From positions 1 through 43,860 of the forward strand of contig JAADGS010000035.1 in assembly GCA_013152275.1 (NCBI GenBank): a stretch of 43,860 nt of DNA. Direction: 5' to 3'. Positions 1-43,860 of this stretch are shown piece by piece. Under the pieces are notes generated by a model. The model ran no database searches, was not told where the DNA came from, and saw only the letters and a list, made by a program, of their open reading frames with translations. How positions within the stretch are numbered: position 1 is the stretch's first letter; each line of letters starts with the position of its first letter. The position numbers and the translations under genes are program-made. The stretch comes from Actinomycetota bacterium (GTDB lineage Bacteria; Actinomycetota; Acidimicrobiia; Spongiisociales; UBA4744).

Positions 1-2
1 CA

Positions 3-533
3 ACGGCGCTTCGGCATGCCCGACGTGCGGTGGCTCGACTCGAAGATCCCACGCCTACGAACGTCCTGTCGGTGGTTGCGGGCTCGTTCTTCGAGGAGAT
101 GGGCGGTGCTGCAGGGGCGCTGTTCGGAAGTTTCTTCCGGTCTGCCGCTCTCAGTTGTGCCGGTCATTCCACGATCGGTACGGCACAGCTCGCCGATGCC
201 ATCGAGGCAGGTACCGAGATGGTCGCACGGCGTGGCAACGCACACGCCGGCGACAAGACCATGATGGATGCCCTGTTACCGGCAGCCGGGGCCGGCCGAG
301 CCGCCGCCATCGCCGATATCCCGATCGGCGCCGCACTCGACAGGGTTGCAGCAGCGGCACGCCGCGGTGCGGCATCCACCACGACGATGGTCGCCTCGCT
401 GGGTCGCGCCCGCTATGCGGAAGGCAAGTCGGTTGGCATACAGGATCCGGGAGCCACCACGGTTGCGTTGATCATCGAGGCGTGGGCGGCTGCGGCCGGG
501 ACCGAGGAAGAGGGTGAACGTGAATCTCTCTGA
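3..533 (+). CDS. dhaL: DhaL-type (DAK2) kinase subunit, 5' end cut by window edge
   Basis: This is the C-terminal part of the nucleotide-binding subunit of a dihydroxyacetone-kinase-type enzyme, a family that phosphorylates small keto sugars together with a DhaK subunit. The reading frame is open to the left edge, so the GTG at 30 is probably internal. Visible family motifs are a Gly-rich GGAAGALFGSFF segment, GDKTMMDAL, and the C-terminal block SVGIQDPGATTVALI, all typical of DhaL. The roughly 60 N-terminal residues, which include the Asp cluster that binds ADP-Mg, lie outside the window. The 3' end overlaps the isomerase gene by 20 bases, so the two are translationally coupled. The DhaK partner is expected just upstream but cannot be seen. 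The natural substrate is inferred to be a ketose made by the neighbouring isomerase, not necessarily dihydroxyacetone. Confidence 0.85.
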   Translation, partial: TALRHARRAVARLEDPTPTNVLSVVAGSFFEEMGGAAGALFGSFFRSAALSCAGHSTIGTAQLADAIEAGTEMVARRGNAHAGDKTMMDALLPAAGAGRAAAIADIPIGAALDRVAAAARRGAASTTTMVASLGRARYAEGKSVGIQDPGATTVALIIEAWAAAAGTEEEGERESL

Positions 534-1968
534 CCGACCACGCCTGAGAATCGGCTACGTGGGTGTCGCATTCACCTCGTACTTCGGCGAGGAGTACAAC
601 CAGTACGAACGGGCGATCGACGGTCTCACGACGCTGTCGGAGCGCCTCGACTTCGATCTCGTACCGATCCGGCGACCAGTGACCGACATCGCCCTCGCCG
701 AGCAGGCCGCCGGTGAGCTGAGGGCAGGAGACATCGACTATCTCCTGATCCAGTGTGCCACGGTGGCCTCGGGAGAACTGCTCCCTCCGCTGGCCTCGGT
801 GGTGCCTCGCGTCGGCGTCTGGGGAACTCCGGACCCTCATCAGGAGGGGCCGATCGAGATCCACTCCCTTGTTGCGGTGAACCATTACACATCGATCATC
901 CGGCGCTACCTGGGTGCGCAAGGGCCGGTGTACAAGTGGTTCTTCGGGCATGTGGACGATGACCGGTTCGTTCGCCGCTTCGAGATCACCGTTCGAGCCC
1001 TCCGTGCCATCAAGGCGATGTCGACGGCTCGGGTCGGTTGGATAGGGGGGAACTCTCCCGGCTTCTACAACATGAACTTCGATGAAGAAGCCGTGAGCGC
1101 ACGCCTTGGCACCCGTGTCGTCGCTCACGACTTCTCGGAGATCGTCGATCTCACCGCCACCATTGACAGGGACGAAGCCCGGACCGTTGTCGCCGAACTC
1201 GCCGCCGCGGCGTCCGAGGTGCTGACGAGCGACGACTTCATGGAGCGGGGTGCGAGGTTGTACCTGGCGCTCAAGGAGTTCGCGCGAAGGAACGGGTATG
1301 CGGCCCTCGCCGTCCAGTGCTGGCCGAAGTTCCAGGACATCATGGCCATTGCGCCCTGCATGGCCTATGGCTGGCTCGGATCCGAGGACGGTTTCCCCGT
1401 GTCCTGTGAAGGCGACGTCCCCGGGGCGCTTTCGATGCTGCTGCTCAATGAGCTGAGCGACAACCCCGGGTCGTCGACCCTGCTGGACATGACGGCATTG
1501 GATCCGGCGGCGGAATCGATGCTCATGTGGCATTGTGGAGTCGCTCCCCGGCATTTCGCCGACGCCGACGGCATCCGCTGGGTCGACCATCCGACCCTCG
1601 GCCGCAAGTCGTCGGTGACGTACGGCGTCGCCGGCGATCAGGTGTTTGCGGCTCAGGATGCCACGATCGCCTACGTCGGTGACGATGCCTCGGAGTTACT
1701 GGTGGTTCGTGCCCGAATCGAGGAGCGCGACGTCAAGGGTTTCGACGGCACCCGGGGCTGGTTCACCGGATTCGAGCTCAACGGCGAACCGACCGAGCTC
1801 GTCGACCTCGTGAACACTCTGATGGTCGGTGGGCACGAGCACCACTACGCCGTCGCCCAGGGTGACCTCACAGACGAGCTGCTCGAAGTTGCAGCTTGGC
1901 TCGGCATGAGAACCGTCGACCGGGTCGCTCACAAGGTTTACCTACAACGACAGGGGGTGAACGTCTGA
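514..1968 (+). CDS. L-fucose/L-arabinose isomerase-like sugar isomerase
   Basis: A 484-residue protein of the fucose/arabinose isomerase superfamily, which interconverts aldoses and ketoses with a divalent metal. The core motif PVSCEGDVPGALSMLLL (about residues 295-311) carries the likely metal ligand Glu299. A second acidic ligand is probably Asp325, in LLDMTALDP. A His-rich C-terminal stretch (GGHEHHYAVAQGD) matches the position of the third ligand. Translation starts at a GTG behind the purine-rich GAGGAAGAGG and overlaps dhaL. FucI proper is about 590 residues, so this is a shorter divergent subfamily and its sugar cannot be named. The YnjBCD-like importer, LacD-like aldolase and DhaL subunit suggest it makes the ketose that is phosphorylated and cleaved. 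A role on a sulfo-sugar is conceivable because some sulfoquinovose isomerases may belong to related families, but no sulfolactaldehyde enzyme is present. Confidence 0.8.
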   Translation: MNVNLSDRPRLRIGYVGVAFTSYFGEEYNQYERAIDGLTTLSERLDFDLVPIRRPVTDIALAEQAAGELRAGDIDYLLIQCATVASGELLPPLASVVPRVGVWGTPDPHQEGPIEIHSLVAVNHYTSIIRRYLGAQGPVYKWFFGHVDDDRFVRRFEITVRALRAIKAMSTARVGWIGGNSPGFYNMNFDEEAVSARLGTRVVAHDFSEIVDLTATIDRDEARTVVAELAAAASEVLTSDDFMERGARLYLALKEFARRNGYAALAVQCWPKFQDIMAIAPCMAYGWLGSEDGFPVSCEGDVPGALSMLLLNELSDNPGSSTLLDMTALDPAAESMLMWHCGVAPRHFADADGIRWVDHPTLGRKSSVTYGVAGDQVFAAQDATIAYVGDDASELLVVRARIEERDVKGFDGTRGWFTGFELNGEPTELVDLVNTLMVGGHEHHYAVAQGDLTDELLEVAAWLGMRTVDRVAHKVYLQRQGVNV

Positions 1969-2035
1969 CGGTGAAGGGAGGTCGATTATCGGTCTAACAG
2001 CCGAGAAAGAGACAACAGGGTCTCACAGACATAGC

Positions 2036-2070
2036 CCCGATCCAAGCGGTGAAATTGCCGGGAGATCGGG
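2036..2070 (+). promoter_or_regulatory. leader hairpin before the substrate-binding protein gene
   Basis: The arms CCCGATC (2036-2042) and GATCGGG (2064-2070) pair perfectly around a 21-base loop that holds a further CGG/CCG pairing. It lies 20 bases ahead of the AAGGAGGAG ribosome binding site of the lipoprotein gene. It could stabilise the message or partly terminate the upstream transcript. No clear -35/-10 pair was found in 1969-2104. Confidence 0.3.
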
Positions 2071-2104
2071 ACCACTCCAGCTTGGTAGCAAGGAGGAGAA
2101 ATAC

Positions 2105-3457
2105 ATGATACATCACAAGAGTGGCGGGAAAATCCTGCTGATGGTGATCGCCTTTGCTCTCGTGGTCGCCGCGTGCGGTACCAGCAGCGAGACGGCCACC
2201 ACGACGGCTCCGGCGGTCAGCCAAACGACTACGACATCGGGCGGCAATGACGTCACAACCACTGCGGCGCCCGCCGAAACGACCACGGCTCCATCCGGCG
2301 AGCCGATCGACGTTCCCGGATTCTCCACATGGGAAGAGGTGCTGGCGGCTGCCGACGGCACCACGGTGAACTGGTTCATGTGGGGTGGCAACGACAAGCT
2401 CAACGCGGACGTCGACAACGACATCGGCAAGGTCCTCAAGGAGCGCTACAACCTCACGCTGAACCGCGTGCCGATCACGGACACCGCCGACGCGGTGAAC
2501 AAGGTGCTCGATGAGGCCGCTGCGGGTGTCGACACCAACGGCACCGTCGACCTCATCTGGATCAATGGCGAGAACTTCCGCACGCTCAAGAGTGCGGGGC
2601 TGCTGTACGGGTCGTGGGCGGAGTCGCTGCCGAACGCAAAGTACGTCCCGTGGGACGATCCGGCGATCGCCAACGACTTCGGTGAACCGGTCGACGGTCT
2701 CGAATCGCCGTGGGGTCACGCCCAGTTCGTGTTCGAGTACGACACGGACTTCGTGTCCGAGGCACCGACCACGTTCGAGAAGCTCCAAGCCTGGGTCGAG
2801 GCGAATCCCGGTGGATTCACCTATCCGGCGATACCCGACTTCACGGGGAGCGTGTTCGTCCGCCAGGTCTTCTACTGGGTGGCCGGTGGTCCAGAACCGT
2901 TCCTCGGAGCGTTCGACCAGTCCGTGTTCGATCAGTATGCGCCCAAGGTGTGGGAGTACCTGAACGGTCTCGAGCCGAATCTGTGGCGGAACGGCGAGAC
3001 ATACCCGGAGTCCGCGGCCATGCAGGATCTCTTGGCCAACCAGGAGATCCACTTCAACATGACCTACAACCCGGCGCGTGCGTCGACGAAGATCGCAGAC
3101 GGGAGCTACCCGGAATCGATCAGGACTTTCGTGTTCGATACGGGAACCCTCTCCAACAACAACTATGTGACGATCCCGTTCAACGCACCCAATCCGGCTG
3201 GAGCGATGGTCCTCGCCAACTACATCATCTCGCCGGAGTTCCAGCTGATCATGGCGGACCCGGACCAGTGGGGATGGCTGATCCCGACCGATCCGACGAC
3301 GTGGCCGGCCAAGGATCAGGAGATCCTCGCGTCATACGGCACCGGTATCGCCACGCTCCCGGCCTCTGTGCTGACCGCACACGCCCTGCCCGAGCCGGCC
3401 GGTGACTGGGTGACGGCCATGGAGGCGGGCTGGATCAAGAACGTCCTCGAGAAATAA
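2105..3457 (+). CDS. YnjB-like ABC transporter substrate-binding lipoprotein
   Basis: A 450-residue extracytoplasmic solute-binding lipoprotein. It has a short charged N-terminus, a hydrophobic stretch and the lipobox VVAAC with lipidation Cys24, then a Thr-rich linker to about residue 60. The mature part resembles YnjB of the YnjBCD system: an early VNWFMWGGN segment, LIWINGENF, and a WGHAQFVFEYD region. The start ATG follows the strong site AAGGAGGAG. The two permeases and the ATPase follow in order, with a strong hairpin directly after this gene. The substrate of YnjB proteins is not established. Context here suggests a sugar- or nucleoside-like compound. Translation is probably at a higher level than that of the permeases. 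Confidence 0.85.
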   Translation: MIHHKSGGKILLMVIAFALVVAACGTSSETATTTAPAVSQTTTTSGGNDVTTTAAPAETTTAPSGEPIDVPGFSTWEEVLAAADGTTVNWFMWGGNDKLNADVDNDIGKVLKERYNLTLNRVPITDTADAVNKVLDEAAAGVDTNGTVDLIWINGENFRTLKSAGLLYGSWAESLPNAKYVPWDDPAIANDFGEPVDGLESPWGHAQFVFEYDTDFVSEAPTTFEKLQAWVEANPGGFTYPAIPDFTGSVFVRQVFYWVAGGPEPFLGAFDQSVFDQYAPKVWEYLNGLEPNLWRNGETYPESAAMQDLLANQEIHFNMTYNPARASTKIADGSYPESIRTFVFDTGTLSNNNYVTIPFNAPNPAGAMVLANYIISPEFQLIMADPDQWGWLIPTDPTTWPAKDQEILASYGTGIATLPASVLTAHALPEPAGDWVTAMEAGWIKNVLEK

Positions 3458-3467
3458 CACGCCAATC

Positions 3468-3502
3468 GGTGGGGGCGCGCTCGCGTCGGGCGCGCCCCCA
3501 CC
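3468..3502 (+). promoter_or_regulatory. intercistronic hairpin between binding-protein and permease genes
   Basis: A perfect 13-bp stem (3468-3480 with 3490-3502) closes a 9-base loop just 10 bases after the lipoprotein stop codon. No T-run follows, so it is more likely a 3' end stabiliser or attenuator than a full terminator. This arrangement is common after binding-protein genes, where it raises the ratio of binding protein to permease. Confidence 0.65.
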
Positions 3503-3526
3503 CCAACCCGAGGGAGACGAGACAGA

Positions 3527-4408
3527 TTGAACGGGCCACACACCATCCAACGTGTGAAAGATGGGCTCAGAATCCCGTTGATGTTGACGCCGGCTCTCGG
3601 TCTCGTGGTGCTGCTGTTCGGGGGTGGTCTCCTGGTCGGATTCGGACAGAGCCTCGGCTACTTTCCGGCGATCGGCCTGCATGATTTCACGCTCCGCTAC
3701 TACTTCTCGGTGTTCACCGACAAGAACTTCCTCCAATCGCTTTGGCTGACCTTCCGCATCGCCGCCGTGACCACCGTGCTGTCGAGTGTGCTGGCGGTGG
3801 GATTCACCCTCGTGCTCCGACAGAAATTCGCCGGGAGCCGAGTCGCAACATTCCTGTTTCAGGTGCCGCTTCCGGTTCCCCATCTCGTTGCCGCGAGCGG
3901 GATCGTCCTTCTCGTCACACAGAGCGGGCTGATAGCCCGCTTCTTGGCCGCCCTCGGTCTGATCAATGTCCCTGCGGACTTTCCGGCCCTCGTTTTCGAC
4001 AGGGCCGGGATCAGCATCGTGCTGACGTTTCTATGGAAAGAGGTTCCGTTCATCGGACTCGTCGTACTGGCGATTCTCCAGAGTGTCGGCCCGCAGTACG
4101 AGGAGCTGGCCCGAACTCTCGGCGCCAACGCGCGACAGCGCTTCTTCTCGGTGCTGCTGCCGCTCATCATGCCCGGGATCCTGTCGACATCGATCATCAT
4201 CTTCGCCTTCACCTTCGGCAACTACGAGATCCCGCTGTTGCTGGGTGTGCGTTTTCCGGCCACGCTTCCCGTGGTCGCGTACCGCCAGTACCAGGACCCC
4301 GATCTCGCGCTGAGACCCGAGGCGATGGCGATCAGCATCATCCTCGCCGTCGTCGCGGTATTACTGCTCGTGGCCTACCGGCGCCTCGCCCGATATGCGG
4401 TGAGGTGA
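3527..4408 (+). CDS. ABC transporter permease 1 (YnjC-like)
   Basis: A 293-residue integral membrane permease with about six hydrophobic segments. A cytoplasmic EAA loop near residue 185 (EELARTLGANARQRFF, then PLIMPGI) docks onto the ATPase. Translation starts at a TTG behind GGGAGACGAG. E. coli YnjC is one long protein; here the two permease halves are separate genes, this being the first. Neighbours are the binding protein upstream (beyond a hairpin) and the second permease 4 bases downstream. The assignment to a YnjBCD/spermidine-type importer rests on the EAA loop and the gene order. Confidence 0.85.
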   Translation: MNGPHTIQRVKDGLRIPLMLTPALGLVVLLFGGGLLVGFGQSLGYFPAIGLHDFTLRYYFSVFTDKNFLQSLWLTFRIAAVTTVLSSVLAVGFTLVLRQKFAGSRVATFLFQVPLPVPHLVAASGIVLLVTQSGLIARFLAALGLINVPADFPALVFDRAGISIVLTFLWKEVPFIGLVVLAILQSVGPQYEELARTLGANARQRFFSVLLPLIMPGILSTSIIIFAFTFGNYEIPLLLGVRFPATLPVVAYRQYQDPDLALRPEAMAISIILAVVAVLLLVAYRRLARYAVR

Positions 4409-4412
4409 TCCT

Positions 4413-5297
4413 GTGACACTCGACACGAAGTCCCCAGAGGCGCCGCCGGCCGAACCGCAAAGCTACGTCGATCCCGCAGAGGCACCGTCGATGGCCACAC
4501 GATGGGTGCGCCGGCTCACGGTCGCCTCGATCGCCCTGATCGTGGTCCTCCCGATGGGAACGCTCGTCGTGTGGTCCTTCGCATTTCGATGGAACTTTCC
4601 CAACCTGCTCCCGACCGAGTGGGGCATGAGGGCCTGGACCTACGTCGCCAACGACTCCTCTCGAGTTCTGGAGGGCCTCTGGAACAGCAGCAAGGTCGGT
4701 GCGCTCGTGACGATCATGTCGATTGCCGTGGGGCTTCCGGCCTCGCGGGCGCTGGGACAGCATGAGTTTCGGGGAAAGTCGCTCGTCGAATGGCTGCTGC
4801 TCATGCCGATCATCGTGCCGACGCTCGTGGCGACGATGGGAATCCACCAGATCTTCATCCGACTTCGGCTGACCGAGACGCTGTTCGGTGTGGCGCTCGT
4901 GCACCTGATACCGGCGATCCCGTATTTCGTGCTCGTCATGGCGAGTGTCTTCGCCAACTACGGCACTGCCCTCGAAGAGACCGCACGAACCCTGGGAGCA
5001 AGCAAGTTGCGCGTGTTCCGCCATGTGACGCTGCCGGCGATCTCGTCGGGTCTGTTGGTGGCCTCCATGTTCACCTTCCTGATCTCGTGGGGTCAGTACG
5101 TCACGACGTTGCTGATCGGAGGTGGCACGTTCATCACGCTTCCGCTCGTGTTGTTCCCGTTCCTGAGTGGGGGGAACCATGCAACCGCGGCGGCCATCAG
5201 CCTCGTCTTTATCGCTCCAGCGGTCGCCGTGCTCGTGATGACGTCGCGTCAGCTCAGCCGTGAGTCCACTGTTATGGGAGGTTTTGGAAAGTTATGA
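4413..5297 (+). CDS. ABC transporter permease 2 (YnjC-like)
   Basis: A 294-residue partner permease. After a soluble N-terminal tail of about 35 residues come six predicted membrane segments. The EAA loop is clear (ALEETARTLGASKLRVF, followed by HVTLPAI). It starts at a GTG and its TGA stop overlaps the ATG of the ATPase gene (ATGA). With permease 1 it should form the heterodimeric channel of the importer. The sequence gives no direct hint about the substrate. Confidence 0.87.
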   Translation: MTLDTKSPEAPPAEPQSYVDPAEAPSMATRWVRRLTVASIALIVVLPMGTLVVWSFAFRWNFPNLLPTEWGMRAWTYVANDSSRVLEGLWNSSKVGALVTIMSIAVGLPASRALGQHEFRGKSLVEWLLLMPIIVPTLVATMGIHQIFIRLRLTETLFGVALVHLIPAIPYFVLVMASVFANYGTALEETARTLGASKLRVFRHVTLPAISSGLLVASMFTFLISWGQYVTTLLIGGGTFITLPLVLFPFLSGGNHATAAAISLVFIAPAVAVLVMTSRQLSRESTVMGGFGKL

Positions 5298-6406
5298 CAG
5301 ACGTTTCACTTCGGCAGCTCTCTCGCAGATTCGGTGACCACGTTGCCGTCCAAGAACTCAATCTCGACATCGAATCGGGTGAGATGGTGGCGTTCCTCGG
5401 TCCGTCCGGGTGTGGGAAGACGACCACACTGCGCATGATCACCGGGCTCATCCGGCCAACGTCGGGTGACGTCCTCTTTGGTGGCAGGTCGGTGCTCGGA
5501 GTGCCGACCGAGCGGCGCGGCGCCGTACTGATGTTCCAGAAGCATCTCCTGTTTCCGACGATGAATGTGGCCCAGAACGTCGGGTTCGGCTTGAAGATGG
5601 CCGGTGTCGACAAGGCCGAGATCGCCAGACGGGTGAGCGAGATGCTCGAACTCGTCGAGCTTCCCGGGCTGGAGACGCGCAAGGCCCATGAGTTGTCGGG
5701 CGGTCAGCAGCAGCGGGTCGCGCTCGCCCGGGCTCTTGTGGTCGGTCCCGAGGTCCTCCTGCTCGACGAGCCGTTGGCGAACCTCGACGCCAACCTGCGC
5801 ATCACGATGCGTCAGCTCATTCGCTCCATACAACGCGAACTGGGGATCACCGCCATCTTCGTCACCCATGACCAGGAGGAGGCGGTGATGCTGGCCGATC
5901 GGGTCGCCCTCATGTTCGACGGAGTCCTCCAGCAGGTTGGTGCGCCCGATGCGTTCTTCCGTTGTCCCCGAACGATCGGTGTGGCCCACTTCTTTCGCAA
6001 CACCAACTTCCTCAGAGGACGTCGCACGGGTTCGACGGTGCACACCGAGGTGGGCGCCATCGAGGTCGATTCATCCAAGGTGCCGGCAGGAAACGGGCCG
6101 GTCGTGTTGACGGTCCGACCCGAAGAAGTTCAATTGGTCACGGGTGAAACCGGTCGGAACAACGTCGTCCCGGCCACGGTGACCTCACTCATCTATATGG
6201 GATCCTTCACACAGCTCGTCGTGGAGATCGGTGGCTCGACATGGCACGTTCAGGGTCCGGCGACACTCCGGGTCGACGAGGGAGACAGAATCCATCTCTG
6301 TCTCCCACGCGAGCACATCTGGATCGTGGAGGACGACTCGAGCGCCGTCGATGGTGACCAGGAGGTCCCCACTTCCTTCGCAGACGAGAAATCGGTCTCG
6401 ATGTGA
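5294..6406 (+). CDS. ABC transporter ATP-binding protein (CUT1/POTA-like)
   Basis: A 370-residue ATPase. Walker A is GPSGCGKTT (residues 36-44), the Q-loop lies in LMFQKHLLF, the signature is LSGGQQQRVALARAL, and Walker B is LLLDEPLANLD, followed by the switch His in VTHDQEEA. The last 110 residues form a TOBE-type regulatory/oligosaccharide-binding domain, as in MalK/PotA-like ATPases. It is coupled to permease 2 by ATGA and to the aldolase by GTGA. It energises the YnjBCD-like importer as a homodimer. All catalytic motifs look intact. Confidence 0.92.
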   Translation: MTDVSLRQLSRRFGDHVAVQELNLDIESGEMVAFLGPSGCGKTTTLRMITGLIRPTSGDVLFGGRSVLGVPTERRGAVLMFQKHLLFPTMNVAQNVGFGLKMAGVDKAEIARRVSEMLELVELPGLETRKAHELSGGQQQRVALARALVVGPEVLLLDEPLANLDANLRITMRQLIRSIQRELGITAIFVTHDQEEAVMLADRVALMFDGVLQQVGAPDAFFRCPRTIGVAHFFRNTNFLRGRRTGSTVHTEVGAIEVDSSKVPAGNGPVVLTVRPEEVQLVTGETGRNNVVPATVTSLIYMGSFTQLVVEIGGSTWHVQGPATLRVDEGDRIHLCLPREHIWIVEDDSSAVDGDQEVPTSFADEKSVSM

Positions 6407-7368
6407 CGGTCACACTCGAAGGCGCCAAACCCGATGCGCGAGGCGGCCTGCCGCTCGGGAAACGAAGAGGTCTCCAGGTGATGTCCACGCCTGAGAAGGT
6501 GTTTGCGATCCTTGCGATCGACCACATAGGGGCACTCTCGTCGATCGTCCGTCCTCACGATCCCGCCTCCATGACGCGCCAGGAACTGATCTCCATCAAG
6601 GTTCGGCTCGTCGACTCGATCGCGGATCTTGCGTCAGGCGTGCTGATCGATCCCGTTCTCGGCCTCGGCCCGATCATCGATGGGAATGTGCTGCCCGGCG
6701 ATACCGGATTGCTGGTCGCCCTGGAAGACGGCGACTATGCATCCCTCGACAACGCACCAAGACTCTTCGAGGACTGGAACGTTGCTCGCGCCGCGAGGTC
6801 TGGAGCAACGGCGATCAAGTGCTCGTTCCTGTACGACCCGTTCTCGCCGTCCGATGCCGTGCACGAATTCGTATCGAGCCTTGTGGCCGACTGCGAACGC
6901 CTCGGCCTTCCGTTGTTCGCGGAGCCGCTTACGCCGCACGCGTTGCAGGCCGATCGTCGTTCGGTCGTCGTTCAGGCGGCTCGCAAGATCGGCGCCCTGG
7001 GCGTCGACGTTCTCAAACTCGAGTTTCCTATCGATGGGTCGTCGGACGAACACGAATGGCGGGACGCGTGCCTCGAACTCACGGACGCGAGCCCGAAGCC
7101 GTGGACGCTGCTGTCGGCGGGCGAGGATTTCGAGACCTTTGGACGGCAACTCGAGGTCGCATGCGGGGCGGGCGCATCGGGATACGTGGCAGGGCGCACC
7201 GTATGGAAAGACCTCGTGGCCGGCACCCGGTCCGGCGCCGACGACGCAACGCGCGAGGCGAAGCGACGGTTTCGACATCTCACCGACATCGCCGTGGGGC
7301 ACGCAACACCGTGGACAGCGCGGTTCGAGGGGTCTTCGGTGAGCAGCAAACCCAACGACAGGCGATGA
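6403..7368 (+). CDS. LacD-like class I aldolase
   Basis: A 321-residue TIM-barrel aldolase related to tagatose-1,6-bisphosphate aldolase (LacD) and to YihT. The N-terminal pattern GKRRGLQVMST followed by FAILAIDHIGAL fits this family and supports the GTG start, which overlaps the ATPase stop. The presumed Schiff-base lysine is Lys205 in DVLKLEFP. Acidic residues in VLIDPVLG and FAEPLTPH match the barrel. The likely reaction is retro-aldol cleavage of a phosphorylated ketose into dihydroxyacetone phosphate and an aldehyde. The phospho-ketose would come from the upstream isomerase and kinase. Its exact sugar stereochemistry cannot be read from the sequence. Confidence 0.8.
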   Translation: MTVTLEGAKPDARGGLPLGKRRGLQVMSTPEKVFAILAIDHIGALSSIVRPHDPASMTRQELISIKVRLVDSIADLASGVLIDPVLGLGPIIDGNVLPGDTGLLVALEDGDYASLDNAPRLFEDWNVARAARSGATAIKCSFLYDPFSPSDAVHEFVSSLVADCERLGLPLFAEPLTPHALQADRRSVVVQAARKIGALGVDVLKLEFPIDGSSDEHEWRDACLELTDASPKPWTLLSAGEDFETFGRQLEVACGAGASGYVAGRTVWKDLVAGTRSGADDATREAKRRFRHLTDIAVGHATPWTARFEGSSVSSKPNDRR

Positions 7369-7381
7369 GAAAGAGGAGCGA

Positions 7382-8485
7382 ATGACCATGAAGACGGTGT
7401 TCCCCGAGGTTCCGGCGGAGCTGCGCTCGCGGTTCCTCGAGCCGCCGACCGGTCGGGTCCGTGTCGTCATCGACACGGATGCCGCGAACGAGATCGACGA
7501 TCAGTTTGCGATCGCCTGGGCGCTGCAGTCCCCGGATCGGCTCGAGATAGAAGCGGTGCTCGCGGAGCCATACTCGTTCAGGCACCTTCGTGACGGTCTC
7601 CTCGAGGCGGCGGCCCTCATCGACGGCAAACAGCAGACGACCGAGGCCGAAAGCGCCTTGATCGACTCCTACAGCAGCTGGGTCCTCGGCCTGCGGGAGG
7701 CGGGCATCGACCCTCACCGGCTCGAGTTCGTCGGCCCCGACGAAGGTATGCAGCTCAGCTACGAAGAGATACTCCGGGTGTTCGAACGGACCGGCGTGGC
7801 GTCGGAGGGCAAGGTGTTTCGGGGGTCGGACGGCTATCTGCCGTCTGTGGACGAGCCGCTCGACAGCCCGGCGGTCGACCGGCTCATCGAACTCGCCATG
7901 GCGCCCGGCGACGATCCGCTGTACGTCGTTGCGATCGGTTGTGTCACCAACGTGGCGTCCGCCATCCTCAAGGCGCCGGAGATCATCAAGAAGATCGTGG
8001 TTCTCTGGACATCGGGCTACCCGACGTGGTGCCCGCAGTCCAACGCCCACTCTCTCAACTTCGTGCAGGACATTCCGGCTTCCCGACTCCTGTTCGACAG
8101 CGGCGTGCCGCTCGTCTACTTCCCGGGCTACTACATCGGGGCCCAACTGCGGATCTCGCTTCCCGAAATGGAGAGATGGGTTCGCGGACGTGGCGCGATA
8201 GGTGACTACCTCCACCATCTCTATGTCGACAATCCCATCTATGCGCAGCGTGGAATCCGCGATCACTTCGGTCGAACCTGGGTGATCTGGGACATGATCA
8301 CGCTGGCCTGGCTCATCGAGCCGACATGGGTACCGACCACGGTGATCCCGACCCCGACGCTCGACGACGACCTCTGCTGGTCACCCAGGCCCGGGTCGCA
8401 GTGGCCGATGCGAGAGGCGCATGGCATCGATCGGGACGCGATATTCCGTGATTTCTTCCGCAGACTCGAGCGTGCCTCGCGATGA
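7382..8485 (+). CDS. nucleoside hydrolase (IUNH family)
   Basis: A 367-residue inosine-uridine preferring nucleoside hydrolase family protein, which cleaves the N-glycosidic bond of a nucleoside to free base and sugar. The Ca-binding signature is DTDAANEIDD at residues 31-40, with the Asp pair intact. A second family motif, VVAIGCVTNVASAIL, lies near the middle, and a C-terminal VIWDMITLAWL carries the distal Asp of the calcium site. Start ATG follows AAAGAGGAG. It overlaps the next gene by 4 bases (ATGA). It is slightly longer than typical family members (about 310-340). Base and sugar preference cannot be deduced. Confidence 0.88.
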   Translation: MTMKTVFPEVPAELRSRFLEPPTGRVRVVIDTDAANEIDDQFAIAWALQSPDRLEIEAVLAEPYSFRHLRDGLLEAAALIDGKQQTTEAESALIDSYSSWVLGLREAGIDPHRLEFVGPDEGMQLSYEEILRVFERTGVASEGKVFRGSDGYLPSVDEPLDSPAVDRLIELAMAPGDDPLYVVAIGCVTNVASAILKAPEIIKKIVVLWTSGYPTWCPQSNAHSLNFVQDIPASRLLFDSGVPLVYFPGYYIGAQLRISLPEMERWVRGRGAIGDYLHHLYVDNPIYAQRGIRDHFGRTWVIWDMITLAWLIEPTWVPTTVIPTPTLDDDLCWSPRPGSQWPMREAHGIDRDAIFRDFFRRLERASR

Positions 8486-9249
8486 GTGATGGCGTGTCCG
8501 CCGCACGGTCCATCCTGGACATGAGTCCCGATGCGTGGCAGCACGCCCTCCAGCTCCCCGATGACGATCTGCCCATTGCCGTCATCAGCGAGGGCTCGTG
8601 GTGGCGCGAGCAGCGAACCCGCTGGAGGCTCGGCGCACTCGACGGCGTCCGTGAACTGACGTTTCCCGACATGTTCCTCGGGCGATGGCGAGATCGGCCC
8701 GTCGTCTACTGCTGCGCCTACGGGGCACCCCGAACCGTCGAGGTGGTGCACCTCTTCGGGGCTCTCGGTGCACGCCTCGCGATACAGATCGGAACCTGTG
8801 GTGGTCTGCAAGGCGTGCTGCAACCCGGAGACGTCGTCGTGCCGGACAAGGCCGCGTGTCAGGAGGGCATCGCCCGGATCTACGGTGCCGGAGACCACAC
8901 ACCGGCGAACCCCGAATGGAGCGATCGGGCACGTTCGCTGCTCACGACACGGGGCCACACCGTTCACAAGGGTACGAACTTGACGTGGTTCTCCATCTTC
9001 GCCCAGAGCGGAGCGATGGTCGAGGCCTGGCACGATGCCGGGTACCTCTCGGTGGACATGGAAACGGCCACGACGTTGGCCGTCTCCCGATACTTCGACA
9101 TGCCGGCCGTGTCGATGCTCGTCGTGTGGGACGAGCTGCTCCAAGGGCGCAGCTTCCTCGATCCGCTCGAACCGGCCGCACAACGAAGGCTCGACGACGC
9201 CAACGAGGCGGTCTTCGAGGTCGCTCTGGATCTCGTTCAGGCCCTCTGA
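8482..9249 (+). CDS. purine-nucleoside/uridine phosphorylase family protein
   Basis: A 255-residue protein of the PNP/UDP phosphorylase superfamily, which splits nucleosides with phosphate to sugar-1-phosphate and base. Motifs are the phosphate-loop-like IQIGTCGGLQ, then LQPGDVVVPDKA, and the sugar/base-binding SVDMETATTLAV. It is translationally coupled to the nucleoside hydrolase. Having a hydrolase and a phosphorylase in one operon is unusual. One may act on a modified nucleoside and the other on its product, or the phosphorylase may work in the reverse direction. Confidence 0.8.
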   Translation: MSDGVSAARSILDMSPDAWQHALQLPDDDLPIAVISEGSWWREQRTRWRLGALDGVRELTFPDMFLGRWRDRPVVYCCAYGAPRTVEVVHLFGALGARLAIQIGTCGGLQGVLQPGDVVVPDKAACQEGIARIYGAGDHTPANPEWSDRARSLLTTRGHTVHKGTNLTWFSIFAQSGAMVEAWHDAGYLSVDMETATTLAVSRYFDMPAVSMLVVWDELLQGRSFLDPLEPAAQRRLDDANEAVFEVALDLVQAL

Positions 9250-9333
9250 CATGACCGCCCATCACCAACACGAATCGCTGCGGCGGGCCTCTCATGGCAC
9301 GCCGGCGGCGACTACCGCACAGGGGAGAGATAC

Positions 9334-10299
9334 ATGATGACACTTGGGAGTGACACCCTCACCGGGTTGTGGGAACGTATGGTCCGTATCCGGATCTTCG
9401 AGGCGCGGGTGAGTGCTGTCGCCGAGGCCAAGCTGGTCGACGGATACCTGCACACCTACGCCGGGCAGGAAGCCGTCGCGTGCGGGATCATCCCGCTCCT
9501 TCGCGAGGACGACTGGTTCACCTCCACCTACCGCAACCACGGCCACGCCATCGCCCGCGACATCCCACTCGACGCGATCGCTGGAGAGATCTACGGCAAG
9601 GCAACCGGAGTGTGTGGTGGGAAAGGCGGTTCGATGCACGTCGCGGACCAGACCCGGGGGATGATCGGCGGCATGGGCATCGTTGCCGGAGGTCTGCCCA
9701 TCGCCACCGGAGCGGCCCTCGCATCACGGTATCTCGGTCGAGATTCGGTGGCGGTGGCATTCTTCGGCGACGGTGCGGTCCACCAGGGGGCATGGCACGA
9801 GGCTCTCGATTTCGCAGGTCTCTTTCAGTGTCCTGTGATCTTCGTCTGCGAGAACAACCTCTACGCGGAGACCACCGCCGTGGACTACCACCTCCTTGCC
9901 GGATCGGTGGCGGCGATGACCGCGCCGTACGGCATCCCTTCGGTGCAGGTCGACGGCATGGATGTCTTCTCCGTACGGGAGGCCGGGGAGGAGGCGATCG
10001 CACGTGCCCGCGGCGGGGAGGGCCCGAGTCTCATCGAGGCGATGACCTACCGCTATGGCGGACAGTACGAGGGCGACACACAGACGTACAAGCCTCCGAA
10101 GGAGGTGGCCTGGTGGCGTGATCGGGATCCGTTGCTCAGGTTCCGGGCATCCGTGGCAGGCCGAGTCGACTCCACCGTTCTGGACACCATCGAGCGCACG
10201 GTCGCCGAGGAGGTTGCCGCGGCGTTCGACGCAGCCGAACGTGCACCCTGGCCGGATCTGACCCAGGTCACCGCCGACGTGTACACCCCTACTGCATGA
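9334..10299 (+). CDS. TPP-dependent dehydrogenase E1 alpha subunit (acetoin/pyruvate type)
   Basis: A 321-residue E1 alpha subunit. The thiamine-diphosphate motif runs from GDGAVHQG (145-152) to the paired Asn at 174-175 in VCENN. YRNHGHAIA and GGKGGSMHVAD are typical of acetoin dehydrogenase and PDH alpha chains. Start ATG follows GGGGAGAG. The beta subunit is directly downstream, but no E2 acyltransferase, lipoyl domain or E3 occurs in this operon. The length and loops fit acetoin dehydrogenase (AcoA) better than branched-chain dehydrogenase. The likely role is cleavage of an acyloin or 2-oxo acid derived from the sugar, with an E2/E3 supplied in trans. Confidence 0.87.
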   Translation: MMTLGSDTLTGLWERMVRIRIFEARVSAVAEAKLVDGYLHTYAGQEAVACGIIPLLREDDWFTSTYRNHGHAIARDIPLDAIAGEIYGKATGVCGGKGGSMHVADQTRGMIGGMGIVAGGLPIATGAALASRYLGRDSVAVAFFGDGAVHQGAWHEALDFAGLFQCPVIFVCENNLYAETTAVDYHLLAGSVAAMTAPYGIPSVQVDGMDVFSVREAGEEAIARARGGEGPSLIEAMTYRYGGQYEGDTQTYKPPKEVAWWRDRDPLLRFRASVAGRVDSTVLDTIERTVAEEVAAAFDAAERAPWPDLTQVTADVYTPTA

Positions 10300-10309
10300 G
10301 GAGCAGCTC

Positions 10310-11341
10310 GTGACACGAAGACTCAACATCAAAGATGCCATCAACGAGGCACTGCGGCAAGAGATGGCAGCCGATGACAGGGTGATTCTGATGGGTGAGG
10401 ACATCGCCGGAGGAGCAGGACGCGACGACACCTATCCGGAAGCCGCCGACGCCTGGGGCGGACCGTTCGGAGTCACCAAGGGCCTCCTCCCTCGGTTCGG
10501 GCGCAACCGGGTGATGGACACCGCCATCGCAGAGACGGGTTTCGTCGGAGCGGCGATCGGAGCCGCCATCGCGGGACTTCGACCGGTGGTCGAGATCATG
10601 TACGTCGACTTCATCGGGACGTCGTTCGACCAGCTTCTCAACCATGCGGCCAAGCTTCGGTACGTGTACGGGGGAAAGGTGTCTGTCCCCCTGGTCGTGC
10701 GAACCGTCGCCGGCGCCGGGTTTCGAGCGGCCGCAGAGCACTCTCAGACCCTCTACTCGCTCTACACCCACGTTCCCGGTCTCAAGGTGGTGGCACCTTC
10801 GACCGCCGCCGACGCCAAGGGGCTGCTCATCGCCGCGATTCGTGACCCCGATCCGGTCATCTTCATCGAGCACAAGCGTCTCTACATGTACGACGAACCG
10901 GTCCCGGAGGAGCCCTACACGATCCCCTTCGGAGTGGCACGGATCGTCCGCTCGGGGAGCGACGTCACGATCGTCGGCGTTCAGAAGATGGTGCACACGG
11001 CTCTGGACGCGGCAAAGGTACTCGCGTCGGAAGGTATCGAAGCCGAGGTGATCGACCCGCGCACGTACTCCCCGCTCGACGAGCAGACCATCCTGAGTTC
11101 GGTGGAGAAGACCGGACGCCTGGTCGTGGTGGACGAGTCGCACCCACGCTGCTCGCTCGCCACGGACATCGCTGCGCTCGTGGCCGAGTCCGCCTTCGAC
11201 GCTCTCCGCGGCCCCATCCGGATGGTGACCGGTGCCCACGCCCCCGTCCCGTTCAGCCCACCGCTCGAGGACGCGTACGTCCCCGATGCGGCCCGCGTGG
11301 TGGCGGCGGTGCGAAGCGGGCTCGAGACGACCGGTAGCTGA
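10310..11341 (+). CDS. TPP-dependent dehydrogenase E1 beta subunit
   Basis: A 343-residue E1 beta chain beginning at a GTG behind GAGGAGCAGC. Family landmarks are LMGEDIAGG near residue 28, VMDTAIAETGFVG, the central IMYVDFIGTS, and the C-terminal VVDESHPRCSLATDI plus PVPFSPPLEDAYVP. It forms the alpha2beta2 heterotetramer with the preceding gene. It is the last gene of the rightward operon. An inverted-repeat-rich gap separates it from the leftward inositol cluster. Confidence 0.88.
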   Translation: MTRRLNIKDAINEALRQEMAADDRVILMGEDIAGGAGRDDTYPEAADAWGGPFGVTKGLLPRFGRNRVMDTAIAETGFVGAAIGAAIAGLRPVVEIMYVDFIGTSFDQLLNHAAKLRYVYGGKVSVPLVVRTVAGAGFRAAAEHSQTLYSLYTHVPGLKVVAPSTAADAKGLLIAAIRDPDPVIFIEHKRLYMYDEPVPEEPYTIPFGVARIVRSGSDVTIVGVQKMVHTALDAAKVLASEGIEAEVIDPRTYSPLDEQTILSSVEKTGRLVVVDESHPRCSLATDIAALVAESAFDALRGPIRMVTGAHAPVPFSPPLEDAYVPDAARVVAAVRSGLETTGS

Positions 11342-11349
11342 CGGGGGAC

Positions 11350-11389
11350 CCCGCGTACGCGGGACGCGACGCAACAAGCTGCGGTTGCG
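11350..11389. terminator. inverted repeats in a tail-to-tail gap
   Basis: The 100-bp gap between the E1 beta gene and the convergent phosphatase gene holds a 14-bp palindrome (11350-11363, CCCGCGTACGCGGG). It also holds a second hairpin with arms CGCAAC (11370-11375) and GTTGCG (11384-11389). No T-run is seen, but the position suggests a two-way terminator. Confidence 0.4.
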
Positions 11390-11441
11390 GCCAAGTTGGA
11401 CCCGGGCGGTCGGTACGCCAGGTGGCGCGCCGGCAGCGGAT

Positions 11442-12272
11442 TCACCGTCCGCAGTGCGGGTCGGGGCGACCGTGCCCCTCGAGGAGGTCCGCGGCCAGAT
11501 CCCGGAGTGCGTCGGCGGCACCCCGGTTCGCCGCGAGCACAGGCTTGCCGTTGGTCAGCGATCCGTCGCGCACGAAGCTGGTCGACCAGCCACCCGCCTC
11601 ACGAACGAGAACCTCGCCTGCCAGAGCGTCCCATGCGCGAAGGTCCGATTCGAAGAATCCGACCAGCCGTCCGGCGGCGACGTACGCGAGAGCGAGCGCG
11701 GCCGATCCCGAGTTGTAGAACAGACCCCCTGCGGCGAAGAGCCTGTGGAGAAACGTCAGGGTGGGCTCGTCCGATGCGTTGCGCGGATGTCCCACGCCGA
11801 CCAGCCCGTCGGTGATCCCTTTGTCGGGGACCGAGACGCCGTGACCGTTGATGGTGAGCCCGTGACCTTCCAGTGCCGAGAACGTCTCGGCTCCACCGGG
11901 ATCGTGTACGACGCCCAGGAACGGATGGCCGGACTCGTCGAGACAGGCAATCGAGACACACCAGCTCGGCAGACCCGAAACGAAACAGGTCGTGCCGTCG
12001 ATAGGATCTACGACCCATGTGGCGTGTGCCGCTTCGGTGTGAGGGGCGACGTCGCCGCCTTCTTCCCCGAGGACGCGGTCATGCGGGAAGGTTTGGGCGA
12101 TCCGGCGCCGGATCAGACGCTCGGTCGCGAGGTCGGCTTCGGTCACCCAGTCGAGGACACCTTTCGACCGGACGTCCAAATCGTCCCGGCCCCGATAGGA
12201 CAACGCCAACCGTCCGGCGTCGACGGCCAGCTCCTCTGCAAAGCCGTGTCGCTCGATGGTGTCGGCAACCAT
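11442..12272 (-). CDS. inositol monophosphatase family phosphatase
   Basis: A 276-residue Mg-dependent phosphatase of the IMPase/FBPase superfamily. The metal-binding motifs are intact: Glu pair in LGEEGGD, the DPIDGTTCFVSG loop, and the C-terminal WDALAGEVLVREAGG. It is the last gene of the leftward regulator-mmsA unit, 25 bases after an unrecognised small ORF. Known activities of the family include hydrolysis of inositol-1-phosphate, histidinol phosphate and others. Next to iol genes, release of free myo-inositol from inositol phosphate is the natural inference, but histidinol phosphatase cannot be excluded by sequence alone. Confidence 0.85.
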   Translation of the reverse strand: MVADTIERHGFAEELAVDAGRLALSYRGRDDLDVRSKGVLDWVTEADLATERLIRRRIAQTFPHDRVLGEEGGDVAPHTEAAHATWVVDPIDGTTCFVSGLPSWCVSIACLDESGHPFLGVVHDPGGAETFSALEGHGLTINGHGVSVPDKGITDGLVGVGHPRNASDEPTLTFLHRLFAAGGLFYNSGSAALALAYVAAGRLVGFFESDLRAWDALAGEVLVREAGGWSTSFVRDGSLTNGKPVLAANRGAADALRDLAADLLEGHGRPDPHCGR

Positions 12273-12297
12273 GCTGTTGGGCTCCTGACTGCGCGGG

Positions 12298-12564
12298 TTA
12301 TCTCACATACGGGGTGGGAAGCATGAAGCGTTCACGGATGACCCGGATCGACTCGCGGGTTGAAGCGACGAAACCGTGTGCCGTGCGGAGGCCGGCCCCG
12401 CGGGCATCGAGTGTTTCGGCGGTCGTCGTGTCCCCGTCATGCGCCATGCGCACGACGGGCATCCGGTCGTGCAGCTCTTCTACGGGGCACGAGCCATTCC
12501 CGGAATCTGCCGGGCAGATGCCGGCCGTCTCGCGTGGATGACTCTTGTGGGTGGTCTCGAGCAT
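12298..12564 (-). CDS. small hypothetical protein between mmsA and the phosphatase
   Basis: An 88-residue ORF with an ATG preceded by AAGGAGC at good spacing. It lies 26 bases after mmsA and 25 bases before the IMPase gene, on the same strand, so it behaves like an operon member. I do not recognise the family. The N-terminal third is polar, with two Cys (17 and 26) and several His. The C-terminal third is basic and ends SIRVIRERFMLPTPYVR. There is no signal peptide or membrane segment. It could also be a decayed remnant of a longer gene, as seen in the rightward iol operon. The evidence for a real gene is its ribosome site and spacing only. Confidence 0.45.
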   Translation of the reverse strand: MLETTHKSHPRETAGICPADSGNGSCPVEELHDRMPVVRMAHDGDTTTAETLDARGAGLRTAHGFVASTRESIRVIRERFMLPTPYVR

Positions 12565-12590
12565 GTTGCTCGCTCCTTGCTGTCATCGAC

Positions 12591-14084
12591 TCAGTCGTGC
12601 TGGGGGAAGCCGAGATCCACGCCGCGGTGGATCGGGTCCGGCCAGCGGGTGATGACGACCTTGGGCCGCGTGTAGAAGTGGACACCTTCGGGGCCGTAGA
12701 TGGCGTGCGAGCCGAAGATCGAGTCCTTCCAACCCCCAAAGCTGTAGAACGACAGCGGCACGGGGATAGGAACGTTGATGCCGACCATCCCGACCTGGAT
12801 CTCGTTCTGGAACTTGCGTGCCGCTCCACCGTCGTTGGTGAAGATCGCGGTGCCGTTCCCGTAGGGATTGTCGTTGATGAGCCTGATCGCATCTTCGTAG
12901 TGATCGACCCGCACCACCGAGAGGACCGGCCCGAAGATCTCGTCGGTGTAGATGGACATGTCGGTCGTGACATTGTCGAAGAGGCTCGGACCGATGAAGA
13001 ACCCGTCTTCGGACCCTCTCACCTGCAGATCACGTCCGTCGACGACAAGGGTTGCCCCCTCCGACTCGCCGGCCGCGACGTAGGACGCCACCTTGTCGAG
13101 ATGCTGACGAGTTACGAGCGGTCCCATCTGGGCGCCTTCCTCGTCACCGGGACCGATCTTCAGTTCGGCGATCCTCTCCCGGATCTTCGGGAGCAGGACA
13201 TCGGCGGCACTACCCACGGCGACCACGACGGAGATCGCCATGCATCGCTCTCCGGCCGAGCCGAAACCCGCGGACACCGCAGCATCGGCCGCCAGGTCCA
13301 TATCCGCGTCGGGCAGCACGATCATGTGGTTCTTCGCACCACCGAGGGCCTGGACACGCTTGCCGTTGGCGGTTCCGGTCGTGTGGATGTAGCGAGCGAT
13401 CGGTGTTGAACCGACAAAGGAGATCGCCGTGACGTCGGGATGTGTCAGCAGGGCGTCGACAGCCTCCTTGTCGCCGTGAACGACGTTGAACACGCCGTTC
13501 GGCAATCCCGCTTCGGCGAGCAGCTCGGCGACCATCAGCGACGTCGACGGGTCCTTCTCCGACGGCTTGAGCACGAAGGTGTTCCCGCAGGCGATCGCGA
13601 TGGGGTACATCCACATCGGGACCATGACAGGAAAGTTGAACGGGGTGATTCCGGCCACGACTCCCAGGGGCTGTCGAATCATGTAGGTATCGACTCCGGT
13701 CGATACCTGTTCGGAGTAGTCGCCCTTGAGCAGGTGGGCGATGTTGCAGGCGAACTCGATGATCTCGAGTCCCCGTTGCACTTCACCGAGGGCGTCGTCG
13801 ACCGTCTTGCCGTGCTCGGCGGTCAGCGCCCTTGCCAGCTCGTGCCGGTTCTCTGCCACGAGCTCGCGAAAGGCGAACATGATGTTCTGGCGGCGTGTCA
13901 GCGACGAGTTGCTCCAGGGCTCGTAGGCGCGTTTCGCCGCGGCGACCGCAAGAGCGACGTCGTCGCCGGACGCCATCGCCACCTCCGCGGTTTGGATGCC
14001 CGTTGCCGGGTTGAAGACCGGGCCCGTGCGACTCGGCGTCGTGGTGACAGAGCCTCCGTCGATCCAGGCGTTGATGAGTTTCAT
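12591..14084 (-). CDS. mmsA: CoA-acylating methylmalonate/malonate-semialdehyde dehydrogenase (IolA/MmsA)
   Basis: A 497-residue aldehyde dehydrogenase of the MmsA/IolA subfamily, which converts malonic or methylmalonic semialdehyde plus CoA and NAD to acetyl- or propionyl-CoA and CO2. In inositol breakdown it performs the last step. The nucleophile is Cys281 in AGERCMA and the oxyanion Asn is in TPFNFP. At the place where ordinary ALDHs have the general-base Glu the protein reads LGGAKNH, a hallmark of the CoA-dependent subfamily. The internal ATG at 14084, preceded by GGAG, is preferred over the upstream ATG because it gives MKLINAWIDG, the usual N-terminus. It follows the LacI-type regulator gene by 23 bases. 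Confidence 0.92.
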   Translation of the reverse strand: MKLINAWIDGGSVTTTPSRTGPVFNPATGIQTAEVAMASGDDVALAVAAAKRAYEPWSNSSLTRRQNIMFAFRELVAENRHELARALTAEHGKTVDDALGEVQRGLEIIEFACNIAHLLKGDYSEQVSTGVDTYMIRQPLGVVAGITPFNFPVMVPMWMYPIAIACGNTFVLKPSEKDPSTSLMVAELLAEAGLPNGVFNVVHGDKEAVDALLTHPDVTAISFVGSTPIARYIHTTGTANGKRVQALGGAKNHMIVLPDADMDLAADAAVSAGFGSAGERCMAISVVVAVGSAADVLLPKIRERIAELKIGPGDEEGAQMGPLVTRQHLDKVASYVAAGESEGATLVVDGRDLQVRGSEDGFFIGPSLFDNVTTDMSIYTDEIFGPVLSVVRVDHYEDAIRLINDNPYGNGTAIFTNDGGAARKFQNEIQVGMVGINVPIPVPLSFYSFGGWKDSIFGSHAIYGPEGVHFYTRPKVVITRWPDPIHRGVDLGFPQHD

Positions 14085-14107
14085 GGTTTCTGCTCCGATC
14101 GCTGTCG

Positions 14108-15109
14108 TCAAAGAGACGGTGGACCGGTCGACTCTCGTACAACCAGCTTTGGTGAGAGGACAACGTGGCGGGCGGTCGTGCGTTCTTCCCCTATCTTCTC
14201 GAAGATGAGCCCGGCGGCCATGCGCCCCATGTCGTGTCGGGGCTGATCCACCGTCGTCAAGTCCATTCGGTGACTGGCCGCAAGGTCGGTGTTGTCGTAG
14301 CCGGCGACCGAGATGTCGCCCGGGACGTCCAGCCCCTCGGCGTCGAGTACTTCGAGCACACCGATCGCTGCAAGGTCGTTGGCGACGAAGACGGCGGTCG
14401 GTCGGGTGCCTTCGGCGAGGAGGGTTCGCATCCCGGTGCTGCCGCCTTCTTCGGTGAAGCCGCCGCGCACCGATCGGATCTCGCTCTCGAGCCCATGCCG
14501 TCGCATGGCACGCGTGTAGCCGGTCCGGCGGGGCCGGGCGCCGGCACCGAAACCGCCGTCGATATGTGCGATGCGGCGGTGTCCGAGTTCCACGAGGTGG
14601 TCCACGACCATCTCGGCACCACGGCGGTCGTCGTTGGTGACACTGTCGACCGTAGACGCTCTCGTCGCCTTGCCCACGACGACCGTTGGAACCGAGTGTG
14701 ACACCTCGATGACGTACTCCCTGTGGAGGGCGGGTGAAACCAGGATCAGGCCGTCCGCCCGCAGCTCGAGCAGCGTTTCGACCGCAAGACGCTCCCGTTC
14801 CGATATGCGGTTGCCGGTGGTCAGGATCGAGCGATACCCGGCGTCCATGACCGCCACGTCGATGCCGGCGATCACGTCGGTGAAGAACGGGTTGTGGAGA
14901 TTCGAAACCATCGCACCGATGACATTGGAGCGTTGCCGCACCATCGTGCGCGCTGCCGCATTGGGGAGATACCCGAGTTTCTTTGCCGCCTCCAGCACTG
15001 CTTTCCGACTCGATGGGCTGACCCGGCCCGAACCCCTCATGACGAGAGAGACCAGTGACTTCGACACGCCGGCTTCGTCGGCGACATCCAGGATTGTTGG
15101 GCGTTTCAT
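14108..15109 (-). CDS. LacI-family transcriptional regulator of the inositol genes
   Basis: A 333-residue LacI/GalR repressor. The N-terminal helix-turn-helix and hinge are textbook (TILDVADEAGVSKSLVSLV, then LGYLPNAAARTMV). The rest is a periplasmic-binding-protein-like effector domain (FFTDVIAGID, VFVANDLAAIGVLE, SVAGYDNTDLA). The ATG at 15109 gives the canonical start, so the longer upstream extension is rejected. A perfect 14-bp palindrome lies 27-40 bases upstream of the start and an identical one sits in the iolE-side promoter, so self-regulation and control of both arms are likely. The effector is probably an inositol pathway intermediate (inference). Confidence 0.92.
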   Translation of the reverse strand: MKRPTILDVADEAGVSKSLVSLVMRGSGRVSPSSRKAVLEAAKKLGYLPNAAARTMVRQRSNVIGAMVSNLHNPFFTDVIAGIDVAVMDAGYRSILTTGNRISERERLAVETLLELRADGLILVSPALHREYVIEVSHSVPTVVVGKATRASTVDSVTNDDRRGAEMVVDHLVELGHRRIAHIDGGFGAGARPRRTGYTRAMRRHGLESEIRSVRGGFTEEGGSTGMRTLLAEGTRPTAVFVANDLAAIGVLEVLDAEGLDVPGDISVAGYDNTDLAASHRMDLTTVDQPRHDMGRMAAGLIFEKIGEERTTARHVVLSPKLVVRESTGPPSL

Positions 15110-15135
15110 TTGGCCATTATGATAGCTGGGTCGGA

Positions 15136-15149
15136 TTGGAACGTTCCAA
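15136..15149. promoter_or_regulatory. LacI-type operator 1 (before regulator gene)
   Basis: A perfect 14-bp palindrome, TTGGAACGTTCCAA, with the central CG typical of LacI-family operators. It lies in the 132-bp gap between iolD and the leftward regulator gene. On the minus strand a possible -10 (TATCAT, + strand 15119-15124) lies just downstream. The operator half TTGGAA would fall at the -35 position with a 19-bp spacer. Binding would block this promoter. Confidence 0.8.
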
Positions 15150-15241
15150 GACTTGCCTGGTCCGCACACCGACCGACGGTGGGGGGTACTTCCAAGACCG
15201 GCACGATCTTGTCGGTGAATGGGCCGGTTCCGGATCACCGC

Positions 15242-17092
15242 TCACGGTCTGCCCCAGATCCCGACGCTCTGGTGCTTGCGCTCGGCGTCCCACTCGGCTC
15301 GCGCCACGAGCACTTGATCGCGTTCGGACACCTCTGGAACACCCACCTCCCACCAGGCGCCGCCCTCGGTCCATTCGTACGGGTGGGTGTCGATCACGAT
15401 GACGTAGCTTCGGTCCGCCGCCTTGGCCCGGCGGAAAGCTGCTCGTAGCTCGCCGATTCCCGTGACCTTCTCGGCGATGGCACCCAGCGATTCGGCATGT
15501 TTGACGAAATCGACGCGGGTGTCGTCGACCCTTCTCGTGTGCTGCAGAAGGTTGTTGAACTCTTCGCCGCCCGTGTTCACCTGAAGTCGATTGATGACTG
15601 CGAAGCCGCCGTTGTCACAGACGATGAAGATCACCTTGTGGCCGGTCGCGACGGTCGAGTGGATATCCGAGTTCATCATGAGGTAGGAACCGTCGCCGAC
15701 CCAGGAGATGACCTCGCGCTCGGGCAGCGCCATCTTTGCTCCCCAGGCGCCGGCGATCTCGTATCCCATGCACGAGTAGCCGTACTCCACGTCGAAGGAA
15801 CCGACCGATTTCGCTCGCCATCCCATGTTGATCTCGCCAGGAAGGCCTCCGGCGGCGGCCACCTGGTAATCGGTGTCGCCGGCCAGGTCGTTGATCGCCC
15901 GTATGACCTGAGCGTATGTCGGCACGTCGAAGTCGCGGGCGACATAGCCGTCGAGGTAGTCGTACCAGTCGCGGCGCTCGTCGCCGGCGCGCCGTAGCCA
16001 CTCGGTGGGGGCGCGATAGGCGCCGAGGGCCTCATCGAGCGCTTCGAGCGATGCTCGGGCATCGCCGACAACCGATATCGCATGGTGCTTGGTGGCATCG
16101 AATCGTCCGACGTTGATCGACACCAGATGCATCCGCGGGTTCTTGAACGCCGTCCATGATCCCGTGGTGAAGTCTTGGAGGCGGGTTCCCACCGCCACGA
16201 CCACGTCGGCATCGGCGGCGAGCGCATTGGCCGAGGTGCTTCCGGTGACTCCGATCGGGCCGGCGAAGTTCGGATGGTCGTACACGAGTGTCGATTTGCC
16301 CGCCACCGTCTCTACCACCGGGATCCCCCGGGTGACCGCAAAGGCCGTGAGCTCATCCACTGCGCCGGAGTAGTGGACGCCTCCTCCGGCGATGAGCAGT
16401 GGCTTGTCCGCCGCGGCGAGCACCGTCGCGGCGGCCTCGATATCGCGGGCATCGGGGCCGGGGCGGCGAATGTAGTGGTGAGTCTCGTCGAAGAACTGCA
16501 CGGGGAAGTCGTACGCCTCGGCGGCAATGTCCTGGGGCAACCCGATGTACGCCGGTCCACACTCGGCCGGATCGAGCATGATGGCCAGTGCCTGGGGCAG
16601 GGTCTGGATGATCTGTTCCGGGCGAGTGATACGGTCCCAGAAGCGGGTAACCGTCCGAAACGCGTCACTCACCGTTGTCGAGGGGCTGCCGAACTGCTCG
16701 ATCTGTTGCAGGACGGGGTCCACGATGCGATGTTGGAACGTATCGCCGCTGATCAGCAGGAGCGGCAGCCGGTTGGCGTGAGCGACCGCGGCGGCGGTCA
16801 CCATGTTGGTCGATCCCGGGCCCACCGACGAGGTGGCGATCATGATCTGGCGCCGCCGCTTCGCCTTGGCGAACGCGACGGCGGCCAGCGCCATGGATTG
16901 TTCGTTGTGTCCTCGCCAGGTCGGCAGCTCATCCTGGACCCGGGCAAGCGCCTCGGCGAGGGACACCACATTCCCGTGGCCGAAGATCCCGAACACACCG
17001 GGGAAGACGGGTACCTCCACACCGTCGATCTCGGTTCGCTGCGCAATCAGCCAGCGCACGATTGCCTGCCCCGTGGTGAGTCGTATCTGCAT
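15242..17092 (-). CDS. iolD: 3D-(3,5/4)-trihydroxycyclohexane-1,2-dione hydrolase (IolD)
   Basis: A 616-residue TPP-dependent enzyme that hydrolytically opens the diketone ring made from inosose, giving 5-deoxy-glucuronate. It has the three-domain acetolactate-synthase fold. The catalytic Glu is in RGHNEQSMALAAVAF and the TPP-Mg motif is VGDGSYLMMNSD with VCDNGGF. The C-terminal TEGGAWWEVGVPEV is characteristic of IolD. The start is set at the ATG at 17092, because AAGGAG lies 5 bases before it; the GTG six bases earlier is too close to that site. It is transcribed leftward, away from iolE. Confidence 0.94.
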   Translation of the reverse strand: MQIRLTTGQAIVRWLIAQRTEIDGVEVPVFPGVFGIFGHGNVVSLAEALARVQDELPTWRGHNEQSMALAAVAFAKAKRRRQIMIATSSVGPGSTNMVTAAAVAHANRLPLLLISGDTFQHRIVDPVLQQIEQFGSPSTTVSDAFRTVTRFWDRITRPEQIIQTLPQALAIMLDPAECGPAYIGLPQDIAAEAYDFPVQFFDETHHYIRRPGPDARDIEAAATVLAAADKPLLIAGGGVHYSGAVDELTAFAVTRGIPVVETVAGKSTLVYDHPNFAGPIGVTGSTSANALAADADVVVAVGTRLQDFTTGSWTAFKNPRMHLVSINVGRFDATKHHAISVVGDARASLEALDEALGAYRAPTEWLRRAGDERRDWYDYLDGYVARDFDVPTYAQVIRAINDLAGDTDYQVAAAGGLPGEINMGWRAKSVGSFDVEYGYSCMGYEIAGAWGAKMALPEREVISWVGDGSYLMMNSDIHSTVATGHKVIFIVCDNGGFAVINRLQVNTGGEEFNNLLQHTRRVDDTRVDFVKHAESLGAIAEKVTGIGELRAAFRRAKAADRSYVIVIDTHPYEWTEGGAWWEVGVPEVSERDQVLVARAEWDAERKHQSVGIWGRP

Positions 17093-17151
17093 CGTCACTC
17101 CTTGCTCATGAGCTGCGTACCGATCGTAGGGAGCCTTGCACTGCCGGCCTT

Positions 17152-17165
17152 CTGGAACGATCCGG
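17152..17165. promoter_or_regulatory. possible degenerate LacI operator upstream of iolD
   Basis: CTGGAACGATCCGG matches the 14-bp palindrome seen at 15136 and 17448 at 10 of 14 positions and keeps the GGAACG core. It lies about 60 bp upstream of the iolD start, where a repressor site for the leftward promoter would be expected. This is inference from similarity only. Confidence 0.35.
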
Positions 17166-17411
17166 ACACGGGTGGCCGCTTCTCGCGTACGTGGTTGCCG
17201 GCACCCGATGATCGCGACTTGCAGGACTGCACATGCGAGCGCATCCGCGGCGCGTCACGACGGCATCCTCGCCATCCGGCGATGGGCGCGCAACGACGTG
17301 TGATGGCAGGGTCTGTTGGAACCTCGGGTGGTACATACGTGCTCCCATCGCCTGGAACAACGGGGCTGTCCCGTGCAGCCGGCGAGACCGGAGGCGCTTC
17401 TCGGCAACGCT

Positions 17412-17440
17412 TTGACATCGACTTGGCGCAAGTATAGCGT
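17412..17440 (+). promoter_or_regulatory. probable sigma-70-type promoter of the iolE operon
   Basis: A perfect -35 TTGACA (17412-17417) and a -10 TAGCGT (17435-17440) are separated by 17 bp; TATAGC at 17433 is an alternative -10. The predicted start at about 17447 directly abuts the operator at 17448-17461. Binding there would block initiation. Confidence 0.6.
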
Positions 17441-17447
17441 TGGATGG

Positions 17448-17461
17448 TTGGAACGTTCCAA
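17448..17461. promoter_or_regulatory. LacI-type operator 2 (iolE operon)
   Basis: An exact second copy of the palindrome TTGGAACGTTCCAA found before the regulator gene. It lies just after the predicted transcription start of the rightward inositol operon, a classic repression position. Two identical perfect palindromes 2.3 kb apart, flanking iolD and next to a LacI-family gene, support a local regulon. Confidence 0.85.
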
Positions 17462-17497
17462 TGGATTCAACCGGTTTGGGAGAGAGGGAAGCCCAGG

Positions 17498-17608
17498 GTG
17501 AAAGTGGGCATCATCGGCACGGGATGCGTCGGTGCGGTCGACGCCGACGATCCGGGGTGCCGGTCGGGTGTTTGCGCCATCCTGGTGACCCGGGAGGAGG
17601 CGGCATGA
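17498..17608 (+). pseudogene. 36-codon stub with dehydrogenase-like (iolG?) N-terminus
   Basis: A GTG start behind GAGAGGGA opens a 36-residue frame that begins VKVGIIGTGCVG. This is a Rossmann NAD-binding fingerprint identical in style to the first residues of inositol 2-dehydrogenase (IolG, about 330 residues). The frame then ends at a TGA that overlaps the iolE ATG as ATGA. It is the first gene of the operon, where iolG would be expected, and no full-length iolG is in the window. I infer an in-frame internal deletion that removed nearly the whole gene but kept its start and its coupling to iolE. The residues after the fingerprint do not match any IolG part I know. An assembly error is an alternative. 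Confidence 0.5.
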
Positions 17609-18609
17609 CGTTGCTGAGCCGTGTCGGCGGTGCGCCGATCACGTGGGGCGTGGACGGGTCTCCCGGCTGGGGCCATCTCATGGACCGGGAACGTGTCCTC
17701 TCCGAGATGCGGCAGGTCGGCCTGTCTGCCACCGAGCTGGGCCCCGAGGGGTACCTCCCCGGAGACGCAGGCGAGCTGCGGGCGCTGCTGGATCGTTTCG
17801 GCCTTGCGCTCATAGGCGGCTTCGTGCCGGCGGTGCTCTATCGGCCCGAGTTGGTTTCCGAAAGCCTTGCCAACATAGATCGAGCAGCCGCGACCCTCGC
17901 CGGCACGGGTGCCTCGGTCATGGTGCTCGCGCCCGACTCGCTTCATCCTGGTTACGATCGCCAGATAGACCTGACCGAGGCCGAATGGGACACGCTTCTG
18001 ACCAGTCTCGATCGCGCCGCCCAGATTGCCTCGGGGCACGGGTTGAGGACGGTGCTCCACCCGCACTGGGGTATGGCGGTCGTGGGCCAGGATCACGTCG
18101 AGCGTGTGCTCGACCGATCTCGGGTGGATCTGTGCATCGACACGGGACATCTCGCTCTGGCCGGGGCCGATCCCGTTGCCGTCGCGAAGGCCGCCGCCGG
18201 CCGGGTGGCTCACGTCCACCTCAAGGATCTCGACGAGGACCTGGCGCGGCAGGTTCGCTCCGGCGCCTTGGCGTTTCGTCAGGCCGTGATCGACGGCCTG
18301 TTCCTTCCGCTTGGCGACGGCAGTGTGGACATTCGGGGTTTGGTCGAGACACTCGAGGCGCAGGGCTACGGGGGCTGGTACGTTATCGAGCAAGATGTGG
18401 TGCTGGAGGCCGAGCCCGAATCCGGTGAGGGCCCGATCCGTGCCGCGGCGCGAAGTTTCGCATTCTTGGAAGATCTTGCAGGCGGCCTGCGAGTTCCACG
18501 CGGGAGCTCCCCCGGGTGCCACCGAGAGGATGCGCACCGCCTCGTGGGGGAGATGCCATGTTCGGGAGAGGACCGGTTGGAGCCGGATATCGAGGGTCGT
18601 TCCGGGTGA
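17605..18609 (+). CDS. iolE: myo-inosose-2 dehydratase (IolE-like)
   Basis: A 334-residue TIM-barrel protein. The N-terminal APITWGVDGSPGWGH, central LHPHWGM and CIDTGHLALAG, and HVHLKDLDEDLA match inosose dehydratase, which dehydrates 2-keto-myo-inositol to the cyclic diketone used by IolD. His, Asp and Glu metal ligands of the barrel are in place (C-terminal Glu in YVIEQD). The ATG at 17605 overlaps the stop of the upstream stub. The barrel should end near residue 290, but the frame continues with about 45 Gly/Pro/Arg-rich residues that do not look like the family, then overlaps iolC by GTGA. This tail may be translated debris of a deleted segment. Confidence 0.88.
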   Translation: MTLLSRVGGAPITWGVDGSPGWGHLMDRERVLSEMRQVGLSATELGPEGYLPGDAGELRALLDRFGLALIGGFVPAVLYRPELVSESLANIDRAAATLAGTGASVMVLAPDSLHPGYDRQIDLTEAEWDTLLTSLDRAAQIASGHGLRTVLHPHWGMAVVGQDHVERVLDRSRVDLCIDTGHLALAGADPVAVAKAAAGRVAHVHLKDLDEDLARQVRSGALAFRQAVIDGLFLPLGDGSVDIRGLVETLEAQGYGGWYVIEQDVVLEAEPESGEGPIRAAARSFAFLEDLAGGLRVPRGSSPGCHREDAHRLVGEMPCSGEDRLEPDIEGRSG

Positions 18610-19613
18610 CTGACAGTTCCTTCGAGCTGCTGACGATCGGCCGTGTCGGTGTCGACCTGTACCCGTCGGAGATCGCGTTACCGCTGTCGGAGGTCACATC
18701 CTTCGACAAGTTCCTCGGCGGGAGCCCGACGAACGTTGCCGTCGCCGCGTCACGCTACGGTCACCGTTGCGCGGTGATCACTCGCGTCGGAGACGACGGA
18801 TTCGGTGAGTATGTGCGGGTCGCCCTGCGCGGCTTTGGGGTGGACGACAGGTACGTTGGCACCGACCCCGTGCTCCGCACCCCGCTCGTGTTCCCGGAGA
18901 TCTACCCGCCTGATCACTTCCCACTCCTCTTCTACCGGGAGCCGAAAGCGCCGGACATGAACATTGCGGCCCAGGATCTCGATCTCGATGCGATCCGGCG
19001 CGCCGACATTCTTTGGACCACCGGAATCGGGCTGTCCGATGAGCCGAGCCGGTCTGCCACGTTCGCGGCTCTGGAAGAGCGCGGACGCAGGCGACACACG
19101 GTCCACGACCTCGACTATCGAGCGGGTTTCTGGTCTTCGCTCGAAGATGCCGGGAGGTATCAGCGAATCGCCCTGGGTCTGGCCTCGGCGGCGGTGGGCA
19201 ATCAGGAAGAATGCGCGGTCGCCGTCGGACCCGGTACGCCGGAGGAGCAGGCGGCACGACTGCTCGATCTGGGGCTCGAACTTGCCGTCGTCAAGATGGG
19301 TCCCGCCGGAGTCCTCATCATGTCGTCCGAGGGCACCGAACGGGTCGCCCCCCTCGATATCGACGTCGTGAACGGGTTGGGAGCCGGCGACGCGTTCGGC
19401 GGTGCCCTGTGTCACGGACTGCTGCTTGGCTGGGACGCCGTCTCGATACTGCATTTCGCCAACGCGGCGGGCGCCTACGTGGCGACACAACTGGCCTGTG
19501 CCGACGCAATGCCGACCGAACGACAGGTGCGAGCGTTGATGGATGATGTCGCATCTCGCATCGACACGTGCCGTGGGGCACGTGTCGCCGACCGAAGGGA
19601 GCATGCGTCGTGA
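18606..19613 (+). CDS. iolC: 5-dehydro-2-deoxygluconokinase (IolC)
   Basis: A 335-residue PfkB-family sugar kinase that phosphorylates 5-dehydro-2-deoxy-gluconate in inositol catabolism. Visible motifs are the N-terminal LLTIGRVGVDLYP, the substrate motif FLGGSPTNVAVAASRYG, and the C-terminal catalytic VVNGLGAGDAFGGALCHG, whose Asp is the base. The GTG at 18606 overlaps the iolE stop and removes an unlikely 30-residue upstream extension. The 3' end overlaps the next ORF by GTGA. It appears intact. Confidence 0.93.
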   Translation: MTDSSFELLTIGRVGVDLYPSEIALPLSEVTSFDKFLGGSPTNVAVAASRYGHRCAVITRVGDDGFGEYVRVALRGFGVDDRYVGTDPVLRTPLVFPEIYPPDHFPLLFYREPKAPDMNIAAQDLDLDAIRRADILWTTGIGLSDEPSRSATFAALEERGRRRHTVHDLDYRAGFWSSLEDAGRYQRIALGLASAAVGNQEECAVAVGPGTPEEQAARLLDLGLELAVVKMGPAGVLIMSSEGTERVAPLDIDVVNGLGAGDAFGGALCHGLLLGWDAVSILHFANAAGAYVATQLACADAMPTERQVRALMDDVASRIDTCRGARVADRREHAS

Positions 19614-19957
19614 TCTGTGATGGAACCTTCGATCGTCTGGTGCACGTCCCCTCGGGGCAGCGCGGTACGGTCGCCGACACGATGGCGGCACGCCGTGGAG
19701 CCGGCACCGTCGAGCGGGTCATGGCGGCAACGACCGTTCCCGCCGTCCTCGGTGCCGAGCCGGAGAATGACCCCGACGTCACGCGCGAGGGCCGGCGGCA
19801 GGCCCTGCGAATCCCGCTCGTGTGTGGCCTTGTCGAGGGAGGGGCTCTGCTCGATCCCAAGGGTGACGATGTCCCGACTGCCGTCGAACGTGCGGTCCGA
19901 TTACTTGAAGGAGGACGACATGGCCAGACGTTTCTATCCGGCAGAATCCAGTGGTAG
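19610..19957 (+). pseudogene. internally deleted remnant of Cgl0159-type (IolJ-like) aldolase
   Basis: A 115-codon frame begins at a GTG overlapping the iolC stop and ends inside iolB. From about residue 43 to 100 it reads like the C-terminus of the actinobacterial Cgl0159-family aldolase that follows iolC and cleaves the IolC product. Signs are VERVMAATTVP, a Gly/Asp-Pro loop, then CGLVEGGALLDPKGDDV and AVERAVRLLEGG. The first 35 residues resemble the extreme N-terminus (RGTVADTMAARR). About 200 central residues, including the active-site barrel, are missing without a frame break. The family match is from memory and needs a search. If real, the aldolase step is lost here or carried out elsewhere. 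Confidence 0.5.
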
Positions 19958-20789
19958 CGAGACGAACACGGTGGAGATCACCGCAACCCGGGCAGGGTGG
20001 CGGTACTCGGGCCTGCGTGTCTTGCGCCTGGCGGCCGACACGACACACGAGTTGACCACCGGGACCACCGAGATGGCGATACTTCCGCTCTCCGGTGGGT
20101 TGACGGTCGAGGTGGAGTCGCGCTCCTTCCACCTCGATGGGAGAGCCGGTGTGTTCGCCGCGGTCACCGATTTCGCCTATGTGCCGATCGATACCGACCT
20201 GCGGATGACCACGCGCGGGCCGTGCGAGGTCGCTCTTTGTACCGCCGAGGCCACCCGGCGCATCGACCCGTATCGAGTCGCCGCTCAGGACGTCCGGATC
20301 GAGGTGAGGGGAGGGGGCGCCGGGACTCGCCAGATCAACAACTTCCTCAGCGCAGACGTAGCCGATGCCGACAAGCTCATCGCCGTGGAAGTGCTGACGC
20401 CTGAAGGTGGCTGGTCGTCGTATCCACCGCACAGGCACGACCGGACGAACGAGGCGGAGATCGAACTCGAGGAGATCTACTACTTCCGTATCGACGGCGA
20501 GAGCGGGTTCGGGTTCTTCAGCTGTTACACCGGCGACGGCGAGATCGACGACACGCTGAAGGTGCACGATGGCGACGTGTATCTCGTCCCACGGGGTTTT
20601 CACGGTCCGGCTGCGGCCGCTCCACGGCACCACATGTACTACCTCAACGTGATGGCGGGCCCATCTCCGGAACGCGCATGGCGATTCTGTGACGACCCCC
20701 GGCATGCATGGGTCCGCGACGCCCTGGAGCGACTTCCGGCGGACCCGCGTCTCCCGATGACCGGCGCCGAACCTGCTCGAAACCTCTGA
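19920..20789 (+). CDS. iolB: 5-deoxy-glucuronate isomerase (IolB)
   Basis: A 289-residue bicupin isomerase that converts 5-deoxy-glucuronate to 5-dehydro-2-deoxy-gluconate. The metal-binding cupin shows PPHRHDR, then ELEEIYYFRIDG, and VYLVPRGFHGPAAAAPRHH with YYLNVMAGP, all diagnostic for IolB. The ATG at 19920 is chosen because the ideal site GAAGGAGG precedes it and it gives the usual MARRFYPA-type N-terminus; a much longer upstream frame is spurious. It is the last gene of the rightward inositol operon. A small inverted repeat follows. Confidence 0.93.
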   Translation: MARRFYPAESSGSETNTVEITATRAGWRYSGLRVLRLAADTTHELTTGTTEMAILPLSGGLTVEVESRSFHLDGRAGVFAAVTDFAYVPIDTDLRMTTRGPCEVALCTAEATRRIDPYRVAAQDVRIEVRGGGAGTRQINNFLSADVADADKLIAVEVLTPEGGWSSYPPHRHDRTNEAEIELEEIYYFRIDGESGFGFFSCYTGDGEIDDTLKVHDGDVYLVPRGFHGPAAAAPRHHMYYLNVMAGPSPERAWRFCDDPRHAWVRDALERLPADPRLPMTGAEPARNL

Positions 20790-20817
20790 TGGAATGAAGA
20801 AACGGGACCTCCGCCAT

Positions 20818-20842
20818 GCCCTCCCGTCGAGCGCAGGAGGGC
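20818..20842 (+). terminator. weak hairpin after iolB
   Basis: Arms GCCCTCC (20818-20824) and GGAGGGC (20836-20842) pair perfectly around an 11-base loop, 29 bases after the iolB stop. There is no T-run. Its place between two unrelated operons favours a terminator role. Confidence 0.4.
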
Positions 20843-20888
20843 AGAATCGGTGTGAGAGATCTTCTGCATCCCGATGCCGGCGGAGATC

Positions 20889-20921
20889 GGTGAGAGACCG
20901 TTCGCGAATCTGTCTCTCACC
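20889..20921 (+). promoter_or_regulatory. 10-bp inverted repeat upstream of recQ
   Basis: Arms GGTGAGAGAC (20889-20898) and GTCTCTCACC (20912-20921) are perfectly complementary, with a 13-base spacer, ending 18 bases before the recQ ATG. A related GTGTGAGAGATC lies at about 20850. It may be an operator or a 5'-UTR hairpin that hides the recQ ribosome site, which is otherwise poorly visible. Confidence 0.5.
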
Positions 20922-20938
20922 ATGGGTAGGTTGACGCC

Positions 20939-23002
20939 ATGACCGAAGAGATCCAGGAGCTGCGGGACCGGGCGCTGGCCGTGCTCGCCCGCCTTGTCGG
21001 TGACGGGGCCACGTTTCGCCCCGGCCAGTGGGAGGCGATTCGCGCCGTCGTCGCCGACCGCAGGAAGACGCTCGTCGTGCAGCGAACCGGCTGGGGGAAG
21101 AGTGCCGTCTACCTGATAGCGACGAAGCTGCTGCGCGAATCGGGGAGCGGCCCCACCGTCATCGTGTCGCCTCTGTTGGCTCTGATGCGCAACCAACTCG
21201 AGATGGCCGACGCACTGGAGCTGAGGAGCGAGACGGTGAACTCGTCGAATCGAGACGAGTGGGATCGGGTCTACTCGGCCATCTCCGACGGCACGATCGA
21301 TCTGCTGCTCATCTCACCGGAACGGCTGAACAATCCGACGTTCCGTAGCGAAGCCCTTCCCCGGCTGGCTCGCGACCTCGGGCTGCTCGTCGTCGACGAG
21401 GTCCACTGCATCTCCGACTGGGGCCATGACTTCCGTCCCGACTACCGGCGGCTGGGGAAGGTGGTGGCTTCGCTGCCGCACAACGTTGCGGTTCTGGGTA
21501 CGACCGCCACTGCGAACGACCGTGTCGTCGAGGACGTGAAGCTGCAGCTTGGAGGGGACCTGGTCGAGATTCGTGGAGGGCTCGACCGCGAGAGCCTCAT
21601 GCTCCAGATCATCGCCCTTCCCGATCGGGCCGACCGGCTCGCATGGCTCGCTGCGACGATCCCGCGTCTGGAGGGTTCAGGCATCGTCTACTGCCTCACG
21701 ATCCGGGACGCCGAGCGTGTGGGCCGCTGGCTGGTCGGCAGGGGCATCGAGGCGGCCACGTACACGAGCCGCTCGGACGATGAGGCGCGCCTCGCCATCG
21801 AGGATCGGCTCCGGCATGGAACGCTGGACGTGGTCGTCGCCACTTCGGCTCTCGGGATGGGATACGACAACCCCAACATCCGCTTTGTCATCCACTATCA
21901 GTCGCCGGGCTCACCGGTCGCGTACTACCAGCAGGTCGGACGGGCCGGGCGCGCCGTCGACACGGCGTACGGGGTGCTGCTCACCGGCGAGGAGGACCGG
22001 GACATTCAGGACTACTTCATCCGTGTCGCCTTCCCCGGCGCCGAGGACGTGGATGCGGTGCTCACGCATCTCGGTGGGGCGGGCGGTGCCACGCTGACGA
22101 ACCTCGAGAGCGTCGTCAACGTGCAGCGCACCCGCCTTGCGGGCCTGCTGAAGATCCTCGAGGTCGAAGGCGCCGTCTATCAGGAGGCAAGCAGGTGGTA
22201 CCGGTCGGCGTCTCGCTGGACGTATCCGGTCGAGCGCATCGCCGGTGTGACGGCGGCGCGGCGCGCCGAGCAGGAAGCCATGGTGGAGTACGCGTCGACC
22301 GACCGGTGTCTCATGCAGTTCCTGCGACGCCGGCTCGACGATGCATCCGCCGAACCGTGCGGCCGGTGCGCGAACTGCGCGGGCAGTCCACTGCCGGAGG
22401 ACATCCCGGCGGAGCTTCGATCCGAGGCGCTCCGGTTCCTCGATCGTATCGGTCTTCCGATTCCGCCCCGCAAGCGGTGGCCGCCCAAGATCGACGGGGC
22501 GGACGGGCTGCGCGAAACGCTGGAGGAGGGACGGGTCCTGTCGGTGTGGGGTGACCCGGGCTGGGCTCGAATGGCGCGCTCGGACAAGGACAAGGACCGG
22601 CGGTTCTCCGACGATCTCGTCGAGGCGCTCGCGGCGATGGTGGACGGTTGGGATATGGATCCGGCTCCGGCGTGGCTCACCTGGGTGCCGGCATTCGGAG
22701 GTGGGGGCCCGGTCGCCGACTTCGCCCTCCGCCTGGCCGCCAGGCTGGGCCTTCCGGCGGTGCCCGCCGTGAGAAAGGTCGTGGAGACACCGCTGCAGAA
22801 GACGATGCGCAACAGTTTCCAGCAGGCCCGCAACGTGCTGCACGCCTTCGAAGTGACACAGGTACGTGCCGATCCGGTGCTGCTGTTCGACGACACGGTC
22901 GATACGCGCTGGACCTTCACCGCGGTCGGGGCCCGGCTTCTGCACGCCGGTTCCGGCCCGGTCTACCCTGTGGCTCTCGTGGACACTTCGGGGGCACGTT
23001 GA
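20939..23002 (+). CDS. recQ: RecQ-family helicase with C-terminal phosphoribosyltransferase-like domain
   Basis: A 687-residue superfamily 2 DNA helicase. Walker A is TGWGKS (50-55), the DEVH box is at 153-156, and motif VI QQVGRAGR is at 331-338. The RecQ zinc site is complete, with Cys457, 474, 477 and 480 in the C-x16-C-x2-C-x2-C pattern. Instead of an HRDC domain, residues about 540-687 form a phosphoribosyltransferase-like fold: FGGGGPVADFALRLAARLG, then PLQKTMRNSFQQARNV, then VLLFDDTVDTRWTF. The last resembles the PRPP loop, but the usual TGxT is TRWT, so PRPP chemistry may be lost. Its TGA overlaps the start of the DprA-like gene. The pairing suggests DNA processing or defence rather than housekeeping recombination. 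Confidence 0.9.
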   Translation: MTEEIQELRDRALAVLARLVGDGATFRPGQWEAIRAVVADRRKTLVVQRTGWGKSAVYLIATKLLRESGSGPTVIVSPLLALMRNQLEMADALELRSETVNSSNRDEWDRVYSAISDGTIDLLLISPERLNNPTFRSEALPRLARDLGLLVVDEVHCISDWGHDFRPDYRRLGKVVASLPHNVAVLGTTATANDRVVEDVKLQLGGDLVEIRGGLDRESLMLQIIALPDRADRLAWLAATIPRLEGSGIVYCLTIRDAERVGRWLVGRGIEAATYTSRSDDEARLAIEDRLRHGTLDVVVATSALGMGYDNPNIRFVIHYQSPGSPVAYYQQVGRAGRAVDTAYGVLLTGEEDRDIQDYFIRVAFPGAEDVDAVLTHLGGAGGATLTNLESVVNVQRTRLAGLLKILEVEGAVYQEASRWYRSASRWTYPVERIAGVTAARRAEQEAMVEYASTDRCLMQFLRRRLDDASAEPCGRCANCAGSPLPEDIPAELRSEALRFLDRIGLPIPPRKRWPPKIDGADGLRETLEEGRVLSVWGDPGWARMARSDKDKDRRFSDDLVEALAAMVDGWDMDPAPAWLTWVPAFGGGGPVADFALRLAARLGLPAVPAVRKVVETPLQKTMRNSFQQARNVLHAFEVTQVRADPVLLFDDTVDTRWTFTAVGARLLHAGSGPVYPVALVDTSGAR

Positions 23003-23949
23003 TGACGATGACCGAGGATGCCAAGGCCGCCGTGGTCTTGGCATCGTCGCTCGGTCGGCGGGACCGTCCCGCCTTGCCGCCGGCGCTGTGGCGTCGTCTC
23101 GTGCAGGCCCTACAGGATGCCGGGTTGCGCCCCGGGGACCTGTTTCGCTCCGACGTCGACGCGATCGGCAAGGCCGCGATCCCCGAGGAGCTCGCCGAAC
23201 GGATCCGCGTGCTCATCGAGGACACCGTCGCCGTCGTTGTCGAGATCGACACGCTGGCGGGCAAGGGGATCCGACCGGTCACGATCGAGGACGCCGCCTA
23301 TCCGGACCGGTACAGGTCGAAGTTGGGCACCCAGGCTCCACCGGTGCTGTTCGTGGTCGGCGACCGGACGCTTCTCGAGCGCGACGGGGTCGGAATCGTC
23401 GGGTCCCGCAACGTGGACGAGGACGGCGCCGGCGTCGCCGGGAGGCTGGCCGAAGAGGCCGCCCGGGCGGGGCGGACGGTCATCTCGGGTGGCGCGAGAG
23501 GCGTCGACCGGTTGGCGATGGCTGCGGCGTTCGAGGCCGGCGGTTCGGTCGTCGGCGTCCTCGCGGACTCCCTGGCGGGCCGGATCCGAAAGCCCGATAC
23601 GCTGCGTGCGCTCGACAGCGGCCGGATCTGCCTGATCACCCACCAGCACCCCGGTGCAGGGTTCGGTGCCGGCGCCGCGGTGGCCCGCAACAAGCTGATC
23701 TACGCCCTCGCGAAGCTGACGGTGGTCGTGGCCGCAGACAGGGGGCGCGGTGGCACGTGGGAGGGTGCGAGCGAGGCCCTGCGGTCCGGCTACGGGAGGG
23801 TGGCGGTGTGGCGCGGCGGCGGCGAGGGGCCGGGCAACGCGGCGCTGCAGGAGCGTGGTGCCGAGCCGATTCGGGCCGTGGGGGAGCTCTGTGACCTCGT
23901 TGATGCCGACACTCCGGAACCGCCCGCGCAGATGTCGATGCTCGAGTGA
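23002..23949 (+). CDS. DprA/Smf-like Rossmann protein
   Basis: A 315-residue DprA-related protein. The Rossmann core has VGIVGSRNVDEDG (about 130-142) and TVISGGARGVDRLAMAAA (159-176). A late VARNKLIYALAKLTVVV segment corresponds to the DprA RNR-type motif. DprA binds single-stranded DNA and loads RecA in natural transformation. This version has an N-terminal helical region but no obvious C-terminal winged helix. The start is the ATG sharing its A with the recQ stop, so coupling is tight; a longer upstream frame inside recQ is rejected. The PRTase-like tail of the preceding RecQ plus DprA is the combination seen, as separate proteins, in ShosTA-type systems. Confidence 0.82.
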   Translation: MTMTEDAKAAVVLASSLGRRDRPALPPALWRRLVQALQDAGLRPGDLFRSDVDAIGKAAIPEELAERIRVLIEDTVAVVVEIDTLAGKGIRPVTIEDAAYPDRYRSKLGTQAPPVLFVVGDRTLLERDGVGIVGSRNVDEDGAGVAGRLAEEAARAGRTVISGGARGVDRLAMAAAFEAGGSVVGVLADSLAGRIRKPDTLRALDSGRICLITHQHPGAGFGAGAAVARNKLIYALAKLTVVVAADRGRGGTWEGASEALRSGYGRVAVWRGGGEGPGNAALQERGAEPIRAVGELCDLVDADTPEPPAQMSMLE

Positions 23950-24357
23950 ACCTCCGACACGTGGGCGATGCGGGAATCCTGCCGTTCGGTCATGATGCCA
24001 TGGCGCCCGAAAGGTCGGTGGAGCCGTCGACCCGTTCGATGCGGCCGTCCTGCCTGCGGCGATCGGCTCGGGCCGGGTGATGATCGGCGTTCGGAACGGG
24101 GGAGGCTCGACCCTCGTTGATCGAGCGACGTGGCCGCCTGGGGTGCGGAGTTGCCGGGAGGGTCACCTGTGAAGCAGGTCCATGTCTTCCCGCCCGCCTC
24201 ACGCCGTGGGCTGCGCGGGATTCCTCACATGTGTGCCGTGGAGGCGATCCCATCACAGCATTTCTGATACTCATTATCTATAGTGCAATCATCGTTGTAA
24301 GACCCTATGATCGTCGATGACAGGTGATGAGGTGGCAGTGACCGGAAGCGAGCAGTA
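23950..24357. other. intergenic region with AT-rich promoter-like island
   Basis: No gene is seen in this 408-bp gap. From about 24262 to 24318 the base composition drops to AT-rich (TTCTGATACTCATTATC, then TATAGTGCAATC), unlike the surrounding DNA. This is probably the promoter of the operon beginning at 24358. No confident -35/-10 assignment is possible. Confidence 0.5.
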
Positions 24358-25542
24358 ATGGGAGGCTTCGTCGCACCCGGGTTCGAGCCGGTATCCGAGG
24401 TGTTCGCTCGGCACCTCAGGGATGGCATCGAGAAAGGCGCAGCGGTGGCGCTGTACCGCCATGGCCGGCTGGTCGTCGACCTCTGGGGTGGTGAGGCCCG
24501 GCCGGGTGAGCGTTGGGCCGAGGACACCGTCGTGCCCGTCTTCTCCACATCCAAGGGAGCGGTGGCGCTGGTGGTCCAACTCCTGTGCGATCGCGGCGTC
24601 CTGGCGGTGGATCGGCCTGTGGCGGCCTACTGGCCGGAGTTCGGGGTCAACGGCAAGTCGACGATCACCCTCGAGCATGTTCTGACCCACACCGCCGGTC
24701 TGCCCTCGGTCCCCGACTACCAGGAGATCGTCACCCACGACTCGCCCGAGGGGTGGGATCGTCGTGAAGAGATCGTCTCCCGACTCGCCGCGGCAGCCCC
24801 CGAATGGGAGCCGGGATCGCGGCCCGGGTATCACGCCATCACCTTCGGGTGGCTCATCGGTGAAGTGGTGCGACGGGTGACGGGGCGTCCGATCGGAGAC
24901 GTGTTCGCCACCGAGATCGCCCGGCCGCTCGGAATGGACACCTGGCTCGGGATACCGGCGGAGATCACTGATCGGGTCGGCCATCTCATCGCGCCGCTTC
25001 CCCCCTCCGACCCCGAAGAGGCCGAGCTGCTCGCCCGGGTGCTGAGCCCGGAAACGGTTACCGCGCGCGCCCTCATGGTCGGCCCGAGCGGCGGGCTCGA
25101 TCACGTCGCCGAAGTGGCCAACAGCCCGCTCTTCCTGCAGGCGGAGATACCCGCCGGCAACATGGTCACCGACGCCCGGAGCGTTGCCCGCATGTACGCC
25201 ATGCTCGTGGCCGGCGGTTCCCTCGACGGGGTTCGGATCGTGTCCGAAGACTCGATCACCGAACACACCCGGGTTCGGGTGGAAGCCTACGATGAGGTGC
25301 TCATGAAGGACCGGCGCTACGCCCTGGGATACATGCTCCAGGCCGAGCCGATCGGGCGGTTCGGTCCCAACCCAAACGCTTTCGGTCATCCCGGAATGGG
25401 AGGGTCGGTCGGATTCGCCGACCCTCGAGCCGGGGTGAGCTTCGCATATGTGATGACCCAGATGGTTCCGGCGCTCGACACGGACGAACGGTCGCGGGCC
25501 CTGGTGGATGCCGTCTACGAAAGCCTGGAGGCCGAGAGGTGA
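24358..25542 (+). CDS. family VIII esterase / class C beta-lactamase-like hydrolase
   Basis: A 394-residue serine hydrolase. The catalytic SxxK is Ser63-Thr-Ser-Lys66, the second-motif Tyr is Tyr158 in RPGYHAITFGW, and a third motif GHPGMGGS replaces the KTG box. This set is typical of family VIII carboxylesterases (EstB type) rather than true beta-lactamases. There is no signal peptide, so it acts in the cytoplasm. It is the first gene of an operon with E1 subunits, a lipoyl domain, an SDR and a dikinase-like protein, suggesting it opens an ester or lactone of the imported substrate. The following gene starts 7 bases downstream. Confidence 0.85.
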   Translation: MGGFVAPGFEPVSEVFARHLRDGIEKGAAVALYRHGRLVVDLWGGEARPGERWAEDTVVPVFSTSKGAVALVVQLLCDRGVLAVDRPVAAYWPEFGVNGKSTITLEHVLTHTAGLPSVPDYQEIVTHDSPEGWDRREEIVSRLAAAAPEWEPGSRPGYHAITFGWLIGEVVRRVTGRPIGDVFATEIARPLGMDTWLGIPAEITDRVGHLIAPLPPSDPEEAELLARVLSPETVTARALMVGPSGGLDHVAEVANSPLFLQAEIPAGNMVTDARSVARMYAMLVAGGSLDGVRIVSEDSITEHTRVRVEAYDEVLMKDRRYALGYMLQAEPIGRFGPNPNAFGHPGMGGSVGFADPRAGVSFAYVMTQMVPALDTDERSRALVDAVYESLEAER

Positions 25543-25549
25543 ACCGACC

Positions 25550-26569
25550 ATGAAGATGCGGATGAACCAGGCCATCGCCCGGGCGTTGGCCGACGAGATG
25601 CGAGCCGACCCGTCCGTGGTCGTGTTCGGGGAAGACGTGGCCGAGGCCGGCGGCGTCTTCAAGACGAGCGTGGGACTGCTCGACGAGTTCGGTCCCATGC
25701 GGGTGCGAAACACCCCGATCTCGGAGCTGGCGATCGCCGGAGCGGCCGTCGGAGCCGCCGCCGCCGGGCTGCGGCCGGTGGCCGAGATCATGTTCGTCGA
25801 CTTCATCGGGCTGGCCCTGGACCCGATCGTCACCCAGGGCGCGTTCATGCACTACCTCTCCAACGGATCGGTCACTGCCCCGCTGGTCATCAGAACCACG
25901 GTGGGATCCGGTCGGGGCATGGGAGCGACCCACTCCCGCACGCTGGAGTCCTGGTTCCTGCAGGCGCCGGGACTGAAGGTGGCGGCGGTATCGAGCCCCC
26001 GGACCGCCTACGGGTTGTTACGAGCCGCCATCCGCGATGACGCTCCGGTGGTGATGCTCGAGCCAAAGATGCTCTACGGGAAACGAGAGGACTTCGAGCC
26101 CGGAGACGACGCCATCATCCCCCTCGGCCGCGGCGAGGTCGTTCGCTCCGGGAGCGACGCCACCGTGGTCACGCTCGGACCGACCGTCGATGTCGGGACA
26201 CGGGTGGCCGATGAATCGGCAGCCTCGCTGGAGGTGATCGACCTCCGGTCGATCCGGCCGTGGGACGAGGATCTCGTTTGTACATCGGTGCGCAAGACGG
26301 GCCGGCTCGTGATCGTGGAAGAAGGCCCCCACACCGGCGGCTGGAGCAACACCGTGGCCGCAACCGTCGGCGTCGAGCTGTTCGGAGAGATGAGGGCACC
26401 CATCTTCCGCATCACCAGCCCGGACGTTCCGGTTCCTTTCGCCCGGCGGCTCGAGACCGAGATGTACTTCCCGTCGCCGACCTGGGTGGGACCGGCCGTG
26501 GAGCGATTCCTCGACACCGACCAGGTGCCGCCCTTGTGGTGGCAAACCGAGCGAGGGGAGGCGAGCTGA
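25550..26569 (+). CDS. TPP-dependent dehydrogenase E1 beta subunit (second set)
   Basis: A 339-residue E1 beta chain. Landmarks are VVVFGEDVAEAGGVF, the central IMFVDFIGLALDP, VIVEEGPHTGGWSN and the C-terminal PVPFARRLETEMYFP. The ATG at 25550 is preferred over the frame's first start (25508), because it follows GAGAGG and sits just after the upstream stop. Gene order here is beta then alpha, opposite to the first set at 9334-11341. The two sets are clearly different paralogues. It shares one base with the alpha gene (TGATG). Substrate is unknown; the operon suggests acyloin or 2-oxo-acid cleavage. Confidence 0.88.
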   Translation: MKMRMNQAIARALADEMRADPSVVVFGEDVAEAGGVFKTSVGLLDEFGPMRVRNTPISELAIAGAAVGAAAAGLRPVAEIMFVDFIGLALDPIVTQGAFMHYLSNGSVTAPLVIRTTVGSGRGMGATHSRTLESWFLQAPGLKVAAVSSPRTAYGLLRAAIRDDAPVVMLEPKMLYGKREDFEPGDDAIIPLGRGEVVRSGSDATVVTLGPTVDVGTRVADESAASLEVIDLRSIRPWDEDLVCTSVRKTGRLVIVEEGPHTGGWSNTVAATVGVELFGEMRAPIFRITSPDVPVPFARRLETEMYFPSPTWVGPAVERFLDTDQVPPLWWQTERGEAS

Positions 26570-27606
26570 TGGCCATCATCGCCAAGACGGGGCCGAGCAG
26601 CACGTTCGATGGTTCATCGGCCCTCGAGCGGAGGGAAGCGGTGCGGTCCGACCGGGTCGCCCGATACGAGCGTATGGTCGAGATTCGCCTGGTGGAGCAA
26701 CGCATCAGAGACCTGCTGACGGAGGGACACGCCTGGGGCACCACCCACTCGTGTGACGGGCAGGAAGCGGTCGCCGTCGGCATCGCGGCCGCGGCCCGTC
26801 CGACGGACCTGGTGGTCGGCTCCCACCGCGCCCATGGGCTGGGAATGGCTCTCGGGATGTCACCCGAGGCGATCATCGCCGAGATAATGGGGAAGAGCGA
26901 CGGCGCAGTGGGCGGGACCGGTGGGTCCGCCCATCTCACCGACACGACGATCGGCCTGCTGTACACGGTGACCCTCATGGGCGCCGGCATCCCGGTGACC
27001 GTCGGGAACGCCATGGCCATTCAGGTGACGGGGAGCGACGCCGTGGCGATCTCGGTGTTCGGGGACGGTGCCGCCAACATCGGGGCGTTTCACGAAGGTC
27101 TCAACCTGGCGTCGGTGTGGAAAGTGCCGGCGGTGTTCGTGTGTGAGAACAACCATTACGGCGAGTACTCGCGGTATGACAAGACCACGCCGATCACCAT
27201 CATCGCCAAGCGGGCCGAGTCGTATGCGATGCCCTGGCTCCATGTGGATGGTCAGGACGTCGATGCGGTCGCCGCGGCCATCGAAGAGGCGATCGACCGG
27301 GCTCGCCGAGGCGGCGGTCCAACGCTCGTGGAGGCAAAGACGTACCGCTACCAGGGACACAACCGCACCGATCGGGCCGTCTACCGGCCCGAAGGCGAGT
27401 TGGAGGAATGGCTGGCACGTGATCCGATCACGATCCTGGGTGAGCGACTCGTCACCGAGGGTCTGCTGGATGCTGCCGGCATCGACGAGATCCGGGCCCG
27501 CGGCGAGCAGCGGGTCGAAGCCGCGGTGGAGTTCGCATTCGCCAGTCCCGAGCCGGACACCGCGGCGATGTTCCGCTACGTGTATCCGAAGGAGGTGGAC
27601 GCATGA
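26569..27606 (+). CDS. TPP-dependent dehydrogenase E1 alpha subunit (second set)
   Basis: A 345-residue E1 alpha chain with a 30-residue extra N-terminus. The TPP motif is GDGAANIG (165-172) through the paired Asn at 194-195 in VCENN. GSHRAHGLGMALG and GGTGGSAHLTD are the usual active-site loops, with Thr and Ala in place of the common Lys/Arg and Met. It overlaps the lipoyl gene by ATGA. Together with the preceding beta chain it should form an alpha2beta2 E1. The next gene offers a lipoyl carrier, but no E2 catalytic core or E3 is encoded nearby. Confidence 0.88.
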   Translation: MAIIAKTGPSSTFDGSSALERREAVRSDRVARYERMVEIRLVEQRIRDLLTEGHAWGTTHSCDGQEAVAVGIAAAARPTDLVVGSHRAHGLGMALGMSPEAIIAEIMGKSDGAVGGTGGSAHLTDTTIGLLYTVTLMGAGIPVTVGNAMAIQVTGSDAVAISVFGDGAANIGAFHEGLNLASVWKVPAVFVCENNHYGEYSRYDKTTPITIIAKRAESYAMPWLHVDGQDVDAVAAAIEEAIDRARRGGGPTLVEAKTYRYQGHNRTDRAVYRPEGELEEWLARDPITILGERLVTEGLLDAAGIDEIRARGEQRVEAAVEFAFASPEPDTAAMFRYVYPKEVDA

Positions 27607-27842
27607 TGGTGACCGTCAAGCTGCCCAAGCTCGGTGAACTCGCCGAGCGGGCGGTACTCCTCGAGTGGTGTTGCGCTCCCGGCGACGTCGTCGAGGTGGG
27701 TCAGGTGCTTGCCGAACTCGAGACCGACAAGGCAACGAGCGAGCTTCCCGCCCCCGTGGCGGGGAAAGTGGTCGAGCTGCTTGCCGCGATCGATGACGAG
27801 CTGACGGTGGGGGACCCGTTGGTCAGGATCGAGGCCGCATGA
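27603..27842 (+). CDS. free-standing lipoyl-domain protein
   Basis: A 79-residue protein that is just one biotinyl/lipoyl domain. The modified lysine is Lys43 in ELETDKATSELPAP, the standard lipoylation motif. In ordinary 2-oxo-acid dehydrogenases this domain is the N-terminus of E2; here the frame stops right after the domain (stop overlapping the SDR start by ATGA). It follows AAGGAGG and is coupled on both sides, so truncation by sequencing error is less likely than a true single-domain carrier. It would accept the acyl or hydroxyalkyl group from the E1 pair, and must pass it to a partner encoded elsewhere. Confidence 0.88.
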   Translation: MMVTVKLPKLGELAERAVLLEWCCAPGDVVEVGQVLAELETDKATSELPAPVAGKVVELLAAIDDELTVGDPLVRIEAA

Positions 27843-28642
27843 GTGATCGGATGACAGGCCGCATCGCCCTGATCACCGGAGGTGGGTCCGGCATCGGGGC
27901 CGCCACCGCCCGGCTCTTGGCCCGTGAGGGTGCCGACGTCGTGGTGGTCGAGCACCCCGATCGCTATTCCCAGGCTCTGCCCGTGGCCGAGGACATACGC
28001 CGGACGGGTCGGCGGGCGCTGATCGCCCTGGCCGACGTCGCCGACGAGAAGGCGGTCCGTGACGTGTTCGAGACCGCCGCCGGCGAACTCGGAGTTCCCG
28101 ATTGCGTGGTGGCTGCCGCGGGAGTGGCCGGCCACCCCGATCATGCCGGTCTCGGCTCCCTGGTGGACCTGGATACGGAACAGTGGCAGTTCGTTCTCGA
28201 CATCAACCTCAACGGCGTGTTCTTCACCATCCGTGAGGGTGCCCGGCGGATGATCGATGCCTCACGACCCGGTTCGATCGTGACGCTGGCCTCGGTGGCC
28301 GCAAAGATCCCGACTGCCGGGGTCTACTCGGTATCGAAGGCTGCGGTGTGGATGCTGACCAAGGCCCTGGCACTCGAGACCGCTCCTCACGGAGTGCGGG
28401 TGAATGCCGTCGGCCCCGGGTATATTCGGACGCCGATGCTGGACGATGCCGCCCGGCTCCGTGGTGGTGTCGCCGAAGACTGGTTCACCGAATGGAAGTC
28501 ACGAATCCCGATCGGGCGACTGGGAGAGCCCGAAGACGTTGCGCTCACCGTCCTCTTTCTGGCGAGCGACGACGCACGCTACCTGACGGGCTCCCTGCTG
28601 CATCCCGACGGTGGCATAACGGCGAGGTATGCCGGTGGCTAG
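27839..28642 (+). CDS. short-chain dehydrogenase/reductase (SDR)
   Basis: A 267-residue classical SDR that oxidises or reduces a hydroxyl/keto group with NAD(P). The cofactor motif is TGGGSGIG (residues 13-20), the structural Asn is in INLNGVFF, and the catalytic Tyr-Lys pair is in YSVSKAA, with the Ser in TLASVAAK. The C-terminal half has PGYIRTPM, as in 3-oxoacyl reductase-like enzymes. An acidic residue at the end of beta2 (VVVEHPD) favours NAD. Coupled to the lipoyl gene upstream; 16 bases separate it from the dikinase-like gene. Confidence 0.9.
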   Translation: MSDRMTGRIALITGGGSGIGAATARLLAREGADVVVVEHPDRYSQALPVAEDIRRTGRRALIALADVADEKAVRDVFETAAGELGVPDCVVAAAGVAGHPDHAGLGSLVDLDTEQWQFVLDINLNGVFFTIREGARRMIDASRPGSIVTLASVAAKIPTAGVYSVSKAAVWMLTKALALETAPHGVRVNAVGPGYIRTPMLDDAARLRGGVAEDWFTEWKSRIPIGRLGEPEDVALTVLFLASDDARYLTGSLLHPDGGITARYAGG

Positions 28643-28658
28643 AGGAGGGGAATCGCCC

Positions 28659-29732
28659 ATGACCGATGCCTTGATCGTCTGGATCGCCGACCTCGGCGAG
28701 GATGGGGTGGGAGTCGCCGGGTCGAAGATCGCCAAGCTCGGGTCTCTGCGGACGCTGGGAGTGAAGGTTCCCAGGGGTTTCGCGCTCACCACCCATGCCT
28801 ACCTGCAGTTCATACGCGAAACGGGGCTTCGCAACGCCATCGAGAGATTCCTCGGCGAGGTTGACGATCCCGATGATATCGACCAGGTGGAAGCGGCCGC
28901 CGAGTCCATCCGCCGGGCGTTCCACGCGGCGCCGATCCCGCCCATCATCGGCGCCGCCGTCGAGGAGGCGTACGAGCTGTTGTCGGATGAATGCCGTGAT
29001 CTCAACGTTCCGGTGGCGGTGCGCAGCTCCGCAACCGGTGAGGACGGGGCAGAGGCCTCGTTCGCCGGGCAGTTCGAGACGGTTCTCGGAGTGAGCGGCG
29101 TCGGGGACGTTCTCGACGCGGTGAAGGTCTGCTGGGCCAGCTTGTACAACGGTCGAGCCGTCTCGTACCGGTTGCACCATGACCTGGACCACGCGTCGAG
29201 TCCGATGGCCGTGGGGATCATCGAGCTGATCCACGCCCGCTCGTCGGGAGTGGCGTTCTCGATCCACCCGGTCAGCGGCAAGCGCGACAGGATGGTCATC
29301 GAGGCGAACTGGGGATGGGGCGAAGCGGTCGTTCAAGGTTTGGTGACCCCGGATCATGTCGAGATCGGCAAGAGCGACCGGAGGGTGCTCACCTATCAGG
29401 AGCACACCAAGGTCGTGGTCTCCAGTTTCGACTATTCCCAGGGGAGGGTGGTGCAGGTGCCGATGCCGAGCCGCCTGGCGAACCGGCGCGTCCTGGACGA
29501 GGAGGAACTGGACACCATCGTCGACGCGGTCCTCGAGATCGAGGCGCACTACGGCTACCCGGTCGACGTCGAATGGGTGATCGGGCGCTACCGGCGGGTT
29601 GGTGAGCCGGTCGTGATCGTGCAGACCCGGCCGGAGACCGTCCACGCTCCGGCACCGTCCCGGGCTCGGCTGGGCTTCGATGTCGCCTCGATCGCTCGCC
29701 GTACCGTGTTGAGCCGTTCCGAGGATGGTTGA
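28659..29732 (+). CDS. PEP-synthase-type ATP-binding protein (split dikinase, ATP part)
   Basis: A 357-residue protein (about 39 kDa) that is only the ATP-grasp nucleotide-binding domain of the PEP synthase/pyruvate phosphate dikinase family. Landmarks in order are SKIAKLGSLRTLGVKVPRGF, VPVAVRSSATGEDGAEASFAG, ARSSGVAFSIHPVSG, EANWGWGEAVVQGLVTPD and DVEWVIGR with IVQTRPETV. All nucleotide-binding landmarks look intact. The phosphohistidine and acceptor domains are absent and appear in the separate gene at 31080. The ATG at 28659 is chosen because GAGGAGGGG precedes it. A stand-alone 40-kDa ATP subunit is known from phenylphosphate synthase of anaerobic phenol degraders. It overlaps the HAD phosphatase gene by 8 bases. 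Confidence 0.85.
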   Translation: MTDALIVWIADLGEDGVGVAGSKIAKLGSLRTLGVKVPRGFALTTHAYLQFIRETGLRNAIERFLGEVDDPDDIDQVEAAAESIRRAFHAAPIPPIIGAAVEEAYELLSDECRDLNVPVAVRSSATGEDGAEASFAGQFETVLGVSGVGDVLDAVKVCWASLYNGRAVSYRLHHDLDHASSPMAVGIIELIHARSSGVAFSIHPVSGKRDRMVIEANWGWGEAVVQGLVTPDHVEIGKSDRRVLTYQEHTKVVVSSFDYSQGRVVQVPMPSRLANRRVLDEEELDTIVDAVLEIEAHYGYPVDVEWVIGRYRRVGEPVVIVQTRPETVHAPAPSRARLGFDVASIARRTVLSRSEDG

Positions 29733-30543
29733 TCGCCCGATCGGCCGAGCCGACATCGCCGGGTATCGGGGCATCCTGTGTGATCTGGACGGTGTCGTGC
29801 TTCGGGGCGGCCGGCTCCTCGACGGAGCGGTGCGGTTCGCCGAGATCGTCGCCGACCTCGGGGTGCCGCTGGTATTCGTCACCAACGGTTCCTGGCCGAA
29901 GGAGCAGGTCGTCGGCGAACTGGCTGCGGCCGGGTGGTCGATCGAGCCCCACGACATCGTGAATTCGGGCGACAGCATCGCCTTGGAAGCCAAAGGCTCG
30001 AATCAACCGCTGGTGGCGGCGGGGGGACCGGGCCTGCCGGTGGCGCTGGCTGCGGCCGGGATCGTCGTCGCGGCGCCCGAGGAGTTCCCACTCACCGGCG
30101 TGTCCGGGCCGATCGTATACGCGGTCACCGGAGAGCAGTTGTTCTCCTACGAATCGTTGACCTGGATCTACCGGCTGGTCGACGCCGGCCTGGAGCTCCT
30201 CTTCCCATCGGATGAGCGGTACTTTCCGCTGGCAGACGGCCTCGGTCCGGGCGGGGGACCGTTTCTCGCCGCACTCCGGGAGATGGTGCCCGGGGCCCGG
30301 GTCCGGATCTGCGGCAAACCGCACCCGCCGATGGTGGCCGCGGTCGGGAACCGGCTCGGGGGCGAAGGCCCCTTCTTGATGATCGGGGACAACCCCGATG
30401 TCGATCTCGTGTTTGCGCACGCCAACGGCTGGGACTGTCTGCTGGTCGCCACCGGAGCGGGGACGCCGGAGCGCATCGCCGCGTCGACGGCCCGCTTCAC
30501 CGCGGCCGGGCTGGCCGCGGTGGCCGACACCCTCGAGGCGTGA
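29725..30543 (+). CDS. HAD-IIA family phosphatase (NagD/phosphoglycolate-phosphatase-like), copy 1
   Basis: A 272-residue HAD hydrolase of subclass IIA. Motif I is CDLDGVVLRGG, motif II FVTNGSW, motif III the Lys in GKPHPP, and motif IV GDNPDVDL; the large cap inserted between II and III defines the subclass. Such enzymes dephosphorylate small phosphate esters. Directly behind an ATP-dependent phosphotransferase subunit, it may recycle or proofread the phosphorylated intermediate. It ends exactly next to the stop of the oppositely oriented VOC gene, with no intergenic base. Confidence 0.85.
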   Translation: MVDRPIGRADIAGYRGILCDLDGVVLRGGRLLDGAVRFAEIVADLGVPLVFVTNGSWPKEQVVGELAAAGWSIEPHDIVNSGDSIALEAKGSNQPLVAAGGPGLPVALAAAGIVVAAPEEFPLTGVSGPIVYAVTGEQLFSYESLTWIYRLVDAGLELLFPSDERYFPLADGLGPGGGPFLAALREMVPGARVRICGKPHPPMVAAVGNRLGGEGPFLMIGDNPDVDLVFAHANGWDCLLVATGAGTPERIAASTARFTAAGLAAVADTLEA

Positions 30544-30978
30544 TCAGGCTCCGAGCATCTCCCGGAGGGCGTCGCGTCGCGCCGCGTCGACGAGCTCGAG
30601 GGTGACTCCCGACGGGAGCGTGACGTACACGAAGCTCGTGGGCCGGTCTTCGGGGCCCTCGTAACGCAGGGTGACGGTGGCCCCCCGATCGACCATGTGC
30701 CGGGTGGCGGCGGGGAGATCCTGCACCCAGTAGCCGAGATGCCAGGTCGTGGGCGCCAGCTTGCCTCCGGCGGGGGCGTCCACCAGCTCGATGTGGGGCG
30801 GGCCTTCGAGCGAGTAGACGAAGCGCAGTTCGGCGTCGAAGGGGCCGTCGGGGCTCATCATCGGTCGGTTCCTGGTTTGGATCGGCGTCCACCGTATGCC
30901 GAAGTCTTCGAGGTCGGCCATGGCCGCTTCCAGATCCTCGACTCCGACCCCGATGTGATACGGGCCTTCGAATTCCAT
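30544..30978 (-). CDS. VOC (glyoxalase/extradiol dioxygenase superfamily) protein
   Basis: A 144-residue vicinal-oxygen-chelate protein made of two beta-alpha-beta-beta-beta units. The four metal ligands appear present: His8 (YHIGVGVEDL), Glu64 (HIELVDAP), His80 (WHLGYWVQDL) and Glu128 (VTLELVDA). This set resembles glyoxalase I, methylmalonyl-CoA epimerase and small lactoylglutathione-lyase-like proteins. It is the only leftward gene of this cluster, divergent from the phosphohistidine protein gene and tail-to-tail with the HAD gene. The reaction is not predictable; an isomerase or lyase acting on a pathway intermediate is inferred. Confidence 0.82.
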   Translation of the reverse strand: MEFEGPYHIGVGVEDLEAAMADLEDFGIRWTPIQTRNRPMMSPDGPFDAELRFVYSLEGPPHIELVDAPAGGKLAPTTWHLGYWVQDLPAATRHMVDRGATVTLRYEGPEDRPTSFVYVTLPSGVTLELVDAARRDALREMLGA

Positions 30979-30998
30979 CGTGTTCTGCTTTCCTTCCG

Positions 30999-31050
30999 AC
31001 AGTGTTGCTATAGAAATGATATGATCCTACATGATTACTATGGCATGTAG
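30999..31050. promoter_or_regulatory. AT-rich divergent control region with inverted repeat
   Basis: Between the VOC gene and the rightward gene at 31080 the DNA is AT-rich. A perfect inverted repeat with arms CTACATG (31027-31033) and CATGTAG (31044-31050) and a 10-base spacer is a good candidate operator. The octamer ATCCTACA (31024-31031) recurs inverted at 32893-32900, before the next operon. Confidence 0.5.
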
Positions 31051-31079
31051 TCGATAGAGCCCTCGGAAGGAGGCTGCGG

Positions 31080-32798
31080 ATGCCGAAAGTCGTGCCCGTC
31101 GACGAGTTTGTTGATCCGGAGTGGTACCCGGGGTGGCGAGATCTCGAACCAGGTATCAAGGTCTTTGACGCGATCGGCCCGTTCCGAAAGGAGGATGAAG
31201 CAGGGTTCTGGATCCTCGACTTCCATCATCCCTACGGTTTCTGCCCGCTCTCCTTCGGGCTCCTCGAGGTGGGCGCCAAGCTCACCCAGATCGTTGCGGA
31301 GCGCATCCCGCTGCCACCGGGTCGTGGCTTGACGGTACGGATGGCCGGGGTTCACTCATATGCCAGCGAGGTGCCCGTCACCTCTCCGTGGCTCATCGGT
31401 GAGCGAGCCAAGCGAGCGATGAAGTCCATCCCCGCCATGATCGCCTCCTTTCCGGACGACTGGGCGGCGGCGGTGGAGGAGCTGAAAGCCGGGCTGGAGC
31501 GGTTCGAGTCGCTCGACGTCGACTCGCTCGACCCCGCCGAGCTGGCCGCCTACCTCACTGAGGCATACGACTTCCTCGAGCGGGCATGGGAGATCCACTT
31601 CGAGCTGATGTACCCGCTGCTGGCGAACTACGCCGGCTTCCTCGGGGTGTGCGCCGAGCTCGGGATCGACGCCAGCCAGGCTCCGGCGTTTCTCCAGGGC
31701 GAAGACACCAAGATCATGGCGGTCGACCGCGAGTTGTGGAACCTCGCCGACCGGGCCCGCGAGGAGGGGATCGATTCGATCTTCGCCGCGCACGAGGCGG
31801 AAGAGCTGAAGGCGGCTCTCGAGGCGGACCCGGCTGCCGCGACCTGGCTGGCGGAGTTCAACGAGTTCCTCCAGCGGGACGGGTGGCGGATCGAGGGCAT
31901 CGTCAACCCGATGCTTGCCCCGTGGATCGAGGATCCCACCCCGCCGCTCGGTACGATCAAGACCTTCCTCGGCGCCGAGGAACGGTTCGACTTCGACGCG
32001 GCGCGGGAAGCGACGATCGCCGAGCGTGAGCAGCTCGTGGCGGAGACGCGCGATCGGCTCACCGTCGAAGAGCGGGAGGTCTTCGACGGGGCCCTGGCCG
32101 CGGTTCGGGCGGTCAACTTCGTCTGGTGGAACGAAGAGCACAACTACTACATCGACCTGCGCGCCCACATTCCCTACCGGCGTCTGGCGATGGCGGTGGT
32201 CACCGCCGCCGGTGCTCCCGATCCCGACGATGCGTTCTATTTGTTCGTTCAGGAGCTGCACGAGCTGGCGGCGGGTCGACGCCGGTGGAGCGAGCTGGCG
32301 GATCTGGTTGCGGCCCGCCGCACGTTCTACGCCGATTCGATCGCCAAGCGGGCCGAGATGCCGAAGATACTCGGCACCGTGCCCGAGACCATCACCGATC
32401 CGGTGGTGGCGGAGATCTACGGCATGGGGGACGCCTTCTTCGCCGCCCTGGATGCGGACGGGAGCGACGTCTCGGAGCTGGTCGGGATACCCGCCGCCCC
32501 CGGCAAGGTGCGGGGAAGGGTGCGGGTGCTCCACAGCGCCCAGGAACTCCATCGGATCGAGGAGGGAGAGGTTCTCGTGTGTGAGGCCACGTCCCCCAAC
32601 TGGACTCCGGCCTTCGGAAAGATCGCCGGCTGTGTCTGTGACACCGGTGGAAGCCTGACCCACGCGGCCATCGTCAGTCGCGAGTACCGGATCCCGGCAG
32701 TCACCGGATGTGCGGTGGCGACCCAGGCCCTCGGTGATGGTGATCTCGTCGAAGTCGACGGCACCGCCGGAGTGGTGCGGATCATCGAACGCGCCTGA
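31080..32798 (+). CDS. PEP-utilising-enzyme-type phosphohistidine protein (split dikinase, His part)
   Basis: A 572-residue protein (about 64 kDa). The C-terminal 100 residues are the mobile phosphohistidine domain, with the catalytic His528 in DTGGSLTHAAIVSREY and the following RIPAVTG. The first 400 residues are largely helical and include WWNEEHNYYIDLRAH, seen in PEP-synthase-like phosphotransferases that use acceptors other than pyruvate. There is no ATP-grasp domain and no PEP/pyruvate barrel. The ATP-binding partner is most likely the 28659 gene. The size pair (64 + 39 kDa) resembles phenylphosphate synthase subunits 1 and 2. It starts at an ATG behind GGAAGGAGG and forms its own transcription unit in an AT-rich setting. 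The acceptor alcohol or phenol is unknown. Confidence 0.82.
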   Translation: MPKVVPVDEFVDPEWYPGWRDLEPGIKVFDAIGPFRKEDEAGFWILDFHHPYGFCPLSFGLLEVGAKLTQIVAERIPLPPGRGLTVRMAGVHSYASEVPVTSPWLIGERAKRAMKSIPAMIASFPDDWAAAVEELKAGLERFESLDVDSLDPAELAAYLTEAYDFLERAWEIHFELMYPLLANYAGFLGVCAELGIDASQAPAFLQGEDTKIMAVDRELWNLADRAREEGIDSIFAAHEAEELKAALEADPAAATWLAEFNEFLQRDGWRIEGIVNPMLAPWIEDPTPPLGTIKTFLGAEERFDFDAAREATIAEREQLVAETRDRLTVEEREVFDGALAAVRAVNFVWWNEEHNYYIDLRAHIPYRRLAMAVVTAAGAPDPDDAFYLFVQELHELAAGRRRWSELADLVAARRTFYADSIAKRAEMPKILGTVPETITDPVVAEIYGMGDAFFAALDADGSDVSELVGIPAAPGKVRGRVRVLHSAQELHRIEEGEVLVCEATSPNWTPAFGKIAGCVCDTGGSLTHAAIVSREYRIPAVTGCAVATQALGDGDLVEVDGTAGVVRIIERA

Positions 32799-32892
32799 CG
32801 AATACGCCGGCAGTGACATGAGATCTTTCGCGACGATTTCGTGGGCGAAACAAAATGATTCCTATATGGACCATCATCATGACAGTGATATG

Positions 32893-32900
32893 TGTAGGAT
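32893..32900. promoter_or_regulatory. shared octamer in AT-rich leader of the Liv-type operon
   Basis: TGTAGGAT is the exact reverse complement of ATCCTACA at 31024. It sits in an AT-rich stretch (about 32853-32910) that should hold the promoter of the operon starting at 32937. A related AGTAGGAAT lies upstream of the marR gene at 40032-40040. A shared operator or promoter element is possible. Confidence 0.3.
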
Positions 32901-32936
32901 AGATACATGTTGTACCCGTCTTGGAGGAGGCGAGCC

Positions 32937-34220
32937 ATGAAACGACCCGCGAAATGGGCTCTGCTGCTGGTATTCGTGCTGGTGGCGGCGGCCTGCGGAG
33001 GAGCCGCCGAGAGCACCGGATCCACCGATACCACTGCCGCAACCGACACCACCGCCGCAACCGACACCACCGCCGCAACTACCGAATCGACTGCCGAGAC
33101 GGCCGCTGCGGCGCCGGTCGAGCTGCCGACCGTCAAGATCGGCTCCGTCAACAGCCTGACCGGGCCGTTTCCGTTCCCGGAGGCCTCGGCGGCGGCTGCG
33201 GCGGTATTCGATCGGTACAACGATGATCCGGCACGCGCCTTCGACATCGAGTACATCATCGAGGACGACGCAGCCGACCCGGCAATCGCCACCCAGGCGG
33301 CTCGCAAGATCGTGTCCCAAGACGGCGTGGTACTCGTGGCGGGGGGTGCCAGCCTGCTCGATTGCATCGTGGACGGCGCCTACTACGCCGAGAACGGTGT
33401 CTACTCGATCCCGGGAACCGGCGTCGACGAAGGGTGTTTTGCATCCCGGAACATCGCCCCGGTCAACACCGGTCCCTGGCTGGGCCTGGTGGTATCGCTC
33501 TATTTCACGTCCGAGATCCTCGGTCATGACAAGATCTGTTACGTCCAGTTCGACACCGGCTCGGGCGCCGAAGCCCGAGCGGCCGCGGTGGCCCGTTGGG
33601 AGGCGATCACCGGCAAGACGCTGGCGTCTCTCGACCTCTACCCGCCCGGCGACGACCTGACTCCGTATGTGGTCAAGGCCATGGACACCGGCTGTACGGC
33701 TGTGTTCGAAGGCGGCCTCGACTTCACCGCCATCGCCTGGGACCAGGCCGTGGCCACCCAGGGCGCCACGTTCGATTCGGTGCACTTCACGTCGGCGTAC
33801 ACGTCGGGGGTGGCCGAAGCCATCCCGAATCCGGCCACACCGACGTACGCCAACTCGGAGTTCGAGCCGTTCACCGAGGTCGACTCTCCGGCACTGGCCG
33901 ATTGGCGCGGACTCATGGAATCCGCGGACGTCCCGCTCACCTCGTTCGCCGAGGGCGGGTACCTGGCAGGCTTGATCGCGATCGACGTCATCGAGAGCGC
34001 CGGCATCACCGCCGACGACGACACGGCGACGCAACGCTCCAAGATCGAGCAGGCGTTGCTGACGATGAAGCCGTTCGAGCATCCGATGCTCGGCGTTCCG
34101 TTCGTGTTCGGCGATGCCGAGAAGCACAACCCGAACTACGCGTCGAAGTTCGTTCAGCTCGTCGATGGCGAGTGGGTGACGGTTACCGACGAGTTCGTCG
34201 TACTACCGGATGAATCCTGA
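32937..34220 (+). CDS. Liv-type ABC transporter substrate-binding lipoprotein
   Basis: A 427-residue periplasmic-binding protein of the branched-chain amino acid/amide/aromatic acid class (type I fold). The signal peptide ends in the lipobox VAAAC with Cys20, followed by a Thr/Ala-rich linker containing three TDTTAA repeats. The mature domain begins VKIGSVNSLTGPFPFPE, the standard Liv start, and contains IEDDAADPAIATQAARKIV. The ATG at 32937 is chosen for its GGAGGAGG site. A strong hairpin follows the gene, and the permease, fusion and ATPase genes come next. Such binding proteins also carry aromatic acids, which fits the HpaR-like regulator, but the ligand is not known. Confidence 0.9.
   Translation: MKRPAKWALLLVFVLVAAACGGAAESTGSTDTTAATDTTAATDTTAATTESTAETAAAAPVELPTVKIGSVNSLTGPFPFPEASAAAAAVFDRYNDDPARAFDIEYIIEDDAADPAIATQAARKIVSQDGVVLVAGGASLLDCIVDGAYYAENGVYSIPGTGVDEGCFASRNIAPVNTGPWLGLVVSLYFTSEILGHDKICYVQFDTGSGAEARAAAVARWEAITGKTLASLDLYPPGDDLTPYVVKAMDTGCTAVFEGGLDFTAIAWDQAVATQGATFDSVHFTSAYTSGVAEAIPNPATPTYANSEFEPFTEVDSPALADWRGLMESADVPLTSFAEGGYLAGLIAIDVIESAGITADDDTATQRSKIEQALLTMKPFEHPMLGVPFVFGDAEKHNPNYASKFVQLVDGEWVTVTDEFVVLPDES
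33024..33077 (+). repeat. three 18-bp tandem repeats in the lipoprotein linker
   Basis: Three consecutive 18-bp units (33024, 33042, 33060) encode TDTTAA; the second and third are identical and the first differs at two bases. They lengthen the disordered tether between lipid anchor and binding domain. Copy number may vary by slippage. Confidence 0.85.
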
Positions 34221-34229
34221 GCCGGTGGA

Positions 34230-34264
34230 CCGGGGAGGGCCGGCGTTGAACCGGCCCTCCCCGG
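34230..34264 (+). promoter_or_regulatory. intercistronic hairpin after the Liv-type binding protein gene
   Basis: A perfect 14-bp GC-rich stem (34230-34243 with 34251-34264) closes a 7-base loop starting 10 bases after the stop codon. No T-run follows. It mirrors the hairpin after the other binding-protein gene at 3468-3502, and probably sets a high binding protein to permease ratio. Confidence 0.65.
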
Positions 34265-34288
34265 ACCGGCACGGAGAAGTGCTCCAGC

Positions 34289-35146
34289 ATGTTTGATGCT
34301 GCCATATCCGGCATTCCGTCAGGGGGAGCCTATGCCCTCATCGGGGTGACCGTCGTCCTGCTGTATCGGATGACGGGCACGCTCAACTTTGCGGCCGCCG
34401 TCACCGGTGCCTTCGGGGCGTTCACCGTCGTGGCGATCAACGGCGCCGGCGTCGGTCTCGGGGTGGCCGTCCTCGTCGGGATGATCGTTGGTGGCATCGT
34501 TTCCGGGCTGCTGGGCGTCGTGGCAGCCTTTCTCTTCTCCGACCACGACGAGATCTCGCGTTCGGTCGTCACGATCGCCATGGCGATCGGGCTGTTCGCC
34601 GTGGCGTTTCGTATCTTCGGAGACCAACCGCGGGCCTTTCCCCCGCTGTTCGGAGGATCGAACATCACTGTCGGAGGTGTCGTCCTGCCGACCTCGAACC
34701 TCGTGTCGGCGGCTCTTGCCCTCGGGCTTGCGGTTGGGATCAACGCCGTGTTGACTCGCACCCGTCTCGGCCTCAAGTACCAGGCACTGAGCGTTCGGGC
34801 GGCGACGGCCGAGGGTCTCGGTGTGCCGGTGCGGGGCCTGCTCGTCGGGGCCTGGGCCTTCTCCGGGTTCGTCGCGGCGTTCGCCCTCACCCTGGCGGCC
34901 CCGACCCGGCAGGCGGACATGACCTCACTCGGTCTCCTCGTGATTCCGGCGTTCGCCGCTGCCCTGATAGGTGGCTTCCGGTCGTTCACCTGGATCGCCG
35001 TCGGTGGGATCACCCTGGGTGTGTTCGAGGCGCTGGTGATACGCGTGAGGCCGCTCGCGACGTACCGCAGCGCGCTTCCGTTCGTCGTGATCGTCGCGCT
35101 GTTGCTGTGGACCCAGCGCCGGGCGATCTGGGATGAGGCTCGATGA
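34289..35146 (+). CDS. livH: Liv-type ABC permease (LivH-like)
   Basis: A 285-residue, strongly hydrophobic permease with about eight membrane segments. The N-terminal ISGIPSGGAYALIGVTVVLL and the LNFAAAVTGAFGA region are typical of LivH. A cytoplasmic loop GLKYQALSVRAATAEGLGV corresponds to the coupling helix. The stop overlaps the start of the permease-ATPase fusion gene (ATGA). It forms the channel with the N-terminal half of that fusion. Confidence 0.9.
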   Translation: MFDAAISGIPSGGAYALIGVTVVLLYRMTGTLNFAAAVTGAFGAFTVVAINGAGVGLGVAVLVGMIVGGIVSGLLGVVAAFLFSDHDEISRSVVTIAMAIGLFAVAFRIFGDQPRAFPPLFGGSNITVGGVVLPTSNLVSAALALGLAVGINAVLTRTRLGLKYQALSVRAATAEGLGVPVRGLLVGAWAFSGFVAAFALTLAAPTRQADMTSLGLLVIPAFAAALIGGFRSFTWIAVGGITLGVFEALVIRVRPLATYRSALPFVVIVALLLWTQRRAIWDEAR

Positions 35147-36894
35147 TCGGATCACTGTCTGCCCGCGTGCCGATCCGGCCGACGCATCCCATCGGCCTGG
35201 CCCTGGGAGTGGCCGCCGTCGGGTTCGTGATCTGGCTTCCGGAGTTCTGGACGTACCTGTTCATCGGGGCGGTGGTCAGCGCGCTCGTCGCGGCGAGTGT
35301 CGGCGTGGTCTACGGCAGCGCCGGGCTGGTATCACTCTGCCAGCTCACGTTTGCGGCAATTGGAGCCTGGACGATCGGGTGGCTGAACGTTCATACCGGG
35401 ATCCCGTTTCTGGCCTTGTTGTTGATCGGCGGAATCGCCGCGGTGCCGGTCGGGTTGGTGATCGGCCTGCTGTCCCTTCGTCTCCGGGGGATACACCTGG
35501 CCGTCGTCACCATGAGTTTCGCCGTGGCGAGCACGGTGGTGCTCCGCCAGATCGAGTTCCCCGGATCGCTGAGCAACCAACCCGTCCGACGCCCCGAGCT
35601 GTTCGCCAGTGAGAACGGGTACTTCCTGCTGGCGGTGGCCGTTCTGGTCGTGATCTTTGTCGCCCTGAACGCGATGCGGAAGAGGCCGGTCGGTCTCGCC
35701 TGGCGTGCCGTGCGCCACAGCGAGCGTGCGGCGGCGGCGTTGGGTTTGAACGTTCCCCTCTCCAAGCTGATCGCCTTCGCGGTGGGGGCATTCATCGCCG
35801 GAGTTGCCGGAGGTCTCCTTGTCGGTCAGAACGGCACCGTCAGCTTGCGGAGCTTCGAGGTGCTCGACTCGCTCGTCATCTTCACGGTCGCAGTCATGGT
35901 CGGGGCCGACTATCTCGAGGGTGCGGTCATGGCGGGGTTGTTCGCGACAGTCGTTCCCGAGCTCTTCCGGAACTGGAGCATTCCGCTGGACGTGGTTCCG
36001 ATCCTGTTCGCCATCGGCGCCATCGATATTCTTCGCCGGGGAGGGGACGGGATCAGCGGGCAGCTTCGCCGGCGCATGCGAACCTGGCGAGGTGCCGCAA
36101 CACGGGAAGAGGCGGTGGCCGGGGAGCCGGCACCAGCCGGTGTCATCGTGCCGGTGCAGGACGGTCCGGTCGGCGCGGCACGGCCGCCGGAGCTGACGAT
36201 CGAGGGCCTGAGCGTGAGGTTCGGGGCGGTGCGAGCACTCGACGGCGTGAGCCTCACCGTGCCGGCCGAATCTGTCGTCGGCCTGATTGGGCCAAACGGG
36301 GCGGGAAAATCTACGCTGGTCGATGTAGTGACCGGGTTCGTTCGCGGCGAACACGGTGTGGTCATGCTCGGGGGACGCTCACTGAATGGCCTCCCTGCAC
36401 ACTCCCGCGCGAGGAGCGGTTTGCGACGCACGTTTCAACAGGGAAGGGCGATTCCGGGGCTGACGGTCGAGCAGTACCTTCGCCTCGGCTCGAACGGGAG
36501 CGCCACCGACGCCGACCTCGATCGGGTCATCGACGCGCTCGGCTGCCCCGGCCGATCGGTGCGTATCGAGGAGATCGACATGCCGACTCGCCGCCTGGTG
36601 GAGGCCGCGGCCTGTTTTGTCGCAAGTCCGAAACTGGTCCTCCTGGACGAACCGGCGGCGGGTCTCGGTGAGGCGGAATCGGCCCGGCTCGCCAGGAGCA
36701 TTGCCTCGCTCCCGGAGCTGTTCGGCTGTTCCGTTCTCCTGATCGAGCACGATGTGGAAGTCGTCCACGCCGCCTGTGACTATGTCACCGTGCTGGATTT
36801 CGGGAAGGTGATCGCCCAGGGCCCACCCGCGGAAGTCTTCTCATCTCCCGAGGTGATGAGCGCGTTCCTCGGAAAAGTCGGGGTGGCGCCATGA
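35143..36894 (+). CDS. fused Liv-type permease and ATPase (LivM-LivG)
   Basis: A 583-residue fusion. Residues 1-310 are a LivM-type permease (GLVSLCQLTFAAIGAW, RLRGIHLAVVTMSFA, and the coupling loop AVRHSERAAAALGLN). Residues about 350-583 are a LivG-type ATPase with Walker A GPNGAGKST and Walker B LVLLDEPAAGL, ending in the typical FSSPEVMSAFLG. The linker is rich in Ala, Pro and Gly. The ABC signature, normally LSxGQ/E, is degenerate (DMPTRRLVEAA), so ATP hydrolysis may rely on the partner LivF site. Both ends overlap neighbours by ATGA. Permease-ATPase fusions of this type occur in actinobacterial aromatic/amide importers. Confidence 0.9.
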   Translation: MIGSLSARVPIRPTHPIGLALGVAAVGFVIWLPEFWTYLFIGAVVSALVAASVGVVYGSAGLVSLCQLTFAAIGAWTIGWLNVHTGIPFLALLLIGGIAAVPVGLVIGLLSLRLRGIHLAVVTMSFAVASTVVLRQIEFPGSLSNQPVRRPELFASENGYFLLAVAVLVVIFVALNAMRKRPVGLAWRAVRHSERAAAALGLNVPLSKLIAFAVGAFIAGVAGGLLVGQNGTVSLRSFEVLDSLVIFTVAVMVGADYLEGAVMAGLFATVVPELFRNWSIPLDVVPILFAIGAIDILRRGGDGISGQLRRRMRTWRGAATREEAVAGEPAPAGVIVPVQDGPVGAARPPELTIEGLSVRFGAVRALDGVSLTVPAESVVGLIGPNGAGKSTLVDVVTGFVRGEHGVVMLGGRSLNGLPAHSRARSGLRRTFQQGRAIPGLTVEQYLRLGSNGSATDADLDRVIDALGCPGRSVRIEEIDMPTRRLVEAAACFVASPKLVLLDEPAAGLGEAESARLARSIASLPELFGCSVLLIEHDVEVVHAACDYVTVLDFGKVIAQGPPAEVFSSPEVMSAFLGKVGVAP

Positions 36895-37661
36895 GCGCTC
36901 TGCTCCGGGTCGAGGATCTTCACGTGGACCGGGGAGGATTCCCGGTCGTCCGGGGGGTGGGGCTCGAAGTGTGCGAAGGATCGATCGCCGTTCTCCTCGG
37001 GAACAACGGTGCCGGCAAGTCGACCACCCTCGACGGGATCGCCGGGGCAATTCCGGTGGCCGGGGGCCGGGTGACCCTGTCCGGGCTCGAGATCACCCAG
37101 AGCCGGCCCTACCAGCGAGCCCGGTTGGGACTCGCCTATGTCGAGCAGGGGAAAGCGGTCTTTCCCGCCCTCACCGCCGAAGAGAACGTCATGGTGGCGG
37201 CTCCCCGAGGGCGGGCGCTCGAAGCCTTGGCGATGTTTCCGGAGCTTCACGATCGACGGAGGACTCCGGCCGGTTTGTTGAGCGGCGGCGAGCAGCAGAT
37301 GCTGGTTGTCGCCCGAGCTCTCTCGCTGCAACCCCGGGTCCTGCTCCTCGACGAGATCTCCTTCGGGCTTGCCCCGGTTATCGTGCTCCGGCTGATGGCG
37401 GCGGTGCGCCGCCTGGCCGACGACGGCATGGCGGTGCTCCTGGTCGAGCAGTTCGCCTCGCTGGCCCTCGAGGTGGGCGATCGGGCGTACGTCCTCAACA
37501 AGGGCACGATCGAGTACGAGGGTCCCTGCCGAACTCTCATCGAACATCCGGAGATACTCCACACCGCCTACCTGGGAATCTCCCCGGTGGCGCTCTCCGC
37601 CGATGCCGGTTTCGACGCCGACTCGGGTCGGGTCGGGTCCCGGTCGACTGGGGGTGCGTGA
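36891..37661 (+). CDS. livF: Liv-type ABC transporter ATPase (LivF-like)
   Basis: A 256-residue ATPase with Walker A GNNGAGKST, a canonical signature LLSGGEQQMLVVARAL and Walker B LLLDEISFGLAP. The last 20 residues are a non-conserved tail. It pairs with the ATPase half of the LivM-LivG fusion. The Walker B segment has Ile-Ser where most have Pro-Ser (DEISFGL), a mild change. The GTG of the aldehyde dehydrogenase gene follows the TGA with no gap. Confidence 0.9.
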   Translation: MSALLRVEDLHVDRGGFPVVRGVGLEVCEGSIAVLLGNNGAGKSTTLDGIAGAIPVAGGRVTLSGLEITQSRPYQRARLGLAYVEQGKAVFPALTAEENVMVAAPRGRALEALAMFPELHDRRRTPAGLLSGGEQQMLVVARALSLQPRVLLLDEISFGLAPVIVLRLMAAVRRLADDGMAVLLVEQFASLALEVGDRAYVLNKGTIEYEGPCRTLIEHPEILHTAYLGISPVALSADAGFDADSGRVGSRSTGGA

Positions 37662-39107
37662 GTGGAGCGTCGAGGTGTCTTCATCGCCGGGGACTGGGCG
37701 GGATCGGGGCCGCCGGTCGAGATTCGTGATCCCGCGGATGCTCGTGTTGTCGTCGCGACGGTCATGACCGGATCGCCCGATGATCTCCGAAATGCGGTCG
37801 CAGCCGCCCAGGCGGCGGTCTCCTGGCAGGTGACGTCCCCTCAGGAGCGCGCCGGCTACCTGTCGACGGCCGCCCGGCTGCTGCGCGAACGGGCGGAAAG
37901 GATCGCGGCCGAACTGGTCTCGGAGGAGGGCAAGACGCTCCGCGAAGCCGGCGGAGAGGTCATCCGGTCCGCCGCCACCCTCGAATACCACGCCGGTCAA
38001 GCCCTCCGGGCCCAAGGTGAGGTGCTCGCTCCGATCCGGCCGGGGGCGTTGACCGTGACGCGGCGCCGACCGGTGGGACCGGTGGCGGTGATCTCACCGT
38101 TCAACTTCCCGATGCTGGTTCCCGCATGGAAGATCGGGCCGGCGCTGGCCCACGGCAACACCGTCGTCTGGAAGCCTTCTTCACTGACACCCCTGACCGC
38201 CATCAACTTGACAGAAGCGTTCCACGACGCCGGTCTTCCCCCCGGTGTACTCAACATGGTGGTGGCCTCCGGCAAGGCCGCGGCAGGGAGCCTCATCGGT
38301 GCTCCCGGTATCAAGGCGTTGACATTCACCGGTTCCACCACGGCCGGACGCACCATCCAAGCGCGCCTCGGCGGGCTCGACACCAGAGTGCAGCTCGAGA
38401 TGGGGGGGAACAACGCGGCGATCGTGTTCGACGGCGTCGACGTTGCCCAGGTGGCGGCCGAGATCATCAAGGGAGCGCTGGCGGGATCGGGTCAGCGCTG
38501 CACCGGAATCCGGCGTGTCATCATCGCCGGTCGGGTCGCGGGAATCGAGGACGCGTTGGTGGCAGAAGCCGGCAGGTGGCGCGTCGGACCGGGGATGGAC
38601 CCGAACTCCGACATGGGCCCGCTGGTGAGCGCCGCGGCCCGGCGTGATGTCCTCGCCGGGCTGGAGCGGCTGGTGGGGGCAGGTGCCACGATCGTCACGG
38701 CGGACCGTACGGTCGAGGACGAGGTTTGGGAGCATGGCCATTTCGTGGCGCCGGCGATTGTCTCCAATCTGGATCCGGACGACGATCTGGCGTGCGAGGA
38801 GATCTTCGGTCCCGTCTTGAGCCTGTATCGGGCGGATACTCGGGACGAAGCCTTCCGACTGGCCAACGCCACCCCGTTCGGGCTCTCCCATGCCGTGTTC
38901 TCTCCCGAGATCGACGATGCCCTCGCCGCGGCGGATTCCCTCGAGGCGGGCATGGTCCATGTGAATGCGTCAGGCGGGGTCGCCCCCCACGTTCCCTTCG
39001 TCGGGTGGGGTGATTCCGGGTTCGGTCCGGCCGAGCAAGGCGAGACCGCCGTCGAATTCTTTACGCGAACTCAGGTCATCAATGTTCACGGTGCCCGGTT
39101 TGTCTGA
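37662..39107 (+). CDS. NAD(P)-dependent aldehyde dehydrogenase
   Basis: A 481-residue ALDH-superfamily enzyme. Catalytic residues are Asn148 (ISPFNFP), the general base Glu246 (LEMGGNN) and the nucleophile Cys280 (SGQRCTG), all present, so it is a hydrolytic ALDH that makes free acids, unlike the CoA-acylating MmsA at 12591. Similar proteins oxidise succinate semialdehyde, 2-oxoglutarate semialdehyde or aromatic aldehydes. The GTG start directly follows the livF stop. It overlaps the second HAD phosphatase gene by 26 bases. In this cluster it probably oxidises an aldehyde released from the imported substrate. Confidence 0.9.
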   Translation: MERRGVFIAGDWAGSGPPVEIRDPADARVVVATVMTGSPDDLRNAVAAAQAAVSWQVTSPQERAGYLSTAARLLRERAERIAAELVSEEGKTLREAGGEVIRSAATLEYHAGQALRAQGEVLAPIRPGALTVTRRRPVGPVAVISPFNFPMLVPAWKIGPALAHGNTVVWKPSSLTPLTAINLTEAFHDAGLPPGVLNMVVASGKAAAGSLIGAPGIKALTFTGSTTAGRTIQARLGGLDTRVQLEMGGNNAAIVFDGVDVAQVAAEIIKGALAGSGQRCTGIRRVIIAGRVAGIEDALVAEAGRWRVGPGMDPNSDMGPLVSAAARRDVLAGLERLVGAGATIVTADRTVEDEVWEHGHFVAPAIVSNLDPDDDLACEEIFGPVLSLYRADTRDEAFRLANATPFGLSHAVFSPEIDDALAAADSLEAGMVHVNASGGVAPHVPFVGWGDSGFGPAEQGETAVEFFTRTQVINVHGARFV

Positions 39108-39912
39108 GTCCGCCGTGGCACTTCTCGGAGCCGGCCGTTACCGGACCGTCCTGTTCGATCTCGACGGCACCGTATACATCGACGGCAAGGCGCTTCCGGG
39201 CGTCCCCGCCTTTGTGGAGGAGGCGCGCCGAGCGGGGCATCGAGTCGGCTTTCTCACCAACATGTCCTATCGATCCCGGGAGTGGTGCTTGGACGTCCTC
39301 CACCAGGTCCAGGTCGAAGCGAAACCGGATGAACTGATAACCACCGTGGACGTGATGGTGGAAGTTCTCCGCTCCAGAGGGATGAAGAAGGTGGCCGCCA
39401 TCGGCTCAGACGAGTTCCGGTCGCAACTCTCCCGGGCGGGGGTGCAGGTCGGAGACCTTCTCGCGGGGCCGATCCACGATCCGGATGCACTCGTTGTCGG
39501 AATGTGGCCGGGAGCCTCCCGGGAGTCGATCGCCGCTGCGGTCGGCCTGATCAGCAACGCGGTTCCGGTCTTCGCGACGTCGGGAGTCGGATCGTTGCCC
39601 ACCTCGAACGGGTTGGTGTCGGGAGCGGCCGGCATCGTCCGTCGACTCCGGGAGGGCTCCGGCATGCCGGTGACGATCACCGGGAAACCGGGTCGACTCT
39701 TCAGCGATGTCGTCAAGCGTCGTCTCGACCTCGTCGATCCGGTGCTGGTGGTCGGAGACACCATCGAGGTCGACATCGTCATGGCAGACAGCAACGGTTG
39801 GGACTCGCTGCTGGTGCTCACCGGTGCCTCCAGCGACCACCAGGCCCAGGCGATGACGGGGGGAGGAGGGCCCACGTATGTCGCACGCACGCTCGACGAC
39901 GTCGAGATGTGA
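39082..39912 (+). CDS. HAD-IIA family phosphatase (NagD-like), copy 2
   Basis: A 276-residue HAD-IIA hydrolase, paralogous to the protein at 29725. Motif I is LFDLDGTVYIDG, motif II FLTNMSY, motif III GKPGRLFSDV, and motif IV VGDTIEVDI. The start is uncertain: ATG 39082 overlaps the dehydrogenase end, while GTG 39115 is a possible alternative, and no strong ribosome site is seen. It ends the transporter operon. Two phosphatases of one subclass in the same cluster, alongside a split dikinase, suggest a phosphorylated intermediate. Confidence 0.82.
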   Translation: MFTVPGLSESAVALLGAGRYRTVLFDLDGTVYIDGKALPGVPAFVEEARRAGHRVGFLTNMSYRSREWCLDVLHQVQVEAKPDELITTVDVMVEVLRSRGMKKVAAIGSDEFRSQLSRAGVQVGDLLAGPIHDPDALVVGMWPGASRESIAAAVGLISNAVPVFATSGVGSLPTSNGLVSGAAGIVRRLREGSGMPVTITGKPGRLFSDVVKRRLDLVDPVLVVGDTIEVDIVMADSNGWDSLLVLTGASSDHQAQAMTGGGGPTYVARTLDDVEM

Positions 39913-40009
39913 GAGATCCGGCCGGTGCTCGTCACCGTTTCGGCTGCCGGTGTGGCTGCCGTCCGGGACGGTTGACGGCGACGGTGTTGGTAGTTCCTGT
40001 GGTCTAATA

Positions 40010-40024
40010 TTATTGTGGCAATAA
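40010..40024. promoter_or_regulatory. candidate MarR operator
   Basis: A perfect inverted repeat TTATTG-TGG-CAATAA lies in an AT-rich stretch (39998-40045) about 30 bases ahead of the marR start. MarR proteins bind short AT-rich palindromes and usually control their own genes, so this is the natural candidate site. Confidence 0.55.
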
Positions 40025-40052
40025 CAATCACAGTAGGAATAATCAACACACC

Positions 40053-40523
40053 ATGATGAATCAAGAATATGACCCACTCGAGCGGGGTTTCGAGCGCTCG
40101 GTTCCGATGATGTTCTACCGGGCACTGGACGCGGTCCTTCCCCCGTTCCGGGAGATCTTCGCCAAGTTCAACATCACCCAACCCCAGTGGCGTGTTCTCC
40201 GGGTCCTGTGGGACGAGGACGGCCAGAACCTCACCTCGATTGCCGAGCGAACGCTCATCGTGCCCACGGTGCTCGTTGGGATCGTCGACCGGCTCGAGCG
40301 CGATGGCAGGGTCGAACGGCGGCGGTCGCACAAGGACCGACGACGCGTGCACGTTTGCCTGACCGAGAGCGGGCGGGCGCTCAAAGACGATGTGGTGCCG
40401 CTCGTGCGTGACGTCTACGTTCAGTTACAGGCAGCCCTCGAACCGGAAGAGTGGGCAAACCTCTACGACGCCATCGACAAACTCATCGAGGCCGAAAACA
40501 ACGCCCGCGCGACTTCTGTGTGA
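40053..40523 (+). CDS. MarR-family regulator (HpaR-like)
   Basis: A 156-residue winged-helix regulator. The order of elements (ERGFERSVPMMFYRAL, ITQPQWRVLRVLWDEDG, LTSIAERTLIVPTVLVGIVDRLERDG, then the wing RRRSHKDRRRVHVCLTE) is close to HpaR, the repressor of homoprotocatechuate (aromatic) degradation. It follows the transporter/ALDH operon in the same direction with its own AT-rich leader. The HpaR similarity suggests an aromatic or phenolic effector for the whole 24-40 kb cluster; that link is inference. An upstream palindrome is the likely autoregulatory site. Confidence 0.9.
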   Translation: MMNQEYDPLERGFERSVPMMFYRALDAVLPPFREIFAKFNITQPQWRVLRVLWDEDGQNLTSIAERTLIVPTVLVGIVDRLERDGRVERRRSHKDRRRVHVCLTESGRALKDDVVPLVRDVYVQLQAALEPEEWANLYDAIDKLIEAENNARATSV

Positions 40524-40734
40524 CCTCGGACCGACGCGGCGGACATCCGCACGCGTGAGCATCCGATGCTGCACGAGACTGCGTAGGCCGGCCGGTCCGG
40601 CTCGGTTGGCCCCCGGCCCAACGCGATCGGGACACACCGACTGATGAGACGAAGGGGCGGGGCCGAGCGTCTCGCGGGCGCAGGGTTCGCCGCCGGCAAG
40701 ACGGGCGTGCCGACCAAGTGCCGCGTGCAGCCGG

Positions 40735-41367
40735 TCACGGTGACCACTCTCGTTTGTTGATCGCCTCGATGACCTGTCTCGGGGCGATGTGGTTGAGGTA
40801 CCGGTCGGTGGTGGCGAGCGACGCGTGGCCGAGCTGACGCTGAATGATCGGCATCTCGACGCCTTCCATGGCCAGCTCGTAGGCGTGCGTGTGGCGGAAA
40901 CCGTGCGGATGAACCCGCTTGGTGATTCCGGCGGCTTCGGCGAGTCGGCACAGGAGCGTGCGCAGGTAGGAATGGTGCAGGTGGCGCCCCTGCAACGTGC
41001 AGAAGAGTGTCTGCTCGGCTCCGAATCCGAGTGAGGCCCGGCGTTCGAGCCACGCTTGGACGATCCGGCCTCCACCGGAGTCGATGCCGACGGTTCGGCG
41101 ACGATCACCCTTGCCGTGAAGGACGGTGACCGATCCTGCGGCGAGGTCGACGTCCTTGGGCCGCAGGTCGAGGGCTTCGGCGTGACGCAGGCCCGTTCGG
41201 TAGAGGAGCGTGATCAGTGCCCTGTTGCGAAGTCCCAGGGATGAGGTCGTCGGGATTTGGGCGAGGAGCGCCCGCATCTCGTCGGGCGTGAGGATCTCGG
41301 CCGGGTAGGTCTTGCCCTTGTTGGCGGGCGTCCGACCTTTGCGCAGTTGGGAGAACTCGGACCGCAT
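40735..41367 (-). CDS. single-domain tyrosine recombinase/integrase
   Basis: A 210-residue protein that consists of the catalytic domain alone. All tyrosine-recombinase residues are visible: Arg61 (TGLRHAEAL), Lys86 (HGKGDRR), His155 and Arg158 (HPHGFRHTH), His181 (QLGHASLATT) and Tyr190. The N-terminal DNA-binding (SAM-like) domain of ordinary integrases is missing. A longer leftward frame upstream is very Arg/Pro-rich and runs through the vapB gene, so the ATG at 41367 is taken as start. Direct neighbours are vapBC, divergent. It may mark a mobile or formerly mobile segment; no attachment site was identified. Confidence 0.8.
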   Translation of the reverse strand: MRSEFSQLRKGRTPANKGKTYPAEILTPDEMRALLAQIPTTSSLGLRNRALITLLYRTGLRHAEALDLRPKDVDLAAGSVTVLHGKGDRRRTVGIDSGGGRIVQAWLERRASLGFGAEQTLFCTLQGRHLHHSYLRTLLCRLAEAAGITKRVHPHGFRHTHAYELAMEGVEMPIIQRQLGHASLATTDRYLNHIAPRQVIEAINKREWSP

Positions 41368-41523
41368 GCCGACACGGTATGGCACGGGTGTGACAGAACC
41401 GCCGCGCCGGTCGGCCGTAGACACCAGATCGCGAAACTCCAGACCGGTGGGTCGATCGTGTGGGCGTATGTTCGCGGGGGCACGTCGTGGGCGGCCGACA
41501 CTCGCAGCATGGGTATGGCACAG

Positions 41524-41543
41524 CGTATGGCATGAAACATACG
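41524..41543. promoter_or_regulatory. palindrome over the vapB start codon
   Basis: The inverted repeat CGTATG-GCATGAAA-CATACG spans the ATG of the antitoxin gene at 41532. Two direct GTATGGCA copies (41513-41520 and 41525-41532) are 12 bp apart, and a third lies at 41377-41384 near the integrase start. This is a likely VapBC autorepression site and may also affect the divergent integrase. Confidence 0.6.
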
Positions 41544-41762
41544 ACGATCTACCTCCCTGAGGATCTGAAGCGGCGCCTCGAGCAGGTCGCTCGCCGGGAG
41601 CGGCGGACCGAGGCCGACGTGATCCGCGAGGCGTTGGCGGACGCGCCGGCCATGCGGGAGCGTCCCCGACCGACGGTCCCCCTGTCCGAGGCGGGGCTGG
41701 GCGATCCGACGATCGCCGAACGGGTCGATGAGCTGCTCGCCGAGGGATTCGGGCGGTCGTGA
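41532..41762 (+). CDS. vapB: VapB-type ribbon-helix-helix antitoxin
   Basis: A 76-residue protein with an N-terminal ribbon-helix-helix DNA-binding domain (HTTIYLPEDLKRRLEQVA, then EADVIREALADA) and a C-terminal toxin-neutralising tail. The ATG at 41532 is chosen because it gives the RHH start exactly; the longer frame adds unrelated residues. Its TGA overlaps the toxin GTG. It should bind the palindrome over its own start. Confidence 0.88.
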   Translation: MKHTTIYLPEDLKRRLEQVARRERRTEADVIREALADAPAMRERPRPTVPLSEAGLGDPTIAERVDELLAEGFGRS

Positions 41763-42178
41763 TCATCCTCGAAACCAGCGGTGTGCTCGCCGCGCCGTTC
41801 CCCGACCAGCGGGACCATGCGAGCGCCCGCGCTGCGCTCGAGGCAGCCGACGGTCCCCTTGTGCTGTCACCCTTCGTCTTGGCCGAGCTGGGCTACTTCG
41901 TTGCGGGCAGGGCCGGCGTCGACATCGAGCAGCGCCTGCTCGCCGACGTCGCTGCCGGCGCGTACACGCTCGCCTCCTTCGGATCTGCCGACGTGGCTGC
42001 GGCGAGCGAGGTGATCGCACGGTACGCAGATCTTGGTCTCGGCCTCACGGATGCTTCGTTGGTTGTGCTCGCCGACCGGTTCGACACCGATCGGATCCTC
42101 ACGCTGGACCACCGACGGTTCCGGACGGTGACGGGCAGGGCGGGGAAGCCGTTCCGGCTGCTGCCGGCCGACGCTTGA
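41759..42178 (+). CDS. vapC: VapC-type PIN-domain toxin
   Basis: A 139-residue PIN ribonuclease toxin, starting at a GTG coupled to vapB. Conserved acids are Glu43 (LAELGYF), Asp98 (GLTDASLVVLA) and Asp117 (LTLDHRRF). The first acidic residue, usually Asp in a D-T/S-S motif, is Glu5 (IILETSG), which may weaken metal binding. VapC toxins cleave tRNA or rRNA. The pair sits next to a recombinase and a putative nuclease. Confidence 0.87.
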   Translation: MIILETSGVLAAPFPDQRDHASARAALEAADGPLVLSPFVLAELGYFVAGRAGVDIEQRLLADVAAGAYTLASFGSADVAAASEVIARYADLGLGLTDASLVVLADRFDTDRILTLDHRRFRTVTGRAGKPFRLLPADA

Positions 42179-42216
42179 AACCGCTGCACCGGAGATCGTG
42201 ATGTCGGTCATCGAGT

Positions 42217-42249
42217 GTCGATGGGCGCGGGCTGTTGCTGTCCATCGAC
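42217..42249. terminator. inverted repeat between vapC and convergent nuclease gene
   Basis: Arms GTCGATGG (42217-42224) and CCATCGAC (42242-42249) pair perfectly around 17 bases in the tail-to-tail gap. It could act as a two-way terminator; no T-run is present. Confidence 0.35.
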
Positions 42250-42307
42250 GCCGCACCTGTGGTCGCAGCAGCGGCAGAGAACCCGCGCAGGACGCGGAGG
42301 TCACCCG

Positions 42308-43612
42308 TCACCAAGGTCTGCGGGCGATCGCCTCGATCGGTTTCATGCCCTGTCCGAATCGGGCAATGGCCTCGCGGTTCTTCTTCAGCTCGCTGTAGGC
42401 GATGAAGTGAACGTCCAACACATCGACCACGTGGCTGAAGGCGGGACGCTTCAACTGGTCCCGAGCTGCAGCCTCGCGGGAATCGGGGGCGACCAGGAAC
42501 AGCGACAGCCGGTCGTGTTTCAGGCCGAGCGCCAGGTCCGACATCCGCAGGATCCCGGAGTAGATCGAGGTCGTATGCTCGACCTCGAAGGCGGCTACGA
42601 CGCGGCCGGTCGTCGAGTCGACCCAGAGCACGTCGATCAGCCGGATCGCATCGAATGACGGCGTCTCCTCCAACGCGTTCGGGAGGCATTCGAGGCAGCC
42701 GTCGGCCAGGCGCCCTCCGTCGTAGTGACGGTTCACGTCGTTGGCGGCGATCCACACGTCGAATCCCACGGCTTTCCCCAGATCCCGTAGCCATCCCTGG
42801 ATCTCGGTATGGGTGAGGTCCTCCTCGTGGGCGGCCTGAATCGCGCGGTCGGCGCGGTCCGACTCGGCACGGACCCGGGCGAGGTCCTCCTCCCATCGAG
42901 CACGCGCCGCGTCATCCAACTCGCGCGGCGGTGGCGGATACCTCCCGGAGCCGACATCGAACAAGAAACCGCCGATCGCCCCGAGGTCGTTGGAGAGAAG
43001 ATCCCTGTACTTCGAATTCAGCTCCAGGATGCCGAGGCGCATGGCAAGGTACCCGTCCCAGCGGCCCATCCTCACTTTCGCCCCGGTCACGGCGTTGTAG
43101 CCCTTCACGATCGCGGTATTGAAAGGCGGGACCACGGTCGGGTGGAGAAAGTAGAGGATGTTGGAGGCGGCGGGACCGAGACCCTTGATCGCTGCGCGAT
43201 CCAGGGTCCGGATGGCCCCAAGGACCTCCGACTCCTCGCCGGAGCAGCAGGCGCACGTCTGGAGGAACCGGCCGAAAGCGAGCTGGTTCGCGCGATTCTC
43301 GTAGATGTCGGGGATACGTAGTTTCGGTTTCCAGAGGAAGGCGTGGTCGGCGCCCCGGAAGATCTGCCTCTGTTCGGCGATGGACTTCACGACCGTTTCG
43401 AGCGAGGAGCCCTTGTAGACGTTCCCGAACGTGCCTGCTTCGATCTCGTCGACCACGGCGGAAATGCCCTGCCCGATGGAACGGAAGTTCTTCAGCCGCT
43501 CTTCCCAGAGGAACCAGGTGCGGTAGGTGCCCAGCGGGTCCTCTCGCCAACGAGTGAGGAGACGCCGAAGGGGGTCGATCTCGGAGAGTGGCGGGTCGGT
43601 CGGGTCGTTCAA
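42308..43612 (-). CDS. putative PD-(D/E)XK nuclease, orphan
   Basis: A 434-residue protein I recognise only in outline. The C-terminal part has a PD-(D/E)XK-like arrangement: Asp327 (RLIDVLWVDS), then Glu343 and Glu345 (AFEVEHTTSIYSGILRMSDL), preceded by the conserved HTEIQGWLRDLGKAVGFDVW. A central IKGLGPAASNILYFLHP looks like a helix-hairpin-helix DNA contact. The Lys of the classic motif is replaced by Glu-His. The TTG start follows GAGGAG. No methyltransferase is seen on either side, so it is either a solitary defence nuclease or part of a system beyond the right edge. Confidence 0.6.
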   Translation of the reverse strand: MNDPTDPPLSEIDPLRRLLTRWREDPLGTYRTWFLWEERLKNFRSIGQGISAVVDEIEAGTFGNVYKGSSLETVVKSIAEQRQIFRGADHAFLWKPKLRIPDIYENRANQLAFGRFLQTCACCSGEESEVLGAIRTLDRAAIKGLGPAASNILYFLHPTVVPPFNTAIVKGYNAVTGAKVRMGRWDGYLAMRLGILELNSKYRDLLSNDLGAIGGFLFDVGSGRYPPPPRELDDAARARWEEDLARVRAESDRADRAIQAAHEEDLTHTEIQGWLRDLGKAVGFDVWIAANDVNRHYDGGRLADGCLECLPNALEETPSFDAIRLIDVLWVDSTTGRVVAAFEVEHTTSIYSGILRMSDLALGLKHDRLSLFLVAPDSREAAARDQLKRPAFSHVVDVLDVHFIAYSELKKNREAIARFGQGMKPIEAIARRPW

Positions 43613-43860
43613 CTTGCTCCTCTACGAACCATGAAATGGCATGGCAGATGCCAGTCGGAGAGTACACCGCCCGTCCGCCTTATGACCGTGAACGTGTCCA
43701 TCCATTCGAGTGCCGGGTCCTTCGTCGTGGCAGAAGGCGGAGCCCTTGATGCCGTGCTTTCCCGGTCCGTGTCGGCGGCACTCTCTGGGTATGTCGCATC
43801 TTGTCGCGACAGTCGCCGCTGTCTTCGCTTGGGTGGTTTGCAGCGTCGGGCTTCGGACGG
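43613..43860. other. right-edge region without confident gene
   Basis: A frame on the plus strand opens at ATG 43682 and stays open to the window end (59 codons), but it has no ribosome site and no recognisable motif. The stretch also holds the presumed promoter of the leftward nuclease gene. Confidence 0.4.

Follow-up and report, generated by a model that had tools for sequence, protein, structure and literature searches.

In the window, by which we mean the whole 43,860-nucleotide stretch of Actinomycetota bacterium DNA that was analysed, two separate genes on the plus strand, A (28659..29732) and B (31080..32798), encode proteins that, from their sequences and a predicted model, probably form the core of a two-component small-molecule dikinase transferring phosphate from ATP to a hydroxyl compound. 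The catalytic residues of both are intact, the genes lie in a conserved cluster, and by sequence the pair falls in a separate, uncharacterised sister clade of the known two-component dikinases.

Protein A, an HpeI/CreI/PpsB-like ATP-grasp (PPDK_N) subunit, matched PF01326 over residues 19-331 (E 2.3e-95) in the domain search, with no second domain found, and is thus the stand-alone ATP-grasp protein that the preliminary description had recognised. It has the PPDK_N fold expected of a separate ATP-grasp subunit, and its ATP-site motifs AVRSS, WGWGE, DVEW and VQTRPET are all intact. Protein B, an HpeH/CreH/PpsA-like substrate-binding and swivel subunit, had a single match in the same search, the PF00391 phosphohistidine mobile domain at residues 493-564, which holds His528. 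In the predicted model (pLDDT 89.9) the approximately 400 residues upstream of this domain are mostly helical, again as first described. The best fold match of the model was rifampin phosphotransferase (RPH; Z 31.6 over 488 residues), which spans nearly all of B and equates the region before the swivel with the RPH substrate domain, so that B is a separate subunit with a predicted RPH-like substrate domain and a C-terminal swivel domain; an RPH-like fold has likewise been reported for HpeH (PMC12167813). A and B together have the same three domains as RPH (ATP-grasp, substrate and swivel), but RPH is a single polypeptide whereas the window encodes two separate genes, conserved as such. The PEP/pyruvate-binding TIM barrel was absent from both proteins in the domain search.

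His528 is invariant among 29 relatives. The published motif of two-component dikinases is T/SXXGGXXXH, with the catalytic histidine following the GG loop (PMC12167813); the B sequence CDTGGSLTH528 keeps the GG and the histidine and has Cys520 at the published T/S position. B also shares two further histidines, H173 and H354, with PpsA, CreH and the HpeH-type proteins, and the RPH used for comparison has neither. The domains, the RPH-like fold and the conserved catalytic residues all agree with the split dikinase and phosphate-ester activation that had been predicted at the outset.

Phenylphosphate synthase had been named as the closest known arrangement, which the phylogeny does not bear out. 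In the tree of B, PpsA, CreH and HpeH-type proteins form one clade (34 rows, SH-aLRT 100) that excludes window B, which falls in the sister clade. All three are about equally distant from B, with identities of 26-29% (26-27% to HpeH-type proteins, 27% to CreH and 28% to PpsA), and against the NF006153 profile (cut-off 578) the HpeH-type protein of L138 scored 1052 bits and window B 231. The tree of A, which largely agrees with that of B, placed window A among the clade II partners of B. Carriers of the clade include Acidimicrobiia, Streptosporangiaceae, Micromonosporaceae, Mycobacteriaceae, Nocardiaceae, Burkholderiaceae and others. A homologue at G079:C9 is merely a decayed fragment of B.

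The neighbouring genes, on the plus strand except for a VOC gene, begin with a beta-lactamase-fold esterase (24358..25542; LipL/EstB-like, PF00144), a probable accessory member with counterparts of 48-49% identity in L055, L056 and L058. It is followed by E1-beta (25508..26569; PF02779/PF02780) and E1-alpha (26545..27606; PF00676) of a 2-oxoacid/acetoin dehydrogenase type complex, which share 56-63% and 53-64% identity, respectively, with cluster relatives, whereas E1-beta is at most 42% identical to its paralogues in the same genome. A lone lipoyl-domain protein of 79 aa with an ETDKA lipoylation motif (27603..27842; PF00364, E 4.7e-20) has counterparts of 47-58% identity in five of the nine window-type loci, and a butanediol/acetoin dehydrogenase-like SDR oxidoreductase (27839..28642) lies near B in all nine. 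Between A and B, which in the window are separated by 1.3 kb and in most relatives are adjacent, lie HAD-IIA phosphatase 1 (29725..30543; PF13344/PF13242), which adjoins A in L043 and L044 with 37-39% identity, and a reversed VOC gene. Downstream of B, a Liv importer is encoded by a LivK-type substrate-binding protein (32907..34220; PF13458, 43-70%), a LivH-type permease (34289..35146; 45-53%), a LivM-LivG fusion of permease and ATPase (35143..36894; 45-54%) and a LivF-type ATPase (36891..37661; 50-56%), each with counterparts in seven of the nine window-type loci. The series continues with an aldehyde dehydrogenase (ALDH; 37662..39107; 43-45% in 5/9 loci), whose nearest NCBIfam is alpha-ketoglutaric semialdehyde dehydrogenase, below cut-off, with HAD-IIA phosphatase 2 (38965..39912; TIGR01460, 104 against a cut-off of 100 bits), matched in 8/9 loci, and with a MarR-type regulator (40053..40523; PF01047), a possible pathway regulator with a weak 31% match at the same relative place in L043.

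A and B are conserved jointly in many genomes, and in the nearest relatives they recur with the Liv importer, the SDR and HAD-IIA, most of these loci adding ALDH, E1-beta, E1-alpha and the lone lipoyl protein. Orthologues of the LivKHMGF, E1, lipoyl, HAD and ALDH genes adjoin B in window-type loci, whereas in a control of 26 loci of other dikinase-family homologues they were absent except for one weak HAD match; the association of A and B with these neighbours exceeds chance. Conservation of both the pair and its gene set, on which the preliminary description had staked its reading, is thus borne out. Its list of neighbours was sound for the two HAD-IIA phosphatases, SDR, E1 pair, VOC protein and Liv binding protein, but had overlooked the lone lipoyl protein, ALDH, MarR regulator and esterase, and the VOC protein lies outside the conserved set: we rejected it as a pathway member, since no orthologue was found in any compared locus. 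An E2 catalytic domain is present in L055-L058 and was not found in the window cluster. Candidates for a hidden E2 elsewhere in the genome were rejected as unlike the split E2 of L055-L058: by gene names read by eye, the one on C87, whose start is cut by the contig end, lies beside lipB/lipA-like genes, that on C10 belongs to an acetoin-type cluster, and that on C28 adjoins its own E1.

The split layout is already known from HpeHI (acetovanillone), CreHI (4-cresol) and PpsAB (phenol) (PMC12167813), of which only PpsAB had been cited as a counterpart, HpeHI and CreHI going unnamed. HpeHI/HpeD, the acetovanillone/4-hydroxyacetophenone kinase system of Rhodococcus rhodochrous GD02, shares with the window separate ATP-grasp and substrate/swivel subunits, the catalytic histidine and the RPH-like fold. 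HAD-IIA is the phosphatase partner in Hpe-type loci, NagD-like in the Hpe operon and present as two genes in the window cluster, and its use by the Hpe pathway (PMC9618137) supports the earlier view of these enzymes as natural partners. However, the biotin carboxylase HpeCBA of the Hpe references (L138, L142 and L148) is absent among the window cluster genes, which instead include E1/lipoyl, SDR, ALDH and Liv importer genes. The 4-cresol kinase CreHI of Corynebacterium glutamicum is likewise a split dikinase and has SDR and ALDH genes close by, but Cre-type clusters (L095 and L096) carry a P450 with ferredoxin/reductase, none of which occurs among the window cluster genes, and an HD-domain protein where the window has HAD-IIA. 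PpsAB (L094, Azoarcus sp. KH32C) has split A-like and B-like subunits as in the window, but beside it lie genes for a CBS protein and a phenylphosphate carboxylase, whereas the window cluster genes identified include neither a UbiD-like carboxylase nor a CBS-type subunit, as had been noted. Our literature searches for the gene set turned up the work on HpeHI and nothing further.

We infer the phosphotransfer activity, the order of steps and the substrate as follows. A would bind ATP, whose phosphoryl group would pass to His528 in the swivel domain of B; the swivel would then rotate towards the helical domain and phosphorylate a hydroxyl of the imported compound, with AMP and Pi left over. The side chain of the phosphate ester would next be oxidised by the SDR and cleaved at a C-C bond by the thiamine-dependent E1, with the lone lipoyl protein as carrier, after which ALDH would oxidise the resulting aldehyde and a HAD-IIA enzyme would remove the phosphate. 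The activation route was first proposed to be undescribed; the subfamily is unstudied and its pathway context new, but the order of phosphorylation, side-chain modification and HAD-IIA dephosphorylation has already been described for HpeHI...HpeD (PMC9618137, PMC12167813). An undescribed route in which split-dikinase tagging precedes cleavage of the phosphorylated side chain by E1 and a free-standing lipoyl protein, followed by ALDH and HAD-IIA, is a tentative proposal to which we give slightly less than an even chance.

The substrate of the kinase is likely aromatic, on the evidence of relatives and not of the window organism's own genome. An HpaB-like gene is present in the two closest orthologous clusters, L043 and L044 (the same loci as L053 and L054), and an HpaD-like LigB dioxygenase in at least L043, both kinds of match falling below equivalog cut-offs; these genes point to a 4-hydroxyphenyl substrate. 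Mycobacterial clade II relatives carry a phenol/toluene-type monooxygenase (SDIMO) and a catechol 2,3-dioxygenase alongside, and phenols are the substrates of characterised two-component members (PMC12167813). Most likely the substrate is a 4-hydroxyphenyl compound whose side chain is oxidised and at least two carbons long, and the route ends near 4-hydroxyphenylacetate. In the genome that contains the window, which has 100 contigs and a completeness estimate of 100, HpaB, LigB, intradiol dioxygenase, HgmA, PaaA/C and catechol 2,3-dioxygenase gave no match, so that it lacks the aromatic end of the route. The earlier label 'aromatic-type' is supported by the relatives but not by this genome. 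The absence of every ring-attack family searched would also suit the same dikinase acting on a non-aromatic alcohol, such as a terpenoid, a tertiary alcohol or an acyloin derived from a polyol, with E1, SDR, ALDH and HAD forming an aliphatic route, as would the resemblance of the SDR to butanediol/acetoin dehydrogenase and the additional zinc-type sugar/threonine dehydrogenase-like enzyme in L056 and L058. Set against the ring-attack genes of the relatives and the phenols used by characterised members, this reading is rather unlikely, though a serious competitor; for the complete pathway acting on a phenolic compound, the odds are roughly even.

Since RPH is the closest fold, the pair might instead phosphorylate a toxic hydroxylated compound or antibiotic, the catabolic neighbours being incidental, but the conserved linkage with genes for import, dehydrogenation and dephosphorylation is the reverse of what a resistance cassette would show, and the lack of H173 and H354 in the RPH compared also makes such a role improbable. 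A further alternative, that gene decay split a PEP synthase or PPDK and left A and B behind, the barrel having disappeared or lying at another place, is very hard to sustain: although A is 38% identical to the PEP synthase ATP-grasp domain, no less than to HpeI-type proteins, the pre-swivel part of B matches the RPH substrate domain and not a barrel, both genes are kept intact and separate across distant phyla, and other genes of the same genome, on C27 and C50, carry ATP-grasp and mobile domains together. A profile search for such an origin had been named beforehand as a check, and B proved to be no such fragment. The 25-hydroxysteroid kinase was rejected as a PEP-synthase-like relative; it is published as ADP-forming with a sequential mechanism and is, as an ADP-forming kinase, irrelevant here.

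Phosphorylation before breakdown is already known for phenol, cresol and acetovanillone, and why cells pay for phenol phosphorylation is still unclear according to the 2025 HpeHI paper. If the proposed route is true, the step coupled to phosphorylation would be thiamine/lipoyl cleavage in place of carboxylation or P450 oxidation. This can be tested in cultured carriers, among them Nonomuraea basaltis, and the window pair would open up another half of the two-component family, one that is phylogenetically separate and has new downstream chemistry.

Domain searches bore out the description of A (28659–29732) as a stand-alone ATP-grasp protein and of B (31080–32798) as carrying only a mobile domain: PPDK_N ATP-grasp was the only domain in A (E 2.3e-95) and the PEP-utilizers mobile domain the only match in B (residues 493–564), where the motif CDTGGSLTH contains His528. 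By sequence, A matched the ATP-grasp domains of PEP synthase and rifampin phosphotransferase (RPH) and also 9goj, a 387-residue PDB chain that we infer to be HpeI. B matched PEP synthase in the swivel alone and RPH across residues 259–569. A structure model of B built from 29 relatives (mean pLDDT 89.9) gave a 488-residue alignment to RPH at 4.3 Å with a Z of 31.6, and swivel-only structural matches reached a Z of 18.4 at most. Because B aligns with the RPH fold and A retains the ATP-grasp motifs, A and B are an intact split dikinase, and a broken PEP synthase was ruled out on the same grounds.

Dikinases of this kind have been known since PpsAB and were formally recognized in 2025. The published two-component enzymes HpeHI (acetovanillone), CreHI (4-cresol) and PpsAB (phenol) have phenols as substrates, and HpeH is likewise related to RPH by structure, the same relation as that of the B model (PMC12167813). 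The Hpe pathway also includes a NagD-like phosphatase, HpeD (PMC9618137). Reference loci were taken from annotated plasmids and whole genomes, and were labelled Cre-type or Hpe-type by gene content and order, not by published identifiers. Azoarcus sp. KH32C (L094) supplied PpsAB, accompanied by phenylphosphate carboxylase; Rhodococcus supplied the Cre-type clusters at L095 and L096; and Hpe-type clusters came from Rhizobium leguminosarum (L148) and from L138, L142 and L143. In these Hpe-type clusters, the kinase genes were followed by a carboxylase set and a HAD-IIA gene, which was unresolved in the L143 gene calls.

In the B tree (83 rows), built by a quick method and to be read with care in its deep branching, PpsA, CreH-type, HpeH-type and several other proteins formed one clade (clade I; 34 rows, SH-aLRT 100) and window B fell within a second (clade II; 40 rows, support 95) set off by a long branch; the split between the two was strongly supported. 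Window B was 26–29% identical to clade I and 42–55% identical to clade II members. NCBIfam NF006153 scores agreed with this separation, with L138 passing (1052 bits; cut-off 578) and window B failing (231). The A tree united the clade II partners (30 rows, 100/99) and recovered many of the B-tree subgroups; its deep branches differed.

The remaining genes listed in the preliminary description (two HAD-IIA phosphatases, VOC, SDR, an E1 pair and a Liv importer) were all present in the window, and it had overlooked a stand-alone lipoyl protein (27603–27842, 79 residues), an ALDH, an esterase and a MarR regulator. A genome-wide scan gave 43 loci. Nine window-type loci, partly non-independent (two Nonomuraea loci were near-identical), were grouped by gene content and tree place, so that their counts describe the group and do not test it. 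The proposed survey of conservation found SDR and A in 9/9 of them, HAD-IIA in 8/9, Liv genes in 7/9, E1-beta in 6/9, E1-alpha, lipoyl and ALDH in 5/9 each, some loci being cut by contig ends, and VOC in 0/9. Two distant members of the same order (G034, G053; A ∼59–60% and B 52–53% identical to the window's) had the neighbours rearranged as LivKHMG, E1-beta, E1-alpha, lipoyl protein, LivF, SDR, B, A, HAD-IIA and ALDH. At the thresholds used, Liv, E1, lipoyl and ALDH orthologues were found in none of 30 other clade II loci and none of 26 control loci, a control that shows only that other dikinase loci are without the gene set. An extra stand-alone E2 catalytic domain was found at L055, L056 and L058; the window cluster had none, and its E1–lipoyl pair must therefore take E2 from elsewhere in the genome or work otherwise. 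At L045 (G079:C9:4622-5043), a frame-broken C-terminal piece alone remains of the B orthologue, which is a decayed copy.

Elsewhere in the window, 9334–17098 held a second E1-alpha/beta pair followed by an inositol monophosphatase, a LacI regulator and a three-domain TPP enzyme (minus strand), possibly a polyol/inositol catabolic region. The window genome also encoded a distant second B-like protein (L049, G000:C98), 24% identical, whose neighbours are LivM/G/F-like genes and for which no adjoining A homologue was found.

The architecture, intact residues and conserved partners of A and B were shown here; by analogy with HpeHI and PpsAB, ATP would go to A, the phosphoryl would pass to His528 of B, and the swivel would turn for transfer to a hydroxyl held in the helical domain of B. 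H173 and H354 of B, which the phenolic kinases have and the compared RPH does not, may serve to activate the substrate. Gene content suggests import via the Liv system and, in no established order, SDR oxidation, C–C cleavage by thiamine/lipoyl chemistry, ALDH oxidation and dephosphorylation by HAD-IIA.

The relatives' loci point to aromatic substrates. HpaB-like and HpaD-like genes were found at L043 and an HpaB-like gene at L044, all matching below equivalog cut-offs; Mycobacterium and Nocardia loci had a phenol/toluene-type diiron monooxygenase, the Nocardia and some further assignments being made from common families and our own reading; and one of these loci, L064, also had a catechol 2,3-dioxygenase above cut-off. 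In Burkholderiaceae (L067, L069, L070, L071, L086), the clade II pair was accompanied by ALDH and a class III aminotransferase, in some loci also by an amino-acid permease, a set that could fit a phosphorylated phenolic amine (tyramine-like) route. Against the aromatic reading, searches of the window genome for HpaB, LigB, intradiol dioxygenase, homogentisate dioxygenase, PaaA/C and catechol 2,3-dioxygenase (the last query without a positive control) gave no match. Either side-chain shortening is all that the organism performs, with the aromatic product released or put to some other use, or the substrate is non-aromatic.

Dikinase genes were also found in other contexts. A clade I substrate/swivel subunit lay beside BMC-domain shell proteins, EutN/CcmL and a LigB-type dioxygenase at L131 (1123–6908, G342:C1), which also had an A-like subunit and whose BMC-domain and EutN/CcmL assignments were Pfam-checked, and at L135 (12085–16793, G126:C534); both are apparently ARO-like microcompartment loci, and searching the ARO paper (PMC10470539) by term turned up no kinase. 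MetE-like (PF01717) proteins recurred near two-component dikinase genes (L060, L072, L084, related Actinomycetospora/Trebonia loci and, judged by eye, L141 4877–5965), which suggests a methyl-transfer or C–C lyase step on phosphorylated substrates. With no characterized member found in the literature searched (open-licence papers), the sister subfamily to which the window pair belongs is new here, as is its gene context, in which E1/lipoyl C–C chemistry replaces the carboxylase or P450.
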